The notes beneath the pieces were generated by a model, which did not search any database, was not told where the DNA came from, and saw nothing but the letters and a program-made list of their open reading frames with translations. This document shows positions 1 through 64,000 of a stretch of DNA of 64,000 nucleotides, in pieces. The position numbers and the translations under genes are program-made. Origin of the DNA: Desulfobacula sp. (lineage in GTDB: Bacteria; Desulfobacterota; Desulfobacteria; Desulfobacterales; Desulfobacteraceae); the NCBI RefSeq assembly GCF_030145145.1, contig NZ_JAQYWD010000002.1, forward strand, positions 124,001 to 188,000. The letters are read 5' to 3'. The stretch's first letter is position 1, and every line of letters starts with the position of its first letter.

Positions 1-1087
1 CGGTCACATTCAGATCAAGATCATTCACTGTTTTCCCATTCAGGCGGCACTCCCGGATGCCCAGATGGGGGTATGCGCCGGATATTCGTGTGGAAAGGGT
101 CATGCGCTTCAGCGGATCCAGGGTTTCCGGTAAGGCAGCAGTCAGCCAGGTTGGATTTTCAAGCCGGCCGTTCACCGTCAGGTCAAACCCGGTAAGTGCA
201 GGGAGGTTTTCAATTCGGCCCTTCAGGTCAACTTGGATCCCCTTGGCGTCCTTTGTCCGGACGACAATGTTTTCAAGAGAAGGAACGCCTTTCTCTGACC
301 GAATGTCTGCTCGGCCTTGAATACTGACGGATTTCGGGAGGGCCAAGATTTGTTTCAGGTCAGGTATTTTTCCCTGCACGTCGGCCTCTATGGTTGGCGG
401 CGATGATCGAAAATCCATCAGCCCCTCCGAGGACAGGTGAAAAAAAGGCGCTGCTACTGCCAGGAAAAACGGGAGGCGCTGCTGCTCCAGCAGGGTCTGT
501 ATCCGGGGAAGGGTCGCAACGACATCAAGCAGGTTGTCCCCAAACCGGGTTTTCAGATTGCAGATTAATTTGTCGGTATCCGGGTCAACCGTGACCGTCA
601 ATTGTTCGATGTCCATTGCCGGAAGGTTGATTCGTTCATTGGCACGAACAATGGTTATCTGTGAAATCCGGATGTCGTGCAATACAGGTCTGAGAGGGAA
701 GGATCGGGGCAAATTAAATGTACCGGCACCATCCGTCGCTTTTATTTCCACCCGGGTATCCCCTAACACCAGTTTAGGGATTTCCAATCTCCCCTTCAGT
801 ATCCCCGGCAGGCTGATCTGAAGTTGAAACAAACTGCTGTCAATCTGCAGATGGGTACTGGTATCCTCTATCTTCAGATCGTGAATCGTGATCATCGGAG
901 ACAGGGTTCGGGTCATGGCGGCATTTTTACCATAGGAAATCCGGGTTCCGGTGGCGGATTCAATCTGCTGGGTGATCAATGCCATCACGGTTGTATTATC
1001 AAGCAGCAGAAAGGTCCCGGTCACTCCCAAAGCCAGGCAAACAAAAATCAACAATATGCCGGCGAGCATTCGTTTTATCATTTTCAT
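1..1087 (-). CDS. AsmA-family-like envelope protein, 3' part missing (runs off window)
   Basis: The frame is open from an ATG at 1087 to the left edge, about 362 codons, so the C-terminus lies outside the window. It opens with a basic stretch and one hydrophobic segment (about residues 8-27). The next part reads SATGTRISYG and then alternating short beta-strand phrases about lineal 'IHDLKIED' and 'LVLGDTRVEI', the pattern of the AsmA/TamB-like family. Those proteins are anchored in the inner membrane and are thought to help lipids cross the periplasm. The ATG overlaps the stop codon of the upstream MscS-type gene (ATGA), so the two are translationally coupled in one operon. The family call comes from my reading of the fold pattern, not from a search. 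Confidence 0.7.
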   Translation of the reverse strand, partial: MKMIKRMLAGILLIFVCLALGVTGTFLLLDNTTVMALITQQIESATGTRISYGKNAAMTRTLSPMITIHDLKIEDTSTHLQIDSSLFQLQISLPGILKGRLEIPKLVLGDTRVEIKATDGAGTFNLPRSFPLRPVLHDIRISQITIVRANERINLPAMDIEQLTVTVDPDTDKLICNLKTRFGDNLLDVVATLPRIQTLLEQQRLPFFLAVAAPFFHLSSEGLMDFRSSPPTIEADVQGKIPDLKQILALPKSVSIQGRADIRSEKGVPSLENIVVRTKDAKGIQVDLKGRIENLPALTGFDLTVNGRLENPTWLTAALPETLDPLKRMTLSTRISGAYPHLGIRECRLNGKTVNDLDLNVT

Positions 1088-3483
1088 TCACCCTCTTTTG
1101 TCTCATACAAATGAACGTCTCTCTGGGGAAAGGGGATTTCAATTCCAGCCAGCTTAAACTCGCTGTTAATATCCTGGTTGAGTTCGCTGAGAACGGTTAG
1201 TCTCTCATTGAATTCAGGAATCCAGACCCGAAGTTCAAAATCCAGTGAACTTTCTCCAAAAGAAAGGAATAGAGCCCTTGGGGAAGGCTTTGATAAAACC
1301 ATGGGACTCTCATCCGCACAACTCATTAATATTTCCAATACTTTTGTTATGTCGGTTCCATAGGCAACCCCCACAGGAATTTTTACCCGGGTAAGCCGTT
1401 CTGCAAGGGTCCAATTGGTCACCTGGCCCGTCACCAGGTCGGAATTTGGAATCACGATCTCAGCGTTATCAAAGGTTTGTACCACCGTAGCCCGCAGCCC
1501 CAGTTTTTTTATCTCGCCGGCTTCATTGTTCACCTGGATGATGTCCCCGACCTTTATGGGACGTTCAAACAATAAAATCAGACCGCTGGCCAAATTATTA
1601 ACAATGGCCTGGAGTCCGAAACCAACACCAATCCCCAGGGCACCGCCTAGAATGGTCAAGTTTGTCAACTGAACCCCCAATACATGGAGCACCAGAATCA
1701 ACCCAATGGCAAGCATCGCATAATTCACCAGGCGCACAATGGAAAACTGAACCCCCATCGCTGCATTATACCGGGGAAGCACCTCCTGAAGCAAAAGGCC
1801 TTGAATTGCTTTTGAAAACAGGGAAACCAAATAGATGGTTATGGCTGCATCAACAATCATACCCGGTGAAACCGCCCAGAAGCCGGCAGCAAGTTGAAAT
1901 GACTGAAAGCCCTTCATTGCAGCCTCTTTGGTGGGATAAACCCCCAAGGTCTGCAGAGCAAGGATAAAGAGTATAAACGAATAGAATAGCATGATGACAG
2001 GCGTTAACTGGCTGACAATGACAACTGAATTTTTTCGTGCCACAGCCAGGGGGGTTGTTTGAAGTAAGAGTTCCAGCAGGGTTTTTGTGGCGAGCAATAA
2101 CATCCAGAAAACAACCGTATAAATCGAGATATCCAGCAGTGAATTGAAAGAATATAACGCAAGGTCTTGAAATCCAAAAAGTTCCAGCACGAGAATGCCA
2201 AAAAGTATAAGTGATACGAAACGCAGGCCCAACAACCCGAAAAAAGATATTTTCTGTCTTGACAGGTACCAGCTCTGCCCCAGGCAAAAAATCAGTATCA
2301 AGGCGGTGGCAAAAAAAGTATACAGATAAAAAACAGACTGGGGAAGATTCAATAATTTAAAAAATTCAATCGCCATAATCGCCATAATGATTTGGAAAAC
2401 AAATCTTTTTTTCCAGAATACGTCAAGCAGGACTCTGGACAACCGGACAATTGAAACAAGAATAATGATCCGCTTCATTGTTTCCCAACCCTGAAACAGT
2501 GGCACCGCATCCTCATTAAAAAAATCGATAAGGGTCAAACCGGCCAAACACAAAAAAATGGCCGATGCCACAGGCCGCTGGGTGAAAGAATACCCGTCGG
2601 CAGATGCCTGCATTATTTTTTTGCTGCGATGAATGAGGATTGAAAGGATAAAAACAGCCAGGCAAAGGACAAGAATAAAATTAAATTGGTCGGCAAACAG
2701 CTGCTTTTGTATCCCTGCTGCAGCAATAGCATTTTTCCATATTGTTTCCAATAATTGTTTGTTCATCTGGGAGTAGAACTCAACAGAAAAGATAGAAACA
2801 ACTTTACCACCGTTCTTCCGAAACGGTTGAATGCGTTTTGTCATATCTAAGGTCAAAGAATGGATTTTGACCTCAAGATCAACAGATTTTTTGTGTGCTG
2901 CCAAAGCAGGGTTTAATTTTTTTAAAATGTGTTCCAGGGCCAGATCCACCTTCCTCTGATGGGTTATGATATCCTCTTGAAGCAGTTGAAAAGACAGGTT
3001 TTGCTTTGCAATCTTAACCCAGGTATCCAGTACCGCCTTTTTTTGTACCCATTCCGTGTTTAAGGTGGAAAGATTTTCAATGCGCTTTAAAACAGGGGTG
3101 CTGACCCTTTCTATGCGGTACCCGAGTTTGTATGCCTTTCTTTTAATCAGTTCCAATTGATCATAATTAATTTCCCCATCGGACGATGCTGCTGAAACTT
3201 GACGGGACAGCACCTGCATCTGATTGGATATGTCAGAGATCTCCTTTTGAAACCGGGAGAGGATAACTGGCGCATCTATCTGGCCTTCAAGTTCAACAAA
3301 CCGCATGGACAGATCCGTGACATAGGAAAGAAAGTCAACTATATTCTTTGGCGGCGGGAGTTTTTCAGGTGTGGGGGTTTCTGTTTTTGAAGCTGAAACG
3401 GCGGACCCATTTCCCTCTTCAGCTCCCTTTGCCAGGGGCACCAGCATGAAGAGCAACAGGAACAAAATCCCTGCATATCTCAT
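1084..3483 (-). CDS. Large MscS-family mechanosensitive channel
   Basis: About 799 residues from the ATG at 3483; an in-frame TTG at 3513 would add ten. I prefer 3483 because it begins a clean signal peptide (MRYAGILFLLLF... ending near AKGAEEG). A long periplasmic coiled-coil region (about residues 50-270) is followed by many membrane segments and a C-terminal MscS core. The core has the Gly/Ala-rich pore helix (GGALGIGVGFGLQAIVNN), then GLILLFERPIKVGD and the beta/alpha cytoplasmic domain (VIPNSDL). Length and layout match the large MscK/YnaI-type subgroup, which opens under membrane tension to release solutes. It lies in a lipid/envelope operon, downstream of a SYLF gene and overlapping an AsmA-like gene by 4 bp. 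Confidence 0.9.
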   Translation of the reverse strand: MRYAGILFLLLFMLVPLAKGAEEGNGSAVSASKTETPTPEKLPPPKNIVDFLSYVTDLSMRFVELEGQIDAPVILSRFQKEISDISNQMQVLSRQVSAASSDGEINYDQLELIKRKAYKLGYRIERVSTPVLKRIENLSTLNTEWVQKKAVLDTWVKIAKQNLSFQLLQEDIITHQRKVDLALEHILKKLNPALAAHKKSVDLEVKIHSLTLDMTKRIQPFRKNGGKVVSIFSVEFYSQMNKQLLETIWKNAIAAAGIQKQLFADQFNFILVLCLAVFILSILIHRSKKIMQASADGYSFTQRPVASAIFLCLAGLTLIDFFNEDAVPLFQGWETMKRIIILVSIVRLSRVLLDVFWKKRFVFQIIMAIMAIEFFKLLNLPQSVFYLYTFFATALILIFCLGQSWYLSRQKISFFGLLGLRFVSLILFGILVLELFGFQDLALYSFNSLLDISIYTVVFWMLLLATKTLLELLLQTTPLAVARKNSVVIVSQLTPVIMLFYSFILFILALQTLGVYPTKEAAMKGFQSFQLAAGFWAVSPGMIVDAAITIYLVSLFSKAIQGLLLQEVLPRYNAAMGVQFSIVRLVNYAMLAIGLILVLHVLGVQLTNLTILGGALGIGVGFGLQAIVNNLASGLILLFERPIKVGDIIQVNNEAGEIKKLGLRATVVQTFDNAEIVIPNSDLVTGQVTNWTLAERLTRVKIPVGVAYGTDITKVLEILMSCADESPMVLSKPSPRALFLSFGESSLDFELRVWIPEFNERLTVLSELNQDINSEFKLAGIEIPFPQRDVHLYETKEGE

Positions 3484-3516
3484 CACTACTTTGCAGTTAC
3501 AAGCGATAGTCAATGA

Positions 3517-3551
3517 TCCCCCAACATGGGGGAGGGACGTCCCTCCCCATG
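3517..3551. repeat. Compound GC-rich inverted repeat between SYLF and MscS genes
   Basis: Two overlapping palindromes: CCCCC-AACAT-GGGGG, and CATGGGG(g)AGGG-ACGT-CCCTCCCCATG. The first resembles the one at 6064-6083 (shared start AATGATCCCCCA). It could be a leaky terminator or attenuator between the two genes, or a protein-binding site. No T-run follows on the minus strand, so a classic terminator is not shown. Confidence 0.5.
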
Positions 3552-3555
3552 ATTG

Positions 3556-4110
3556 TTAATCTGTTTTTGTAATTTTGGTACCCTGGAGACCCAGTCCGCC
3601 CATCAATCCTTTTTGATCAAAAAAGAAGGCATAGATTTCCGACTGGGCAGTAGTTGTTGTCATGGATTTGGAGGCACCGACATCCACCACAACGATGGTG
3701 GGACCTACACCCAGCTCCCACCCATCACTCTTGTCAAGATAGGTCAGGGCGGAATCCGTCATCAGAAACAGGGCATATCCATATTTCTGGAGGCCGGCCT
3801 GAAGACCGTAGGACACCTGGATGGTGTTGTAATTACCGGTAAGTTTTCCATTTTTGAGCAGTCCGCCATCACCATATTGTCCTCCCACAATAAAGCCCCC
3901 TTTGACAATGCTTGGAAACACAAGGATGCCTTTTGCCTTTTCCGCCAATGATTTGGCAGTTTCGGATTTGGCATAGAGTGTTTCCAGGGCCGCATTGATT
4001 TCAGCCTCACCTACACCTGCAAGGGCGGGTTTGGTAAGGCCCGGGATGAATATTGTGGTCGTAACGAATGCAAGAACAAGGGCAAGTTTTATCCAATTAA
4101 TGTATCTCAT
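3556..4110 (-). CDS. SYLF-domain (Ysc84-like) lipid-binding exported protein
   Basis: 184 residues from ATG 4110, chosen because GGAG lies 8 nt before it; an ATG at 4125 is in frame but overlaps this Shine-Dalgarno. A signal peptide spans about residues 1-31 (ends near KPALAGVGEAE). The rest is one SYLF domain: ETLYAKSETAKSLAEKAKGILVF-type start, then IVKGGFIVGGQYGDG, LQAGLQKYGYALF and GPTIVVVDVGASKS. In characterised members the domain binds phosphoinositide or other lipids; bacterial exported versions are of unknown role. It starts 18 nt after the stop of the upstream gene in the same operon, beside other envelope/lipid proteins. Confidence 0.88.
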   Translation of the reverse strand: MRYINWIKLALVLAFVTTTIFIPGLTKPALAGVGEAEINAALETLYAKSETAKSLAEKAKGILVFPSIVKGGFIVGGQYGDGGLLKNGKLTGNYNTIQVSYGLQAGLQKYGYALFLMTDSALTYLDKSDGWELGVGPTIVVVDVGASKSMTTTTAQSEIYAFFFDQKGLMGGLGLQGTKITKTD

Positions 4111-4127
4111 GTTATTAATCTCCATAT

Positions 4128-4613
4128 TTAAGGGTTATATTGGATGAGGGGAATCTGGGCGGCAAGATCGTACATCAGCGCCGCATTGATCTTGTTCTCA
4201 ATCTGATAATACCGGACAACTTTGACATTGGGCAGCGCTTTTTGAAACTCAGGAAGAAAGGCCAGTCTAAGCTTCGGTCCCACAGCCTCAATGGCGATCA
4301 GCTCATCCAGTATCTGTTTCGCCGTATCATTATCCATTTCGCCATAGGCCTCTGCATAGGCAGAGATTAACCCCAGGGTCCTTGCCCGGAGCAGGAATAA
4401 TTCATCCTGGTATCTGGCATATACCGGCCAGAACAACTGGGCTTCCGCCTCGGTCAGTTTCATGTTTTCCGCGACAAACAATTGTTTGTCTGCACGGATT
4501 TTTTCAACCACAAACTGCATGGTCTGGGCCGGTTTTTCCTGGGCAGATGCCAAAACAGGCCATACCATCACCAGCAGCATTAAAACGAGGGCCAGTCTAA
4601 TTTTTTGTGTCAT
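4128..4613 (-). CDS. Exported alpha-helical protein of unknown function
   Basis: 161 residues from the ATG at 4613, which has a strong AAGGAGAT 8 nt upstream; the longer frame to 4664 would begin inside a hairpin and lacks a ribosome site. A signal peptide (MTQKIRLALVLMLLVMVWPVLASAQ) is followed by an all-helical, Glu/Lys/Gln-rich domain with the phrases MKLTEAEAQLFWPVYARYQ and EAVGPKLRLAFLPEFQKALP. I recognise this layout from uncharacterised periplasmic proteins that accompany SYLF genes, but know no activity. The general look is Spy/CpxP-like, without the LTxxQ motifs. Co-transcribed with the SYLF gene (gap 17 nt). Confidence 0.75.
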   Translation of the reverse strand: MTQKIRLALVLMLLVMVWPVLASAQEKPAQTMQFVVEKIRADKQLFVAENMKLTEAEAQLFWPVYARYQDELFLLRARTLGLISAYAEAYGEMDNDTAKQILDELIAIEAVGPKLRLAFLPEFQKALPNVKVVRYYQIENKINAALMYDLAAQIPLIQYNP

Positions 4614-4638
4614 TCTTTTATCTCCTTTTTGCGATAAG

Positions 4639-4674
4639 GCTCTGCAGGACATCCTTATAACCATCCTGCAGAGC
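4639..4674. repeat. Perfect 11-bp inverted repeat upstream of exported helical protein
   Basis: GCTCTGCAGGA and TCCTGCAGAGC, separated by 14 nt, form a perfect hairpin 26 nt upstream of the start at 4613. It lies in the 217-bp gap between the small RVGRPLTPV protein gene and this one. It could be an attenuator, a partial terminator (no T-run on the minus strand) or an mRNA-stabilising stem. Confidence 0.55.
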
Positions 4675-4830
4675 AGGTTTAACTTTCCGGCTTATTTTCT
4701 GTGATCCTTCTGCAAATACAGATACCCCAATCATACAGATTCCTCTTTTTCAAATGTTCATGATTCTACTCCTTTTAAAATAAATTGGTTTACTTGTTAT
4801 ATAATTTCACCTGTATCACTAAAAAAAAGA

Positions 4831-5109
4831 TTAAAACAGCGCCACATCCGCCAGAGGTACCGTCTTGCTGCAGACCACTTCCCCGGGGCCGGGAAGTTTG
4901 CAATTATAAACCCCTACCGCACACCGCCGCACGGTGCGCCGGGCCACCCCGGCAACACTGACCGGGGTTAACGGACGTCCGACCCTGGCTTCAGCAGTGG
5001 GAATCAAATCCTGAGTGCCGGGCATGGAAAGATGCCGGCCAATCTCAGATCCAAACATCCCGATGACCCCAAATATTAAAACCATAACAACTATCTTCAA
5101 TGTGTTCAT
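4831..5109 (-). CDS. Small exported protein with RVGRPLTPVSVAGVARRT motif
   Basis: 92 residues. Start ATG 5109 overlaps the TGA of the upstream gene (ATGA), and its Shine-Dalgarno (AAGGAGAGA) lies inside the last codons of that gene, so translation is coupled. An N-terminal hydrophobic segment (about residues 5-22) is followed by the conserved-looking phrase RVGRPLTPVSVAGVARRTVRR, two Cys (CAVGVYNC) and a third Cys near the end. I have a memory of similar short proteins next to DUF2092 and SYLF genes, but no known function. A lipid-envelope role is suggested only by context. Confidence 0.75.
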   Translation of the reverse strand: MNTLKIVVMVLIFGVIGMFGSEIGRHLSMPGTQDLIPTAEARVGRPLTPVSVAGVARRTVRRCAVGVYNCKLPGPGEVVCSKTVPLADVALF

Positions 5110-5915
5110 TTTGTCTCTCCTTTCATGAAATGATCCGGCAAGTCATCTGTGCCCTTGAGATCCTTGAGTGCGACTTTATCGGCCTTGGTTGGGTTTTTGA
5201 AATGAAAATCAGTTGCTGCCACATCGCCTCCGGTCTTCCAGTCCCTGATCTGAATGGTGTATTGCGGCCCACTGCTAATAAGTTTTGAGGTGATGACATA
5301 TCGGCAGGGATAGGGGCGGTCTCCCTGGGCAATCCAGATCTGCCAATCAACATCCTTTGTTCGAAAGGCAAGGAAATCGCATTCAATGCCACCGACCACA
5401 CCACTGCCAAGATCCTTTACATCAATGACACCATACATCAGGTCATCGTAGGCATTCGCCAACAACAAATCTGCGGCAGGCAAAGGCCTGTTGTACGTAT
5501 CCTTTAATTCGTCCACCAGGTGATTGATGGTGCCGGTCACCTCCACCTGGGTATAGAGGTTGAGGTTCTTGCCCAGCAGGGTCAGGGTTTTCCCGTCAAA
5601 GGACAGTTCAACATCTGCAAACCCGCCGGAACGAGTGACACGGATCTTGTCAGGCCGGTTTAGAATAACTGTGCCGGAACTTGCCAGGGCAAGTTTCTGA
5701 TCATCTTTTGTAACAACCTCAAGGGTGGCATCGAATCCAAATGAAAGGGATTTCTGGGCCGCCATGTAATCGGACATGGCCTTGAGTATCCTTTTGGCAT
5801 CTGCCTCATCAGCGTAACCCCCCGGGGACGTTACCGATAAAAGGATCAGGGACATTACCACGACAGCCATATACCGCACAAACGTCTTCATTACATTGGG
5901 ACTTGTTTTGTTCAT
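5106..5915 (-). CDS. DUF2092 (LolA/LppX-like fold) exported protein
   Basis: 269 residues from ATG 5915, which has AAGGAGAT 8 nt upstream; the longer frame to 5954 is not needed. A signal peptide (about residues 1-36, ending SPGGYADEAD) is followed by the DUF2092 pattern: ILKAMSDYMAAQKSLSFGFDA, then PDKIRVTRSGGFADVELSFDGKTLTL, a two-domain-like beta sheet typical of lipoprotein/lipid carriers with a LolA-like barrel, and YPCRYVITSK. First gene of the minus-strand envelope operon that continues through the small exported protein, SYLF, MscS and AsmA-like genes. A periplasmic lipid-carrier role is inferred from fold and neighbours. Confidence 0.8.
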   Translation of the reverse strand: MNKTSPNVMKTFVRYMAVVVMSLILLSVTSPGGYADEADAKRILKAMSDYMAAQKSLSFGFDATLEVVTKDDQKLALASSGTVILNRPDKIRVTRSGGFADVELSFDGKTLTLLGKNLNLYTQVEVTGTINHLVDELKDTYNRPLPAADLLLANAYDDLMYGVIDVKDLGSGVVGGIECDFLAFRTKDVDWQIWIAQGDRPYPCRYVITSKLISSGPQYTIQIRDWKTGGDVAATDFHFKNPTKADKVALKDLKGTDDLPDHFMKGETK

Positions 5916-6063
5916 TTGAACGTATCTCCTTTTTTTATTTGTGGATAGTATCATTACCGTCCCGAATTTTGAGTGAATATCACCACTTTTTTCAGGAATT
6001 CTCTTTGTGTAACTCAGTTATAAAATGTTTGACCCTAAAAAAAAATCCCCCAAAGAGTGTGAA

Positions 6064-6083
6064 AATGATCCCCCATAATGGGG
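6064..6083. repeat. Inverted repeat ATCCCCCATAATGGGGGAT upstream of envelope operon
   Basis: A perfect hairpin (ATCCCCCA/TGGGGGAT with a 3-nt loop) about 150 nt upstream of the first gene of the minus-strand envelope operon. It shares AATGATCCCCCA...ATGGGGGA with the element at 3517-3551. Operator or terminator are both possible. Confidence 0.45.
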
Positions 6084-6215
6084 GATGCGACACTCCCTAA
6101 TACTTGATCCGGTTCCTTTTTTCATACCCTTTTCTTGACAATCAGAGACGTCCTATCCTGCAGATAACGGGCATATTGTTAATATACGAGATCATTTTGG
6201 ACCCGTTTCATTTGT

Positions 6216-6386
6216 AATGATCCGGCCCTGATCGTTGAGACCGATGGCTCGGTGTCTGGAATTTTAATTGAGGTGTTTAGCGGATCTTTTCAGATTGTTT
6301 CTACTCCGGGAAAGGGAACTACTGCCATAATGACTGTCCCGTTGATACGGCCGATGACGGAGACACGGGAACAAGACTTTGCTTAA
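6216..6386 (+). pseudogene. 3' remnant of a HisKA_3-type sensor kinase (HATPase tail)
   Basis: Reading in frame to TAA at 6384 gives VETDGSVSG...IEVFSGSFQIVSTPGKGTTAIMTVPL, the end of an HATPase_c domain of the NarX/DegS class (GSF-x-I-x-S-x-PG-x-GT). The preceding ATP-lid segment is shortened and no kinase core lies upstream. It abuts the tail of the LuxR-type regulator on the other strand. It resembles the tail of the intact kinase at 10492-11673 and is probably the stump of a kinase once convergent with that regulator. Confidence 0.65.
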
Positions 6387-6388
6387 CT

Positions 6389-9300
6389 TTATTGGTGGGC
6401 AACCAGACCCAGTTTTTGGGCTTTGGAAACCGCATTTCGTCGGCTGTCTACCCCAAGCTTTTCATAAATTTTTTTCAGATGTGTTTTAACGGTTTCCGGT
6501 GAAATGTACAGTTTTTCTGCAATTTCTTTGTTGTAAAGGTGTTGTGCCAACAGGGTCAAAATCTCCAGTTCACGCTTGGTCAATGGGTCTTCCAGGGTAT
6601 GGGAAGATTCCGGTATAGCCGATACCGGTGTCCAACCTTCCGGGCCGGTCATCGGCGTTACAGCGCCGGGCCCGTCAGCGCTGAAAAAAGCCAGCAGGTT
6701 CCCAATGAAGTCCATGGAAACCTGTCTTACCTGCAGCTGCTTGAGCATGTCCGCCATGGGCGGACCGGGTTCAACAAACGGCCGAATCATATTGCCGGGC
6801 ATAGCCAGGGTCACTGCCGCCTCCAGGATTGTGAGTGCTTCGTCCACAAGGCCCTGGTGATGATGGGCCAGGGACTGAAGGACCATGATCTCCACCATCT
6901 GACAGGTGTTCTGCCATGCGGTTGTTTTCTGGTGAAGGTCCTCAAGTTTTTCCAGGGCTTGTTCCAGGCTCGCCTGGGATCCAATGGCGATGAGTACCCG
7001 GCATTCTGTGATGACGGGGATCTCCAAAAAGAAAAGCATCATTTGATTGCCCGCCGTTTGATTCACCCTCCCCTGCCAGCGGGCGGCTGAACCGAGATCC
7101 CCCCGCAGCAGGGCGAGCCGGGCACTGCAGGAATGAGCTATCTCAACATTTCCCGGATCCTTGGTCCGTTGTGCATGCGCTTGTGCCTGTTTCATGGTCT
7201 CATCGGCTTCAGCCGGTTGCCCCATGAGCTGATGGATCATCGCCAGTCCCGTCATGTCGTCCACGGTAGCCCTGTGGTGTTTAATGTATGGATGCTTTAC
7301 CGCCTGGCTGAAATAGTGTTGCGCTGCTTCCAGGTCGAACATCTGTAAAGAGGCGTTCCCCAGTACATGCATGGCCCATGCCTCGGCAAAGGCGAGGTGG
7401 TTTGACCGGCTGAGCGCCATCAGTTTCAGACCTTCGGCAAAGGCCTGTCTCCACTCGCCATCCAGCATATGGATAGCGCACAGGCCAATCCTCAATCGGG
7501 ATAACACCATTCCCTGGTGCAGGTCTTTTTGGAAAATTCCTTGATTCAGTCGTTGGACGGCATCCTCTTTTTGCCCATTAAGGTGCAGTGCCAGGCAGGC
7601 CCAGCATTCAACCTGGGCCCTGAATACGACTAAAGGCGATTGGGAAAGCTGTTTCGCGGCGTTGTTAAACAATTCTGAACTTTGCTCTGCCTTGCCGTTA
7701 AAATAGCAGACAATGCCCTGGAAAAAACAGATCTCGGCCAGCACGTCAGGTTCTGTTAATACTTCGTCAACAAGGATTTCGACCCGTTGGAGGATGGTGG
7801 TGATCTCCCCCAACCGTGCTAACTTCAGCAATATCCATGCCTGGCCCAGCAGGAGTTCGCATCGTTCCTGTTTAATCTCATGGGGTAATCGATCCAGCCA
7901 TGTTCCAAGCATCTGCCATTGATCAGCCGCCAGAACGGCCCACCGGTTTTGTTCAACAATTCGAGCGACTGCCGGCACATCCCCGGCGGCCAGCGCATGG
8001 GTGATCGCCTCATCCGGCAAACCTTCTTTCGCAAACCACTCTGCTGCATGGCCATGGAGCGCTGCAATTTCATCGGAATTTTGATAGCGCTTTAAATAGT
8101 GTTGCAGAAATTGCTGAAACAGACGGTGGTAGCGGAACCAAAAATTGTCTGTGTCTTGGTTGAGAATGAACATATTTTCTTTTTTCAATAGATCAATAAA
8201 GGCCCATGAATCCAATTCATCCCTGTTTGATTGCCCCCCCCTGCCGAGCACGGCATCACACAAAGGGGCACAAAACCGATCCAGTATGGCGATTTTTAAA
8301 AGACACTCCCGAATTTGTTTAGGCTGAGAGGAAAAAACCTCATGGAAAAGGTATTCCATAACGTATTCAGGACTGCCATTCAATTTAGAAACAATGGTAT
8401 TAAAATCCTTCTCATGTTTCATGGAAAGAGCTGCCAGCCGCAAACCGGTAATCCAACCCTCTGTTCTTTTTATCAATTCATCAATGATAGGGTCCTCTAA
8501 CGGTTCCTCGGTAATCAATCGCATATACGCGACTATTTCTTCTCGTGTAAACCGCAGGTCATGAAGACGGATTTCTTGAAGCTGTCCCTGGGCGCGAAAC
8601 TTTGCCAGGGGCAAGAACGGATCAGACCGGCCGACAAGGATCAGGTGCAGCGATTGTGGCGGGTAGTGCAATAGTTCTGTTATCAGGTCGTGAATTTTCT
8701 TTTCCCGGATGAGATGAAAATCATCCAGCACCAGGATAAACGCCTGTTCAATCAGATTCAATTCATTGGCAAGCCTTCCGGCCAGGACATGAATGGGTGG
8801 CAGGGCAGCGGCGTTGAGGATCTCTCTGAATTGAGACAAGGCCGTGGGAAAAAGTGTCTGCACTGCATACACAAGATAGGTCAAAAACCGCTGCAGATCA
8901 TTGTCATCCTCGTCCAGGGATATCCATGAATTCGGCCAGTCATGGGTCTCAAGCCAGTATCCGACCAGGGTGCTCTTGCCATAGCCGGCCGGTGCCGTGA
9001 CATTCTGAAGGGGAAGATGCCGGTTTTTTTCAAACAATTCCACTAACTGCGGACGCGGAACATGATCCTCAGGCCTAAAAGGGGAATGCAGCTTTGTTTC
9101 AATAATTTCAACAGGATTTTCCTGAAAAGAGGGCTCTCGGGAAATGCCTTGCCGGAATTGCGAGATAACAAGGTCTGTAATCACGGGGCTCAAATACGAT
9201 TCTCCTCCCATAACGGCCCGAATTCCCTTTACCAGTTCTTCCGGTACACTCTCTTTGACAATATACCCCACTGCCCCGGCTTGAAGCATCCCTTCCACAA

Positions 9301-9586
9301 ATTCATTTTCAGAGTGAATGGACAAGGCGATCACTTTTGTATTGGGATAATCCGACAGGATCTGTTTTGTGGTATCAATACCGTTGAGCCCCGGCATGGT
9401 GATATCCATGACAACGATTTCCGGTGACAACACCTGGATCAAGTCCAGCGCTGTCTGGCCATCGCCTGCCTCACCGACCACCGTCATATCTGTTTCATCT
9501 TCCAATAAGGAGCGAAGTCCTTTAAGAAAAATCGGATGGTCATCTACTAAAAGAATGGATGTTTTTAAATTATGCACTGTCTTCAC
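6389..9586 (-). CDS. REC-LAL fusion: response-regulator receiver joined to MalT-like LuxR regulator
   Basis: 1,065 residues starting at GTG 9586 (start not certain). Domains in order: NarL-type receiver (about 8-125; phospho-acceptor Asp61 in VVMDITMPG, conserved K in the IVKESVPEE segment); STAND-type NTPase (about 165-480; Walker A PAGYGKST, Walker B FILVLDDFH); TPR-like MalT repeat region (about 490-960); LuxR helix-turn-helix (about 995-1060; LTKRELEIL, NKEIAEKLYISPETVKTHLKKIYEKL). Classical LAL regulators sense a small ligand; here the N-terminal receiver implies kinase control as well. The related kinase at 10492-11673 is a plausible partner. The receiver DNA is closely copied in the broken receiver at 10359-10490. 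Confidence 0.88.
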   Translation of the reverse strand: MKTVHNLKTSILLVDDHPIFLKGLRSLLEDETDMTVVGEAGDGQTALDLIQVLSPEIVVMDITMPGLNGIDTTKQILSDYPNTKVIALSIHSENEFVEGMLQAGAVGYIVKESVPEELVKGIRAVMGGESYLSPVITDLVISQFRQGISREPSFQENPVEIIETKLHSPFRPEDHVPRPQLVELFEKNRHLPLQNVTAPAGYGKSTLVGYWLETHDWPNSWISLDEDDNDLQRFLTYLVYAVQTLFPTALSQFREILNAAALPPIHVLAGRLANELNLIEQAFILVLDDFHLIREKKIHDLITELLHYPPQSLHLILVGRSDPFLPLAKFRAQGQLQEIRLHDLRFTREEIVAYMRLITEEPLEDPIIDELIKRTEGWITGLRLAALSMKHEKDFNTIVSKLNGSPEYVMEYLFHEVFSSQPKQIRECLLKIAILDRFCAPLCDAVLGRGGQSNRDELDSWAFIDLLKKENMFILNQDTDNFWFRYHRLFQQFLQHYLKRYQNSDEIAALHGHAAEWFAKEGLPDEAITHALAAGDVPAVARIVEQNRWAVLAADQWQMLGTWLDRLPHEIKQERCELLLGQAWILLKLARLGEITTILQRVEILVDEVLTEPDVLAEICFFQGIVCYFNGKAEQSSELFNNAAKQLSQSPLVVFRAQVECWACLALHLNGQKEDAVQRLNQGIFQKDLHQGMVLSRLRIGLCAIHMLDGEWRQAFAEGLKLMALSRSNHLAFAEAWAMHVLGNASLQMFDLEAAQHYFSQAVKHPYIKHHRATVDDMTGLAMIHQLMGQPAEADETMKQAQAHAQRTKDPGNVEIAHSCSARLALLRGDLGSAARWQGRVNQTAGNQMMLFFLEIPVITECRVLIAIGSQASLEQALEKLEDLHQKTTAWQNTCQMVEIMVLQSLAHHHQGLVDEALTILEAAVTLAMPGNMIRPFVEPGPPMADMLKQLQVRQVSMDFIGNLLAFFSADGPGAVTPMTGPEGWTPVSAIPESSHTLEDPLTKRELEILTLLAQHLYNKEIAEKLYISPETVKTHLKKIYEKLGVDSRRNAVSKAQKLGLVAHQ

Positions 9587-10358
9587 TTTTTAGAAAATTA
9601 CAACTCCAAGGCTCCAAAAGGCTATATGATTGGAAAAAATAAGTAAAGCAATTTTTTATCGCCCGGCCGTCACCAGCATGGTTCGAAGGGGTCAGGAATG
9701 GTCAAGCGTTGCTTTTCCCCACCTGATTTCTGCCCTTGAAAAGGGTGTTGATATCTTATCAAAACAACCTATTGAGATGGCACTGCATGTCGGCGATATC
9801 GGGGAAAGCCGAGAACCGGAAAAAACCTATGTCCATCACTTTAATACCGCAACCAGGATAATGGACAAAATGGGTGTTCCCTGGTTTCTTACTTTTTGGT
9901 ATCCATCACAATTTTGCTTTTTGGATACTCAAGACAGGGATAATCATACTTGACTGTTGGTTTTTAAAAACTTGGGTTTCAATCAGTGTTGACTATGAAT
10001 ACAAAACAACGCCCTCGAATTCTGAATCACACTAAGAACTGAAAAAAGAAGTCAACTCTTTTTGTTTAAGGGCATACAGCGACTGTAGATAGACACTATA
10101 ATCGCTCTGAATATTTGGATTTTTTCAGGCGAAAATAGATTTTTTGATTTCCAGAATGCTCAAACTTACAAAGGATAATCTTGATAATTTCAAACCCGGT
10201 AAAGGTCATGAATTGGGATACTAATCACAACTCCAGCCTGGTACAAAATTGATATTCGGAACTTAAACATTTGATGAAGACCAGATAATCCTCGCATACC
10301 ATATGTTGTGGTTTGAAAACCTTCTTTAGAATCGACTCTTACACGTTAAAAGGCTTGC
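9587..10358. other. Degraded intergenic region with metallophosphoesterase remnant
   Basis: No intact gene. The only protein-like piece is the metallophosphoesterase fragment at about 9660-9893 (separate entry). The rest (9900-10358) is AT-rich, has no long frame on either strand and shows nothing I recognise. Confidence 0.6.
9660..9893 (+). pseudogene. N-terminal fragment of a calcineurin-like metallophosphoesterase
   Basis: The plus frame reads FPHLISALEKGVDIL, then IEMALHVGDIGESREPEKTYVHHFNTATRIM and MGVPWFLT: the GD-x(n)-type metal-binding region of a metallophosphoesterase, just before the expected GNHD motif. The match stops at about 9893 and the GNHD block is absent. The C-terminal half of apparently the same kind of protein, on the same strand, is found at about 16990-17651, so one gene may have been split by a 7-kb insertion. 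Confidence 0.6.
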
Positions 10359-10490
10359 CTATATCCTGAAGCATTCCTTCCCACTTCCTGCCTCGCCAAT
10401 AACCCTCATATCGGCTTCATCCTCCAATAAAGAACCGAGCCCTTTAAGGAAAATCGGATGGTCATCCACCAAAAGGATGGCAGTTTTCAT
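10359..10490 (-). pseudogene. Truncated response-regulator receiver
   Basis: From ATG 10490 the frame gives [21 protein letters not shown] and ends after about 43 residues, before the phospho-acceptor Asp. DNA and protein are close copies of the start of the REC-LAL gene (9586 downwards), indicating duplication. It overlaps the end of the kinase gene at 10492, the position where a cognate response regulator would normally follow, so the kinase has lost its operon partner. Confidence 0.7.
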
Positions 10491-10491
10491 G

Positions 10492-11673
10492 TTAAGCACC
10501 TTCCTCAATAGTATCGTTACCAAGGGGAACAGACAAAATGGCCTGACATCCATTACCAGGTTTGGAAAAAATCTTCAGGGAGCCTCCGAAATCGGCCATC
10601 CGTTCCCTGATGCTGAACAGACCGAATCGGGTTCCATCCGTCACAGCAGTGTCATTTAGGTCAGGTTTAAATCCAACACCATCATCCTGAACACTAATCG
10701 TTAATGCCTCCGGCAGCCTTTCCAGCATCACAACCACGTTGGAGGCCTGGGCATGTCTGATAACGTTGGACAGGAGCTCCCGGACGTTGCGGAACAAAAT
10801 AGCTCTCAAATCATCGCTGATCACTGCCTTTTTACCATCATCAATAAACTTTATTCGGATATCATGCTGTTTGTCAACCCGTTTTTCAAGCCAGTTGGAT
10901 AGTGCTGCTGTCAACCCGAGTTCATTCAACAAAGGAGAACTCAGATCAAATATCAGTCCTTTTGTGCCCTGTATGGTGGTTAGAAGCGTTTTAGACAGTT
11001 CATCCAAAAGATCTGCCAGCTTTCCCTCAGGCGCAAGCTTCCTGGCTCTTGCAACCTGGATGCGTGAAAAGGCAAGGGTCTGGCCTATGTGGTCATGGAG
11101 ATCGTTGGCAATGCGCCTTCTTTCCTTTTCTTCGGCCAGGGTCAGCTGGGAGGCAAGTGCCTTTAGTCTCTGCTGATAATTTTTCAGTTCCTTCTCCGCC
11201 TGTTTTCTTACCTGGATCTCGCTTTGCAATTCAGCCGTGCGCTCGGCAACCTGCTCTTCCAGGTGCAGCTGCATGCTGCGAAGGCTCATGTGGGTTCTGA
11301 CCCGGGCCAGGACTTCCATTTCCTGAAACGGCTTGGATATAAAATCCACCCCTCCGGCTTCAAATCCTTGAACCCTGTCCTGGGTATCTTGCAATGCACT
11401 CACAAAGATAATGGGGATGCCCCTTGTCCGTTCATCCTGTTTCAACTGCCGGCAAACCTCGAATCCATCCATCTCCGGCATTCTGACATCAAGCAGTATC
11501 AGGCCCGGCGGTTTAGCCAGCGCTGATTCAATGGCCAGCTGCGGTCTTTCCGCCGGACGAACCCGATAGCCCTCACTGCCGAGCAGTTCGTTCAGCAGCT
11601 GCAAATTAGGTATTTCATCATCAACAATAAGGATGTCGTCATCATATATCTTCGAAGTGTGTTTCGAAATCAT
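10492..11673 (-). CDS. REC-HisKA_3 histidine kinase (NarX/DegS class), cytosolic
   Basis: 393 residues, ATG 11673. An N-terminal receiver (about 12-128; [17 protein letters not shown] acceptor, K in ISKPF) is followed by a coiled coil (135-180, [17 protein letters not shown]) and the HisKA_3 dimerisation domain with [17 protein letters not shown] (His193). The HATPase_c domain has [16 protein letters not shown] as N box, then DDGVGF and GLFSIRERM. There is no membrane segment, so its input must arrive through the receiver. Its natural RR partner just downstream is truncated (10359-10490); the REC-LAL regulator at 6389-9586 carries a nearly identical receiver and is a likely target. A 52-codon relative lies at 16588. 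Confidence 0.9.
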
Positions 11674-12524
11674 CTGCTTATCCTACCCCCCTTTCATTTG
11701 CGGTCCGCAAAAGGTCTCTAATCTGACCTATTTGATAATTATCTATGCGTTTCTGTAAGCCTTTTGCAATTTGCTTACTCGATTTGGTGAAAAAGCCAGC
11801 TTACCAGTTTGCTTTAAAAAAAATGAATCAAGCTTCGGATTAAGGATGCGGGACTCATCTATGAATTTCATACTGATAATGCGATCAATAATCAAGTTGA
11901 ATTTCCGATCAGGAGAGAAACATCCTAAAAATATGTTTAAGGGTAATTTCCCTCAAGCTGCAATCACCTTTATTGTCAATATATTTTGAGAATTGAGCGT
12001 GGGCTATTCTGGAACGGAAAGTCCTGTTGGGCTGCCAGAGTGTAGTTTTTTAACGTAATGACTGAACTCGTTCAGGAACAACCCAATGCTGCAAGCGATC
12101 CTGAGATTATCGGTTTGATTGCTTACATTGTCATCACTCCGGCCATGGTCAAAAATAATGGTGGATAGGTTCCCATTATCAGCAGTGTCATTTCGACATT
12201 CAGAAAGAATACAGGCGGATCCTATGGCATTTGTTTCGGACTAACTCCTCCGAAGGGCAAGGATTGAAACTGGAAACAGCCCAAATTCTTCGCCGGTACC
12301 ATTAAAGGTTTTGCAAAAATAAGGATTCTGATATAACGTTTTCAGCATTAACCACCCGGTGAAAAGGATGTTTAAATAACAGTTGAATGTTAGCGTTGAA
12401 ACTCTTGAGTAGCTTTTGCTGATTGGTGCCGGGCGCGGAATCATTCGGGGCAGGTTACAAACTGAATCCATAGTGTATTCATATGCTGCTCGATTCGTTC
12501 ATACAGGTATGGGAGAATTATAAA
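11674..12524. other. 850-bp gap without a supportable gene
   Basis: Short frames on both strands (such as 12241-12471 minus and 12058-12168 plus) have no ribosome site, no recognisable domain and unusual composition. It separates the divergent kinase genes at 11673 and 12525 and presumably holds their promoters. I could not assign a promoter by eye. Confidence 0.5.
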
Positions 12525-15500
12525 ATGAGTCGTATCATACAATGCAGATTCAGCACCTTTCTGGCAGTGATGTTGATGCTATTATGCTGGAGGGTTTGCC
12601 TGTCTGCACAACAGGCAGGAGGCCAGGCTTATATGCAAAAAAGCCGATTTCTCAGGTTTGATCATATTGGTTCCAAAGAAGGGCTTTCAAGCGATGCTGT
12701 CTGGGATATCGTCCAGGATCCCGACGGCATAATATGGGTCAGTACTTATGCCGGGTTGAACCGTTATGATGGGTCGAGTTTCAAGGTTTACCAGCACGAG
12801 CCAGGAAATCCTTACAGTCTGCCTTATGACGCTGTGCGCGAACTGTTTGTTGACCATAAAGGCGCCCTTTGGGTTGGGACCTGGCAGAAAGGGGTCCAGG
12901 AATTTGACAGGAAGACGGAACGGTTCATCCGCCACGAGCCAGACCCGAATGATCCGTACAGCCTCAGTCATGGTAAAATCAGGGCAATCTATGAAGACCG
13001 TTCCGGAGAACTCTGGATCGGCACCATGGGGGGGCTGAACCGGTATGATCGCGAAACTGGACACTTCATCCGCTACCTGCATGATCCGGATGATCCTGAT
13101 ACTATAGGCAGCAATATTGTCTGGTCCATCACTGAAGACTCTGCCGGTGCCTTGTGGATCGGCACCGGGAACGGTCTTGATCGCCTGGACCGTGAGACAG
13201 GACAGTTTAAGCACTTCCGGCATGATCCGGACGATCCCTACAGCCTGAGTCACAATTCTGTTAGATCGGTTATTGAAGATAAAGAAGGAACGCTCTGGGC
13301 CGGCACCATGGGGGGGCTGAACCGGTATGATCACAAAACCGGACACTTCATCCGCTACCGGCATGATCCTGCAGTACCGGATTCACTAAGCCACAACGTG
13401 ATTTTCATGGTTTACGAAGACAACACCGGCAACCTGTGGGTAGGAACCTGGGGCGGGGGACTTGAGCGGTTTGACAGGGAACACCAGGTGTTTGTTCACT
13501 GCAAAAAAACTCCAGGTGATCCCTATGGCATCAGTTCTAACAATATTTTCAATATATATGAAGACCGGGAGGGGACGTATTGGATTTCCACGGAGGACGG
13601 CGGTATCAATACCATCAATTCCGGTGACAAACCATTTCGCCATTATCGCGCCATTCCCGGCAACCCGGACAGCCTGAGTTCCAACGGTGTGCGTTCCTTA
13701 TATGTGGATGGGGCCGGCATGGTATGGGTGGGAACCACCAGCGGAGGGCTTGACCGGTTCAACCCTGTTAAAGAAACCTTTACCCACTTTCAAAATGATC
13801 CAGGAAATCCTGACAGCTTAAGCGGCAACTCAATTATGGCCATTGTTGAAGACAGAGACAACATCCTCTGGTCAGGCGGGTATGGAACCGGCTTGAATCG
13901 ATTCGACCGGAATACCGGGAAGTTTCAACATTACCGGCATGATACCTCCGCCCCGGATAGTCTCAGCAATGACTCGGTTACCGCCATCAGAGAGGACAGG
14001 TCCGGTATGCTCTGGGTAGGCACCTGGGGAGGCGGGCTGAATGCGTTTGACAGAAAAACAGGGCGGTTTAAACATTACCTCCATGACCCGGACAATAAAG
14101 CTTCCCTTGATAATAATCAGATATTTTCACTTTATGAAGACCGTGCAGGAGCCTTCTGGGTCGGAACCATGGGAGGGCTGAACAGATATGATCCAGCAAC
14201 GGATGCCTTTATCCGCTATACCAATGACCCGTCCGATTCCAATAGCATCGGAGGTAAGGTTGTGACCGCATTCTGTGAAGACAGTGAAGGACGGTTCTGG
14301 ATCGGCCTGGGCGGGGGACTTGATCTGTTCGACCGTTCCAGTGGAACCTTCACCCACCACACCGACAAGGATGGCCTGCCGTCAGCGGTCACTTTCGGAC
14401 TTCTCGATGATGATCTGGGAAACCTCTGGATCAGTACCGTCAAAGGGTTATCAAAATTTAATCCAACAACAAAAATATTCAGGAATTATTTTGAGCGGGA
14501 CGGTCTTCAAAGCAATGCCTTTTCAAATTTTTCCGCCTATGCCAAAAGTCCCTCCGGCCGGTTGTATTTTGGAGGAACCAACGGCATCACAGCCTTTTAC
14601 CCCGATCATATCTTGGATAACCCGGTCATTCCTCCGGTGGTGATTACTGATTTTCTAGTGGCAAACAAACCGGTTGCCATCGGTGAGGATTCGATTCTCA
14701 GGCAATCAATCCTTGAAACCGATTCTCTGGTACTCTCCTACCGTGAAAACGTGTTCTCTTTCGAGTTTGCGGCATTGAATTATCGGTCTCCGGAACAGAA
14801 CCGCTACAGATACAGGATGGAGGATTTTGAAGATCAATGGAATGAGACAGGCAGCAAACGTAGGTTTGCCACGTACACAAACCTGGATCCAGGCAGGTAT
14901 GTGTTCCGGGTGCTTGCTTCAAATAATGACGGCAAATGGAACGAGAAAGGAGCCTCGATAAGGATCAGGATCACACCGCCGTGGTGGGAGGAGATGTGGT
15001 TTCGAATCAGCGCGGTTGTCATGATGATCGGGTTTATCATCGCCGGTTTCCGATGGCGGGTGAGAGCTGTTGAAGCAAGGAATATTCAACTTGAAGCCCA
15101 GGTGAAAGAGAGGACCCGGGACCTGACAATTGCCAAAATATCCGCGGATGAGGCCCGGTCGGCAGCTGAAAAAGCTAATCAGGCCAAAAGCCTTTTTCTT
15201 GCCAGTATGTCCCACGAGCTTCGTACTCCCCTTAATGCCATTCTCGGTTTTTCCTCCATGCTTGGTCATGATGCCGGCGCCACACCTGGACAGATAGAAA
15301 AATTGACAATAATCAATCGAAGCGGCGAACACCTCCTGACAATGATCAATGATGTGTTAAGCCTGTCCAGCATTGAAGCAGGGCGTATTGAAGTAAAAAA
15401 TGAAGCCTTTGATCTTTGCCAGATGATGACCGATGTTGCCCTCATGTTCCGGCCCGGGGCCGAAGAGAAAGGGCTCAGTTTTGCCATGGAATTGAAAGAC

Positions 15501-16568
15501 GATCTTATACCATGGATCATGGGGGATTCTGGCAAGTTGCGGCAGATCCTGATCAACCTGACGGGTAATGCCATCAGGTATGTTGAAACAGGTAACGTGT
15601 GGCTGCGGGCGGAGACCCGGCCATTGGAAAACAGCTCGTCCATGGTTAACCTGCTGCTTCAGGTGGAAGACACGGGGCCGGGCATGTCGGAAGAACAGGC
15701 GGCCAGAGTGTTTGACGCTTTTGTCCGGGGGGACATCAGCAGTGTTGACAAGCCCGGCACAGGGCTGGGTTTGACCATTTCAAAACAACTGGCAGAGATG
15801 ATGAACGGAGAAATTTCTCTTGACAGCCGACCGGGCCTGGGCTCGTTGTTCGAGGTGAGAATCCCTGTCAGTCCAGCTGAACCCTTGACGGTGACGATTC
15901 CTGATGCCCAAACGCTGAAGGTTATTGGCCTCAAGGATGATCAGCCCAAATGGCGTGTCCTGGTGGTGGATGACAATTACGAAAACAGATTCCTGCTTAC
16001 CAGCCTGCTTGAACAGGCAGGCTTCATTGTGAAGGAGGCCAATAACGGGCATGAGGCTGTCGGTCTGTTTAAGGATTGGCATCCCCATCTTATCCTGATG
16101 GATATACGTATGCCGGTAATGGACGGGTATTCAGCAAGCCGGGCCATCCGGGAATTGCCCGAAGGAGACGACGTAAAAATTATTGCCGTAACTGCCAGTT
16201 CGTTTGAGGAACAGCGCAACGAGGTTCTGGCGGGTGGATGTGATGATCTTGTTCGTAAACCCTTTAGTTCCCAAGAGATCTATGATGCCATTGCAGGACT
16301 GTTACACCTTGAATACTGTTATGAACAGGAGATGGAAAACCTGCTGCCCGGAAAGGACCAGAAGTTAGATGCCGACATGCTTTCGATATTGCCTAAAACC
16401 TTGTTGAAAGAACTTGACCAGGCTGTATTAGCACTGGACAGGGAGGCGGTTTTTGGTGTTATCCAGAAGATAGCCGTCCGGTCTCCGGATATAGCAGCCG
16501 GGCTTAAACCGTTGGTAGAGAATTATCAACTGGGCAGGATCCAGGATCTTCTCAAGGCAGTGAAATAA
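12525..16568 (+). CDS. Hybrid two-component kinase with extracytoplasmic beta-propellers
   Basis: 1,347 residues from ATG 12525 (GGGAG 9 nt upstream; the ATG at 12483 has no such site). Order: signal/anchor segment; more than ten regulator-propeller repeats (about 30-640) of the form G-LWVGT-GGLNR-D-TG-F-HY-DP-SLS; Y_Y_Y domain (about 700-775); one membrane helix (about 800-820, ISAVVMMIGFIIAGF); coiled coil; HisKA with MSHELRTPLN (His897); HATPase; receiver with Asp1193 in LILMDIRMPVMDG; a helical C-terminal tail. This is the architecture of sensors that bind carbohydrates or other ligands in the periplasm. A truncated receiver gene follows at 16588, suggesting the original output partner was lost. 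Confidence 0.92.
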   Translation: MSRIIQCRFSTFLAVMLMLLCWRVCLSAQQAGGQAYMQKSRFLRFDHIGSKEGLSSDAVWDIVQDPDGIIWVSTYAGLNRYDGSSFKVYQHEPGNPYSLPYDAVRELFVDHKGALWVGTWQKGVQEFDRKTERFIRHEPDPNDPYSLSHGKIRAIYEDRSGELWIGTMGGLNRYDRETGHFIRYLHDPDDPDTIGSNIVWSITEDSAGALWIGTGNGLDRLDRETGQFKHFRHDPDDPYSLSHNSVRSVIEDKEGTLWAGTMGGLNRYDHKTGHFIRYRHDPAVPDSLSHNVIFMVYEDNTGNLWVGTWGGGLERFDREHQVFVHCKKTPGDPYGISSNNIFNIYEDREGTYWISTEDGGINTINSGDKPFRHYRAIPGNPDSLSSNGVRSLYVDGAGMVWVGTTSGGLDRFNPVKETFTHFQNDPGNPDSLSGNSIMAIVEDRDNILWSGGYGTGLNRFDRNTGKFQHYRHDTSAPDSLSNDSVTAIREDRSGMLWVGTWGGGLNAFDRKTGRFKHYLHDPDNKASLDNNQIFSLYEDRAGAFWVGTMGGLNRYDPATDAFIRYTNDPSDSNSIGGKVVTAFCEDSEGRFWIGLGGGLDLFDRSSGTFTHHTDKDGLPSAVTFGLLDDDLGNLWISTVKGLSKFNPTTKIFRNYFERDGLQSNAFSNFSAYAKSPSGRLYFGGTNGITAFYPDHILDNPVIPPVVITDFLVANKPVAIGEDSILRQSILETDSLVLSYRENVFSFEFAALNYRSPEQNRYRYRMEDFEDQWNETGSKRRFATYTNLDPGRYVFRVLASNNDGKWNEKGASIRIRITPPWWEEMWFRISAVVMMIGFIIAGFRWRVRAVEARNIQLEAQVKERTRDLTIAKISADEARSAAEKANQAKSLFLASMSHELRTPLNAILGFSSMLGHDAGATPGQIEKLTIINRSGEHLLTMINDVLSLSSIEAGRIEVKNEAFDLCQMMTDVALMFRPGAEEKGLSFAMELKDDLIPWIMGDSGKLRQILINLTGNAIRYVETGNVWLRAETRPLENSSSMVNLLLQVEDTGPGMSEEQAARVFDAFVRGDISSVDKPGTGLGLTISKQLAEMMNGEISLDSRPGLGSLFEVRIPVSPAEPLTVTIPDAQTLKVIGLKDDQPKWRVLVVDDNYENRFLLTSLLEQAGFIVKEANNGHEAVGLFKDWHPHLILMDIRMPVMDGYSASRAIRELPEGDDVKIIAVTASSFEEQRNEVLAGGCDDLVRKPFSSQEIYDAIAGLLHLEYCYEQEMENLLPGKDQKLDADMLSILPKTLLKELDQAVLALDREAVFGVIQKIAVRSPDIAAGLKPLVENYQLGRIQDLLKAVK

Positions 16569-16587
16569 AGAAGGAACATCTATCCAT

Positions 16588-16746
16588 ATGGATTCGGCAG
16601 ACAATTTTAAGGCAGATGGCAGGGAGATTCTCATCATTGATGATGAAATACTCAATCTTCGGCTCCTGGGTGAACTGCTGTCCAGGGAGGGGTTCAAAGT
16701 CCGATCGGCAGAACGGCCTGGAATGGCCATAAAATCAAAGAAATAG
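16588..16746 (+). pseudogene. Truncated receiver (52 codons) after hybrid kinase
   Basis: ATG 16588 lies 19 nt after the hybrid kinase stop. It encodes EILIIDDEILNLRLLGELL then SREGFKVRSAERPGMAI and stops at TAG 16744, before the acceptor Asp. It matches the N-terminus of the REC-HisKA_3 kinase at 11673 (ILIVDDE-NL-LL-ELL), so it is the stump of a second copy of that kinase type. It could still be translated as a short peptide. Confidence 0.7.
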
Positions 16747-16985
16747 GGTAACACTTCCAAGTTAGAAAACAGTTTTAATTAATGGAGTGTTACCATGACC
16801 GACCGTAAAAAATTAATAAGAAGAAAGCGCAAAAAAAATTACTGATTTTATACGGTTTCCTCCTAAGCACTGATGGTATACATGGTCGCTGGCCATGAAC
16901 TCAAAACAGACAGGACTGGAATAAGAAGTGCTTGGTGATCCGCCTTGGGGTCCGGTTGAGCTTTATAACGTGTAGCCGTCTCTTT
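16747..16985. other. 240-bp gap, nothing recognised
   Basis: Lies between the truncated receiver and the metallophosphoesterase remnant. A 16-codon Lys/Arg-rich frame at about 16796 has no support. Phrases such as GDPPWGPVELYNV appear in one frame but are bounded by stops, so this may be further decayed coding DNA. Confidence 0.4.
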
Positions 16986-16989
16986 TTAA

Positions 16990-17651
16990 AAATTCTTCCA
17001 GGCACAAGATGTTGTACCCATATTATTTTTCTTCCCAGATTCAAAATTCCATTATATGGGCTGGAACAAAATCAAATTTCAAAATCTTCCATTACAGCAT
17101 ATTGGAGTTTTGATTTTAAAGAGATTCATTTTATTTCATTATACTCCCATGAAACCCTCCATGCTGATCCCCGCTGGGGAAATATTTTCATGGCACGCAT
17201 ATCAGACCATCAATTTCAATGGCTTGAGCAGGACTTGGAAAAGAATAAAACCGCCCGGGCAATTATCGTGTTCACCCATCAGCCCCTATGGTATAACTGA
17301 AGTGGTTGGATGAGAGTTCACCAGCTGTTAAAGGACTATCCGGTCCGCAGCGTTATCGCAGGTCACTTTCACTATGATCAATCTGAAGCAGCACTGGATG
17401 GGATCAAGTATGTCATTGTCGGTGCCACGGGCGGGAGCGTTAAACAGGCAAGCCGGGATGCAGGAAATGCCTGGCATGTAACCGTTATGACAATCCACGA
17501 TCAAACCATAGATATCAAACTGCCGGCCTTGGATGATTCAAAACCACTGCAGTTAACCCCACGGATTGATATGGACCGCATACAGGCCATCGAAACAATG
17601 ATGGGCAGCCTATCCTGTCATCACCGATTCCTTACCACTGCCGGGAGATAA
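16990..17651 (+). pseudogene. C-terminal part of a calcineurin-like metallophosphoesterase, with a nonsense codon
   Basis: One plus frame reads DFKEIHFISLYSHETLHADP, RWGNIFMARISDHQFQWLEQ, IIVFTHQPLWYN, then TGA at 17298, then SGWMRVHQLLKDYP and SVIAGHFHYDQ, GIKYVIVGATGG, ending at 17651. The FTHQP and AGHFHYD blocks are the C-terminal metal ligands of metallophosphoesterases. The TGA interrupts the run in the same frame, probably from GAA. Upstream of about 17090 the match frays over several frames. The N-terminal half is at 9660-9893. TGA as selenocysteine is unlikely (see rejected items). Confidence 0.65.
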
Positions 17652-17905
17652 ACTGAACCTGAATATAAAAATATTTTTCCAGGGTAAATCAGGCCGGTTA
17701 TTTGTCACAAAGGATATATCCACACAAATAAAAAACTGTGGTAAATAAATCAATCATCCCCCGGACTCCGACATCAAGCAACTCTTTATAACAACTCATG
17801 GAGAGGAATTACGAGTTCTGTATATCGACCTTAAACTTTAGAAATGGTCAATGCTTGATCGACAGACCCCCGTCCGTTCATCAATGGGCGAAAGAAAAAT
17901 CAGTC
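17652..17905. other. Short gap before higBA remnant
   Basis: No gene seen. Holds the upstream part of the toxin-antitoxin promoter region; the open frame extending left of 17942 is non-homologous readthrough. Confidence 0.4.
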
Positions 17906-17934
17906 TTGACATTTTGTAGTTTAAAAGCTACTTT
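17906..17934 (+). promoter_or_regulatory. Sigma70-like promoter with operator-like repeat for higBA-type gene
   Basis: TTGACA (17906-17911), a 17-nt spacer, then TACTTT (17929-17934) just upstream of the ATG at 17942. GTAG and CTAC arms and repeated TTTAA within the spacer/-10 give an operator-like element, as expected for self-repressed toxin-antitoxin genes. The very short leader suggests start near 17940. Confidence 0.5.
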
Positions 17935-17941
17935 AAGTTTA

Positions 17942-18370
17942 ATGAAAACCACTGAAAGATTCATACAAGAATACATCACCCGGGAAGGCACAAACCCTTT
18001 CAGAGAATGGTTTGATTCCCTGAAAGATGTTCGTACCAGGGCAAAGATGGATGTAAGGATAGGGAGAAAAATGATGGCCACTGTAAATTATCAAGAAGGG
18101 CTTTTAAAAAGGTTACAGGACCCTGAATATGCCTCTGAATACCTGAATGAAGCATTAAAAGAAGGGTCCCAGGAAATGTTCATGTTGGCGCTCCGTGATG
18201 TGGCAAAAGCCAAAGGGATTTCACAAGTCGCCAAGGAAACAAATCTTAACCGGGAAACTATGTATCGGATGTTGTCTGAAAAAGGAAATCCAAATCTTTC
18301 AAGCCTGAATAAATTACTGAATACCCTGGGGCTTACATTGAGTATTGGGCGAAAAGAAAGCGCCGCATAA
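17942..18370 (+). CDS. In-frame HigB-HigA fusion (truncated toxin N-terminus joined to antitoxin)
   Basis: 142 residues. Residues 1-42 (ERFIQEYITREGTNPFREWF, DSLKDVRTRAKMDVRI) match the start of RelE-superfamily HigB/Gp49-type toxins. From about residue 46 the sequence becomes a HigA-type antitoxin: YQEGLLKRLQDPEYASEYLN, EALKEGSQEMFMLALRDVA, then the helix-turn-helix ISQVAKETNLNRETMYRMLS and a KLLNTLGLTLSI tail. The toxin's central and C-terminal part with its catalytic residues is missing. The simplest reading is an internal deletion that removed most of higB and the gene boundary while keeping frame. The product may still bind the operator. A sigma70-like promoter lies directly upstream. 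Confidence 0.75.
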   Translation: MKTTERFIQEYITREGTNPFREWFDSLKDVRTRAKMDVRIGRKMMATVNYQEGLLKRLQDPEYASEYLNEALKEGSQEMFMLALRDVAKAKGISQVAKETNLNRETMYRMLSEKGNPNLSSLNKLLNTLGLTLSIGRKESAA

Positions 18371-18440
18371 AGGGCCAAATTCCCTTGACCAATTCTTCCG
18401 GCGAATTCTCCGATATAACCCACCGCCCCGGCCTGGACTT
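18362..18440 (-). pseudogene. Fragment of a response-regulator receiver, frameshifted
   Basis: On the minus strand VQAGAVGYI in one frame continues as SENSPEELVKGI in the next. This equals the C-terminal part of the receiver of the REC-LAL protein (LQAGAVGYIVKESVPEELVKGI) with a one-base shift. It is fused to DNA copied from the 3' end of the giant synthase (18422-18512), with the shared GCCGGGGCGGT block at the junction. Confidence 0.6.
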
Positions 18441-18512
18441 CCAGGCAGGAGCGGTGAGAGATTTTCTAACGGACCGTTGACCCCTCTTTTTCATCTGAAT
18501 GTGGTTCGACCC
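18422..18512 (-). repeat. Second copy of the 3' end of the giant synthase gene plus downstream hairpin
   Basis: Aligned with 19243-19333, about three quarters of positions agree over roughly 90 bp. The copy still encodes SDEKEGSTVR-stop, against LDEKQGATIR-stop in the intact synthase, followed by the same hairpin (CACCGCCCC...GGAGCGGTG with inner GCCTGGA/TCCAGGC). It looks like the last remnant of a second synthase gene or of a tandem duplication. Confidence 0.6.
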
Positions 18513-18573
18513 CTCCTGGGTATTGGCCGAAACGATGATCAGCACCCACAATTGTATCCCATCGTATCTGATC

Positions 18574-18605
18574 AGAACGTTACCAGACCGTCTTGGTAAC
18601 GTTCT
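18574..18605. repeat. Perfect 12-bp inverted repeat
   Basis: AGAACGTTACCA, 8 nt, TGGTAACGTTCT. No neighbouring gene needs it as a terminator (no T-run). It may be a protein-binding palindrome or part of mobile DNA in this rearranged stretch. Confidence 0.5.
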
Positions 18606-18664
18606 CCTGTCAATTTTCCGATCTGTGAATTTTGTGGTAGAAAAACCAGAAAAAACCTGTATTA

Positions 18665-18807
18665 CTCAACTTTCGGGGTTGGCCATTTTTACATGGGGTC
18701 AGGCTTTCTTTATGGCACTTTTTACCCGTCTGGTTATGAAATAGTGATAAAAAGCACAATAAAAAAAGCCTGACCCCGTCCATTAAAGCTAAAGTCAGAA
18801 AGTTGAG
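18665..18807. repeat. Dispersed hairpin element, copy A
   Basis: Outer inverted ends CTCAACTTTC (18665) and GAAAGTTGAG (to 18807); inner inverted ends GGGGTCAGGCTT (18695) and AAGCCTGACCCC (to 18777). No coding capacity. Related copies are at 40653, 47331 and 48886. The ends resemble REP/MITE elements mobilised by IS200-like Y1 transposases, but no transposase is in the window. Confidence 0.75.
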
Positions 18808-19033
18808 ATACTTACAAGAAAAGGACTTGCTTTCGTATGATTTAGAATTCAAGCACTTCAAAGAAATCTATATCGATCTGTCCGATACAGAAATAGCAAC
18901 ATCTTTAGGTAAGGGAATGGGAATATTTGATGATTTGTCTGAGCAGTTTCTGAAAACTAACATTGCCTTTGAGCGTGGTAAGACTAATCTTTCTTACTTT
19001 TTGTATCTAAGACATTCAACTTTTAATCATTGA
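18803..19033 (+). CDS. Doubtful short ORF in AT-rich DNA
   Basis: 76 codons from a TTG that lies inside the outer arm of repeat copy A. The protein (EIYIDLSDTEIATSLGKGMG, then IFDDLSEQFLKTNIAFE) looks protein-like but matches nothing I know, and lacks a ribosome site. Base composition is more AT-rich than the surroundings. It could be the remnant of a longer gene cut by the repeat insertion. Confidence 0.25.
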   Translation: MRYLQEKDLLSYDLEFKHFKEIYIDLSDTEIATSLGKGMGIFDDLSEQFLKTNIAFERGKTNLSYFLYLRHSTFNH

Positions 19034-19241
19034 ATTCATTGAAAATTAGTAGAAACCATTTCAAAATAAGAAATACGTATTTTGAATATTAATTTTCCTA
19101 TTTTTATTTTAGAAGTTATAGAATATTTATGACTGAGAGTATCTTAAAAATAGTGATCCCAATCCAGGTTATTACCGTGTAGACCAGCCAATAATTCCAA
19201 GATGGATGAAACAGCTTCAGGAGGAATAAAGCGATTTTTTA
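19034..19241. other. AT-rich gap with possible ORF tail
   Basis: No complete gene. In the plus frame ending at TAA 19229 the last codons read DPNPGYYRVDQPIIPRWMKQ, which looks like the C-terminus of a real but unidentified protein whose start is missing. The low GC suggests acquired DNA. Confidence 0.3.
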
Positions 19242-19275
19242 ACCGCCCCGGCCCGGACTTTCAGGCAGGGGCGGT
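19242..19275 (-). terminator. Hairpin after the giant synthase gene
   Basis: ACCGCCCC and GGGGCGGT close a stem with an inner partly paired GCCCGGA/TTCAGGC, 11 nt past the synthase stop. No T-run follows, so it may act as an mRNA-end stem or a factor-assisted terminator. A diverged copy is at 18422-18459. Confidence 0.5.
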
Positions 19276-19285
19276 GTAAGGGGTT

Positions 19286-22200
19286 TTAACGGATCGTTGC
19301 GCCTTGTTTTTCATCTAACCGTGTAAACTCAACCCGGTCAATGATCTGGTCGGCGGGATCCAGACGGTTGAGCTTGATCATTTCAAAGCTGTCCACCGCA
19401 ACGAACAGGTTGCCGTTTTTATCCACCAGTTTCAGGTCATAGGTGTTGGTTTCCTCACCCGACGTCATCTTTTCGGTGATACAAAAGTATTTCGTCTGTC
19501 GTTCAACCTCCCTGTAAACTTTAAAGGACTTTATTTTATACGGCAGGACTGTTCTTGAAGAGGTAAAGAACTCAAGCAGACCACCGGTCTGGAACATGGC
19601 ATCCACCAGTATGGGGGACGTCACAAAATGGGGATTTTTCACCCCCTTGAAAAATTCTTTCAGACTATTGTCCGCCACTGTTGTAATCAATGTATTCCCA
19701 TCAAAAGAATTGATGTCCGTGATGGTGTTGAAAAGGCCAAACATGAACAATCGCTTGGGGTTGTATACCAGGGTCTCAAACTCTCCTTTCCAGGCGACAG
19801 GACTAAATGGCGGCAGTTTGATCTTTTTGGCCTTTAACGGCTTTTCCGCAAACCGGCAGGTGCCTTCATAATGCAGTTTCGGGTCCCCCAGGACAAGTCC
19901 TTTAGGATTTTTGAACAAAGAGGTGATCCGACAATTGAACAGTCCCTCTGACGACCGGTTACCTGAAATCAGGAGTTCTTTGGGCCGCCCTTTTAAGAGC
20001 TTGATTCCGTAAGGAATATGAAGGTCGGTTAATTCAACAAGATGCGGTTTATCGTCGGACAGAGATCTTGCCACCTCTGCCATGGTTTCAATCCCTGTGG
20101 CACCAAGGAACAGCGGCACATCGTCCATGGTGTGATCATGAAGGAAAAGGTCCCTTTCAATATCCAGCACCCGGGAATACGTCATGCCGGTAGCGGTTTT
20201 TTCCACCGGGGTATCCAGAAACGGAAACGGCACATCTTCCGGGTCGCCCAGAAGGCCATCCCTGTCAAAAGAATAATCAAGGCCGGAAAATACCATTTCA
20301 GACTCTGTTTTATCTAAAAGATCGGCCATGAAAAACTTGACCCCTTGTTCCATGGGCAGAAACTGGATGCCCCTTTCCTCCAGCACCCGCTTTACGGTTG
20401 GATTGGTTGCCATACCCACCCCGCCCCAGGCGGTCCAGGCATACACCTTATAGGTTCTTTCCGGGTGCAGCTGTTTCTGGCGGAATAAGGTCTTCCCAAG
20501 GAAATCATTGGCCGAGGTATAATCCACCTGGCCTTCGTTTCCAAAACGGGCCGTAACCGATGAAAACGTAAAAAAGTATTTGTACGTCCGGTCTTTAAAG
20601 GCCTGGAGAAGATTTGTCATGCCTTTGACCTTGACATCCACCACCAATTCAAAGGACCAGAGCTCTTTTTTAGGAATAAACTGGCTCATCTCCATGCCCG
20701 CAGCATGGAAGATGCCATCAATTTTGTCATACTTATCCACCACCGCCTTTACTGCCGCAGCATCGGTGACATCCACACAATTGTATGCCACACTGACCCC
20801 TTGTGACTGAAGATATTCAATGTTGTCAATGGACAGCCGAACCCGCATCAGCCGGTCCAGGGCCCGTTTAATTTCAACGGGTTTCACGCCGGGCATATCC
20901 TCTCTGAGCAGGGCCATGAGTTCTGCCGGGGTAGAGGCTTTGTCCAGGTATTTTGCATCTGTGCTGTAAATGTCATTGATATCCAGGATAATCAGGTTGG
21001 TCTTATACTTTTCCACCACTTGTTTTATAATCTCATAGGTGATTCCCCCGGCACCGCCCGTCACCAGCATGGTCTCGTTCTCAGAAATGACCTGTTGGGT
21101 TTTATCGGCAATGGACGGCTTCATGGAAAGGACATAGCGTTTTTTATTCTTGTACCCCACTTCTACCCGTGTATCTTCGGACAAGAGTTCATTCAAAAAA
21201 AGATCTGTTATCCGACTGATGTTCTTTTTGGGGTGTTTGTAGGAAAAATCCACCACCTTGACCAGGGTATCCGGCAATTCCTTGTTCGCGGTCTTCATAA
21301 GACCTGCAAGACCGGCAAACAGGGGATGGATATCACCGCAACCTTTCCCGTACGGAAATACAACCGAATCAAAGCTAAGGGTTCCCAGAACCGTGCCTTT
21401 TTGTTCAAAGGTTTCAAACAGGCTCTTAATCATCACAAAAAAAGATTTAATGGTGGTATTAAGGGCATCATCTATCTTGCCTTCCGGGTCTTGATTAAAA
21501 TAGAAATCAAGGGGTGCCAGATGGATAAACCCGTTGATATCGGGGAAGGCTGCTTTAAACTCTTCCACCCGTTTTTCCGTGGCTTTCACATCCGTCAGGT
21601 CAAAGATAAAATCCGCATCTTTGCTGCCAATGGTAATAACGTCACCGTTTTTCTGTTTTATTTTCTGGATCACCGCCTTGGCAAACCCATGGCTGTCAAG
21701 GGAGACAATGATTTTTTTCCCCTTAAAATCCTTTTTGGACAATTCCAGGACCTGGGATTCCCTGGCTCTCACAATCAATCGCTTAATCGGGGATGTTGGA
21801 TCGGGAAACTCATTGGTCGCATTTGGCAACATGACCCTGTCCGTTGCCCGGGAAAGCGCCTGGCTTGCCTGGGCAGCCTTCGGGGCTGTCTGGGGTGCAG
21901 GTGCTGCACCTGCCCGGGTCTTAATATAATCCGACAATTTGGCAATGGTGTTCAATTCCCGAAGTTTCAGGTCATCCGGCACGGAAAACCCAAAATGAGA
22001 GGAAACCTTGGCAAAAATTTCCACCTGTTTCACGGTGTCTATTCCAAGGTCTGCTTCAAGATCCAGGCCCTCTTCCAGCATGTCAACCGTGTATCCGGTC
22101 TGGGCGGCAATCACCGATTTAACCATGGCGATAACATCCTCGTCCTGGGCCGGCGCATCAACCGGCACAGAGACCGTTTCCAGTGGTTCGGCCGGGGGGG

Positions 22201-25200
22201 GTGTCTCATGGGATCCACCGACCCTGGACTGGACATACTCACCCAGTCGGGCAATGGTATTCAGGTCCCGGAGTTTTAAATCATCGGGTACGGAAAACCC
22301 AAAATGGGCGGAGATCTTAGCAAAAATTTCCACCTGTTTCACGGTATCGATCCCAAGGTCGGCTTCAAGATCCAGATCCGCGTCCAGCATGTCCGCCGTG
22401 TATCCGGTCTGATCGGCAATCACCTGGGTGATCATGGCCACGGCATTGGACGGAACACCTGGTCGGGCCGGTTGGGGGTCTGGTTGACCCGCATCCTTTG
22501 CCGGTGGTGACGCTGCCATTTCTGCAGCATGGATGTCCAGTCTTGTGGTAACATACTCTTCCAGCCGGGCAATGGTATTCAGATCCCGGAGTTTTAAATC
22601 ATCGGGTACGGAAAACCCAAACAGAGCGGAAATCTTTCCAAATATTTCCACCTGCTTGACCGTATCTATCCCGAGATCCGCTTCAAGATCCAGATCCTCT
22701 TCCAGCATGTCAATGGCATAGCCGGTCTGATCGGCGATCACCTGTGTGATCATGGCCATGGCATTGGAGGGGACAGTCGCTTTCTGTGTTGCTTGAACGT
22801 CTGGTTGAACCGCATCCGGTATCGACCCTGCGGTTTCTGCAGCAGAGATATCCAGTCTTGTCGTAACATACGCTCCCAGCCGGGCAATGGTATTCAAATC
22901 CCGGAGTTTCAGATCGTCCGGTACGGAAAATCCAAACCGGGAGGCAATATTTCCAAAAATCTCCACCTGTTTCACCGTATCAATCCCGAGATCCGCTTCA
23001 AGATCCAGATCGTCTTCCAGCATATCAGCGGCATATCCGGTCTGATCGGCAATAATGGTTTTGATGGTTTCCAGGGCACCGGCACCGGCCAACATCCCGG
23101 GATGCGCTTCAACGGGCGCTGTTTCTGCCGGTACCACAGTTTCCGGTACAACCGGCACAACCGATGGCATGGCCGGGACAACCGGGACTGCAGGGATCTC
23201 CAGGGGCTCGGTTTTCCGGGTGACCGCGGGCAATGCTTCTCCGCCGGCCACGGCACACAGGGTATTGTCAATGATCTTAATTTCAGGGTTTGCAGATCCG
23301 GTGATGTGCTGTAACCAGTTTTGGTATTTCACATTGCCGTCAACCCGATTTTCCTCCACCCGTTTAACAAACATGAACGCAAAATGGGAACCAAATCCAG
23401 CTGCCAGATGAAGACCATATTCACAATTTATTTTTTCCTGACCTGAAAAATTGAGGCGCTTGAAATGGTCGGGAATTTTTTTCAAGTTGGCAATGGGCGG
23501 GGCCTTTCTTTTCTGAAGGGCTTTGATCAACACCACATCTTCTATGGCAGCCCCCAGGGTATGGCCGGTAAACCCCTTGGTATTGGAGATGCAGATGCTG
23601 TTCAGGTGATCGGCAAAGGTACTCTCCAGGGCCGTGACTTCCGCGTCAGCGCTACCACCCCTGGCCGGGGTATAGGTTTCATGGGACATGAACAAAAGCT
23701 TGTCTGCATAGTCCTCTTTTTGAATGTCGTTCTGGGTTTCCACTTTTGTGACAAATTTTTTCATCTCCCGGGACATATGGGGCACATCAATATTATAGGT
23801 GTGAAAAGCAGAATTGGCGATATGGGTGCCAAGGATCTCACACTGACCATTCATCCCCCTTTGCCGTGCACAGGTTTCGCTTTCAATGACAAGGCCCACG
23901 GCACCGGACCCCAGGATGGTGCCGTTCCGGTCTTCGTCAAAGGGTTTGGCCGCTTCTGACACCCGTTTTTTAATGGTGGCGGCGCCCAGTGCCAGAAATC
24001 CGGAGCCCACCCACTGGTTCTGGGCCGGGGACGTGGCATTTTCACCGCCCACCACAAGGACTCTCTTGCATCGGCCAACCCTGATCCAGTCTTCGGCAAT
24101 GCCAATAGCAAGGGTGGTGGAGGCACAGGCTGAACTGACAAGGGTGTTGGGGCCCTTGGCCTTGATAATCTGGGCCAGATGGGCAGACCCCAGGGGACAG
24201 GCATTGGCCAGGAAATTCCGGTCAAACTTATAGGTTTCAAACTCCGACCGTTTTCTTGACTTTGACTTGAAAAACCATTCTGTCAGCTGTTCTTTAATTT
24301 CCAGGTCTTTTATTTTCTCCATGAGAAAATAATAAATGGTTTCAAACTCTTCATAGGGCTTGAGAAAAAACTTTTCATAAAAATATTTCTCAAGTTCCAG
24401 CATCAGGGTTTCGCCGTTGGGCCACAGGGAGGTAATGATCACCCCTGTTTCTTCCTGCATCTCCTGGGGCAGGGCAAACCCATCGGGAATCATGGTCTTT
24501 CCGTCTTTCACCGATTTATACTGCATCACCAGGGGGATATTGGCATCTTTTAATGCTTCAATTCCCGCGGCAATCCCCATGGCCATGGTGATATCGTATT
24601 GTTCCTTGATGCCGTATTCATCGGTCAGGTCAAAATACCCCAACTGGCCGGCCAGATGGATAACATCTTCGGCTTTAGTGATCTGGACAAACCGGGCATT
24701 CCCATCGGGCTGTTTGTAAAGCTTGGTGATATTTTTATCGATCAGTCGATCCTGGGCTTCCACGGTCAGTGCATCGATAAAATTATCCCCATTTAAAATA
24801 GCATCAAAATTATCCGCAGCAAACACCCGCCTGGCTTTGCCCGGAAGTCCGACGGAAACCCCTGAAATCAATATTTTGTTGGTATTGAAATGATATCTTT
24901 CAATGGCATCAATGGCACTTTCTCTTTTCTGGCGCTGATATTCCTTGTAAAGGATCTGGTCCACCAGTTGCTGGTTATTTTGCTTAAAGGATTCAAAATC
25001 CTGGGACATCTCGATTTTGGGCAATGCCTTGGGTAAAAGCTCCCGGGTCTCCGGTGCCACCATGGCAGGGCTCACAGGCACCGGCTTTGCCTCAAAAATA
25101 CTATTGCAGTCTGCCAGATATTTTCGGCACGCTTCAAAGGACTTTACCTCTCCTGACTTTGCATCCACGGATACGGCGGTGCCATACTCGCCGATATTGA

Positions 25201-28200
25201 TATTTTTCAACAGATTTACCAGCAGCCGGGACGGACCGATTTCAATAAAATGGGTCCTGCCGGACACATATACATTTTCTATGGATTTTATAAATTCCAC
25301 TGGAGAAATAATCTGTTTTGCCAGCAGGTCTTTGACCTCTTCCGGTCTTTCAGGATACGGTCTTGCATGGGTATTGGAAATGATACTGCCAAACCGGGTG
25401 TCATTAAAGGTAATGGTTTCCAGATAGGCCCTCAACTGATTCGAAGCATCCTGCAAAAGCGGGGTATGGAAGGCCCCAGTGAGATTTAATTTTTTATAGA
25501 ACACCTGCTGTTCCGTCAAAAAAGCGCAGAATTTATCAATGGCCTCAGCCGTCCCGGAAACGGCTGTCTGTTTTTCGCTGTTTTTATTGGTGATATAAAT
25601 GTTGGCGACAAAGGATTTTCTGATCATCTGCTCTGTCTCCCGTTCATTTTTAAATACCACCATAATTTTTCCCGAAACCTTTACCGTGGAATCATACATG
25701 AGGTCCGATCGTTTGATGATCAACCGCATGGTATCTTCAAACGAGAGCATGCCGCTGCAGAACAACGCGGTATATTCTCCCACGCTGTGGCCGATGAAAT
25801 AATCCGGCGAAAACCCTTCTTGTGTCAACCGGCTGTAAATAGCAGCGGAAGAGAGGAAAACGGCCGGTTGGGTATTCTGTGTTGAGTTGATGGCCTCATC
25901 GGTTCCAAACATCATGTCCAGCAGAGAATATCCCCTTTGTTCGACAAAGATCTTTTCGCCTTTTTCCATGACGGTTCGAATGTGGGCATCCCGTTCAAAC
26001 AGCGCTTTCATCATATGGCTTCGCTGGGCACCCTGGCCGGACAGCAGGGCCACCATTCTCAGTTTTTTGCCCCTTTCATCCGCAGAGTAAGCATGGTCGA
26101 TCAATACAATATCATCCCCGGCAGCGGCCTGGAATTCAACATCTATTGCCGGTTCTTCTTTGTCAAGCACCGCCGGCAGGGTACTCATGATCATATGACA
26201 GTGATTCCCGCCAATCCCGTTGACATTGGCCGCAAACCGGAAGGACTGTCCTTTGGGCCTGACCGTAATCCGGTCGGCAGGGGTTAAAATTTTACTGTCA
26301 TTTAAAGTAGAATGGTCGGGGTTATAATTAAAATCCGGCAGCATTTTCCCGTTTTGGTTCATGAGCATCAGTTTTGCCATGGCCACTGCCGGATTGGCTG
26401 CCTTGAAATATCCAAACTGGGGTTTAACATTTCCACACTGCATCTCATGGTCAAAGCAATTTTCAATCACCTGCTTTTCAACCATATCTCCAAAAATATT
26501 GGAAAATGCAAACAGGTCCAGATGATTGATATCCTGTTTCCTGATGCCACTCTTATAATAGGTTTCGTTAATGGTGGAGACAAAGGTCTGTTCCGAAGGG
26601 GACAGCAGATGATCCGGTACGCTTGAGCGCACGGAACACGCGTTGATCTCGCCCAGGATCTCCAGATCATACTCTTTGGCCTTTTTATAGGTGGTCATCA
26701 AATGAATGGCAGCACCCTCTCCCATAACATACCCGTCCGCCCGGGAATCATAAAAATTACACTCCCCTTCCGACAGCAGGCCGATGCGTTTAAACGCCAT
26801 GAGAACTGCCGGATACAGGTTGCAGTCAACCCCGCCGGCCAGGACAAAATCAAGATCTTTGTGCTTTAAATTCCGTGCTGCATTTCGCATGGCAATGGAA
26901 GCCGATGCACAGGATGCATCAATGACGTAATTGGCGCCGTTCAACCCGAAATAATTGGTAATCCTGCCGGAAATAATATTGGACAACAGCCCGGGGGTTG
27001 TATCTTCATTGTTTTCGGGTATGGTATTCCGGATCGCTGCCACCACCTGTTCTGACAGCCGCGTGAGCGTATCAGTATCCATATCTGGACACGTTTTTAT
27101 GATATTGCCGATAAATTGTTTTCGGACCCGGATAATATTTTTGCTCTGGCGCTCGCCGGCAATGGTCCCCAGGATGACCCCCACCTTGTTGCCGGCACTC
27201 AGTTGTGCCAGGAGGCCGGAACTTTCCAGGGCCTCATTGGCTGCCTCCAGCCCGAAAAGCTGACCCCTCTCAATGGATTTAACCATCATGGGGGGCATTC
27301 GATATTTCAGGTTATTGAATTTATAGTCTTTGACAATACCGGCGTTTACTTTGGGAAGCCAGTAAGGGGAAGTTTTATCAGCCTTTGCATAGGCATCATT
27401 GTCAAAATGAGACAACGGAATGCCGGACAATTGTTTTTTTCCGGATTGAAGCTTCTCCCAGAACTCTTTTGTGTTTTTTGCCCCGGGAAGAAACACCCCG
27501 AGACCTGCCACCACAATTCGGTCATCATTAAAATCATACGCCGGATCCGTAAAAATATCCCGGGGAACCGGGCTGTAATGCGGTGTCATCTGCTCAACCA
27601 CAATGTGATAATTAATACCGCCAAACCCGTAAGAAGAGACGGCCGCTTTCCTGGAAGTGTTGGTTTCCTGGGTCCACTGAGTTGGCTCTTTTATAATAAA
27701 CAGGGAAGACCCGTTTAAATCGTGATTTTTCGAAAGGGTTTCAAACTGGCCATTGGGCGGCAGTATGCCTTTCTTCACCGTCAATAATGCCTTTAATAAT
27801 CCTGCTGATCCGGCACACCCTAACAGATGTCCGATCTGGGATTTGATGGAAGAGATGCCGGCCGAGGCATTTTTATAGATTAAATTCAAGGTCTCCAGTT
27901 CTGCCTGATCACCAATGGTGGTGGCGGTGCCATGGGCTTCAATAAATCCGATATCTTCAGGACGGATGTCGGGCCGGATATTTTCAAAACAGCGCTGGAC
28001 ACTTAATACCTGACCTGTGGGATTGGGTGCGGCAATGGCTTTGCCCTTGCCGTCGGAACTTGACCCAATGGCATTGATGACCCCCAGGATACGGTTCTTA
28101 TCCCTGATGGCATCTTTCATTCTTTTTAATACAAAAACAACGGATCCCTCCCCCAGGATAAACCCGTCCGCCCGCTGATCAAACGGGTATGAACCGGTTG

Positions 28201-31048
28201 CCGACAAGGTCCCCATTTTTGCAAACCCGATAAAGGATTCCGGTGCCAGGTGGGTATTGACCCCCCCCACAATGACCTGATCATGTTCACCGGACAAAAG
28301 TTCGTCAGTGGCCGCGTCAAGGGCTGTCACTGAAGACGCACAGGCTGCATCAACAATGTAATTTGCCCCCCTCACACCCAAATGGCGGGCAATCCTTGAG
28401 GCTTCAATGTTCAGCAGGATACCATGTACCGGATCATATCCGGGATTTTCACCTTCCAGACCTTCCAGCAGGACCTGTTTGACGGTGGCTTGTTCTTCAT
28501 CACTCAAGGTCTGATATTCATCTGTTTTTTCCATCATGGAAACCAGTTGCGGATACCAGTACTTGAGCTGAATGTCATTGCCCAGTTCATTGGAAAGGCA
28601 GGTGGCAATAATCACCGCTGTTCTTGACGGATCATCACAGATCAGGTGATCATTTTCCCCTAAGAGTCCGGCATTTTCAACGGCTTTGTAGGCGGTCTGT
28701 AACACCATTTTCTGGCTCCGGGAAAGTCTTTTTTCCTTGCCCTGGGCATACCCGAACCGTTCCCAGTCAAACTCAAACTGATCCACATGACCTGAAAGGG
28801 TGGTGTAGGTCTTATCCTCTGCACTCCTGTCAGGGTCATAATACAGATCATGATCAAATCTCGATTTTGGCATGGGGCTGATGGAATAGCGTTTATCCAG
28901 AATATTTTCCCACAACCGGTCCGGATCATCGGCATCCGGAAGTGTACAGCCCATGCCCACCACGGCAATTTCATCATTAATTTTGTTTTTCGAGCTTGAA
29001 AAAATCTCAAGGAAATTAAGATTTTTATAAAGGATTGATTTGGCTTCAAAATATTTGTCATGGATCTGTTGTATGGTAACAGACCGGTCAAAAAAAGCCA
29101 GACTGTCCCCCACCAGGAAATTTCCCTTTTCCTTGTGTTCTTCATCTTCAAACCAGGTGTAATGCTCGGGTCCCGGGTTTTTAAAATCCGGGAGAAATCC
29201 TTTGGCCCCGATGAGCAGGGAGCCGATATTTTTCTTTTCAAAGGCTCGTTTTCTGTTCTCAAGCGTTTCCTTGTTTTTCATCATTTCAGCTTCAGTTTCA
29301 AGCATCATCCTGGCAAACTCGGTGGGCGCGGTCCGGGATGCCAATCCCAAACTTTTGCCGATCACCATGGTCTCATTTTCCTGGATAATAATGTCCCGGT
29401 ATTGAGATGTCATACATTGGGTGTCCACGATTTCATCGGTAAACAGATAAACGGTTCCCACCTGCAACCCAATTTTGGCCCCTTTTGCGGCCAGGAAAGC
29501 GGTCAGTCCTGAGATAAAAAACGAGGCAAAACAGGTGGAAATCCCCCCGGCAAAGACCAGGTAGATATCTGACAGGTCATACTTTTTATTGATTAAGCTG
29601 GCAATGGCCGCCTCCCACAACACCATGCTGGAAAGCGTGCCCACATGGCCACCGGCTTCCCCGCCTTCAAAGATAAACCGTTTGCAACCGCTCTTCAGGG
29701 CATTTTCCATCATGGATACCGATGGCGTATGCAGATAGGTTTTGGTCCCTGCCCGCTCAAGATCTGCGGCCTGGGAAGGCATCCCGCCGGCAAAAAGGGC
29801 ATAGGGGATTTTATATTTTTTTACCATGTCCAGGTGTTTTTCCACCATGGGATTAAAGGCTTCAATGCCCACAAGCCCTGCCCCGAAAATTTCCAGTTCC
29901 TGGGCCCCTTTTTTTAACATGGCATCGGCCAGATTTTCAGGAAGGCTTCCCACTGCAAAAAACGGCAAGGCCCCCTGTTCAAAAACCTTTTTCGCGAAAT
30001 CAGCATTATCGGATATATTGGCCATGGGTCCCTGAATCAAAGGGAATCGGGTTCCCTGGTCCCGGGCAAAGGCAGAGTCCGGTTTTACCGGATCAAATGT
30101 GTCAATATCATTTAAATTTTCACCAATGGTTTTGAATAAACCGGCGATAATATCCCCCAGGCAGGTCGAGTCTTTTACAAAATCCTTTGCAAACATCCCA
30201 TCCTGACCCAGATAAAAGAGCGACTGAATAAACGGGACATCGTCCCTGTCAAAGGCGGTCATATGATCGGCAATGGACTGATACACCGCTTGTTTTCCTT
30301 GGGGATCATCACCAAATTCAACGGCCTCAAGTTTCAGGTCTTTAACGATCTTCGTCCCCAGTTTTGCAAACACCCGGTAGATATCCCTGTTATTATAGGA
30401 AATCTCTGTGGAATCACTTTCATCCACCATGGCCAGGAGTTTTTTAAAATTATCCGATACCGGCGCTTCATCTGTCATGAGGAACTGACTGTCCATGACA
30501 AGACCTGACACACCGGCTGCAAACATACCAGTCGCCGTATATTTGCCGACTCCCCCGTGGATGAACAACGGAAGGTCACTGTTTTCCAAGTACCATTGCA
30601 TCAGGATAAAAGAGGAATATCTTGATACCTTTCCACCGGCTTCGTTGCCTTTCAGGATCAAGGCATGGGGGGAAGCCTCTTTTATCCGGTCATTGATATT
30701 GATATCTTTGATCTCAAGAACAATTTTAGTATCGGCAAAATTGCTGACATCGGCAGGTGAGTCCTCTTTTGAAAGGGGAAAAATCAATAGATCAAGGTTC
30801 ATCATCTGCAATTGCTTTATTTTCTCGACAAGGGCTGTATCATGGGTTGATAGTCGAATACCAAAACTGAATGTTTCTCTGGCGAGCAACCTGGCCTTTT
30901 GAAGGATGTCGTCGGGGGATATGAATTCCGTATCAAATACCGGAAGAGCGCCAGCGTTGTAAATATCGTTAAAATACTTTACATCAAATACCTTCACCGG
31001 CGTATAAACCATTAAAGGCAGTCTTGAGTTGAGTATTCTTCTAATCAT
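19286..31048 (-). CDS. Giant PUFA-synthase-like multidomain lipid synthase (3,920 aa)
   Basis: ATG 31048 with GGAG 8 nt upstream. Domain order: degenerate FMN/nitronate-monooxygenase-like domain (about 1-230, KGNEAGGKV, GGVG); PfaD-like FMN enoyl reductase (about 330-640, LIQGPMANIS, EGGEAGGHVG); KS1 (690-1147; Cys903, His1039, His1074); KS2/CLF-like (1173-1620; Cys1380 but the HGT and second His blocks are replaced); AT (about 1645-1940; Ser1755 in GHSVGEY, His1861); KS3 (2050-2560; Cys2308, His2456 in SHETYTPARG, His2496); four ACPs (2655-3044), each with Thr where the pantetheine Ser is expected; KR (about 3090-3540, TGGAGG, YTSAN); hot-dog DH (3600-3900; His3637/His3639, Asp3816). Together these cover all activities of PfaA-PfaD, which make long polyunsaturated or related chains from malonyl units. 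The product here is unknown; no PPTase gene is in the window. Confidence 0.93.
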   Translation of the reverse strand: MIRRILNSRLPLMVYTPVKVFDVKYFNDIYNAGALPVFDTEFISPDDILQKARLLARETFSFGIRLSTHDTALVEKIKQLQMMNLDLLIFPLSKEDSPADVSNFADTKIVLEIKDININDRIKEASPHALILKGNEAGGKVSRYSSFILMQWYLENSDLPLFIHGGVGKYTATGMFAAGVSGLVMDSQFLMTDEAPVSDNFKKLLAMVDESDSTEISYNNRDIYRVFAKLGTKIVKDLKLEAVEFGDDPQGKQAVYQSIADHMTAFDRDDVPFIQSLFYLGQDGMFAKDFVKDSTCLGDIIAGLFKTIGENLNDIDTFDPVKPDSAFARDQGTRFPLIQGPMANISDNADFAKKVFEQGALPFFAVGSLPENLADAMLKKGAQELEIFGAGLVGIEAFNPMVEKHLDMVKKYKIPYALFAGGMPSQAADLERAGTKTYLHTPSVSMMENALKSGCKRFIFEGGEAGGHVGTLSSMVLWEAAIASLINKKYDLSDIYLVFAGGISTCFASFFISGLTAFLAAKGAKIGLQVGTVYLFTDEIVDTQCMTSQYRDIIIQENETMVIGKSLGLASRTAPTEFARMMLETEAEMMKNKETLENRKRAFEKKNIGSLLIGAKGFLPDFKNPGPEHYTWFEDEEHKEKGNFLVGDSLAFFDRSVTIQQIHDKYFEAKSILYKNLNFLEIFSSSKNKINDEIAVVGMGCTLPDADDPDRLWENILDKRYSISPMPKSRFDHDLYYDPDRSAEDKTYTTLSGHVDQFEFDWERFGYAQGKEKRLSRSQKMVLQTAYKAVENAGLLGENDHLICDDPSRTAVIIATCLSNELGNDIQLKYWYPQLVSMMEKTDEYQTLSDEEQATVKQVLLEGLEGENPGYDPVHGILLNIEASRIARHLGVRGANYIVDAACASSVTALDAATDELLSGEHDQVIVGGVNTHLAPESFIGFAKMGTLSATGSYPFDQRADGFILGEGSVVFVLKRMKDAIRDKNRILGVINAIGSSSDGKGKAIAAPNPTGQVLSVQRCFENIRPDIRPEDIGFIEAHGTATTIGDQAELETLNLIYKNASAGISSIKSQIGHLLGCAGSAGLLKALLTVKKGILPPNGQFETLSKNHDLNGSSLFIIKEPTQWTQETNTSRKAAVSSYGFGGINYHIVVEQMTPHYSPVPRDIFTDPAYDFNDDRIVVAGLGVFLPGAKNTKEFWEKLQSGKKQLSGIPLSHFDNDAYAKADKTSPYWLPKVNAGIVKDYKFNNLKYRMPPMMVKSIERGQLFGLEAANEALESSGLLAQLSAGNKVGVILGTIAGERQSKNIIRVRKQFIGNIIKTCPDMDTDTLTRLSEQVVAAIRNTIPENNEDTTPGLLSNIISGRITNYFGLNGANYVIDASCASASIAMRNAARNLKHKDLDFVLAGGVDCNLYPAVLMAFKRIGLLSEGECNFYDSRADGYVMGEGAAIHLMTTYKKAKEYDLEILGEINACSVRSSVPDHLLSPSEQTFVSTINETYYKSGIRKQDINHLDLFAFSNIFGDMVEKQVIENCFDHEMQCGNVKPQFGYFKAANPAVAMAKLMLMNQNGKMLPDFNYNPDHSTLNDSKILTPADRITVRPKGQSFRFAANVNGIGGNHCHMIMSTLPAVLDKEEPAIDVEFQAAAGDDIVLIDHAYSADERGKKLRMVALLSGQGAQRSHMMKALFERDAHIRTVMEKGEKIFVEQRGYSLLDMMFGTDEAINSTQNTQPAVFLSSAAIYSRLTQEGFSPDYFIGHSVGEYTALFCSGMLSFEDTMRLIIKRSDLMYDSTVKVSGKIMVVFKNERETEQMIRKSFVANIYITNKNSEKQTAVSGTAEAIDKFCAFLTEQQVFYKKLNLTGAFHTPLLQDASNQLRAYLETITFNDTRFGSIISNTHARPYPERPEEVKDLLAKQIISPVEFIKSIENVYVSGRTHFIEIGPSRLLVNLLKNINIGEYGTAVSVDAKSGEVKSFEACRKYLADCNSIFEAKPVPVSPAMVAPETRELLPKALPKIEMSQDFESFKQNNQQLVDQILYKEYQRQKRESAIDAIERYHFNTNKILISGVSVGLPGKARRVFAADNFDAILNGDNFIDALTVEAQDRLIDKNITKLYKQPDGNARFVQITKAEDVIHLAGQLGYFDLTDEYGIKEQYDITMAMGIAAGIEALKDANIPLVMQYKSVKDGKTMIPDGFALPQEMQEETGVIITSLWPNGETLMLELEKYFYEKFFLKPYEEFETIYYFLMEKIKDLEIKEQLTEWFFKSKSRKRSEFETYKFDRNFLANACPLGSAHLAQIIKAKGPNTLVSSACASTTLAIGIAEDWIRVGRCKRVLVVGGENATSPAQNQWVGSGFLALGAATIKKRVSEAAKPFDEDRNGTILGSGAVGLVIESETCARQRGMNGQCEILGTHIANSAFHTYNIDVPHMSREMKKFVTKVETQNDIQKEDYADKLLFMSHETYTPARGGSADAEVTALESTFADHLNSICISNTKGFTGHTLGAAIEDVVLIKALQKRKAPPIANLKKIPDHFKRLNFSGQEKINCEYGLHLAAGFGSHFAFMFVKRVEENRVDGNVKYQNWLQHITGSANPEIKIIDNTLCAVAGGEALPAVTRKTEPLEIPAVPVVPAMPSVVPVVPETVVPAETAPVEAHPGMLAGAGALETIKTIIADQTGYAADMLEDDLDLEADLGIDTVKQVEIFGNIASRFGFSVPDDLKLRDLNTIARLGAYVTTRLDISAAETAGSIPDAVQPDVQATQKATVPSNAMAMITQVIADQTGYAIDMLEEDLDLEADLGIDTVKQVEIFGKISALFGFSVPDDLKLRDLNTIARLEEYVTTRLDIHAAEMAASPPAKDAGQPDPQPARPGVPSNAVAMITQVIADQTGYTADMLDADLDLEADLGIDTVKQVEIFAKISAHFGFSVPDDLKLRDLNTIARLGEYVQSRVGGSHETPPPAEPLETVSVPVDAPAQDEDVIAMVKSVIAAQTGYTVDMLEEGLDLEADLGIDTVKQVEIFAKVSSHFGFSVPDDLKLRELNTIAKLSDYIKTRAGAAPAPQTAPKAAQASQALSRATDRVMLPNATNEFPDPTSPIKRLIVRARESQVLELSKKDFKGKKIIVSLDSHGFAKAVIQKIKQKNGDVITIGSKDADFIFDLTDVKATEKRVEEFKAAFPDINGFIHLAPLDFYFNQDPEGKIDDALNTTIKSFFVMIKSLFETFEQKGTVLGTLSFDSVVFPYGKGCGDIHPLFAGLAGLMKTANKELPDTLVKVVDFSYKHPKKNISRITDLFLNELLSEDTRVEVGYKNKKRYVLSMKPSIADKTQQVISENETMLVTGGAGGITYEIIKQVVEKYKTNLIILDINDIYSTDAKYLDKASTPAELMALLREDMPGVKPVEIKRALDRLMRVRLSIDNIEYLQSQGVSVAYNCVDVTDAAAVKAVVDKYDKIDGIFHAAGMEMSQFIPKKELWSFELVVDVKVKGMTNLLQAFKDRTYKYFFTFSSVTARFGNEGQVDYTSANDFLGKTLFRQKQLHPERTYKVYAWTAWGGVGMATNPTVKRVLEERGIQFLPMEQGVKFFMADLLDKTESEMVFSGLDYSFDRDGLLGDPEDVPFPFLDTPVEKTATGMTYSRVLDIERDLFLHDHTMDDVPLFLGATGIETMAEVARSLSDDKPHLVELTDLHIPYGIKLLKGRPKELLISGNRSSEGLFNCRITSLFKNPKGLVLGDPKLHYEGTCRFAEKPLKAKKIKLPPFSPVAWKGEFETLVYNPKRLFMFGLFNTITDINSFDGNTLITTVADNSLKEFFKGVKNPHFVTSPILVDAMFQTGGLLEFFTSSRTVLPYKIKSFKVYREVERQTKYFCITEKMTSGEETNTYDLKLVDKNGNLFVAVDSFEMIKLNRLDPADQIIDRVEFTRLDEKQGATIR
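21915..23090 (-). repeat. Four tandem acyl-carrier-protein repeats within the synthase
   Basis: Repeat unit about 105 codons: DQTGY, LDLEADLGIDTVKQVEIF, GFSVPDDLKLRDLNTIARL, joined by Pro/Ala/Val linkers. The attachment residue is Thr in each: positions 2691, 2796, 2902 and 3005 (codons ACG, ACG, ACC, ACC). Units are very similar, consistent with recent duplication or gene conversion. Confidence 0.9.
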
Positions 31049-31124
31049 AAGTGTTTCTCCATCATTTGTTTATGTTTTATTTCCACAGCACAACCATGGA
31101 AATTCACGTTATCCGCTTATATCT

Positions 31125-31140
31125 ATCAAGTATCGTGCCA
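31125..31140 (-). promoter_or_regulatory. Sigma54-type promoter of the giant synthase
   Basis: On the minus strand TGGCACGATACTTGAT: a perfect -24 block (TGGCACG), four bases, then TTGAT in place of TTGCA. Spacing GG-N10-G is correct. Transcription would start near 31114, about 65 nt before the ATG. The divergent neighbour encodes a sigma54 activator. Confidence 0.65.
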
Positions 31141-31248
31141 AAAGGGTTAGAATTTCGTAACTATTCAAAATTATGTCTATTTTTTAATATGATCCGGATT
31201 TTAAGTCCTCTCATACTGATTTTTTTCTTGCATTTTATGCATACTCCT

Positions 31249-31264
31249 TGTACAAAATTGTACA
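31249..31264. promoter_or_regulatory. Activator-site-like inverted repeat between synthase and regulator
   Basis: TGTACAA-AA-TTGTACA, 7-bp arms, about 110-125 bp upstream of the sigma54 promoter and 32 bp before the regulator start. The distance suits an enhancer-binding-protein site; it may also serve autoregulation of the activator. Confidence 0.5.
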
Positions 31265-31295
31265 TGATTAGATTTGTTATCGGATGGGAAAAAAA

Positions 31296-32780
31296 ATGAA
31301 ACCAGCCACGCTCAATTCCGAAGAGTACCCGTTTTTCAAAACCGTTTATAATGCCGCGTTTGCCAATCCCTTCAGTGAGTTAAGAGAAACACTGGACCTT
31401 AAAATTGCCGGCCTTTTCCCTTCGGCTTCCCGGCGGGAAAGCATTGACCAGTGCATCAATGAAGTGAATCTCCGGATAAAAAAGCTTGAACACCAGGGCC
31501 GCGCCAATATCAATGCCTTTCATGGACAGGACAGGGACATCATCACCATTGTCTTCCTCTTTGATATCTTTCACAAATTCAGGGATGATTTTGATCAGCT
31601 GATCAAGGATCAAATCAAGGCTGAAGACACATTAATCAAGGTTCCCTTTGCCCCAAAAGCCATCCACATGCTCCAGGCAAAGGGGTTTGACGACAAGCGT
31701 ATCTCCCACTATTTTGCCCTTTCCTATCAACTCAGACGGGCCTTTTACTTTATTTCCAACTCCCTGGTGGGCGACAGCCCGTGCATGAAAAAGCTTAAAA
31801 AACATTTGTGGTACAATGTTTTTACTTACAATATGGAACTTTACAGCAAATTTTTATGGAACAAAATGGAGGACTTTTCCACCCTTTTGCTGGGGGAAAC
31901 CGGCACGGGAAAAGGCACGGCTGCTAAAGCCATTGGCAGAAGCGGATATATTCCCTTTGATGAAAAAAAGCAATGCTTTACCCAGAGCTTCACCCGGGCG
32001 TTTTCGTCCCTGAACCTTTCCCAGTATCCTGAGACCCTCCTGGAATCTGAATTGTTCGGCCACACAAAAGGGGCGTTCACAGGCGCAATGGAGGATTACC
32101 AGGGGGTGTTTGACCGGTGCAGTCCCCATGGGTCCATTCTTTTGGATGAAATCGGTGAAATCCCCAACCATGTGCAGATCAAACTATTAAGAATCCTTCA
32201 GGAAAGAAGTTTTTCTCCTGTGGGAACCCACGAGACATCAAGATTCAATGGTCGGGTCATCGCCGCCACCAACCGGCCGAAAAAAGACATCCTCAGCGGC
32301 AAGGTCTTCAGAGATGATTTCTATTACCGGCTGTGCTCCGATATCATTGAAGTGCCCCCCCTTAGCATCCGGATCAAAGAGAAACCATCTGAACTGGATG
32401 ACCTCCTGGATTTTACCATTCAGAGGATGACAGGCACCCGTTCTGAAAAATTAACGTCTAAAGTCAAAAGAATTATTGACCGACAGCTTGGAAAACATTA
32501 TCAATGGCCAGGAAATGTCCGGGAACTTGAACAATGCGTAAGGAGCGTTTTATTGCGGCGGGACTATAAAGGCAAACAGACAGATACGGTGGAAAGCGGT
32601 TCCCTTTCCCAGGAATTGACCCAGGGGATCTTGAACCGGAACATATTGGTTTCCTCTCTGATATCCGGTTATTGCAAGGTCCTGTACGACAAATTCGGCA
32701 CCTATGAAAAGGTTGCAAAACTGACAGGACTGGATAGAAGGACCATAAAAAAACATATTATGAATTTCAAACGAGACTGA
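31296..32780 (+). CDS. Sigma54-dependent transcriptional activator, divergent from the synthase
   Basis: 494 residues from ATG 31296; the in-frame ATG at 31284 adds MGKK. N-terminal 190 residues form an unrecognised helical domain (EYPFFKTVYNAAFANPFSEL), not a receiver, PAS or GAF domain that I can identify. Then an AAA+ domain: Walker A GETGTGKGT, the sigma54-contact loop GAFTGA (in GHTKGAFTGAMEDYQG), Walker B GSILLDEIGEI, arginine-finger area RDDFYYRL. The C-terminus holds a Fis-like helix-turn-helix (YEKVAKLTGLDRRTIKKHIM). It should remodel sigma54 polymerase, most simply at the promoter at 31125-31140. It is followed 8 nt later by the acyltransferase gene. Its signal is unknown. Confidence 0.88.
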   Translation: MKPATLNSEEYPFFKTVYNAAFANPFSELRETLDLKIAGLFPSASRRESIDQCINEVNLRIKKLEHQGRANINAFHGQDRDIITIVFLFDIFHKFRDDFDQLIKDQIKAEDTLIKVPFAPKAIHMLQAKGFDDKRISHYFALSYQLRRAFYFISNSLVGDSPCMKKLKKHLWYNVFTYNMELYSKFLWNKMEDFSTLLLGETGTGKGTAAKAIGRSGYIPFDEKKQCFTQSFTRAFSSLNLSQYPETLLESELFGHTKGAFTGAMEDYQGVFDRCSPHGSILLDEIGEIPNHVQIKLLRILQERSFSPVGTHETSRFNGRVIAATNRPKKDILSGKVFRDDFYYRLCSDIIEVPPLSIRIKEKPSELDDLLDFTIQRMTGTRSEKLTSKVKRIIDRQLGKHYQWPGNVRELEQCVRSVLLRRDYKGKQTDTVESGSLSQELTQGILNRNILVSSLISGYCKVLYDKFGTYEKVAKLTGLDRRTIKKHIMNFKRD

Positions 32781-32788
32781 AAAAAGTT

Positions 32789-33676
32789 ATGCTCTATTTT
32801 TTACCCCATCCCCTCAAAGGCATATTATCGATTGTGCTCTATGCACTGAACACCATCTGCCTGACCCTCCCGTTGATTCTCTTTTCTTTTTTCAAATTTA
32901 TCGTACCGGTTCAGTCGTTTATTGTGATTCTTGATAAACTCCTCATCGCCATTGCCACCCTCTGGATAGGCATCAATTCATTCAATTCAAAGTTGTTCTG
33001 TAAAATAGACTGGGATATCAGGGGGCTTGAAAAATTAAAAGAAAAAGAATGGTACCTGGTTTTGTCCAATCACCAGTCCTGGGTGGACATTCTGGTGCTG
33101 CAGACAACCTTGAACCAAAAAATCCCCATGCTCAAATTTTTCTTAAAACAGGAACTGATCTGGGTCCCTTTTTTAGGCCTTGCCTGGTGGGCACTGGATT
33201 TTCCGTTTATGAAACGGTATTCAAAAAAACAATTAATCGAAAAACCCCATCTAAAGGGCAAGGATATTGCGAACACCAAAAAGGCCTGTGAAAAGTTTAA
33301 ACACACCCCCATCTCCATTATAAATTTTGTTGAAGGGACTCGATTCACGCCCCAAAAAAAAATGTCCCAGAACAATCATTTCAAGTATCTCCTGAGTCCA
33401 AAAGCCGGCGGTATCGCCTTTGTCTTGAATTCCATGGGCGATTATTTTCATAACATCATTGATATCACCATTGTGTATCCGGATAAAATCCCCACATTCT
33501 GGGAGTATATTTCAGGAAGGGTTCATAAAATTATCATTGACTTTGACGTCATCCCCTTAACCGATTCTCTGATTGGAGATTATTCAAATGACCCTGAATA
33601 TAAGGATCATTTTTTCAAATGGCTGAACAGGCTATGGCAAAAGAAAGATGAAAAAATAAATGCCTTGAAATCTTAA
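32789..33676 (+). CDS. Lysophospholipid acyltransferase (PlsC/YihG-like)
   Basis: 295 residues. Two N-terminal hydrophobic segments (about 10-65) precede the LPLAT domain: catalytic NHQSWVD (HX4D, about residue 95), then FLKQELIWVPFLG, PFMKRYS, and substrate block NFVEGTRFT (about residue 182). Length and the FVEGTR form fit the YihG-type subgroup of 1-acyl-glycerol-3-phosphate acyltransferases at the inner membrane. It starts 8 nt after the sigma54 activator gene, so the two are one operon and both sit beside the giant synthase. I infer that it helps put the synthase product into phospholipid. Confidence 0.88.
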   Translation: MLYFLPHPLKGILSIVLYALNTICLTLPLILFSFFKFIVPVQSFIVILDKLLIAIATLWIGINSFNSKLFCKIDWDIRGLEKLKEKEWYLVLSNHQSWVDILVLQTTLNQKIPMLKFFLKQELIWVPFLGLAWWALDFPFMKRYSKKQLIEKPHLKGKDIANTKKACEKFKHTPISIINFVEGTRFTPQKKMSQNNHFKYLLSPKAGGIAFVLNSMGDYFHNIIDITIVYPDKIPTFWEYISGRVHKIIIDFDVIPLTDSLIGDYSNDPEYKDHFFKWLNRLWQKKDEKINALKS

Positions 33677-33691
33677 AAAAACACCCTTTTT

Positions 33692-35647
33692 TTAACGATT
33701 TTCCACCTCCAGCCGGTATACAGCAGCCGGTGTTCCATCACCGTCAGAACCCAGCACTTCCTTGATCTTTGCATGGCGTATCAATCGGTCCACCCGCATT
33801 TCACTGTGTTCACCAGCAATATGGGTTCCCGGCAGAATGGCCCCGGCAACCACAACGACAGGGTTACCCGGATTATCGCTGGCCCAGGCAATAAGATGGG
33901 TTTTCTCGTCAAGAAACGTCCCGAGTCTTTTTTTTAATATGTCTATTTCTCTGTCTGTTTTTTTCAGTTTCGCTTCAATTTGTTCGCCCTTATCAAAACA
34001 GGCTTCCAGCAACGCTTCTGCCTTTTGAGCCGTTCGTTTCAAGTTTTTGAGGCGGGAAAGATCTGCGATTTGTTTTTGAAGCACCTGATCAGTGGCCGTT
34101 AACCTTTCTTTGTTTGCCTGATGGCGGCCCATCTGGCCGTTCAACGCATCAACCCGGGCCCTGTTTTTTGCCAATTCTTTTTCTACAAATACGTCATGTC
34201 CCACTTTTATCACACAGGGATCGGCCTTCTCAGTGCCGATATGACAGGCTTTAACCCCCATTTTGGCAGTGATTCTTGACGATATAAGCGTTCCCGCTTC
34301 AACCAGGCAGCTCCCGGAACAGTCCACATCCGTATCAACAATTTCTCGTTCAATGATCACATTCCCCATACAGACCACTTCCGAGTTATGGATAAATGCT
34401 GCAGTGACATTCCCCCGGGAATAAATCTTGGCACCCTCAACACCGCCGGCAATGGTCACATTTCCCTCTGCCGTTATCTGGCCCCCTTCCAGGGCCATGG
34501 CAGTAATGTCATTGCCGGTTACCTTACAACCGGATGTAATCCGTCCATTAATCTGCACATTCCCATCATAATCAAGATGACCGGTTTCATCATCCCCATC
34601 ACCGTCAATAAAATAGGACTCAACCATACGGATCTGACCGGACAGGCTGTATTTCGGGGATCCTCTTACCGTGGAAAGAACTTTAAATCCGTCCTCTGAA
34701 AGCGTTGTTCCTTTTCCAAGTTTTAACACCATGTCCCTTCCCGGTGTGGTTTCAATTTCTTCACCAAAAACCGTATACCCGGTTCGCGGTGCAATCATGG
34801 GAATTTTTTCTGCCAGCACGGTCCCTTTCTCAAGATAGGGGATGTCACCCCGTTCCTTAAACCCACTGACACCTTCCGCCTTTGTCAGATCGCCGGCTTT
34901 CACGTAATCGGTATTAAAAAAAAACTCCAGGCGTGCCCCTTTCCCCTTAACGGGGGGAACCCCGTTTGCAACCCTGAAATATTTTGTTTTAAATCCGGTG
35001 GAAAAAATAAATCCCTGGATCTGTTCATCCTTGACCAATCCCTTTACAATCCCTTTTTCTGACAGGGCTTCCTTTATTTGAGCCGGCGTAATGGTCGGGT
35101 CAAACACATCTGTTTTTATCAAAAACGCTGCCATGAAATCTTCAGAAACTTTAAGGTTGATCCCCTGGACAAGGGTTTCAGGATGGCTCAGGAATTCGTT
35201 TTTTTCTTCAGGTCTGGTATTGGGTTCCGCCTGGAGCCTTTTTTGTGATCTGAGGATATCATCGCGCTGATTTGTGGTCAACATACCCGCCTCAATCAGC
35301 AGATCCCCAATCAGGCGGAATTTTTTTTTGTTTATTATATCGTTTTTCTGTTCTTCCAGGACCAGCTTTAAAACACTTCGATTGATAAGCCCTTTTTGAA
35401 TCGCAATCGCACCAAACTTGAATTCCTTCTTCCGCAACTCAATGGCTTTTGCAGCCCGGAAAAGTCTTTCCATATTTTGAACGGAAATCAGTTCATTGGA
35501 TAAAAAATAGGTTTTTAAATCGCCCGTCAGGTCCTTTGCACCGGAACACCTGGATACGCCCGTTTGAAGATTTTCCTCGGTAATGAGACCATGTTTAACC
35601 GCCAGAATACCGATTAAGGGAATGTGTAATTTGCCATCGTTTCCCAT
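33692..35647 (-). CDS. DUF342/FapA-domain protein
   Basis: 651 residues, ATG 35647 with GGAGG just upstream. The N-terminal 140 residues contain two helical repeats of the type GLI-x-LQ (ILAVKHGLITEENLQ, IGDLLIEAGMLT). The centre is the FapA N-terminal domain (TGYTVFGEEIETTPGRD) followed by a right-handed beta-helix of Gly/Val-rich turns (GNVQINGRITSGCKVTGNDI). A long coiled coil (about 500-580) and a short end domain follow. FapA-like proteins are widespread, linked to motility or polymer/polysaccharide production, without a settled role. It is convergent with the acyltransferase gene and 24 nt downstream of the IspH fusion gene. Confidence 0.85.
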   Translation of the reverse strand: MGNDGKLHIPLIGILAVKHGLITEENLQTGVSRCSGAKDLTGDLKTYFLSNELISVQNMERLFRAAKAIELRKKEFKFGAIAIQKGLINRSVLKLVLEEQKNDIINKKKFRLIGDLLIEAGMLTTNQRDDILRSQKRLQAEPNTRPEEKNEFLSHPETLVQGINLKVSEDFMAAFLIKTDVFDPTITPAQIKEALSEKGIVKGLVKDEQIQGFIFSTGFKTKYFRVANGVPPVKGKGARLEFFFNTDYVKAGDLTKAEGVSGFKERGDIPYLEKGTVLAEKIPMIAPRTGYTVFGEEIETTPGRDMVLKLGKGTTLSEDGFKVLSTVRGSPKYSLSGQIRMVESYFIDGDGDDETGHLDYDGNVQINGRITSGCKVTGNDITAMALEGGQITAEGNVTIAGGVEGAKIYSRGNVTAAFIHNSEVVCMGNVIIEREIVDTDVDCSGSCLVEAGTLISSRITAKMGVKACHIGTEKADPCVIKVGHDVFVEKELAKNRARVDALNGQMGRHQANKERLTATDQVLQKQIADLSRLKNLKRTAQKAEALLEACFDKGEQIEAKLKKTDREIDILKKRLGTFLDEKTHLIAWASDNPGNPVVVVAGAILPGTHIAGEHSEMRVDRLIRHAKIKEVLGSDGDGTPAAVYRLEVENR

Positions 35648-35671
35648 TGCCCTCCTCTCTTCGTAACCATC

Positions 35672-37384
35672 TTAAATTACGGCGGATAATAATCCAGTGG
35701 CCACGAATAAACCCTCCATAATAAATTCTCGATGCGGACCTGATATATGACGATTATGTTTAAAAAACCGTATTAACAGCAGCATGCCAAGGGGCATCAA
35801 AGCCAGCAGAACGGCTCGATTTACCAGCAACTCGGTAAAAGATACCACCATGAGGATACCCATATCCACAATCAGCACGGACTTGATCAGCGCAAAGCTC
35901 CGTTTTTCGCCTAAAAGAATGGGAAGGGTTTCTTTTCCGGTAATCCTGTCTCCCTGAATGGCAATGATATCAAAAAAAGCCGTCCGCGCAAAGACCAGGC
36001 CCACGGCAAACAAAAAAACCACTGCAACCGACCGCCAATCCGTGTAATTTGACACGGCCGGTAACAGACTGGTGACGATTCCCCAGGCCATAACAATTAA
36101 AATGGTTTTTGAACCGGGAATATCTTTTATTCGGGCCTTTTGTCGTTTATTGAACCGCAACGGAATCAGTTGCAGGTTATAGGACAAACCCAAAAGACTC
36201 ATGACCAGCAGAATCATAAAAGAGACGGCCCCGGTGATAAAACTCAAGTAAAGGCCGGCTGCCCCGGACAACACCGCCAGAAGCCACAGAGACCGTCGAT
36301 TGTTTTCATAAAAGACGGCCCTTTGGGGCTGGTTGTAGGTATCAGACTTGACAGTGAACAAATGATTCAGTATCTGCATGGAAAGAACATACAACATGGC
36401 GATCAGCGCATGATGCGAATCCTGGGCAATTCCCTGGAGCCGGGAACACGCGTATGTAAGGAACCCGGCACCTGCTGCTGCCATTATATTGGTCTTCAGC
36501 AGAAAATCACGAATTGAAAACAACCCTGTTTTGACAGGATGTTGCCGTTGCAGGTGGTTCGCCACGGCTTCATAGGCCTCATTAATGATCCAGTTGGGCG
36601 TTGAGGCACCAGCGGTAATCGCAACAGATCCGGCTGACGACAACCGTCCATAATCAATCTGGGAAACTTCCTCAATATGGACAACCGGTTTTCCTGTCCG
36701 GGTCGCGATCTGTGCCAGCCGTTTTGTATTTCCGCTCTGCTTTCCGCCCACAACAATCACGGCATCATTTTCCCGGGCAAGCTTACGGATTTCAGCCTGA
36801 CGTTTTTCAGTGGATCCGCAAATGGTATCAAATACGCTATAATGGGGGGCCTGGGTTTCACACCACGCCTTTATATCCTTATAAACAGCGGTGTTCTGAG
36901 TGGTTTGCGCCACCACGACAGCAGCATCAAACCGGGGCAGTTCCCGCAGTTGATCCACGGAGGAGATCACATGTCCCCGGCCCTTTGCATATCCTGAAAG
37001 GCCCACAACTTCCGGGTGTTTCTCATCCCCGACAATCAGGGTGACATACCCTTTTTGGGCATATTTGTGAATAATGGCCTGGACCTTTATCACCCGGGGG
37101 CACGTGGCATTAATAACGGTAAACCCAAGATCTTTAAGCGATTGTTCATCCTCCGGAGGTACCCCGTGAGCCCGGATCAAAACAATGCCGCTCCCCTTTG
37201 AGGGCAGTTGATCCATCCTGAAAATCTGTTTTTCTTCGAGCATTTTCAGCACCTGGGGATTATGGATCAACGGACCATAGGTATAAATGGGTTCCCGGGA
37301 CTGGTTTGACGCATCCAACACCATATCCACAGCCCGCCGGACCCCCATACAGAATCCAGCGGTTTTCGCCACAACAATTTTCAT
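35672..37384 (-). CDS. ispH: IspH-UbiA fusion: HMBPP reductase joined to a prenyltransferase-like membrane domain
   Basis: 570 residues. Residues 1-280 are a full IspH, which reduces HMBPP to IPP/DMAPP: [4Fe-4S] ligands Cys12, Cys95, Cys189; His41, His73, His123; Glu125 in EKHPE; ending TAGASTPNWII. Residues 290-570 are membrane-embedded (about 8-9 helices) and carry UbiA-type blocks: NHLFTVKSD after the second helix and the second motif DIIAIQGDRITGKETLP. So an isoprenoid-precursor enzyme is joined in frame to a UbiA-superfamily domain. No stop or frameshift lies between them. The start ATG overlaps the parB stop by 4 bp, so it is coupled to parAB. Confidence 0.9.
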   Translation of the reverse strand: MKIVVAKTAGFCMGVRRAVDMVLDASNQSREPIYTYGPLIHNPQVLKMLEEKQIFRMDQLPSKGSGIVLIRAHGVPPEDEQSLKDLGFTVINATCPRVIKVQAIIHKYAQKGYVTLIVGDEKHPEVVGLSGYAKGRGHVISSVDQLRELPRFDAAVVVAQTTQNTAVYKDIKAWCETQAPHYSVFDTICGSTEKRQAEIRKLARENDAVIVVGGKQSGNTKRLAQIATRTGKPVVHIEEVSQIDYGRLSSAGSVAITAGASTPNWIINEAYEAVANHLQRQHPVKTGLFSIRDFLLKTNIMAAAGAGFLTYACSRLQGIAQDSHHALIAMLYVLSMQILNHLFTVKSDTYNQPQRAVFYENNRRSLWLLAVLSGAAGLYLSFITGAVSFMILLVMSLLGLSYNLQLIPLRFNKRQKARIKDIPGSKTILIVMAWGIVTSLLPAVSNYTDWRSVAVVFLFAVGLVFARTAFFDIIAIQGDRITGKETLPILLGEKRSFALIKSVLIVDMGILMVVSFTELLVNRAVLLALMPLGMLLLIRFFKHNRHISGPHREFIMEGLFVATGLLSAVI

Positions 37385-38250
37385 GACACCTGGGTCAGCA
37401 GATCAACCAGACGCTGGAAATCTGCGTTGGATTTAAAATTGATTTCTATTTTGCCTTTATCCCCGTTCTTTTGAATCCTGACTTTGGATTGGATATGATG
37501 AGAGAGGCGCGAACAGGTTTCATCAAGGAATTGTTTTTCCACGGTGGATATTTTTTTCTTCAATTTTTGCGGTTCTCGTTTAGCCATGTTAACCAGTCGT
37601 TCCGTTTCCCTTACCGACAACTCTTTTTCCAGGACTGTTTTGAACAGGTGAAGCTGATTTTCTTCTGAAGCAACCCCTAACAAGGCCCTGGCATGTCCCA
37701 TGGATATTTTTTCCGCAATTAAGCTGTTTTTTATCTCCTGGGGAAGGCTTCTGAGGCGCAACAGGTTGGCAATGGTAGGGCGACTTTTTCCTATTTTCTG
37801 GGCAACCTTTTCCTGGGTATAATGAAATTCGTTAATAAGCCGGTGATACGCTTCTGCCTCTTCAAGGACGTTTAAATTTTCCCGTTGAATATTTTCAATA
37901 ATGGAAACTTCCAACACCTGCTCATCGGTCAGGTTTTTAACAAACACCGGCACATGGGTCAACTTGGCTTCCCGGGCTGCACGGAGTCTTCTTTCCCCTG
38001 CTATCAACTCATATGCATCATCAATTTTTCGGACCAGCAGGGGCTGCAAAATCCCCTGTTGTGCAATGGAGTCCGTTAACTTGTCCAGTTCTTCCCGGCT
38101 GAATGCCGTCCTGGGTTGATACCGGTTCGGTGCAATCTGGTCAATGGAACACATCAAAAAATCAGGACAGCTCTCAAGCGTATCAAAAACCGGAATCAAG
38201 GCGGAAATACCACGACCCAATCCGGTATTTTTCTTTTTCTTTTTTGTCAT
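37381..38250 (-). CDS. parB: Chromosome-partitioning protein ParB
   Basis: 289 residues: basic start with GLGRGISALIP, the CTP-binding ParB/Srx block (NRYQPRTAF, ELIAGERRLRAAR), the Arg-patch ENIQRENLN, the helix-turn-helix (YTQEKVAQKIGKSRPTIANLLRLR) and a C-terminal dimerisation part. ParB loads at parS and slides as a CTP-dependent clamp to organise the origin region. It overlaps parA by 4 bp upstream and the ispH fusion by 4 bp downstream. I saw no parS palindrome (TGTTTCACGTGAAACA type) in this stretch. Confidence 0.95.
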   Translation of the reverse strand: MTKKKKKNTGLGRGISALIPVFDTLESCPDFLMCSIDQIAPNRYQPRTAFSREELDKLTDSIAQQGILQPLLVRKIDDAYELIAGERRLRAAREAKLTHVPVFVKNLTDEQVLEVSIIENIQRENLNVLEEAEAYHRLINEFHYTQEKVAQKIGKSRPTIANLLRLRSLPQEIKNSLIAEKISMGHARALLGVASEENQLHLFKTVLEKELSVRETERLVNMAKREPQKLKKKISTVEKQFLDETCSRLSHHIQSKVRIQKNGDKGKIEINFKSNADFQRLVDLLTQVS

Positions 38251-39005
38251 CTTTTTAGAAGTTCCCTTGCTAAAGCCATATAGCTTTTTGATCCTTGTGA
38301 GTGTTTGTCATATAACATAACCGGCAATCCATAACTGGGCGCTTCTCCAAGCTTTACATTCCTGGGTATTTTTGTTTTAAAAACCATGTCCTTGAAATAT
38401 TTTCTCGCGTCTTCAACCACCTGCTGGGCAAGATTGGTGCGTTTGTCATACAGGGTCAACAGAATCCCCTTTATTTTCAACCCGGGATTCAAAGAAGACT
38501 TCACCCGTTTTATGGTATCCAGCAGTTGCCCCAGGCCCTCAAGGGCATAAAATTCACTTTGAAGCGTTATCAAAACAGCGTCTGAAGCTGTAAAAGCGTT
38601 CAATGTCAACAAACTTAACGCCGGTGGGCAATCAATAATAATATAGTCAAACGTTTCCTTTATCGGTTCCAGAAGCGCTTCCAGTTTTCGTTCCCTGTCC
38701 CGGACAGACACCATCTCAATTTCAAACCCGATAAGATCGCTATTGGCGGGAATCATCATCAGCCGGGGTAACACTGTGGGACAAATAATGTCATTGATAT
38801 CAGCCTCGCCTATAAGTCCCTGATACAGGGCATCTTCCAGGGAGGGCTTGTCAATACCCATACCGGTCGTTGCATTTGCCTGGGAATCACAATCAATCAT
38901 CAATGTTTTTTTTCCCAGTATGGCCAGGGCGGCGGATAGATTAACAGCGGTGGTTGTTTTGCCAACGCCCCCTTTCTGATTTGCTATGCTGATAATCTGG
39001 CTCAT
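38247..39005 (-). CDS. parA: Chromosome-partitioning ATPase ParA (Soj-like)
   Basis: 252 residues, ATG 39005 with AAGGA 10 nt upstream. Deviant Walker A KGGVGKTT at residues 10-17, DCDSQANAT, Walker B-like IIIDCPPALSLL, all features of chromosomal Soj/ParA. It binds DNA non-specifically as an ATP dimer and is stimulated by ParB to move origins apart. First gene of the parAB-ispH operon; convention places such operons near oriC, but no dnaA/gid genes are seen here. Confidence 0.95.
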   Translation of the reverse strand: MSQIISIANQKGGVGKTTTAVNLSAALAILGKKTLMIDCDSQANATTGMGIDKPSLEDALYQGLIGEADINDIICPTVLPRLMMIPANSDLIGFEIEMVSVRDRERKLEALLEPIKETFDYIIIDCPPALSLLTLNAFTASDAVLITLQSEFYALEGLGQLLDTIKRVKSSLNPGLKIKGILLTLYDKRTNLAQQVVEDARKYFKDMVFKTKIPRNVKLGEAPSYGLPVMLYDKHSQGSKSYMALARELLKR

Positions 39006-39092
39006 AATTAAAAATCCTTATCACAATTACCTTTCTTAGGCAATCGGTTAAAAAGTCAAACTGCCATTGCTTAAAAAAAAACAACCCCCCAC

Positions 39093-39130
39093 AAAAAAAG
39101 CCTTGTACGGCAAATCATCTGCCGTACAAG
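39093..39130 (-). terminator. Rho-independent terminator of the selenoprotein gene
   Basis: On the minus strand a perfect 11-bp stem (CTTGTACGGCA/TGCCGTACAAG, 7-nt loop) is followed by a run of seven T after GGC. It lies 33 nt past the stop at 39163 and between two minus-strand operons. Confidence 0.88.
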
Positions 39131-39162
39131 ACTTTATCTGATCTTAAAATTTAACGAATGAC

Positions 39163-40482
39163 TTACATGGCCGATTCAGGATGGAAGACATCCACTTCTT
39201 TCAAGTCTTCACCCAGGTATTCTCTTTCATTGGGGCCCAGTATACCCAGAGAAAGGTTTAAGAGGGTCCATAAATGAACGGTCTGCCATGCATGATCATT
39301 GACTTCCGACAGGTCATGCACCTGAGCATGACAATTATGGCAGGGGGTGATGCAATAAGGTGCTTTGGTTGTCAGGATCTGGTTGGCCTTGGTCTGCCCA
39401 TAGGCCCGTCTTTGCTCCTGGAAACCGGACTGGAGGAAACCACCGCCACCACCGCAGCAAAAGTTGTTGGATTTGTTGGGGGTCATGTCGATGAAATTTT
39501 CCTCGCCCACAACTGCTTTAACGACATATCTTAATTCCTCTGCAACCGGGTCTCCAAAAGATTTTCTGACCAGCTGGCAGGGGTCCTGAACCGTGAACTT
39601 GATTTTTCGGTCCTTGTTCCAGTCGGAAGAGGGCTTAAGCTTTCCGTCCCTGATCCATTCGGCATAGAGTTGAATGATACTTTTAATTTCAAAGTTATAA
39701 GGGATATTAAATTTTTGCAGTCCAGCCCGGACTGCGAAGAGTTCGTGCCCTCACTCGGTGTTGAGCCAGACTTTACAGCCCAGGTCCTCCACTGCTTTTA
39801 CTTTTGTCCGGACAATCTTTTCCCAATTTTCATTATCTGCAGAAAAAAGGCAATAATTCTCTGCTGCCCATCCTTTTGTACCATAGGTCCAATCAGCCCC
39901 TGCAAGGTGCATTATTTTCCATAACGGCACCATTTCATCGGGTTCTGTTACCGGTTCCCTGGAGTTCTGGTTTAAAAAGTAGTAAGCCCCTTCCCGGTTG
40001 ACATCGGCTTTCATGTCAGCGAATTCAGGCTGTGCTTCCTGATATTCTTCGAGTACATCCTCCACAACAAACTGGAAATCTTCTTCATTGGCTCCCATGG
40101 CGGAACAGGTGTCGTTTTTTAATGCCATGTCACAAGAGCTTGTAATCCCCTTGGGTTTTTTCTCCTTGGGCCATTGCGCCCTTGCATTGAAAACCAGCTG
40201 GGGAATATTAATCTGCATCGGGCACACATACATGCACCGTGTACACATTGAGCACATCCATACCCAGTTCGTATTCAATATTTCTTCATCCATTCCAAGG
40301 GCTGCCATTCTTAAAAACTTTCTTGGATCCATGCCTTCGAGGCCGGTTGCCGGACAACCGGATGCACATGCACCGCATGTCAGGCATGCATTCAGGTTTC
40401 CGCCATCCGGCAGAAGTTTCATTACCTTGTCTTTAAAGGCGCTCTTTCTTGCACCTCCAATCTTAATAGCTGTATCTCCCAT
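39163..40482 (-). CDS. HdrD/GlpC-like iron-sulfur selenoprotein (TGA = selenocysteine)
   Basis: 439 residues if the in-frame TGA at 39753-39751 is read as selenocysteine (residue 244); from the alternative start at 40509 it would be residue 253. ATG 40482 is preferred (GGGGAG 9 nt upstream). Two ferredoxin-like [4Fe-4S] motifs come first (CLTCGACASGCP, CSMCTRCMYVCP), then a CCG-like half whose expected Cys in NTE-C-GHELF is the TGA, then a full CCG motif (DPC, 39 residues, CCGGGGG, PCHNC). Frame, family match and cluster ligands all continue past the TGA. A SECIS-like hairpin follows it at the right distance. Such proteins pass electrons to or from thiol/disulfide or membrane carriers in sulfate reducers. 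Ordinary gene calling would break it into two fragments. Confidence 0.88.
39717..39735 (-). promoter_or_regulatory. SECIS-like element downstream of the UGA codon
   Basis: In the mRNA a perfect 7-bp stem GCAGUCC/GGACUGC closes the loop GGGCU, starting 15 nt after UGA. Bacterial SECIS elements have a short stem with G-G at the loop start within about 11-16 nt of UGA, bound by SelB. Position, stem and loop all agree. Confidence 0.8.
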
Positions 40483-40509
40483 GCTATCGTTCTCCCCTAA
40501 TTTATTCAA

Positions 40510-40831
40510 ATTTAAAGTCTTGTATTTGTACTACAATATGTTCCCCCAATTTTTGGAACGATTTTTATCATCTTTTATTCCATAATTTATGTCAACCTTA
40601 ATTTTTTATGATCAGCAATTTTCATTATAAAATGCAATCGTCCCCGGACAATGGGTCAGGCTTGCGTTATTGACACTTTTGCCGACTTTTGCCCTTAATT
40701 GTTCAGGTTTTGGTCAAAAGCACAATAACACAAGCCTGACCCGGTTTAGTTATAATCATAATGAGAATTGCTGTTTTATGATCCGTTCAAAACGTTGACT
40801 TTTTTGAACTTTACCTTACTATTCAAAGGCA
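40510..40831. other. Divergent promoter gap containing repeat copy B
   Basis: A 320-bp gap between the selenoprotein and hrpA genes. Apart from the repeat at 40653-40742 it holds AT-rich promoter-like sequence; I could not pick a confident promoter. Confidence 0.45.
40653..40742. repeat. Dispersed hairpin element, copy B
   Basis: Inverted ends GGGTCAGGCTTGCGTTATTG and CAATAACACAAGCCTGACCC, around a core with no coding capacity. Shares the CAGGCTTG(C/T)GTTATTG form with copy D at 48886 (copies A and C carry CTTTC instead). Confidence 0.75.
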
Positions 40832-43800
40832 ATGAACGACCTGAAAAAAATAGAGCAGATGTGCGTTGATGTGATGTTAAAAGACAAACATGCCATCTTA
40901 AAAGAACTGCGATCCCTGAAAAAACGCACCCCCGATACCGCTCAAGGAATTGAAACCCGTACCCGTAGGATAAAGCAGCTTTTAAAAAAAACAGATCGTT
41001 CCATAAAAGAATGCCAGACAAGGGCTTTAAACAAACCATCCCATATCACTTCCCATCCCGATCTGCCCATCACCCATAAAAAAAATGACATCATCCAGGC
41101 CATAAAAAAAAATGCCGTGGTGATTATATCCGGGGAAACCGGGTCCGGGAAAACCACTCAAATTCCCAAATTCTGCCTTGACGCCGGCCAGGGCATCAAA
41201 GGACTCATCGGCTGCACGCAACCCCGGCGCATCGCCGCCATCAATGTGGCCCGACGGATTGCCGAAGAACTCCAGGAAACCATCGGCCAATCCGTGGGAT
41301 ACAAAATCAGGTTTGACGATAAAACCCAGCCCCGGGCCTATATCAAAATGATGACCGATGGGATCCTGCTGGCGGAAACCCAGACCGACCGGTTCCTGAA
41401 TGCCTATGACACCCTGATTGTGGATGAGGCCCATGAAAGAAGCCTGAACATTGACTTTACCCTGGGTATTTTAAGACGTCTTGTCCGGCAGAGAACGGAT
41501 CTGAAGCTGATTATCACATCCGCCACCATTGATACGGAAAAATTCTCAAAAGCCTTTGACAATGCGCCCATCATTGAAGTATCCGGTCGAATGTATCCGG
41601 TGGAAACCGTATACCGGCCCATTCTGGATAAAGACGGTGAACAGCAGACCATTGAAGACCAGGGATATGTTGAAGCCGCAGCAGATGCCGTCCATCTTTT
41701 GCTCGCTCAATCCAGATCCGGTGATATCCTGGTATTTATGCCCACAGAGCAGGATATCGGCGACACCATGGAATTGATCCGGGGAAAACGACATCCCGGG
41801 GTCACGGTCCTGCCTCTTTTTGCAAGGCTTTCAGCACAAGAGCAGTCCAAAATTTTCTCACGGCAGCCGGGAAGAAAGATTATTATTGCCACCAATGTGG
41901 CGGAAACCTCCCTGACCATACCCGGTATCAAATATGTCATCGACACCGGTTTAGCAAGGATTCTCAGCTATTCTCCCCGGACAAGGACAACGGCACTTCC
42001 CGTCAGCCCCATTTCCCAGTCTTCCGCTAACCAGCGCCTGGGTCGGTGCGGCCGGGTTGAAAACGGGGTCTGCATCCGGCTGTTTGATGAAGAAGATTTC
42101 AGGGCAAGACCTTTTTTTACCGCCCCTGAAATCCTGAGAAGCAATCTTGCCGAAGTTATATTAAGGATGGTCTCCCTGAAATTGGGAGATGTTTCAACCT
42201 TTCCGTTCATTGATGCCCCGGCCCTTAAAAGTATTAAGGATGGGTTTGACACCCTGATTGAACTGGGGGCCATCAAAGAAAGGAAAACCCGAAACCAACA
42301 AGCAAAAAAAAAAGCGTATGACCTCACCCCTATTGGCCGGGTCATGGCCAAACTGCCGGTTGACCCCAAACTCTCCAGAATTTTGATAGCAGCTGATGCC
42401 AACGGATGCCTGGCAGAAGCCGCCATCATAACCACGGCCCTCGCCATTGCAGACCCAAGACAGAGACCTGCGGAAAAAACCCAGGCAGCAGATCAAAAGC
42501 ATGCCCTGTTCAAAGATCCGGGTTCAGATTTTATTACCCTCTTAAATATCTGGAATGCGGTGAAAGCCGCTGAAAAAAGGCTAAGCTCCCGATCGAAACT
42601 CAAACGATACTGCCAGGACCATTACCTGTCTTTCAAACGCCTGAGGGAATGGAATGACATCCACAGACAGATCATCAGAATCCTGAAAGAAAATGATATC
42701 CGGGGAGAAAAAAAGATCTCTTTTCCCCTGGGGACCCAGGGGATGAAAGCCAAAGAATTTGACATTGGCGGGCCGTTGTATATTGCCCTGCACAAAGCCA
42801 TTTTATCAGGGTATCTTGCCAATATTGCCCATAAAAAAGAAAAAAACATCTTCACTGCTGCAAAAGGACAACAGGCAATGATATTCCCAGGGTCTGGTCT
42901 GTTTAACACTGCGGGCGACTGGATTGTTGCGGCAGAATTTGTCAGGACCAGTCAGTTGTTTGCAAGATCTGTCGCCACCATTGACCCCCTGTGGTTGGAA
43001 CCCATTGGAAAAAACCTGTGCACGTATACCTATTCTGATCCGCACTGGGCCAAGAAACAGGGGGCTGTCATGGCAAAAGAACAGGTGTCACTGTTCGGGC
43101 TTTTGATTGTCTCTGACCGAAACATTGCCTACGGCAAAATAAATCCGGAAGAAGCAGGAGAAATATTTGTCCGCCATGCCCTGGTCCAGGGGGAAATCCA
43201 TCAAAAATTCGACTTCATGACCCATAACCGGCAATTAATTGATGAACTTGAAACCCTTGAACATAAAACCCGGAAAAAGGATATCCTGATATCTGAAGAT
43301 GATATGTACCTTTTTTACCAGTCCCGGCTTCCCCAACCGTTTTATGATATCCGAACCTTTTCCAGGTTTGTGCGAGACCAGGAAAATAAAACTTTTTTAA
43401 AAATGACACTGGCGGATCTTCAACGATCAACCATTGATGAAAATGAACTCTCCTTGTTTCCGGATGCCCTGACAATGGCACACGGTCAGTTCAGGCTCGA
43501 CTATGAATTTAACCCGGGCGCTCAAACAGACGGGGTTACCATAAGCGTTCCTGCTGATTCTGCATCACTGGTATCGAAAAACAGTTTGGACAGACTGGTT
43601 CCCGGATTGTTTGAAGAAAAAATAGGGGCTTTAATAAAAGCCCTTCCTAAAAAATTTCGGGTACAACTGATGCCGGTATCTGAAAAGGCCGATATCATTG
43701 CCAGGGAAATGCCCAGAGAAGATGCCCCCTTATATTCCCTGCTGTCTGCGTTTATTCGAAACCGGTTTAACCTTGTGATCCCGGCCACCCTGTGGTCAGA

Positions 43801-44869
43801 CAAAGACCTGCCGGACCATTTAAAAATGAGAATCTCCATCCGGGATGAACAAGGAAAAGAAATTAAAGCCCTGCGGGACAAATCCGTGTTAAATGAGTTT
43901 TCCGCCACATTGGCCCCTCAAACGGGCAATGCGTTTGATAGGGCTAAGAAAAAATATGAGACATCCCCTGTAAAAGAATGGAATTTTGACGATCTTGAAG
44001 ACTCAATTATCATCCACCAGGATAAGGCGTTCACGCAAAAAGGCTATCCCGGACTTAAACTTGAAGTTGATACCGGCCCCAAAAAAAACAACCCGGTGTT
44101 ATCCCTAAGGCTTTTCAAGTCAGCCCAGGCAGCCCAAGAGGCCCATTGCCAAGGAATAAAACACCTCTTCCAGCTCTGCTTTCCGGAAGATTTCAAATCC
44201 TTGAAAAAAGACATCACCACCGCTGCCGGCATCAAACAGATGGCACCGTTTTTTAACGGCCCCACAAAATTTCAGCAGTCCTTGTTCAATAGGATCACCA
44301 CCACCTTGTTTGCAAAAAATATCCGGACAAAAAAAGCCTTTGAAAGCCATGCTCAAAAAGAATTAAAATCACTTTACCCTGCCGGACAGCAATTTATCAG
44401 CGACATTTTAGTCCTTGGGAAGGAATATCAGTCCTGTTTTAACCTGATTCAAAAACTATCCTTTCAGCACCAGAAAAAGGAAAAATTGTTCGATATATTA
44501 ACCGCGCTTTTCAAAGACCTGAAAAACCTTGTCCCGGAAAATTTTATAGATCTTTATACCATGGAAAGAATCCGCCACCTTCACCGGTATGTGGCCTGTA
44601 TCCGGATCAGGGCTCAAAGATCCGTTGACAACCCCCTGAAGCAAGAAAAAAAAGCGGGGCAGTTGACCGGTTACACCCATCACCTGAATCGGTTATTATC
44701 CTCACTTTCCCAAGACTCTTCGCCGGAAAAAGCCCAGCAGGTTGAACACTTTTTCTGGCTTCTGGAAGAATATAAAATATCGTTGTTTGCCCAGGAGTTA
44801 AAAACAATCGTACCCATTTCTGCCAAAAAGCTGGATAAATTTTTAATAAAGCTCTCCACAATGATCTGA
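40832..44869 (+). CDS. hrpA: ATP-dependent RNA helicase HrpA
   Basis: 1,345 residues, the usual length for HrpA. DEAH-box core: Walker A GETGSGKTT (about residue 103), TQPRRIAA, DEAHERS (about 198), SATIDTEKF, ATNVAETSLTIPG, QRLGRCGR, then the ratchet/OB-fold region and a long C-terminal DUF3418 extension (from about 800). HrpA acts in RNA processing and rescue of collided ribosomes in E. coli. A possible ribosome site (AAAGG) lies close to the ATG. The 3' end overlaps the convergent ModF-like gene by 27 bp. Confidence 0.95.
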   Translation: MNDLKKIEQMCVDVMLKDKHAILKELRSLKKRTPDTAQGIETRTRRIKQLLKKTDRSIKECQTRALNKPSHITSHPDLPITHKKNDIIQAIKKNAVVIISGETGSGKTTQIPKFCLDAGQGIKGLIGCTQPRRIAAINVARRIAEELQETIGQSVGYKIRFDDKTQPRAYIKMMTDGILLAETQTDRFLNAYDTLIVDEAHERSLNIDFTLGILRRLVRQRTDLKLIITSATIDTEKFSKAFDNAPIIEVSGRMYPVETVYRPILDKDGEQQTIEDQGYVEAAADAVHLLLAQSRSGDILVFMPTEQDIGDTMELIRGKRHPGVTVLPLFARLSAQEQSKIFSRQPGRKIIIATNVAETSLTIPGIKYVIDTGLARILSYSPRTRTTALPVSPISQSSANQRLGRCGRVENGVCIRLFDEEDFRARPFFTAPEILRSNLAEVILRMVSLKLGDVSTFPFIDAPALKSIKDGFDTLIELGAIKERKTRNQQAKKKAYDLTPIGRVMAKLPVDPKLSRILIAADANGCLAEAAIITTALAIADPRQRPAEKTQAADQKHALFKDPGSDFITLLNIWNAVKAAEKRLSSRSKLKRYCQDHYLSFKRLREWNDIHRQIIRILKENDIRGEKKISFPLGTQGMKAKEFDIGGPLYIALHKAILSGYLANIAHKKEKNIFTAAKGQQAMIFPGSGLFNTAGDWIVAAEFVRTSQLFARSVATIDPLWLEPIGKNLCTYTYSDPHWAKKQGAVMAKEQVSLFGLLIVSDRNIAYGKINPEEAGEIFVRHALVQGEIHQKFDFMTHNRQLIDELETLEHKTRKKDILISEDDMYLFYQSRLPQPFYDIRTFSRFVRDQENKTFLKMTLADLQRSTIDENELSLFPDALTMAHGQFRLDYEFNPGAQTDGVTISVPADSASLVSKNSLDRLVPGLFEEKIGALIKALPKKFRVQLMPVSEKADIIAREMPREDAPLYSLLSAFIRNRFNLVIPATLWSDKDLPDHLKMRISIRDEQGKEIKALRDKSVLNEFSATLAPQTGNAFDRAKKKYETSPVKEWNFDDLEDSIIIHQDKAFTQKGYPGLKLEVDTGPKKNNPVLSLRLFKSAQAAQEAHCQGIKHLFQLCFPEDFKSLKKDITTAAGIKQMAPFFNGPTKFQQSLFNRITTTLFAKNIRTKKAFESHAQKELKSLYPAGQQFISDILVLGKEYQSCFNLIQKLSFQHQKKEKLFDILTALFKDLKNLVPENFIDLYTMERIRHLHRYVACIRIRAQRSVDNPLKQEKKAGQLTGYTHHLNRLLSSLSQDSSPEKAQQVEHFFWLLEEYKISLFAQELKTIVPISAKKLDKFLIKLSTMI

Positions 44870-46264
44870 TACACAATAGTCTCCCATCTGGAGATGCTGC
44901 CCGAAAAAATCCCGGAATTCATCCCTGCGATGACTGACATAAAGAAGCGTGCTGATTTTTTCTCTGGCCACGTCTTCCAGAAAATCAAGGACTGCCATCC
45001 GGTTCAGTTCGTCCATCCCCTGGGTGGGTTCATCCAGGACCAGCAGCCGGGGAAGTTTGATCAAGGCCCGGGCAATGAGTACCAGCCGCTGATCAGCATA
45101 ACTCAGATCCCGGAACGGCAGGCCTGCCTTTTCCGGCATTCCCAGCCGCTCAAGCCATGCCATTGCCTGGTGTTCCTGCTGCCGGGTGTAGGGCCGGTAC
45201 ACCCCGATGGAATCAAACAGGCCGGAAATGATACAGCTGATGGTATTACCGGGCACATAATAATTTCTTTGCAACTCTGAACTGACGATACCCATGTGTT
45301 TTTTTAACTCCCAGACAGATTCACCACTGCCCCGCTGGATACCAAAAATTCTCAAATCATTCTGATAGCAGGCGGGATGGTCGCCGGTAATCATCTGGAG
45401 CAGGGTTGATTTACCACTGCCATTGGGGCCTGTGATCAGGGTATGATCTCCCTGAAGGAGGGTCAGGGTCAGCCCCTGAAAAATCTTTTGCCCGCCATAT
45501 CCGGCCGCACCCTGGTTCAGACAGACCAACTCCGTTTGTTCGGGTTTTACCGGTTCTGGTATCTGGCCCCCCGGCAATCGTCTTGCAGAGACCTGAAAGT
45601 CAGCAGACGCTTTGTGCCATTCCTTTTCAAGGGACATCATCACCGCTTCCCGGGGCCCCTGAAGCGTCAGCCGTCCCTTGACCATTACCCCTGCATGGGT
45701 GCACCAGGACGGGATGTCCTCCTGGTTATGAACAAATAGCACCAGCAGAACCTTCTGCCGGTGCAGGTGGCACAGGGCCGTATCCAGTTCTTTGCGGCTT
45801 TGGGGGTCCAATCCCTCATAGGGGGCCTGAATAGCAAGGCCGGACATGCCGTTTGTGATCTGTGACAAGAGCAACAGTTTCCTGGCCTGGCCCGTACTGA
45901 GCTGGCGATACCCTTTGTCCAGGCAGGGGGTCATGGCAAAGGCCTCAATCAAACTGGAATGATGGTCAATATCCCGTAAAAAAGACCGGGCCGGCGTCCC
46001 CGGATCAATCCTGTCCAGAAAATCGGTATCATCCGCCCTGAGTTCCGCTTCATAAAGTGCCTGCTGTTCTTTAAAGGAGATGACCCCAAAATTTTCCGGT
46101 CGTTCCAGCTGATCTGCAGTGATATCCGTGCCTTCTCCGGAAACAAGCCGGAAAAACGCTTCTATTCCGGAACGATTGGCCCCCAAAATGCACCAGGCTT
46201 GACTGCCAAGGGCAATAAACCGGTCAATATAAAGGGTGTTTGATCTGGCATTAATTATTTTCAT
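44843..46264 (-). CDS. ModF-like tandem ABC ATPase
   Basis: 473 residues with two nucleotide-binding domains. The second (about 245-470) is complete: Walker A GPNGSGKST, FRDLSYADQRLVLIARAL as signature region, Walker B LLVLDEPTQGMDE and a switch His in YVSHRRDEF. The first is degenerate: its Walker A reads GANRSGIEA without the Lys, and its Walker B region reads LAIQAPYEGLD. This resembles ModF/PhrA, soluble tandem ATPases associated with molybdate or repair genes, but no mod genes are near. It lies downstream of the phosphodiesterase-like gene on the same strand. Confidence 0.85.
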   Translation of the reverse strand: MKIINARSNTLYIDRFIALGSQAWCILGANRSGIEAFFRLVSGEGTDITADQLERPENFGVISFKEQQALYEAELRADDTDFLDRIDPGTPARSFLRDIDHHSSLIEAFAMTPCLDKGYRQLSTGQARKLLLLSQITNGMSGLAIQAPYEGLDPQSRKELDTALCHLHRQKVLLVLFVHNQEDIPSWCTHAGVMVKGRLTLQGPREAVMMSLEKEWHKASADFQVSARRLPGGQIPEPVKPEQTELVCLNQGAAGYGGQKIFQGLTLTLLQGDHTLITGPNGSGKSTLLQMITGDHPACYQNDLRIFGIQRGSGESVWELKKHMGIVSSELQRNYYVPGNTISCIISGLFDSIGVYRPYTRQQEHQAMAWLERLGMPEKAGLPFRDLSYADQRLVLIARALIKLPRLLVLDEPTQGMDELNRMAVLDFLEDVAREKISTLLYVSHRRDEFRDFFGQHLQMGDYCVSDHCGELY

Positions 46265-46318
46265 GGGGCTTATTCAAGCAGGTTCCAAACGCGTATGCAA
46301 GAAAAAAGACCCGACTTT

Positions 46319-47278
46319 CTAAAACTCAATCCGGTCTCCCTGCCGGGGAAGGATGAAGCGAATCCCCAGGTCATTTTGCCGGTGGAGTTGCGCTTTGATG
46401 ATCTCCCGGACGGGTTTTCCCCCGGTTAAAACCTCATCCGGCTTGATGTGCCCGATAACGACATTTAAACCATTTAATGCCTGGGATATGTTTTTGGGAT
46501 CAACCTTGCTTGCCAGTTTATGAAATGCCCTCATGATCCAGGCAGGCGTTAAATGCCCGAACAACTGGTCATCCGGATGCTCATCCCGGTAAGAGGCTTC
46601 CATATAGATCACCCGAAGCTGATTTGTTCTGATCAGGGGCGCAATTTTTTCCCATACCGCCTCTGTGGTGGGGCGTTTTTCTATTTCATCCGGTCCGGTA
46701 TCTCCCATGTATAGGGCATAATACCCATCCGATTCCAGCAGAAAAGCCGCGGAATCCGAAGACCGGTCATGGGACAGCGGGAAAGCAGTTACCGTCATTG
46801 CCGTATTTTCAATGGGTGTTCGTTCACCTTCTTCCAGTCGGATATAATGGTATGTCCCTATACAGGGCGCCGCTCCTTCATTGGCCATATTGGGCCAAGC
46901 CCGCCAATTAAAAATCGAATCCCGCAAATCGTCAATGGTCATTGACAGGCTTATGACCGGTTTGGGCATGTCATTCGGTGAAATGCTTGCCAGTCCGTGG
47001 ACATGATCAAGATAACAATGTGTAATCAAATAGGCTTTGATATGGTGAAACAAAATGACCTGTTCAAGGGTCGATTCCGGATAAGACGATACATCAATAT
47101 GATTGAAGACCCCTTTTTGAACGGCATACCGAAGCCCTGACAGCAGGGTACCGGCATCCAGACAGATAAAATCTGTTGAATTGAAAGGCGCCAGCAAATG
47201 ACAATTCAGGTTGCTCTCATTCAACCCCCCCTCAACGCCAAGGCAAATCCAGGTGAATTTGGGTTCTATCCGCTTCAT
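46319..47278 (-). CDS. Class II cAMP phosphodiesterase-like metallo-hydrolase
   Basis: 319 residues, ATG 47278 with AAAGGAGC upstream. Metallo-beta-lactamase fold of the PDE class II type: LDAGTLLSGL start, metal motif THCYLDHVHGLA (about residue 87), SHDRSSDSAAFLLE, YMGDTGPDE and EASYRDEHPDDQLFGHLTP with the last His ligand, IGHIKPDE. Family members hydrolyse cyclic nucleotides. A cAMP role in this organism is inference. It is 55 bp upstream of the ModF-like gene. Confidence 0.82.
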   Translation of the reverse strand: MKRIEPKFTWICLGVEGGLNESNLNCHLLAPFNSTDFICLDAGTLLSGLRYAVQKGVFNHIDVSSYPESTLEQVILFHHIKAYLITHCYLDHVHGLASISPNDMPKPVISLSMTIDDLRDSIFNWRAWPNMANEGAAPCIGTYHYIRLEEGERTPIENTAMTVTAFPLSHDRSSDSAAFLLESDGYYALYMGDTGPDEIEKRPTTEAVWEKIAPLIRTNQLRVIYMEASYRDEHPDDQLFGHLTPAWIMRAFHKLASKVDPKNISQALNGLNVVIGHIKPDEVLTGGKPVREIIKAQLHRQNDLGIRFILPRQGDRIEF

Positions 47279-47330
47279 TTTTTCTGCTCCTTTCTTTGAA
47301 ATGTCACACCCCCCGATCTCAACTCACTCA

Positions 47331-47485
47331 CTCAACTTTTTTACATGGAGTCTGGCTTTCTTTATGGCACTTTTTACCTGTCTGGTCATGAAATAATGAT
47401 AAAACGCATGGCGCCTGATAAAAGATTCAGCCGCCAATAAAAAAAGCCTGACCCCGTCCATTAAAACCAATGACTGAACGTTGAA
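47331..47485. repeat. Dispersed hairpin element, copy C
   Basis: Outer ends CTCAACTTTT and GAACGTTGAA; inner ends GGAGTCTGGCTTTC and AAAAAGCCTGACCCC (47347-47455). The left half is close to copy A (shared CTTTATGGCACTTTTTACC(C/T)GTCTGG), with a longer centre. Sits just upstream of the phosphodiesterase-like gene. Confidence 0.7.
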
Positions 47486-47673
47486 TCACCAACTATATCC
47501 CCCCGGGGCATATGATGTCAACCATACGAATTAATGAACAATTTTAAGGTGCTGGGCCCAGGACGGGCCTTGACTTATAGAAGGGGAAGGTATAGGCTCA
47601 CCAATACCAATGAGTTCTGTAACCCGGCAAGCAGTGCCTGTGACACGACTTTAGTTTAGACAAGGAAACTCTG
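47486..47673. other. Upstream region of the DUF1456 gene
   Basis: No gene. Presumably carries the promoter of the plus-strand gene at 47674; nothing more can be supported. Confidence 0.4.
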
Positions 47674-48138
47674 ATGACCCATAACGATGTCTTACGCCGT
47701 ATCCGCTATACTTTCGACTTTAATGACACCAAAATGATGGCAATATTTGGTTCAGGGGGTCTTCCGGTAACACGGGAACAAATCAGCGACTGGATGAAGA
47801 AAGACGATGATCCGGCGTTCCATAAACTCACCGACACCCAGCTGGCCATTTTTCTGAATGGGTTTATCAATGATCAGCGTGGCAGAAAAGAAGGACCACC
47901 GCATGAACCAGAGACGCATTTAACGAATAATATCATTTTCAAAAAACTGAAAATAGCGTTAAATCTTAAAGCCGAGGATGTTTTGAAACTTTTGGACCGG
48001 GCTGATCTGACCATGAGCAAACACGAATTAAGTGCCTTCTTCCGTAAGCCGGGTCATAAAAATTACCGGGACTGTCAAGATCAGATCCTGCGTAAATTTC
48101 TAACCGGTATGCAGCTTACATATCGGCCTGACATTTAA
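47674..48138 (+). CDS. DUF1456/YehS family protein
   Basis: 154 residues, ATG 47674 with AAGGAAA 7 nt upstream. Two similar helical halves: NDVLRRIRYTFDFNDTKMM...ISDWMKKDDDPAFHKLTD-x-LAIFLNGFI, and IFKKLKIALNLKAEDVLKLL...KHELSAFFRKPGHKNYRDC-x-DQILRKFL. This duplicated layout is diagnostic of the YehS/DUF1456 family, which is conserved but of unknown function. Stands alone on the plus strand. Confidence 0.93.
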   Translation: MTHNDVLRRIRYTFDFNDTKMMAIFGSGGLPVTREQISDWMKKDDDPAFHKLTDTQLAIFLNGFINDQRGRKEGPPHEPETHLTNNIIFKKLKIALNLKAEDVLKLLDRADLTMSKHELSAFFRKPGHKNYRDCQDQILRKFLTGMQLTYRPDI

Positions 48139-48301
48139 TTAAATTCTTCTTGCATTTGCAATAAAAACTGGTATGATTTTAAGAAGATGGTGAATAACGT
48201 TGGAAAACAGAACCTTAGACTGAGGCACAACAAAAATTCTCCTTCAATGAAATGGGTCTTTGTTATCGGGATGAGGGAGCAGGCCTCGAGAGTACGGTAT
48301 C

Positions 48302-48589
48302 ATGGGTCACAAGACAGACAATTTCAATCAGGCAGATCTGCAAGATCGACGCAGAAATCAGGACCGGCGAGCCCATAACGACCGCCGGTCCAAAACAGAA
48401 AGACGGTATGATTTCCGCGACAACCCCAATGGCCAGCGCAAATCCATCCGCATCTGGTTGCGGTCCATCATAAAGTCACGACTGGGTGTGGACAGACGAA
48501 AGAATAACAGAAGATACGCTGACAGGAGACGAAGGCACAAAAGTGACATTCTTACCCAGGAAGAAATAACGGATCTTCTCTCCTTGTAA
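48302..48589 (+). CDS. Small Arg-rich protein with DRRxxDRR repeats
   Basis: 95 residues, ATG 48302; no strong ribosome site, so the start is unsure. Extremely basic, with repeated DRR phrases (DRRRNQDRRAHNDRRSKTERR, later GVDRRKNNRRYADRRRRHK) and a more ordinary end, SDILTQEEITDLLSL. I know similar low-complexity DRR segments as linkers beside PilZ or receiver domains, but no such domain is here. It may bind nucleic acid or anionic lipid. Confidence 0.55.
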   Translation: MGHKTDNFNQADLQDRRRNQDRRAHNDRRSKTERRYDFRDNPNGQRKSIRIWLRSIIKSRLGVDRRKNNRRYADRRRRHKSDILTQEEITDLLSL

Positions 48590-48618
48590 ACGGCCTCATC
48601 TTCCTGTTCAGGCAACCG

Positions 48619-48810
48619 CTAAGGGAAAAAAACGGAGGCGGTTATCAATTGCCGGGGTTCATTGGCGATCGTCTTTGCTGCCAGCAGTTCAGTATAGTCA
48701 TTCAAAACACGGTTTACAAGGGACGTCAGGTTAACCGGTTTTCTGACAAGCGTTTCCTGTTGCTCCATCGGGAACAGAATCCAATAGCCGGAAGATAGCA
48801 GAACAATCAT
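48619..48810 (-). pseudogene. Possible receiver-tail remnant
   Basis: The minus frame reads IVLLSSGYW...LVRKPVNLTSLVNRVLNDY, resembling the last third of a receiver domain (SSGY, then K-P). No start or upstream receiver core exists. Weak evidence; may be chance. Confidence 0.25.
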
Positions 48811-48885
48811 GAAGAAACCGTGAAGATGAAGATTTTTTTTAATGAACGAATTTAGGTAGCTGTAGAGGCGGCTCAGGATTTATAT

Positions 48886-49004
48886 GGGGTCAGGCTTGTG
48901 TTATTGTGCTTTTGATAACAGACTGTAATAGCGAAGAAATTCAGCAAAAGCGTCAATAACGCAAGCCTGACCCCGTCGATTAAAGCTAACGTCCGAAAGT
49001 TAAG
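48886..49004. repeat. Dispersed hairpin element, copy D
   Basis: Inverted ends GGGGTCAGGCTTGTGTTATTG and CAATAACGCAAGCCTGACCCC (48886-48974), followed by the right flank CGTC-ATTAAAGCTAA-GTC-GAAAGTT(A/G)AG also seen in copy A. Lies just after the end of the exchanger gene on the other strand. Confidence 0.75.
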
Positions 49005-49013
49005 ATTTCAATT

Positions 49014-49859
49014 TCATGCCGCCGTCATGAAGAAATAAGTGGCAACACCCGCGATGGCCAGCCAGATATTCGTTATATTGCTCACGGTAATATTCAATAT
49101 GGCGGCCAGGTATTTTTTACGATTCAACAGCGCCAGACAACTTTTAAACTCCGGCCAGCTGGAAAGTGTCGCCAGGACAAAGAATCCGATCACCCCTTTT
49201 GGCGCATGGCTTTGCTCTGAGGCAAAACTCACAACCGGGTCAAGGAAATACCCGGCGGCAATTAACACAACAATCGCCGGGAAGATGCTCCATTTAGCAA
49301 TCACTTCTTCCTCCATGGACGCTTCAGAGTCTTCCGGTGGTCGTTTAACAAACAATACCCCGGACACAACAAGGGCTGTCACCACCCAATAGATATGATA
49401 CGCAATTGGAATAGTGTAAAAACTGACGGCCATGCCGGCCGTCAGCACGATACAGGTTAAACTATACCGCCAGTTTGTTCCAAGGGTTTTCAAAAATACG
49501 CGACAAATCAGTGCTGCCGCTATTAACAGGATCGGGTTCATAAAATTCGACCCCAAAGGCGTGCTGGCGGCAAACAGGACATCCCCCACTACCAGGCCGA
49601 CGATTAAACAGACAAGCTCCGGCCCATTGGTAATGAAACCGGTGATCGTGCCAAGACCCTTTACCTCCTTCAGGGTCTCGATGATGACCTCAATGGATAA
49701 CCCGATCAAAATCATCACCAGCACCACCCCTCCAGCTGCTATAAATGAGTGGTTGAAGTCTCCATCAAACAGCAACGAACAACCACAGAAAAAGATAACC
49801 ACCAAAATCCAACATATCATATCAAGCCGACCGACAGAATTCACAAGGAATTGTTTCAT
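49014..49859 (-). CDS. CaCA-superfamily cation exchanger-like membrane protein
   Basis: 281 residues, ATG 49859 with TTGGAGGA upstream. About ten membrane helices in two halves. The alpha-repeat-like segments are ITGFITNGPELVCLIVGL...STPLGSNFMNPIL and VLATLSSWPEFKSCLALL...ITVSNITNIWLA, with the acidic residue after P typical of Na+/Ca2+ exchanger families. It is shorter than YrbG-type proteins by about 40 residues. The transported ion cannot be told from sequence. Confidence 0.7.
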   Translation of the reverse strand: MKQFLVNSVGRLDMICWILVVIFFCGCSLLFDGDFNHSFIAAGGVVLVMILIGLSIEVIIETLKEVKGLGTITGFITNGPELVCLIVGLVVGDVLFAASTPLGSNFMNPILLIAAALICRVFLKTLGTNWRYSLTCIVLTAGMAVSFYTIPIAYHIYWVVTALVVSGVLFVKRPPEDSEASMEEEVIAKWSIFPAIVVLIAAGYFLDPVVSFASEQSHAPKGVIGFFVLATLSSWPEFKSCLALLNRKKYLAAILNITVSNITNIWLAIAGVATYFFMTAA

Positions 49860-49927
49860 GGTCTTCCTCCAAATTTTTCTACAACATAATTACTCAACAG
49901 TGTAACTTCCTGCAATGGCATAAAAAT

Positions 49928-50329
49928 TTATTCCAAAAATACCGGATTTTGCCCATATTGATAGTATATAACAAAAGCGGTTAACAGGACTATCCATATC
50001 GATATAAACCCCACGGCAAAAAACCAGTTTTTTTTAAGTCGCAGGGGTTGATTTTCTGCTTTTTTTCTTGATTCTTCCATAATTTCATGTGGAATTAATT
50101 TAATTGAAAGCATTATTAATGCCGGAAGAATTAAAAGGTCATCCACATAGCCCAAAACCGGAATAAAATCAGGAATAAGATCAATTGGACTTAATGCATA
50201 TCCGAGAGTAAACAAAATAATCATTTTGGGTAATACCGTAATTTTCGGATGTTGATGTGCATAATAAATCGCAATCATTTCTTTTTTAAGGTTTTTTACT
50301 ATTATTTTTAATTTTTCTATTGTTTTCAA
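49928..50329 (-). CDS. DUF1232 (YkvA-like) membrane protein
   Basis: About 133 residues if started at TTG 50329, where CGGAG lies 6-7 nt upstream; a longer frame begins at another TTG (50374). Contains the DUF1232 core HPKITVLPKMIILFTLGYAL, then SPIDLIPDFIPVLGYVDDLL (the family hallmark SPIDLIPD-IPVLG-DD), and a C-terminal transmembrane helix. Function unknown; these are small inner-membrane proteins. Confidence 0.85.
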   Translation of the reverse strand: MKTIEKLKIIVKNLKKEMIAIYYAHQHPKITVLPKMIILFTLGYALSPIDLIPDFIPVLGYVDDLLILPALIMLSIKLIPHEIMEESRKKAENQPLRLKKNWFFAVGFISIWIVLLTAFVIYYQYGQNPVFLE

Positions 50330-50482
50330 AAAAATCTCCGGTTTATAACAAGAGCCAGGCCTTCCAATCGCCAAAGGATGGAAACCGGCCGCCCCTTGTT
50401 GACAAAATGCTAAGGCGGCTCGGTTTGTGACCCTTTATCTGGAAAGGGTCTTATTGGATCCCATCATCTCATGCCATAAAGG

Positions 50483-50932
50483 TCAGACGAACAGTTTAAA
50501 AACCGCAGACGGAGACTCTACGACTTTCTTTAGTTTTTCCTCCATATCTTTTTTCCAGGCATCATCTTTTTTTCTCCAGGCACCCTCGATTTTTTCAACA
50601 AGTTCATCAATTTCACAGGGTTTTGTGAGAAAATCATATGCACCCAGGCGGATGGCTTCTACGGCAGAGTCAATGGAACCGTGGCCGGTAAGCAGAAGTG
50701 TTTCCGTGATAATACCCAGTTCCTTGATCTGCTTCAAGGTGGCAATGCCATTCATTCCGGGCATTTTCAGATCAAGGACAACAACATCATACTTCTCTTG
50801 TTCAAGTGCTTTTATGGCACTTTCTCCGTTGTAAACGGCAGTGACCTTGTAGCTCCTGTTTTGGAGCAGTTTGGTCATGTTGTTGCAAAATATTTCTTCA
50901 TCGTCTACCAGTAAAATTTTACTTCCTATCAT
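50483..50932 (-). CDS. Single-domain response regulator
   Basis: 149 residues, ATG 50932 with AAGGAGG 7 nt upstream. A complete receiver (ILLVDDEEIF; acceptor in DVVVLDLKMPGMNG, about Asp56; LTGHGS; LTKPCEIDEL) followed only by a Lys/Glu-rich helix. No output domain, so it acts by protein contact or phosphorelay. It starts 61 nt after the Cache kinase gene, its natural partner. The receiver is of the NtrC type (T-GHGSIDSAVEA). Confidence 0.92.
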   Translation of the reverse strand: MIGSKILLVDDEEIFCNNMTKLLQNRSYKVTAVYNGESAIKALEQEKYDVVVLDLKMPGMNGIATLKQIKELGIITETLLLTGHGSIDSAVEAIRLGAYDFLTKPCEIDELVEKIEGAWRKKDDAWKKDMEEKLKKVVESPSAVFKLFV

Positions 50933-50993
50933 AATTTTTCCTCCTTATAAAGGGTTTCGAATTTGTTCATACTTCCTGCATATAACATCACTG

Positions 50994-52709
50994 TCATCCT
51001 TGCATATTAAGATCTTCGGGCGGTTTGAGCGGAAAGGTCAGGGTAAAGCACGTTCCCTTGCCCATCTCACTTTCAACATGGATATAGCCGCCCAGCTGCT
51101 TTACGATACTGTAACAGATAGAGAGTCCCAGACCTGTGCCCCGTCCCGGAGATTTTTTCGTGAAGAACGGATCGAAAATCCTCCCAATGTCCTGGTGGCT
51201 TATGCCGCTGCCTGTATCCGCCACGGTAATGACGATGCCGTTTTTGTCCTTTGCAAGGCCAGTGGTGAGGGTTATGACACCGTAACCATTGTCTTCATGG
51301 GCCTCTATGGCATTGTTGATAAAGTTCAGAAACACCTGCTGGAGCTGTGAGGGATCAGACAGGATGGTCGGAAGACTGTCGTCCAGTATGGGCGTGAATT
51401 TTATACCGTCCGATTTGGCTTCCCGCTCCATCAGATCAATCACTTCTTTTAAGAATACATTGATATCCACTGTCTCCATGACAGAGTGGGTTCTTCGAGC
51501 GAACTTCAGAAGGTTTCGGGTAATATGTTTGCACCGGAGGACCTGTTTGTCTATCTGGTCAAGGGAATCAACAAATTGTTCTCCAAAGGCCTGGTCTGTT
51601 ATGGGTGTTCTTTTTTTCGAATCCAGAAGCAGTTGAATTTCGGTCATGATAATGGCCAGGGGATTGTTTATTTCATGGGCAACCCCTGCAGACAGTTCTC
51701 CTATGGATGCCAGTTTCCCCGCCTGGATGAGCTGCTCATTCATCTGTTCCACCTCGCGGTCTCCTCGTTTAATAACCGAAACCATGTGCCGGGTGATGAG
51801 CACAGTGACAATTAAGATTATCAGCGCACTCAAATGAAGGGAGACCAGTGTGGCCCTGTTGGCATAGCGGACCTCTTCAAAAAACTCGTTTTCATTAACT
51901 CTCACCACCAAAAGCCACCTGGGATCTTTTAACCAGGTTTCGCAGACAATTTGTCTTACCTTTCTGTCCGTATGATTTGCTTCAAGAAATCTGAATGTCA
52001 CATCCCCATGAAGTTTACTTTCAAATCCCGGAGCCAGTGTCATAATTTCTCCGCCGGAACTGGGACTGGTCTGGTAAATGCCTTTGCTGTTCAGGATGTA
52101 AACTTGTCCGGTTTTACCGATCCTTACATTTTCCACCAGGGAACGAAAACATTCGGTGTTGACAGTGGCTCTCAGTATCCAGCGCCGTCCATTTTCATGT
52201 TTTAAAACGGCCATTACAAAATGGGGTTCTTTCCGGAACCCCATAAACATATCACTGGTATAACTTCCCCTTTCCATCACTTCTTTGAACCAGAATGTGT
52301 CGATGTAATTTTTGTCCATCAGGTCATAAGGCCCTACATAAGCCATATGATCTCCATTTTCATCAATGATCCCGATATCGGTCAGCGTCCAGGAATCACG
52401 ATTGAGACTCTTTAAAATATGGTTCAGTTGATCCTTTGCCTTCAGGGAAGCAATCGTGTGCGTCCGGGCAATAAAGTCGAGCCTGGTTTTGTTTTCCTTT
52501 AGAAAGATTTCAATAATTTTCCGATGGTAGTCGACTCTGGTCTCAAGGGTTTTCTCCATCCGTTCCCTGGCAAACCGGGAATAGCGGATATTGATGACCC
52601 ATCCGGCAAGGAGAAGGGGAACAAGAGAACAGATCATAGTGAGTAAAATGAACCTGCGAAAGAGATGGGAATACTGTATATTTTTCTTATTTTCAATGCG
52701 TTTATCCAT
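50994..52709 (-). CDS. Cache-domain sensor histidine kinase
   Basis: 571 residues, ATG 52709 with AAGGAGG 4 nt upstream. TM1 (about 20-40), periplasmic dCache-like domain (about 45-275; DIGIIDENGDHMAYVGPYDL, FWFKEVMERG), TM2 (about 290-312), then HisKA LASIGELSAGVAHEINNPLA and HATPase (NFINNAIEA, DTGSGI, GRGTGLGLS). The acceptor His is present. Forms an operon with the receiver gene at 50483. The periplasmic domain closely resembles that of the kinase at 55377, so both may see related ligands. A sigma54-type promoter precedes it. Confidence 0.93.
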   Translation of the reverse strand: MDKRIENKKNIQYSHLFRRFILLTMICSLVPLLLAGWVINIRYSRFARERMEKTLETRVDYHRKIIEIFLKENKTRLDFIARTHTIASLKAKDQLNHILKSLNRDSWTLTDIGIIDENGDHMAYVGPYDLMDKNYIDTFWFKEVMERGSYTSDMFMGFRKEPHFVMAVLKHENGRRWILRATVNTECFRSLVENVRIGKTGQVYILNSKGIYQTSPSSGGEIMTLAPGFESKLHGDVTFRFLEANHTDRKVRQIVCETWLKDPRWLLVVRVNENEFFEEVRYANRATLVSLHLSALIILIVTVLITRHMVSVIKRGDREVEQMNEQLIQAGKLASIGELSAGVAHEINNPLAIIMTEIQLLLDSKKRTPITDQAFGEQFVDSLDQIDKQVLRCKHITRNLLKFARRTHSVMETVDINVFLKEVIDLMEREAKSDGIKFTPILDDSLPTILSDPSQLQQVFLNFINNAIEAHEDNGYGVITLTTGLAKDKNGIVITVADTGSGISHQDIGRIFDPFFTKKSPGRGTGLGLSICYSIVKQLGGYIHVESEMGKGTCFTLTFPLKPPEDLNMQG

Positions 52710-52795
52710 TCAGCCTCCTTGCCTGTGCAGTTTTTGGATGTGGGGTATCCCCGCTTGCTTTCTCCATCACGTAACCGCTTTTAATTGATTAGATT

Positions 52796-52811
52796 ATCAA
52801 TAAATGTGCCA
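52796..52811 (-). promoter_or_regulatory. Sigma54-type promoter of the Cache kinase/receiver operon
   Basis: On the minus strand TGGCACATTTATTGAT: -24 block TGGCAC, then TTGAT with GG-N10-G spacing, about 75 nt from the expected start to the ATG at 52709. It shows the same TTGAT form and the same upstream CCCTTT as the synthase promoter at 31125. Confidence 0.55.
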
Positions 52812-52960
52812 AAGGGTTTTGTTCCTGGGATGTCCACATAACATATTGAAATTTTATAATTTATTTCAATACAACAAAAACTACAGACCCGGACGTTTGA
52901 ACAGATTGTCATCGGACAGGAGACAGGGGGTGGAAAGTGTCATGTGACAGTCTGATCCGT

Positions 52961-55324
52961 TTACGGAAGGACTTCCCAATATTTTTTATGAATGTTAATG
53001 ACCTTCTTGAGGTTGGACAGCCGGCTGAGATCGCTTTTACGGATGCGGTCTATTTTATCTTCGCTTTCTTTTGATACATTGCAGATTTCTTTCATGACGG
53101 TTAGGCCACATTCCCTTATACCCTCTAGGCTATATCCCCCTTCCATGACAAAGGCGATCTTTCCTCCGGCAGAATGCGCTGCAATTTCAAGGAGGAGCGC
53201 GGTTATCCGTGCGTATCCGCTGGGTGTCACTTTCATTCCTGCCAGGCGGTCATGGATGTAGAGGTCAAAGCCGAAAGAAACCAGTATCATTTCAGGTTGG
53301 TACGCCTGGGCAACCGGCCCTGCGACAAAATACAGGGCCCTTCCGATGTCCCTTGCCCGGCCGCCTTTTTCCAGGGGGATATTGATGGTGAACCCTTCGC
53401 CCTTTCCGATTCCCGTCTCTTCAATCTTTCCTGTTCCGGGAAAGGATCCTGACTCATGGATAGAGACAAAAAGGACTTCGTCGGTATCATAAAACACTTC
53501 CTGGGTACCGTTGCCGTGGTGTACGTCAATATCAATGATCATCAGCCGAGAAACCTTGTACCTGTGTTTCAGGTACTTTGCCCCCAGGGCAATGTTGTTG
53601 AAAATGCAAAATCCCATGCCGTTGGCGGGTTTTGCATGATGGCCCGGCGGCCTTATAAATGCAAAGCCCCTGGACGACCGACCTGACCGTATCCCGTCAA
53701 GCAGAGAGAAAAGGCCGCCCACCGCCAGCCTGGCCGTTGACCAGGACCCTTCTGTGGTCTGGGTGTCCACATCAAAAGAAGACAGACCTTTCCCGGCTGT
53801 TTTCTCTACTTTCTTAACATACTCAAGGGTGTGCACCCATGTCAGTTCATTTTTTTCAGCAAAACGGGAGGGGATCTTGACCCATTTTCCATCCAGACAT
53901 CTGTTTTTCAATACCGCCTCCACAGCTTTTATACGCCTGTAATTTTCAAGATGGGTAACCCCCATAAGATGCTTCCAGGATCTTCTATCGATGACCACGG
54001 CTACAGGCAGGGTGAGCGCCGTTTGCCTCGGATCCGTTTCCATTCGGCCAAAGGCTTTTGCAAGGGCAAGCAGCATTTCTCCCTCGGGAATACGGTTTTT
54101 GTTTTTAAGGAGTGTGCCCATGGTTGCCCGGGCCAGAAGGTTGGAACTGGCAGGATGAAGCGCGATTTTGATGAACTCCAGGGCTCTCTTTCTCTGTCCG
54201 TTTAAATCTTTCCGGCGTTTGAGACTTCTTATCCGTCCGGGAATTCTTTTGCACAGATGACTGATGACCGAGGGATACGTCTTATTTGAAAACACTGCCA
54301 TTGCTGCAATGGTTGTTAAAAGGCTCCCCTCGGGAGATTTGAGTATATACTTGTACGGACCCCGGGTGTGGAATCCAATGGATACGTAAAATCCTTCAGC
54401 TTGAATTTCCGATTCAAGAAAAATCTCTTTTACATCATGGAAATAGCTTTTCCAGAGCATCCAGACGCCTGCCATGATAAACGTTCCAGCGCCTTTGACA
54501 GGGTGAGAATCGCTTTGAAAAGAGGTATTGTTGCGGGTTGCAATATATTTTACTTCAATTCCCCTGTAAAACAATTTTCTGATTATTTCCAGGAAAACCA
54601 ATCCCTGTAACTCCCCTTTCACAATACAGGCAAACAGCAGGTTGTCCGTACCCGAAACCAGACAGTTTAAGAGGAAGCGGATGTGAAAAAATTCCAGATT
54701 CAGTCGGGCCGCCTGCATCAGGCTTTCCCGGGAAAAGGAAAACCGCATAAAGGCAGCTCGTGTATAGTCGCTTATGATCCCCTGGAACAATATCCGGGGA
54801 TCGTCCTCAGACACCTTGACATCGGTTTGACCGGATCCATCGTTTCTTATGTCTGACAGCCGTTTGAGTCGTTGCCGCAGGAAATTAACCGCCCAGGAGT
54901 CATTGGCCTGACCCTTTTTTTGAACTGTTGTTGCGATCTGCTGTTCAAGCTGTGCTTCAGCCACATCGATTTCATAATCGATCATCAGCGAAAGACCGGC
55001 TGTATCGGTTTTTGAAGCCAGTTTTCCCGGGGATGTGAAAGGTTCCCTATGAATCAGGCTGCGCTTTTGTGCCATTTCTCCATACTGAATCAGCAGGGCC
55101 TGCTCAAGGGGGGGCGTGCCGCTGTTAAAGAACTGGACCTTGTTGACAAAGGCTTGGGTGTTGCCAAAAAGAAAGTATAACCGATTATCTTCCCCAGCGT
55201 CTGATGCCGGCGGTACATCGATCCGCCCCTTTCCCAGCATGGCATTCAGCGTATAGGCGATTTCAGGTTTTCTTCTGCCGATGGCATCTATGGCCTGTTT
55301 TATATTTTCCCGTGTCAGCATCAT
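52961..55324 (-). CDS. GNAT-like acetyltransferase fused to histone-deacetylase-like hydrolase
   Basis: 787 residues from ATG 55324 (ATG also at 55321). Residues 1-180 are unrecognised helices. Residues 180-350 look like a GNAT acyltransferase (GELQGLVFLEII, GVWMLWKSYFHDVKEIFLES, FYVSIGFHTRGPY). A helical linker follows. Residues 440-745 are a class II HDAC/acetylpolyamine-hydrolase fold with RPPGHHA, MGFCIFNNIALGA, IDIDVHHGNGT, SFGFDLYIHD and MEGGYSLEG, so the Zn ligands and catalytic His pair are present. One polypeptide could therefore both add and remove an acyl group. Gap of 53 bp after the upstream kinase gene. Deacetylase half is certain; the acetyltransferase half is moderately sure. 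Confidence 0.85.
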   Translation of the reverse strand: MMLTRENIKQAIDAIGRRKPEIAYTLNAMLGKGRIDVPPASDAGEDNRLYFLFGNTQAFVNKVQFFNSGTPPLEQALLIQYGEMAQKRSLIHREPFTSPGKLASKTDTAGLSLMIDYEIDVAEAQLEQQIATTVQKKGQANDSWAVNFLRQRLKRLSDIRNDGSGQTDVKVSEDDPRILFQGIISDYTRAAFMRFSFSRESLMQAARLNLEFFHIRFLLNCLVSGTDNLLFACIVKGELQGLVFLEIIRKLFYRGIEVKYIATRNNTSFQSDSHPVKGAGTFIMAGVWMLWKSYFHDVKEIFLESEIQAEGFYVSIGFHTRGPYKYILKSPEGSLLTTIAAMAVFSNKTYPSVISHLCKRIPGRIRSLKRRKDLNGQRKRALEFIKIALHPASSNLLARATMGTLLKNKNRIPEGEMLLALAKAFGRMETDPRQTALTLPVAVVIDRRSWKHLMGVTHLENYRRIKAVEAVLKNRCLDGKWVKIPSRFAEKNELTWVHTLEYVKKVEKTAGKGLSSFDVDTQTTEGSWSTARLAVGGLFSLLDGIRSGRSSRGFAFIRPPGHHAKPANGMGFCIFNNIALGAKYLKHRYKVSRLMIIDIDVHHGNGTQEVFYDTDEVLFVSIHESGSFPGTGKIEETGIGKGEGFTINIPLEKGGRARDIGRALYFVAGPVAQAYQPEMILVSFGFDLYIHDRLAGMKVTPSGYARITALLLEIAAHSAGGKIAFVMEGGYSLEGIRECGLTVMKEICNVSKESEDKIDRIRKSDLSRLSNLKKVINIHKKYWEVLP

Positions 55325-55376
55325 CAAGCGAATAGGCCTTGAAATTAATATTTTGTTAACTGCATGAGACGTCTCA

Positions 55377-57059
55377 TCAATTTGGAATCACACCCTTCGC
55401 ATCTGGATACTCCCAGACAAATCCCCCCGGCACCTGGACCTCAAACACGGCACCATGTTCTTCCCCGTTTCTGACAGATATTCTCCCGCCTATTCTTTCC
55501 ATGATGTCCCGGCTAATGGACAGGCCGAATCCAGAATCCCCCCGATCCGTCGAATACTGGGGCTCAAAAAGGTATTCCATATCTGCCTTCCCCAGACCAG
55601 GTCCGTCATCTGAGATTAAAATCATCACGCCATTTTCCTTCATGGATGTGGATACGAAGATAGACCCATTCGCACTGACAGCTGAAGCAGCGTTCACCAG
55701 AAGGGTCAACAAAACCTGGCAAAGGGCATTTCCATCACTTCTGACCGTGGGAAATCCCGCTTGGAAATCGGTAATGACACCTATATTTTTTTCAATCAGG
55801 GCCGTTCTCAAAAAAACGATGATATGGTCTAACATCATGTGGATGTCCACCGCCATGATCACCGGATCTTCCGGTCCGGCAAACCGGATAAAGCTATCGA
55901 TAAGGTTTCTGCCCCTTATTGCTTCGGAAAAAATCTGTTCTGCCATTAAATCGGTTTCACAGACGTCTGCCAGCCCGATCTGCTCTTTCATCAGCGTACC
56001 CGTAACGTGAATATTTGACAGAATATCGGTCAGGTCACTGAATACACCCTTTGACAATTTCATTAGGGATGCCAGAAAGGCTGCTCTCCTCAGTCTGAGG
56101 TCCAGGCGGCGGTTGTTCTTTCTTTTTTCTTCCAGCATCGACACCAGACTGTCTGTAGTAAAAAGGATGGAAAGTATGATGACAAATCCCCCCAACAGAA
56201 TAACAAACAGGCCCATATTTCTCACTCGTCTTGAATCTTCAAAAAGATCCCTCGTGTCAATACTCACGACGGAGAGCCAGGAAACCGTCTCAAGCCAGGT
56301 CGTTAATGTAAGGGTCGTGCCTTTTTCTTCAACCTGCACCCCTTTAAAGCGGCCAGGGGGTAGAACCTGGGATTTCATCATCAGCTCGCCACCCTTTCTC
56401 GCATTTGTCTGAAAGTCTCCTTTGCTGTTAATCAGATAGGCATCGGCTTTCGTGTTTCCAGCCAACTGGGTGACGATATTATCAAACAGACTTGACATGA
56501 CAGTGGCTCTTAAGATCCAGAGGGTCTTCCCCTCATTGCGCTTCACCGCTATGATAAAGTGAGGAACATTTCTGAAACCGGTAAAAACATCGCTGACAGA
56601 CACACCGTCATCCATAACGGCTTTAAACCAGACGGTATTCCGATAATTTTTAGCCTTGAGATCGTAGGGCCCTGTATAGGCAAGGTGCTCACCGTCCGCC
56701 CCTATGACACCAAGGTCCTGGAAACAGGGCAGTTCGCGTTGCAGCGAGGAAAGGACCTGTTCAATTGCACCGGGTGACATCATTTTTGACAGGCCATTGT
56801 TTTCCGAGATGAGTTTCAGGTCCATTATCCGTTCCGTCAAAAACGAATCAATGTCTCGCTTATGGGAAACAGCCTCTGCCTGAAGTGCTTCCATTGTTTT
56901 ATGTTTAATTGTGCGGGCCAGGTAAACATACATGCCGCCGCCGATTATGGCAAGAGGCAGGAAAGCGGAAGCAATGAGAATGGCGACCACCTTTTTCCAT
57001 ACCTTGCGGTAGTAAGGAAAGTCTCGTGTTGCCGATATGGTAAAAGATCTGTCAGGCAT
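55377..57059 (-). CDS. Cache-domain histidine-kinase-like protein lacking the acceptor His
   Basis: 560 residues from ATG 57059 (GGAGG 9 nt upstream; the GTG at 57080 is less likely). TM1, dCache-like domain (DLGVIGADGEHLAYTGPYDL, VWFKAVMDDG), TM2 (GLFVILLGGFVIILSILF), then the dimerisation segment and HATPase (LLVNAASAVSANG, DDGPGLG, DSGFGLSIS). In the dimerisation helix the position of AHEINNPL reads FSDLTDIL, so the phospho-acceptor His is absent. It may act as a modulator of the intact kinases or by heterodimer phosphorylation. It precedes the GNAT-HDAC gene. Confidence 0.88.
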   Translation of the reverse strand: MPDRSFTISATRDFPYYRKVWKKVVAILIASAFLPLAIIGGGMYVYLARTIKHKTMEALQAEAVSHKRDIDSFLTERIMDLKLISENNGLSKMMSPGAIEQVLSSLQRELPCFQDLGVIGADGEHLAYTGPYDLKAKNYRNTVWFKAVMDDGVSVSDVFTGFRNVPHFIIAVKRNEGKTLWILRATVMSSLFDNIVTQLAGNTKADAYLINSKGDFQTNARKGGELMMKSQVLPPGRFKGVQVEEKGTTLTLTTWLETVSWLSVVSIDTRDLFEDSRRVRNMGLFVILLGGFVIILSILFTTDSLVSMLEEKRKNNRRLDLRLRRAAFLASLMKLSKGVFSDLTDILSNIHVTGTLMKEQIGLADVCETDLMAEQIFSEAIRGRNLIDSFIRFAGPEDPVIMAVDIHMMLDHIIVFLRTALIEKNIGVITDFQAGFPTVRSDGNALCQVLLTLLVNAASAVSANGSIFVSTSMKENGVMILISDDGPGLGKADMEYLFEPQYSTDRGDSGFGLSISRDIMERIGGRISVRNGEEHGAVFEVQVPGGFVWEYPDAKGVIPN

Positions 57060-57184
57060 GCCCTGCACCTCCTGCACCACTATAATACCAGTTTAAAATA
57101 TCAGGTTTAACCGTCCTGTAAAACCTTATTATAAGAAATTTCTTTGACCCCCTGTAACCCAGGTGAAGCCAACAACCGAATCGG

Positions 57185-57664
57185 CTATGCGCCATACAGG
57201 ATAATGACACAGAACAGCAGCGCTGTCACCCATACCGTGTGGCTGACCGAACCCTTTTTGACGGGACGAAAACCGGCATTAAAACAGGTGTGCCCATTGA
57301 CACATGTATACCTGACACCTCCCTTTTTTTTGTCGGTGCCTGTTTTTATTTTTCGGGTCAACGCGCCGCAGATATGACCCTCCTTGTTTTTGTGGTTGCA
57401 GGTCAGCCGTGACCCCATCATCAGACTGACCAGGTTGTACAGATGGTTCCATGTCATTGCAATGATGAAAAAAGACAGGAAAAACATCAGTGCGTGGGCT
57501 TTTGTGACCCCTATACCTGCCAGGGAGGCACCTATTTTTCCGGGTGAAAGCGGCCCTTCCACATTGCCAAAAAGTCCCAGATAATATAAAAAAAAGGATA
57601 CCCCCATTACCATCATACTCATACCAAAACATTGCGTCCGTTTTCGGATGTAGTCGTTGTTCAT
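57185..57664 (-). CDS. Small membrane protein with Cys-rich loop
   Basis: 159 residues, ATG 57664 with AAAGGAGA upstream. Three or four membrane segments flank a loop with Cys/His pairs (LTCNHKNKEGHICGAL, YTCVNGHTC) that could bind a metal or form disulfides. Not recognised as a known family. It follows the TauE/SafE gene (gap 177 bp with a hairpin) on the same strand, so a link to export is possible but unproven. Confidence 0.65.
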   Translation of the reverse strand: MNNDYIRKRTQCFGMSMMVMGVSFFLYYLGLFGNVEGPLSPGKIGASLAGIGVTKAHALMFFLSFFIIAMTWNHLYNLVSLMMGSRLTCNHKNKEGHICGALTRKIKTGTDKKKGGVRYTCVNGHTCFNAGFRPVKKGSVSHTVWVTALLFCVIILYGA

Positions 57665-57758
57665 GTCTCATCTCCTTTAACAAAAAGCTTGGGTTATCGT
57701 CAGTTGGTTCCGATTGCTCATGTCATGGTCGTTATGCCATATTAACCGTTTGATTTTC

Positions 57759-57784
57759 CTCCCTCCCCGTTACCGGGAAGGGAG
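57759..57784 (-). terminator. GC-rich hairpin after the TauE/SafE gene
   Basis: CTCCCTTCCCG and CGGGGAGGGAG with a 4-nt loop, one mismatch, between the TauE and small membrane protein genes, followed on the minus strand by GAAAATC. A weak terminator or processing stem. Confidence 0.5.
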
Positions 57785-57841
57785 TTGTCTGCCGTATGAT
57801 ATGAGACCTCTATAGACTCCCATATCCTTATCGGACGGCCA

Positions 57842-58882
57842 TCAACCAGCCAGTTTCTTGTAGATGCTGGGGCCTATCTTGTAGAAACAGATGGCAGCGA
57901 CAATACAGCAGTAGGCCGGTACCACTATTTTCCATAGTTTTTCCGGAAAAACCCTTGTCATATAAGGCGCTGCAATGGCAGAAAACATGGTTGCGATCAT
58001 AAAGGACGGCAGCATGATATAGTCTATCTGAACCCCACTTGTCAGAAGGGCCAGCCATACAATAATGGCAAAGGTACTGACGGTTCCTTCACAGATGGCC
58101 GTTACCGCCAGCATACTTTTTACCGGTACGCCTGATAAAAGCCCGCCAATGGTTACAACCGGGCCGTATCCGCCGCCGCCCACACCCTTGTTGAACCCTG
58201 CCAGGGCAGCAAACCCGAACATTTTACCGGGTTTGTAGGGCCTGTCTTTTCCAGCACTCCAGAGCGAAACTGCCCCCATCATAACGAGAAGAATTGCCAC
58301 ATAGAGTTTAATCCAGACTTTATCAATGGGAAAAAATTTATAAATACCGATGATGGAACATGATACGGCGATACACCCTGTTATCGCGATGATAATCCAT
58401 AATTTCACCGTTTCAGACATGGGACTGAATTTCCACTCCACATTTTCAAATTCCCGGTGAAGAAAGGCCCCCACAAGACCTGCCATCCCCTGTTGAATCA
58501 TAACCGCAGGTACGATCTGTTTGGGATCGAATCCCAGCACAAGGAGGATGGGTGTCAGGGCCGTTCCAAATCCCATGCCTGCGGATGCATCCATGAATTC
58601 GAAAAATGCTGCCAAACCGACCACGCTCCATATAATGCACCAATCATTTCCCTGGAGCCCGCTGGCAAGTGTCCAGTCTGACTGTATCCTTACCGTCGCT
58701 TCAAAGGGATTTCCCGCAAGCCAGACACCCAGCAGGAAAACCAGGAAAAACACAAACACACCTCCCAGGGCCGCTCTTATATGACGCCACTCAGGGATAA
58801 ATCGCTCTGCAATGCTTGCTTTTTCTTTTTCCAGGTCCTGGGCCACTTCAAAACCGGTTATTTTCTGTTTTGCATCTTCCAT
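57842..58882 (-). CDS. TauE/SafE-family anion exporter
   Basis: 346 residues, ATG 58882 with AAAGGAGA upstream. A charged cytosolic start (about 1-35) precedes one extra helix and then the TauE/SafE core of about eight helices with two duplicated blocks: FMDASAGMGFGTALTPILLVLGF and GVGGGGYGPVVTIGGLLSGV. The family exports sulfite, sulfoacetate or similar organosulfonates. It lies between the two-component genes at 59253-62936 and the small membrane protein, so the exporter is a likely target of that pair. A tentative sigma54 site precedes it. Confidence 0.88.
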   Translation of the reverse strand: MEDAKQKITGFEVAQDLEKEKASIAERFIPEWRHIRAALGGVFVFFLVFLLGVWLAGNPFEATVRIQSDWTLASGLQGNDWCIIWSVVGLAAFFEFMDASAGMGFGTALTPILLVLGFDPKQIVPAVMIQQGMAGLVGAFLHREFENVEWKFSPMSETVKLWIIIAITGCIAVSCSIIGIYKFFPIDKVWIKLYVAILLVMMGAVSLWSAGKDRPYKPGKMFGFAALAGFNKGVGGGGYGPVVTIGGLLSGVPVKSMLAVTAICEGTVSTFAIIVWLALLTSGVQIDYIMLPSFMIATMFSAIAAPYMTRVFPEKLWKIVVPAYCCIVAAICFYKIGPSIYKKLAG

Positions 58883-59060
58883 ATTGTTTCTCCTTTATCT
58901 ATACGTAAACCTTTTGTGAGACTCTCGACCGCTTGTTTCCTTGTCAGCCGTCTTTTGTATAAACAGGGCATTACAAAAAACATACCATGATAGGACACAA
59001 CCCAAACTTTTGCCTAACCTGCTGATTATAAATATAAAATATCCTAAAAAATCTGCCGGT

Positions 59061-59076
59061 AGCCAGGGGATGGCCA
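59061..59076 (-). promoter_or_regulatory. Tentative sigma54-type promoter for the TauE/SafE gene
   Basis: TGGCCATCCCCTGGCT on the minus strand: GG and GC at the required 10-nt spacing, but both blocks deviate from TGGCACG/TTGC. It lies about 165 nt before the ATG at 58882. Support comes from the adjacent NtrC-type regulator. Confidence 0.3.
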
Positions 59077-59164
59077 TCGGTAAAACCTGGGAGTGGACAA
59101 TTGCAAATCTCAGTTGTCTCTTTCTGGTTGACAGCTTTTTTATGCGCTGCCTTAACCCTGGGAC

Positions 59165-59199
59165 AAAAAAAAAGCAGCGGGCATCAAACTGCCACCTGC
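59165..59199 (-). terminator. Terminator of the kinase/NtrC-type operon
   Basis: GCAG-GT-GGCA and TGCC-CG-CTGC stem with a 6-nt loop, followed on the minus strand by nine T. It lies 54 nt past the stop at 59253. Confidence 0.75.
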
Positions 59200-59252
59200 T
59201 TCTCCTAAAATTGAACGGGCCGGTTATCACATCTGCACAAAAGCCCTGCCTG

Positions 59253-60659
59253 TCAAGGGGTATTTTTTTTCTCCCTGAATTCATTGGCCGCTATGGCAGA
59301 CTCTTTCATCAGCCGATGGAGGTATTGTCTTTGTATCCCTGCGATTTCAGCCGCCTTGCTGATGTTTCCGTTACTTTCCGTTAACAGGGCCATGATATAG
59401 TGTTCATGAAAAAGCCGGATGTTTTCTTCTTTGGCATCCTTGAAATTCAGCATGGTACTTCCCCTGTTCAACTCGGGCAGGGCCCTTCCCTCCGGGTTGG
59501 AAAGGCCCAGATCGGATAGGGTCAGTGTATCACCGGTACAAAAGATCACTCCCCGTTCAATGATATTTTCAAGTTCCCGTACATTGCCGGGGAATGGTCT
59601 TGCTGTAAGTGCCTGCAGAGCTGATGGTACGATCCGCTTCACCTCCTTTCTGTTCAACAAACCATATTTATGAAGAAAGTGATGGCTGAGAAGCGGAATA
59701 TCCTCGGGCCTGTCCCTTAGGGGCGGTATTTCCAAACGGATAACGTTCAGGCGATAAAACAGATCCTCCCGGAATGTATTGTCCCGGATGGCCTGCTCAA
59801 GATTTTTATTTGTGGCGGCAATGAACCTGAGGTCGGCTTTTTTGGTTATAACGCTCCCTACAGGTCTGTATTCTCCCTCTTGAAGCAACCTGAGAATGCT
59901 GGTCTGGAGCCCGGGTTTCAGGTCTCCGATTTCATCGAGGAAAAGTGTACCGCCGTCTGCTGCTTCAACCAGTCCCTTCTTGTCTGTGGTTGCACCTGTA
60001 AATGCGCCCTTCACATGTCCGAATAATTCGCTTTCGATCATATTCTCCAGAATTGCCGTACAGTTCACAGTAACCATTTTTTTTGACCTTCTATTGCTGT
60101 TTTGATGGACAGCCCTGGCCACAAGCTCTTTACCCGTTCCGGTGGGACCGGTTATAAGGACGGTTCCAGATGTGGGCGCTGCCTTACGGATACGATCAAA
60201 AACGCTTGCCATGGCAGTCGTTGATCCGATGATGGAAAGATCATTCTTCTTTTCCAGTGCCTTTCGCAGGCGCCTGTTCTCCCGGAAGACTCTCTGGCAT
60301 TTCATGACCCGATCAAGGGTTACCAGAAGCCTTTCCCTGCGGAAAGGCTTTGTCAGGTAGTCATCAGCACCTTTTTGTGTGGCTTCCACCGCAGTCTCTA
60401 TGGTGGCATATGCGGTGAGGATAATGACCGATACATCGGACCGGAGCGCCTTGACCTTTTCCATCAGGTTGATCCCTGACATGCCGGGCATTTTCAGGTC
60501 TGTCATGACAAGGTCGAACTCCTCTGCCCTAAAGATTTCAAGCGCCCTCACAGGATTGCTTTCCGTAACCGCTTTATAATGGGTATCTTCCGAAATAATC
60601 CTGTCAAGAAGTGTCAGCATGTCCCGTTCATCATCAACGATCAAAATACGTCCGTTCAT
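59253..60659 (-). CDS. NtrC-family response regulator (REC-AAA+-Fis)
   Basis: 468 residues, ATG 60659 with GAGGAGG close upstream. Receiver with Asp54 ([15 protein letters not shown]), AAA+ domain (Walker [16 protein letters not shown], sigma54-contact loop GAFTGA, Walker [32 protein letters not shown]), and a Fis-type helix-turn-helix at the end ([23 protein letters not shown]). It activates sigma54 promoters when phosphorylated. It is 9 nt downstream of its kinase gene. The TauE/SafE gene downstream is the closest candidate target. Confidence 0.94.
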
Positions 60660-60668
60660 CCATCCTCC

Positions 60669-62936
60669 TCAAGATATTGCCATCAGTTTGACGGTAAAAA
60701 TTGTACCGCCGCATGCCGTATCCGCCGGAACAGGCTTCCGAGTTTCACATTCCATGATCCCACCTAAACCGGTGATGATGCCATAACTTACAAAAAGTCC
60801 CAGCCCTGTTCCCTTTCCATCGGGCTTTGTGGTGAAAAACGGCTCGAAGATATGGGCAATGTCCTTGTCTTCTATGGCGACACCGTCATCCTGGAACTGC
60901 ACAGCGACCATGTGAAGATGGGTATCCATAAATGTACGGATCGCCAACCCTCCGCCTTGGGGCATGGCATCAGCCGCGTTGTTGATCAGATTGAGAAAAA
61001 CCTGCTGAAGCTTCCGGGAATCCCCTTTTACCATGGGAATTGTGTCCGGAAATTCCGTGGACAAAGAGATGCCTTCTTTGTCAAAGCGGTGCTTCACTAT
61101 CCTGATGGCATCTTCAAGACAGCGATTCAGATCCGTTTGTCGGTCATTGTGGTCTTCTCCCGTGCGGACAAAACCAAGCAGATTCTCAACGATCTCTTTG
61201 CAATGAAGCCCCTGACGTTCGATTATTTTGAGGTCTCTATAATCCTGGGAAAATTTGTCTTTTTTTCGCAGCATAAGGTCACTGAAGCCCAGGATAACCC
61301 CAAGTGGATTGTTAATTTCATGGGCAATCCCTGCGGCCAACACCCCCAGAGAGGCCAGTTTTTCAGTGTGTATCAGGTGGCGCTCAAGCTTTTTGTCTTC
61401 TGTTATATCCCTTGCAATGCACAGCACGGATGTGACATCTGAAGTTTCACTCCGCACGGGTACCATGTTGGCATCAACGACGATCTGCACACCGTCGAGG
61501 TCAAGTCTAAATTCCTTTCTAATGCTTTTGCCCCTTTCAAAAACATCACGGATAAGGGGCTGCAGGCTATTGCTCATTTTTTTGGGGAATAGGGATGACA
61601 GTCCCTTTCCCATATAATCTTCAGCCCGGCATTTAAAAAAAATTGACGTAAAGCTGTTCATGGATTGAAATTTACCATAGGGATCAACGGTGAAGATAAA
61701 GTCTTCAGCGCTTTCCACGAGGGATCGGTATTTTGCCTCGGATTTTACGACCGCCTCGGTTTGCCTGTTGACTTCATTTTCCATATGCCGAGACCATTTC
61801 ATTTCGAAAAACAGAATAATTGAAGCCCCGGCTATAATGGTGAATATCACGACCAGTTGCATGAAGAACTGGTGCATGTATTTTCCCTTTACCGCTTCCT
61901 CTATTTCAAAAACAGGCGCGACAACCGCTATGGACCACTGCTGGGGCAGGACGTTTGAAATCGTCACAGAGGTGTATGCGATCAGCTTTTCCATCCTGCC
62001 GACCAGCCCCCTGTGCCATCCTGAAATATACCATCCCGTCCCTTCCCGGCCTTTGAGCATCTCTTGTCTTTGTATCTTGTTTATCTCCACAAAAGAGATG
62101 TCCTGATATTTTTCTTTTCTTGCAAAAAAAGCATTCTTGCCGACAAATGAGATGTCCGGATGAAAAAGAAAGCGGCCCGCACCATCGATGATCCATGCAT
62201 ACCCTGTCTGACCTGACTTGATGTTTTTAAGGTAGGGACCCAGAAGCCAGGAGACATTGACATGACAACCAAGGAGTCGTGATCCGCTGTGGCCAACGGG
62301 TAATGCCAGTATGATAAAAATTCCAGCAGGTGTGATTTGCAATTTTGAAACGGTTACTTGCTTTATTTTTCCACTATCAAGATCAAGGGAAGGGGACAAA
62401 CCCGCTTCAATTGGAGAACGGGCAATCTCCTTGTGAAAGGGGTAACCGGTGTAAATGATGCCGGCATCCCTGTCGTGAAATTCAATTTTACTGATCCCGG
62501 ATTCAATGACGTGGGCCAGGGTTGACTGTATTTCCCTTTCAGGGTCTTCATTTCTTTCAAGTTCGTTGGAAAGATTTTCCATCTCTCTTATTAAAAAGGA
62601 AAATTCCCTTTCAATAAAATTTTTGACATTGTGCGCAATCACCATCTGCTCTTCATTGAATTGCCTGCGGACGATTTTGCTCATCTCCCGGATAGACCAT
62701 TGTGACATCACCGCACTTGCCGCCACAAAGATTAGCGCTGTAAGGGCCACAATCATTACACTGTTTTTTTCTGTTCCCGGTCGCTTGTATCGTTGGGAAA
62801 GGGTGGGGTCTAACTTCCAGATGCTGCCTGTATTTAATATTTCCAAAACCAATGGTTTCCCGTATTTATTGTAAGCCCTGAGGTTCACAAATGTTATCTG
62901 ATAGCCGTGTTCAAACCCTTTCTTGCCGCTTATCAC
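60669..62936 (-). CDS. Cache-PAS sensor histidine kinase, partner of the NtrC-type regulator
   Basis: 755 residues if begun at GTG 62936; the true start is probably further in, since TM1 begins only at VMIVALTALIFVAASAV (about residue 60). dCache-like periplasmic region (about 90-345), TM2, PAS domain (about 385-500; YRSLVESAEDFIFTVDPYG), HisKA LASLGVLAAGIAHEINNPLG, and HATPase (NLINNAADAM, KGTGLGLFVS). Complete and probably active. It precedes the NtrC-type regulator by 9 nt. The ligand is unknown; the neighbouring exporter makes a sulfonate or sulfite-like signal conceivable. Confidence 0.9.
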   Translation of the reverse strand: MISGKKGFEHGYQITFVNLRAYNKYGKPLVLEILNTGSIWKLDPTLSQRYKRPGTEKNSVMIVALTALIFVAASAVMSQWSIREMSKIVRRQFNEEQMVIAHNVKNFIEREFSFLIREMENLSNELERNEDPEREIQSTLAHVIESGISKIEFHDRDAGIIYTGYPFHKEIARSPIEAGLSPSLDLDSGKIKQVTVSKLQITPAGIFIILALPVGHSGSRLLGCHVNVSWLLGPYLKNIKSGQTGYAWIIDGAGRFLFHPDISFVGKNAFFARKEKYQDISFVEINKIQRQEMLKGREGTGWYISGWHRGLVGRMEKLIAYTSVTISNVLPQQWSIAVVAPVFEIEEAVKGKYMHQFFMQLVVIFTIIAGASIILFFEMKWSRHMENEVNRQTEAVVKSEAKYRSLVESAEDFIFTVDPYGKFQSMNSFTSIFFKCRAEDYMGKGLSSLFPKKMSNSLQPLIRDVFERGKSIRKEFRLDLDGVQIVVDANMVPVRSETSDVTSVLCIARDITEDKKLERHLIHTEKLASLGVLAAGIAHEINNPLGVILGFSDLMLRKKDKFSQDYRDLKIIERQGLHCKEIVENLLGFVRTGEDHNDRQTDLNRCLEDAIRIVKHRFDKEGISLSTEFPDTIPMVKGDSRKLQQVFLNLINNAADAMPQGGGLAIRTFMDTHLHMVAVQFQDDGVAIEDKDIAHIFEPFFTTKPDGKGTGLGLFVSYGIITGLGGIMECETRKPVPADTACGGTIFTVKLMAIS

Positions 62937-63186
62937 GCAATATCTTCAGCAACAATTGTACCACTGCATCCAAACGAAAACATTGTGCAATTTTTGAATG
63001 AAAATAGAATATTTACAGTCAGATACATTAAATATTAACCCTATGGATTCTCCGGTGAAGATGGAAAACTCTTTTACACCTTGTAAATATTATGAACGAT
63101 TAAATAATGATGACCTGTCTTGATAAACAATAAAAAATGAATAGGTTAAAGCAGTATGAAATGAATTAAAAAATAAGGATACCATC
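62937..63186. other. Divergent gap before the CcdA-like gene
   Basis: A 250-bp AT-rich stretch between divergent genes that should hold promoters for both; no confident motif was found. Confidence 0.4.
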
Positions 63187-63885
63187 ATGTTTGCTGAAAA
63201 TATAACCTACCCGGCCGCTCTTTTTGCAGGACTGCTCTCGTTTTTTTCTCCGTGTATTCTGCCATTGATACCGGCATATTTTTCTTTTATGACCGGGCTA
63301 TCCCTTGATGAATTGACGGAAAACAAAAAGGAAACCCGACAGAAAGTGATGGTATCCACCCTGTTTTACGTGGCCGGTTTTTCGTTTATCTTTATTCTTT
63401 TTGGTGCTTCCGCATCTTTTATGGGGGGACTTGCCTCACAATACTCCTGGGTCATCAGATATCTGGGCGGCGGGATTATTCTTGTTTTCGGACTTCATCT
63501 GCTGGGAATTATCAATATCAAAGGATTCAATTTTGAAAAGAAAATCCATGTCAAGGAAAAACCATTGCACCTGATGGGCACCTTTGTCATCGGCATGGCC
63601 TTTGGCGCCGGCTGGAGCCCCTGTATCGGCCCCATTCTGGGAACAATTTTAATTGTTGCCGGAAATCAGAACACGGTTCTTGAAGGAATTTTCCTTTTAG
63701 CGGTCTATTCTGCCGGCCTGGCCATTCCGTTTTTTATCCTGTCCTTTTTCATCAACTCCATTCTTGATATCATGAAACGGGCCACAAAATTTATCGGGGT
63801 GGTCAATAAAATTTCCGGACTTCTACTGATTGCCATCGGCCTTTTACTGATATTTGACAAATTCAGACTTCTTGCCACCCTGTAA
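63187..63885 (+). CDS. CcdA/DsbD-type thiol-disulfide transmembrane protein
   Basis: 232 residues, ATG 63187. Six membrane helices with the two redox Cys in matching helix starts: FFSPCILPLIPAY and GWSPCIGPILGT, the CcdA/DsbD-beta signature. It carries electrons from cytosolic thioredoxin across the membrane to periplasmic thiol proteins, for cytochrome c maturation or similar. A lone core without fused thioredoxin domains, hence CcdA-like rather than DsbD. It is 17 nt upstream of the next plus-strand gene. Confidence 0.93.
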   Translation: MFAENITYPAALFAGLLSFFSPCILPLIPAYFSFMTGLSLDELTENKKETRQKVMVSTLFYVAGFSFIFILFGASASFMGGLASQYSWVIRYLGGGIILVFGLHLLGIINIKGFNFEKKIHVKEKPLHLMGTFVIGMAFGAGWSPCIGPILGTILIVAGNQNTVLEGIFLLAVYSAGLAIPFFILSFFINSILDIMKRATKFIGVVNKISGLLLIAIGLLLIFDKFRLLATL

Positions 63886-63904
63886 GGCACTTAGTGAACC
63901 GTCA

Positions 63905-64000
63905 ATGACTCCCCATCCAAAAAAATTTACCGGATTTATCACCATCACCACCTTTACCAAACTGTTATTTAATATTGCCCGAAGATTGATTTATCCGTTT
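63905..64000 (+). CDS. Start of a probable membrane transporter (cut by window edge)
   Basis: The frame from ATG 63905 is open to the edge (32 codons): a basic start, then KLLFNIARRLIYPF. This resembles the N-terminus of MFS-type transporters (F-N-ARR-YPF), but the visible piece is too short to be sure. It may share an operon with the CcdA-like gene. Confidence 0.4.
   Translation, partial: MTPHPKKFTGFITITTFTKLLFNIARRLIYPF

Follow-up and report, generated by a model that had tools for sequence, protein, structure and literature searches.

Domain organization of the synthase locus

The window, that is, the whole 64,000-nucleotide stretch of Desulfobacula sp. DNA analyzed here, carries on its minus strand an open reading frame without internal stop, which encodes a single-chain synthase with the domain order ER'-ER-KS-KS'-AT-KS-ACP4-KR-DH (Table 1). 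A Pfam scan found three KS domains, one AT, four PP-binding domains, a KR, a PS-DH, and two NMO stretches. This agreed with the preliminary description of the DNA, which had listed two FMN/nitronate monooxygenase-like domains, three KS, an AT, four ACPs, a KR, and a DH in one stop-free frame, leaving the strand unstated; it was silent on the ACP threonines, the catalytic residues lost from ER1 and KS2, and the absence of FabA-type DH domains.

Table 1. Features of the synthase locus (positions in the window; residue numbers refer to the synthase)
Feature	Position	Strand	Evidence
Single-chain synthase gene, 3,920 aa	19286..31048	minus	ORF call; orthologues of similar length and same order
ER1, degenerate FMN-type TIM barrel, residues 1-325	30074..31048	minus	NMO 31.9 bits; FabK model 31.6 bits alone
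ER2, FabK-like enoyl reductase, residues 326-665, His468	29054..30073	minus	Profile, sequence, fold
KS1, residues 690-1157, C903/H1039/K1069/H1074	27578..28981	minus	PF00109, 199 bits; residues invariant in 21 copies
KS2, residues 1172-1625	26174..27535	minus	Pfam; Cys1380 retained, both His lost
AT, FabD-like, residues 1665-1955, S1755/R1780/H1861	25184..26056	minus	TIGR00128, 200 bits (cut-off 260.9); residues invariant
KS3, divergent lineage, residues 2050-2570, C2308/H2456/K2491/H2496	23339..24901	minus	Pfam; residue alignment
ACP1, Thr2691 at phosphopantetheine site	22853..23086	minus	PF00550; aligned with Ser of E. coli AcpP
ACP2, Thr2796	22538..22765	minus	PF00550; AcpP alignment
ACP3, Thr2902	22220..22450	minus	PF00550; AcpP alignment
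ACP4, Thr3005	21911..22138	minus	PF00550; AcpP alignment
KR, residues 3085-3600, S3497/Y3510/N3514	20249..21796	minus	PF08659, 107 bits; residues invariant
DH, PKS-type double hotdog, residues 3605-3900, H3639/D3816/Q3820	19349..20236	minus	PF14765; residues invariant in 21 copies
Sigma-54 (-24/-12) promoter-like site of synthase, TGGCACGATACTTGAT	31125..31140	minus	Conserved pattern
Sigma-54 activator, divergent, with GAFTGA	31284..32780	plus	PF00158 and sequence
YihG-family lysophosphatidate acyltransferase, next gene after activator	32789..33676	plus	NF058536, 428 bits (cut-off 260)

Residue conservation was read from an alignment of 21 full-length synthase copies, in which the active sites were conserved in all domains except ER1 and KS2. 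The residues of KS2 suggest a chain-length-factor-like domain, and KS2 was not found in the Asgard, G676, and Nonomuraea homologues, and KS3 formed a separate clade in the tree (support 100/100). The DH was modeled with a pLDDT of 90, and its best PDB fold matches were PKS dehydratases; PF07977 (FabA-like) was detected nowhere in the 3,920 residues, even when the DH region was scanned at E ≤ 1, and no thioesterase was found in the synthase. AT, KS, KR, DH, ER, and ACP are thus united in one polypeptide whose active sites are conserved, the ACP site differing in its Thr. Since conserved KR, DH, and ER domains occur without a FabA-type isomerase, saturated chains would be the expected product, which the preliminary description had held to be unpredictable.

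Two flavin barrels at the N terminus

The duplicated flavin-barrel domains claimed for the front of the protein were recovered, and a joint structure model of ER1 and ER2 was confident. For this head, FabK was the sole relevant NCBIfam model and NMO the sole relevant Pfam family. ER2 was nearest FabK by profile, sequence, and fold: the fold search placed FabK at the top (E 1e-19, with TMt reaching 0.87) and PfaD (4z9r) at rank 48 (TMt 0.49). H468 of ER2 was invariant in the 21 copies and also in 33 aligned heads including Asgard ones, and the catalytic-His position of ER1 held K, R, M, N, or Q in the 21 copies. FabK and ER2 have the fold and an EAGGH motif in common, but they share only 18-24% identity in fold matches, and ER2 is fused and falls well short of the 453 bits required by the FabK model. 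The head had been called PfaD-like, a reading to be given up should its domains prove unrelated to PfaD. What was found lies in between, as the second barrel is nearest FabK and the first is without the catalytic His, while a distant superfamily kinship with PfaD remains.

A tandem-ER query across the phylum matched 23 of 395 genomes at E ≤ 1e-30, many of the matches being other tandem-ER proteins of ~2,450-2,800 aa with 28-33% identity.

Occurrence of the synthase

Within Desulfobacterales, synthase orthologues take up whole ORFs, several of them in one-contig genomes. The 700-residue head was matched in 74 of 86 Desulfobacteraceae genomes, and 72 of these matches are real, those of G039 and G073 having been subtracted as weak matches to small stand-alone flavoproteins. 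Open frames of at least 3,500 aa hold 46 of the 72, the remainder being mostly on short contigs, and the head was matched in 41 of 42 good-quality genomes of the family. Genomes without a match comprise G001 (80%) and G085 (88%), incomplete MAGs, one per Desulfobacteraceae genus, which also lack FabZ, and ten more that are mostly fragmented or incomplete but include G048 (97%), G018, and G079. In the one-contig genome G021, which lacks FabZ and FabF, the synthase copy is broken, with its head split over two frames. Complete ORFs among the named loci have the same domain order, with 1-8 ACPs found by the model (nearly all 2-4); broken frames were seen in L091, L099, L105, L132, and L145. An assembly error joining separate genes, which the preliminary description had named as a possible flaw, or a chance frame was ruled out by the one-contig genomes, the many full-length copies, and the recurrence of the head in Desulfobacteraceae, and the tandem fused head that had seemed unusual is standard within this family.

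Promoter and neighboring genes

Of 33 loci, 27 have the pattern TGGCA[CT]N5TTG upstream of the synthase, compared with a mean of 0.135 and a maximum of 2 in a Markov control. A sigma-54 activator, in the local copy of which no receiver domain was found, adjoins the synthase in 51 of the 65 named loci whose upstream sequence extends far enough. The conserved site and gene suggest that the synthase is under sigma-54 control via a dedicated divergent activator. A YihG-type acyltransferase adjoins in 29 of 61 named loci. We considered it as a PUFA-specific LPAAT and rejected this, since YihG is orthologous to SlPlsC4, not SlPlsC1, and SlPlsC4 prefers i13:0, 14:0, and i15:0, according to published work on these enzymes.

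Threonine at the carrier sites

Serine at the phosphopantetheine site, a type I FAS trait, was replaced by threonine in all four ACPs, and other megasynthases examined have Ser there. Across 63 non-redundant loci, Thr occupied the site in 191/191 readable ACP copies. The 194 ACP hits in these loci comprised 189 scored as Thr, two (L115 and L145) read as Thr by eye, and three unreadable ones that were left out (L099 because its frame is broken, L128 and L146 because they are truncated); the non-redundant count avoids 15 of the 20 loci L039-L058, which repeat genomes of the named set. A plasmid-collection search with the ACP returned one match, from Nonomuraea, and its ACP likewise has Thr, so that Thr-ACPs are wider than Desulfobacteraceae. 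Moreover, a PPTase is fused to Thr-ACP synthases in two Asgard MAGs and in G676, of another Desulfobacterota family. Phosphopantetheine modification is normally described on serine, and a search of the open-licence literature found no report of Thr at the ACP site or of Thr replacing Ser; if modified, the Thr carrier site would extend this modification.

Discrete FASII enzymes and the Pfa-like pair

FabZ scoring over the curated cut-off was found in none of 84 Desulfobacteraceae genomes and in none of the 8 genomes of Desulfoluna's family, all eight of which carry the synthase. In the order sample it was found in 225 of 291 genomes, all 225 outside these two families, with family membership read from E-values. 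Canonical FabF was absent from all 11 Desulfobacteraceae and all 5 Desulfoluna-family genomes tested, compared with its presence in 16 of 17 tested elsewhere in the order; FabF matches were taken only at E ≤ 1e-60, and KAS I could be missed outside G000, the genome of the window. At this threshold, five Desulfobacteraceae genomes on one or two contigs gave no FabF-like match. Thus, no canonical FabZ or FabF lies elsewhere in the genome, as expected of a primary FAS, with near misses in G000 (FabF-like, 474.6 bits versus a cut-off of 493.75) and G026 (FabZ-like, 153.1 versus 155.15 bits, with a neighboring FabF-like gene that scores 406.9 bits). Sub-cut-off FabF-like genes occurred in 6/11 Desulfobacteraceae and 5/5 Desulfoluna-family genomes, FabH was retained in all 11 Desulfobacteraceae and 3 Desulfoluna-family genomes tested, and in G000 the only stand-alone KS ORFs found have an ACP gene next to them and belong to two small clusters, not to a fab operon.

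Outside Desulfobacteraceae, FabZ is kept in 18 of 27 synthase carriers, and FabZ over the cut-off is absent in 39 of 246 noncarriers, four of them good genomes without any match; G154 is a noncarrier, yet without canonical FabF. Two further markers were discarded: FabI was uninformative, giving matches at the short-chain-dehydrogenase level in most genomes, FASII-bearing ones included, and FabH stands just as isolated in G105, which has FabZ, and in G154, so that its isolation is no sign of lost FASII. The absence of canonical FabZ and FabF from two families in which the synthase is nearly universal in good genomes argues for a primary role, and hence against the term "secondary" in the preliminary description.

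Elsewhere in G000 lies a Pfa-like pair with FabA-like domains, C44 (KS-AT-ACP2-KR-DH-FabA2) and C28 (KS-KS-FabA2). PF07977 was found in 79 of 84 Desulfobacteraceae genomes, and large ORFs with FabA-type domains occur in G001 and G085, where the synthase head was unmatched; with such domains nearly family-wide, the pair could itself act as the core synthase or divide this task with the single-chain protein. In the Desulfoluna genus, whose six genomes are all carriers, each genome gave a single weak match to FabA-type domains (E 3e-6 to 3e-4), FabZ never exceeded the cut-off, and canonical FabF was absent in the three tested; G017 (Desulfobacteraceae, 99% complete) has the synthase and no PF07977 match. 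Because of these weak or missing matches, the Pfa-like pair seems to be missing in the Desulfoluna genus and G017.

Proposed function

We lean toward regarding the synthase as an iterative type I FAS that is built on a single chain, is fully reducing, and supplies membrane acyl chains in Desulfobacteraceae; its biochemistry, product, and primary role are what we infer from the above, and the self-contained iterative lipid synthase of the preliminary description is upheld in this respect. In the proposed cycle, a PPTase in trans would load the arm onto the Thr of each of the four ACPs, and the AT, judged by its conserved FabD-like site, would load malonyl units. Condensation would be performed by KS1 and/or KS3, with KS2 as a structural, length-setting partner; the KR would then reduce, the DH dehydrate, and the FMN barrel ER2 reduce the enoyl group, with ER1 as its built-in pseudo-partner, and the chain would stay saturated without a FabA-type isomerase. 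Acyl groups would probably be passed to acyltransferases, for instance to the YihG-type enzyme in those loci where it lies adjacent, and expression would run via sigma-54 and the divergent activator, both promoter and activator being conserved.

It is possible, if rather doubtful, that the protein is instead a secondary-lipid synthase making a special long or modified saturated chain for an envelope lipid, wax, or glycolipid, with membrane chains coming from C44/C28, from sub-cut-off FabF/FabZ-like genes, or from several of these together. The nearly family-wide FabA-type domains, their presence in G001 and G085 without such a synthase, the FabF-like and FabZ-like genes below the cut-off in several genomes, and the dedicated activator and sigma-54 site, which suggest conditional expression, are consistent with this. 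It fits poorly with the six Desulfoluna-genus carriers, given their FabA-type, FabZ, and FabF results, and with the five contiguous Desulfobacteraceae genomes that gave no FabF-like match.

A PUFA synthase into which PfaD is fused, with polyunsaturated acids or hydrocarbons as products like those of marine gammaproteobacteria, would account for the tandem ACPs, the KS-CLF-like pair, and the 872.3 bits scored, in four stretches, with the PfaA model TIGR02813. This score is nevertheless below the PfaA curated cut-off of 1010; the "whole PUFA-synthase activity set" of the preliminary description does not hold, with FabA-type DH/isomerase (PF07977) absent from the synthase and the Pfa-like pair elsewhere in the genome; the ER is nearest FabK, with PfaD structures far down the fold list; and the ACP site has Thr, not Ser. 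On domain content and ER affinity we rejected this reading, which is very improbable. Ser-to-Thr replacement at the phosphopantetheine site of ordinary ACPs is poorly tolerated, as would suit a dead or scaffold enzyme with ACPs free of phosphopantetheine. Such an enzyme is hard to reconcile with a strongly conserved motif holding Thr in every readable copy from bacteria and Asgard MAGs, with PPTase domains fused to Thr-ACP synthases, or with remaining catalytic residues invariant in 21 copies, and we give this explanation little credence.

The general teaching is that bacteria other than the mycobacterial group build membrane fatty acids with discrete FASII enzymes. Extending the type I FAS interpretation, we tentatively suggest that, in two sulfate-reducer families, primary fatty-acid synthesis may have passed from discrete FASII elongation to a lineage of single-chain synthases with chains on phosphopantetheinyl-threonine, and that the fused-PPTase version, beside genes for biotin ligase, biotin carrier, biotin carboxylase, and carboxyltransferase, may give some Asgard archaea a self-contained FAS. 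If true, such a switch to one polypeptide throughout a family would mean that bacteria have, independently, a second type I FAS for primary lipids; mycobacteria, in contrast to most bacteria, are described as depending on FAS I. The Asgard version is relevant to whether eukaryote-related archaea can make fatty acids themselves, which is part of the lipid-divide question.

Comparison with known systems

Open-licence literature searches yielded no paper on Desulfobacteraceae with PUFA and PKS and none matching on Heimdallarchaeota fatty acids, and, judged by titles and abstract openings, no paper on a Desulfobacula fatty acid synthase of this kind. G057, which may be Desulfobacterium autotrophicum HRM2, has a 3,913-aa ORF with the domain order of the synthase. 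A Type S secondary lipid synthase was described in HRM2 by Shulse and Allen (2011; PMC3098273), in passages that note that fabA/fabZ are missing in one strain and suggest a core FAS role for Type S; it is probably the orthologue of the synthase. Those passages concern a single strain, unlike the family-wide pattern here, and the absence of canonical FabF, the Thr-ACPs, the sigma-54 site, and the Asgard and spirochaete relatives go beyond them. In Shark Bay mats, the KS domains of a Heimdallarchaeota MAG were nearest PUFA entries and were reported as a potentially novel PKS cluster (PMC7472256), which may be of the same kind as L149-L151; the passages on that PKS describe neither its architecture nor a Thr-ACP, a PPTase, or a link to a carboxylase.

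The Pfa PUFA synthases (PfaA-D) resemble the synthase in their tandem ACPs, KS-AT-ACP-KR logic, KS-CLF-like pair, and flavin ER, but the synthase is one chain with no FabA-type DH/I, a FabK-like ER, Thr-ACPs, and an extra KS3. Its paired ER barrels recall the ERb/ERc heterodimer of the thraustochytrid PUFA synthase (PMC13311796), in which two chains, 75-80% identical, both have the catalytic His, whereas here both barrels lie on one chain and the first is His-less. The actinobacterial KS-AT-KS3-ACP-KR-DH protein of Nonomuraea (L208) has KS1, KS3, and a Thr-ACP in common with the synthase, but it lacks both a fused ER head and KS2, and one ACP was found in it. Mycobacterial and fungal FAS I resemble the synthase in placing the FAS activities on one or two chains and in having an FMN barrel as the ER, but their domain order and complex are different.

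Integrity and distribution of the synthase gene

The window synthase of host genome G000 (5.66 Mb, 89 contigs) was scanned with Pfam and NCBIfam profiles as a whole protein and in eight pieces, and this revealed, in N- to C-terminal order, two FMN-type TIM barrels, two KS domains, a FabD-like AT, a divergent KS, four ACPs, a KR, and a PKS-type DH. The ORF and the domain scans thus bear out the preliminary description of one stop-free multidomain frame with two flavin barrels at its front. An assembly error joining separate genes, the alternative raised there, is excluded by the many long-ORF copies and by one-contig genomes, since 46 of the 72 real head matches fall in ORFs 3,500 aa or longer, several of them in one-contig genomes.

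Of 86 genomes from the host family Desulfobacteraceae (f1), 74 matched the head (the N-terminal 700 residues with ER1 and ER2), two of them only weakly, through small flavoproteins; among the 42 good f1 genomes 41 matched, and 12 of 14 genera were represented. G001 (80% complete) and G085 (88%), sole genomes of their genera, had neither the synthase nor FabZ; a further ten f1 genomes gave no head match, mostly poor assemblies but G048 (97%) among them, and the head is broken in the one-contig genome G021. In the order sample, 53 of 291 genomes matched the head at E<=1e-30: 17 belong to f1, and of the rest 27 carry the close type and 9 a distant type only. Named carriers include Desulfobacula, Desulfospira, Desulfotignum, Desulfocicer, Desulfamplus, Desulfobacter, and Desulfoluna. 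Domain order was constant among the named loci, with 1 to 8 ACPs found; two spirochaete MAGs showed the order in full, and a third matched it over the part present on its contig. The window synthase is neither an artefact nor rare.

Coordinates of the synthases, neighboring features, and duplicate head matches
Feature	Location	Strand	Description
Window synthase	window 19286-31048	-	One stop-free ORF, 3,920 residues
Sigma-54 activator	window 31284-32780		Divergent from synthase; GAFTGA present; no receiver domain found
Inverted repeat TTGTACAAAATTGTACA	window 31248-31264		Immediately upstream of sigma-54 activator gene; candidate operator
Antidote-like helix-turn-helix protein (PF21716)	window 17798-18370	+	Close to synthase 3' end
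IspH (LytB)-UbiA prenyltransferase fusion	window 35672-37384	-	Single ORF; UbiA part also in flanks of relatives L049 and L052
788-aa ORF	window 52961-55327	-	C-terminal histone-deacetylase-like domain (PF00850); about 450 N-terminal residues without Pfam match
C44 (G000)	L061:4265-11782		2,506 aa; KS-AT-ACP2-KR-DH-FabA2
C28 (G000)	L062:6886-11268		1,461 aa; KS-KS-FabA2
C15 (G000)	L059:5317-12630		2,438 aa; ER-ER-KS-AT-ACP-KR; Ser-type ACP motif
Asgard (Heimdallarchaeota) MAG synthase	L149:9899-20734		About 3,600 aa; ER1-ER2-KS1-AT-KS3-ACP2-KR-DH-PPTase
Asgard (Heimdallarchaeota) MAG synthase	L150:9959-20770		About 3,600 aa; ER1-ER2-KS1-AT-KS3-ACP2-KR-DH-PPTase
Two head matches (genome G062)	C3:331030-333129; C8:164748-166847		Equal-scoring; gene duplication or assembly repeat

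Active sites and expected product

Residue conservation was scored over 21 aligned full-length copies, all from the host family. The probed catalytic residues of ER2 (His468), KS1, AT, KS3, KR, and DH were invariant in 21 of 21, while the catalytic-His position of ER1 was K, R, M, N, or Q, and KS2 kept its Cys with both His gone. The predicted structure of the head comprised two well-packed barrels (pLDDT 92.3, pTM 0.93), and the DH model (pLDDT 90) was closest to PKS dehydratases. The head had been described as PfaD-like; its closest relative proved to be FabK, with PfaD only distant.

PUFA synthases require FabA-type dehydratase/isomerase domains. None was detected in the window synthase, in the whole protein or its pieces, and its PfaA profile score fell below the model's cut-off; a PUFA synthase is thereby rejected, and the PUFA-like activity set first ascribed to the protein is withdrawn. 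FabA-type domains were present in 79 of 84 f1 genomes, and the host carries a separate Pfa-like pair bearing such dehydratases, C44 and C28, which could be the source of unsaturated chains. Since KR, DH, and ER are conserved and the isomerase is absent, the window synthase would be expected to make a saturated chain. Tandem-ER proteins resembling C15 (about 2,450-2,800 aa) occur repeatedly in the phylum.

Threonine at the carrier sites

All four window ACPs carry LGIDTVKQVE, its Thr aligned to the Ser that bears phosphopantetheine in E. coli AcpP. Thr was found in 191 of 191 readable ACP copies from 63 non-redundant loci (three further matches were broken or cut off), and Ser in C44, C15, and C15b of the host and in other megasynthases with a matched motif. 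LGIDTVKQAE occurs in G676, from another Desulfobacterota family, and in both Asgard loci; each of the three carries a PPTase domain at its C-terminal end (PF01648, 56-65 bits, cut-off 25), and this fusion to Thr-ACP synthases makes phosphopantetheinylation of the Thr plausible. Thr also stands at this site in a Nonomuraea record, and the trait is therefore wider than f1. As a sequence feature the Thr is firm; no report of Thr at the ACP phosphopantetheine site was found in the open-licence literature.

FASII elongation genes

FabZ (TIGR01750) and canonical FabF (TIGR03150) were searched at curated cut-offs, together with FabH. A FabI search did not discriminate, since most genomes, those with FASII among them, gave only matches at the level of short-chain dehydrogenases. 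FabZ exceeded its cut-off in none of 84 f1 genomes, five of which had weaker matches (that of G026 only 2 bits short), and in 225 of 291 order-sample genomes; judged by E-values, none of these 225 belonged to f1 (18 sampled) or to f18 (8, all carriers), the family to which Desulfoluna is assigned because the coordinates of L129, L132, and L134 match. Among the 27 carriers outside f1, 18 had FabZ and 9 lacked it, 8 of the latter being f18; 39 of 246 non-carriers outside f1 also failed the cut-off, four of them good genomes with zero match. Canonical FabF passed in 0 of 11 f1 and 0 of 5 f18 genomes versus 16 of 17 others. Sub-cut-off FabF-like genes were seen in six of the f1 genomes and in every one of the five from f18 (the best of those in G000 scoring 474.6 against 493.75), and five f1 genomes of one or two contigs had no FabF-like match at E<=1e-60. 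Each of six Desulfoluna genomes (g106) had one weak PF07977 match, and the window-type synthase is therefore the only dehydratase-bearing synthase found there. In the three spirochaete MAGs neither FabH (at 1e-10) nor canonical FabF was found, absences that are soft in MAGs, and one had a weak FabZ.

FabH was kept in 11 of 11 f1 and 3 of 3 f18 genomes tested. In four stretches (three f1, one f18) it lacked adjoining fabD, fabG, acpP, and fabF, but it is equally isolated in the FabZ-bearing G105 and in G154, so this isolation is uninformative about FASII loss. G154 (family f70, same order) has neither a window-type synthase nor canonical FabF.

KS history and the Asgard loci

In a tree of 42 KS domains, rooted by midpoint only and with some weak deep forks, KS3 formed a separate clade (100/100), lying on the same side of the midpoint as FabF. 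KS2 nested in the KS1-type group and is absent from the Asgard, G676, and Nonomuraea proteins, which have KS1 and KS3; it therefore looks like a later duplicate whose His residues have since been lost. The spirochaete KS1 grouped with Desulfoluna (98/97), which suggests gene transfer between these lines.

A Heimdallarchaeota PKS from Shark Bay mats, its KS closest to PUFA entries, has been reported (PMC7472256), so the presence of such genes in this group is not new. The differing GC of L149 (0.407) and L150 (0.342), the 61% identity between their whole synthases, and neighbors common on both sides, judged by ORF starts, argue against contamination. In L149, whose neighbors were scanned with Pfam, biotin ligase, biotin carrier, biotin carboxylase, and carboxyltransferase genes adjoin the synthase, and a self-contained archaeal fatty-acid synthase is possible. 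Glu replaces the catalytic Asp in both Asgard DH domains, which makes dehydration there less sure.

Control region

Among the 65 named loci whose upstream sequence was long enough, 51 have the sigma-54 activator beside the synthase; a YihG-type acyltransferase is adjacent in 29 of 61. A sigma-54 promoter-like pattern, TGGCA[CT]-N5-TTG, lies upstream of the synthase in 27 of the 33 loci scanned, which form a less redundant selection from 51 stretches (first-order Markov control: mean 0.135, maximum 2/33). It is missing from L052, L054, L055, and the three spirochaete MAGs, which lack the activator as well.

Role of the synthase and comparison with known systems

A secondary role had been proposed for the synthase; the absence of canonical FabZ and FabF shifts the reading to a primary role, which is moderately supported. 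Against it stand G001 and G085, the other f1 genomes lacking a head match, and the FabA-type domains carried by most f1 genomes. Because the joint absence represents two lineages, not 100 independent genomes, no p-value is given. We hold with slightly more belief than doubt that the window synthase is a primary, saturated, single-chain FAS with Thr carriers. The combined proposal that FASII elongation was replaced in two families, with Thr carrier chemistry and a self-contained Asgard FAS, is tentative and somewhat doubtful. Our confidence in both is lower on account of the FabZ and FabF near misses, the break in the G021 copy, and the Heimdallarchaeota PKS already described.

G057, which we take to be D. 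autotrophicum HRM2, has a window-type orthologue. The family-wide conservation of the synthase speaks against the view, in PMC4882568, that the HRM2 genes are possible remnants. In Shulse & Allen 2011 (PMC3098273), Type S is listed from HRM2 and considered maybe its core FAS, since fabA and fabZ are missing. Other papers describe paired ER domains in thraustochytrids (PMC13311796) and, in Photobacterium, a Pfa synthase able to cover for FabD (PMC8174602), a precedent for overlap.
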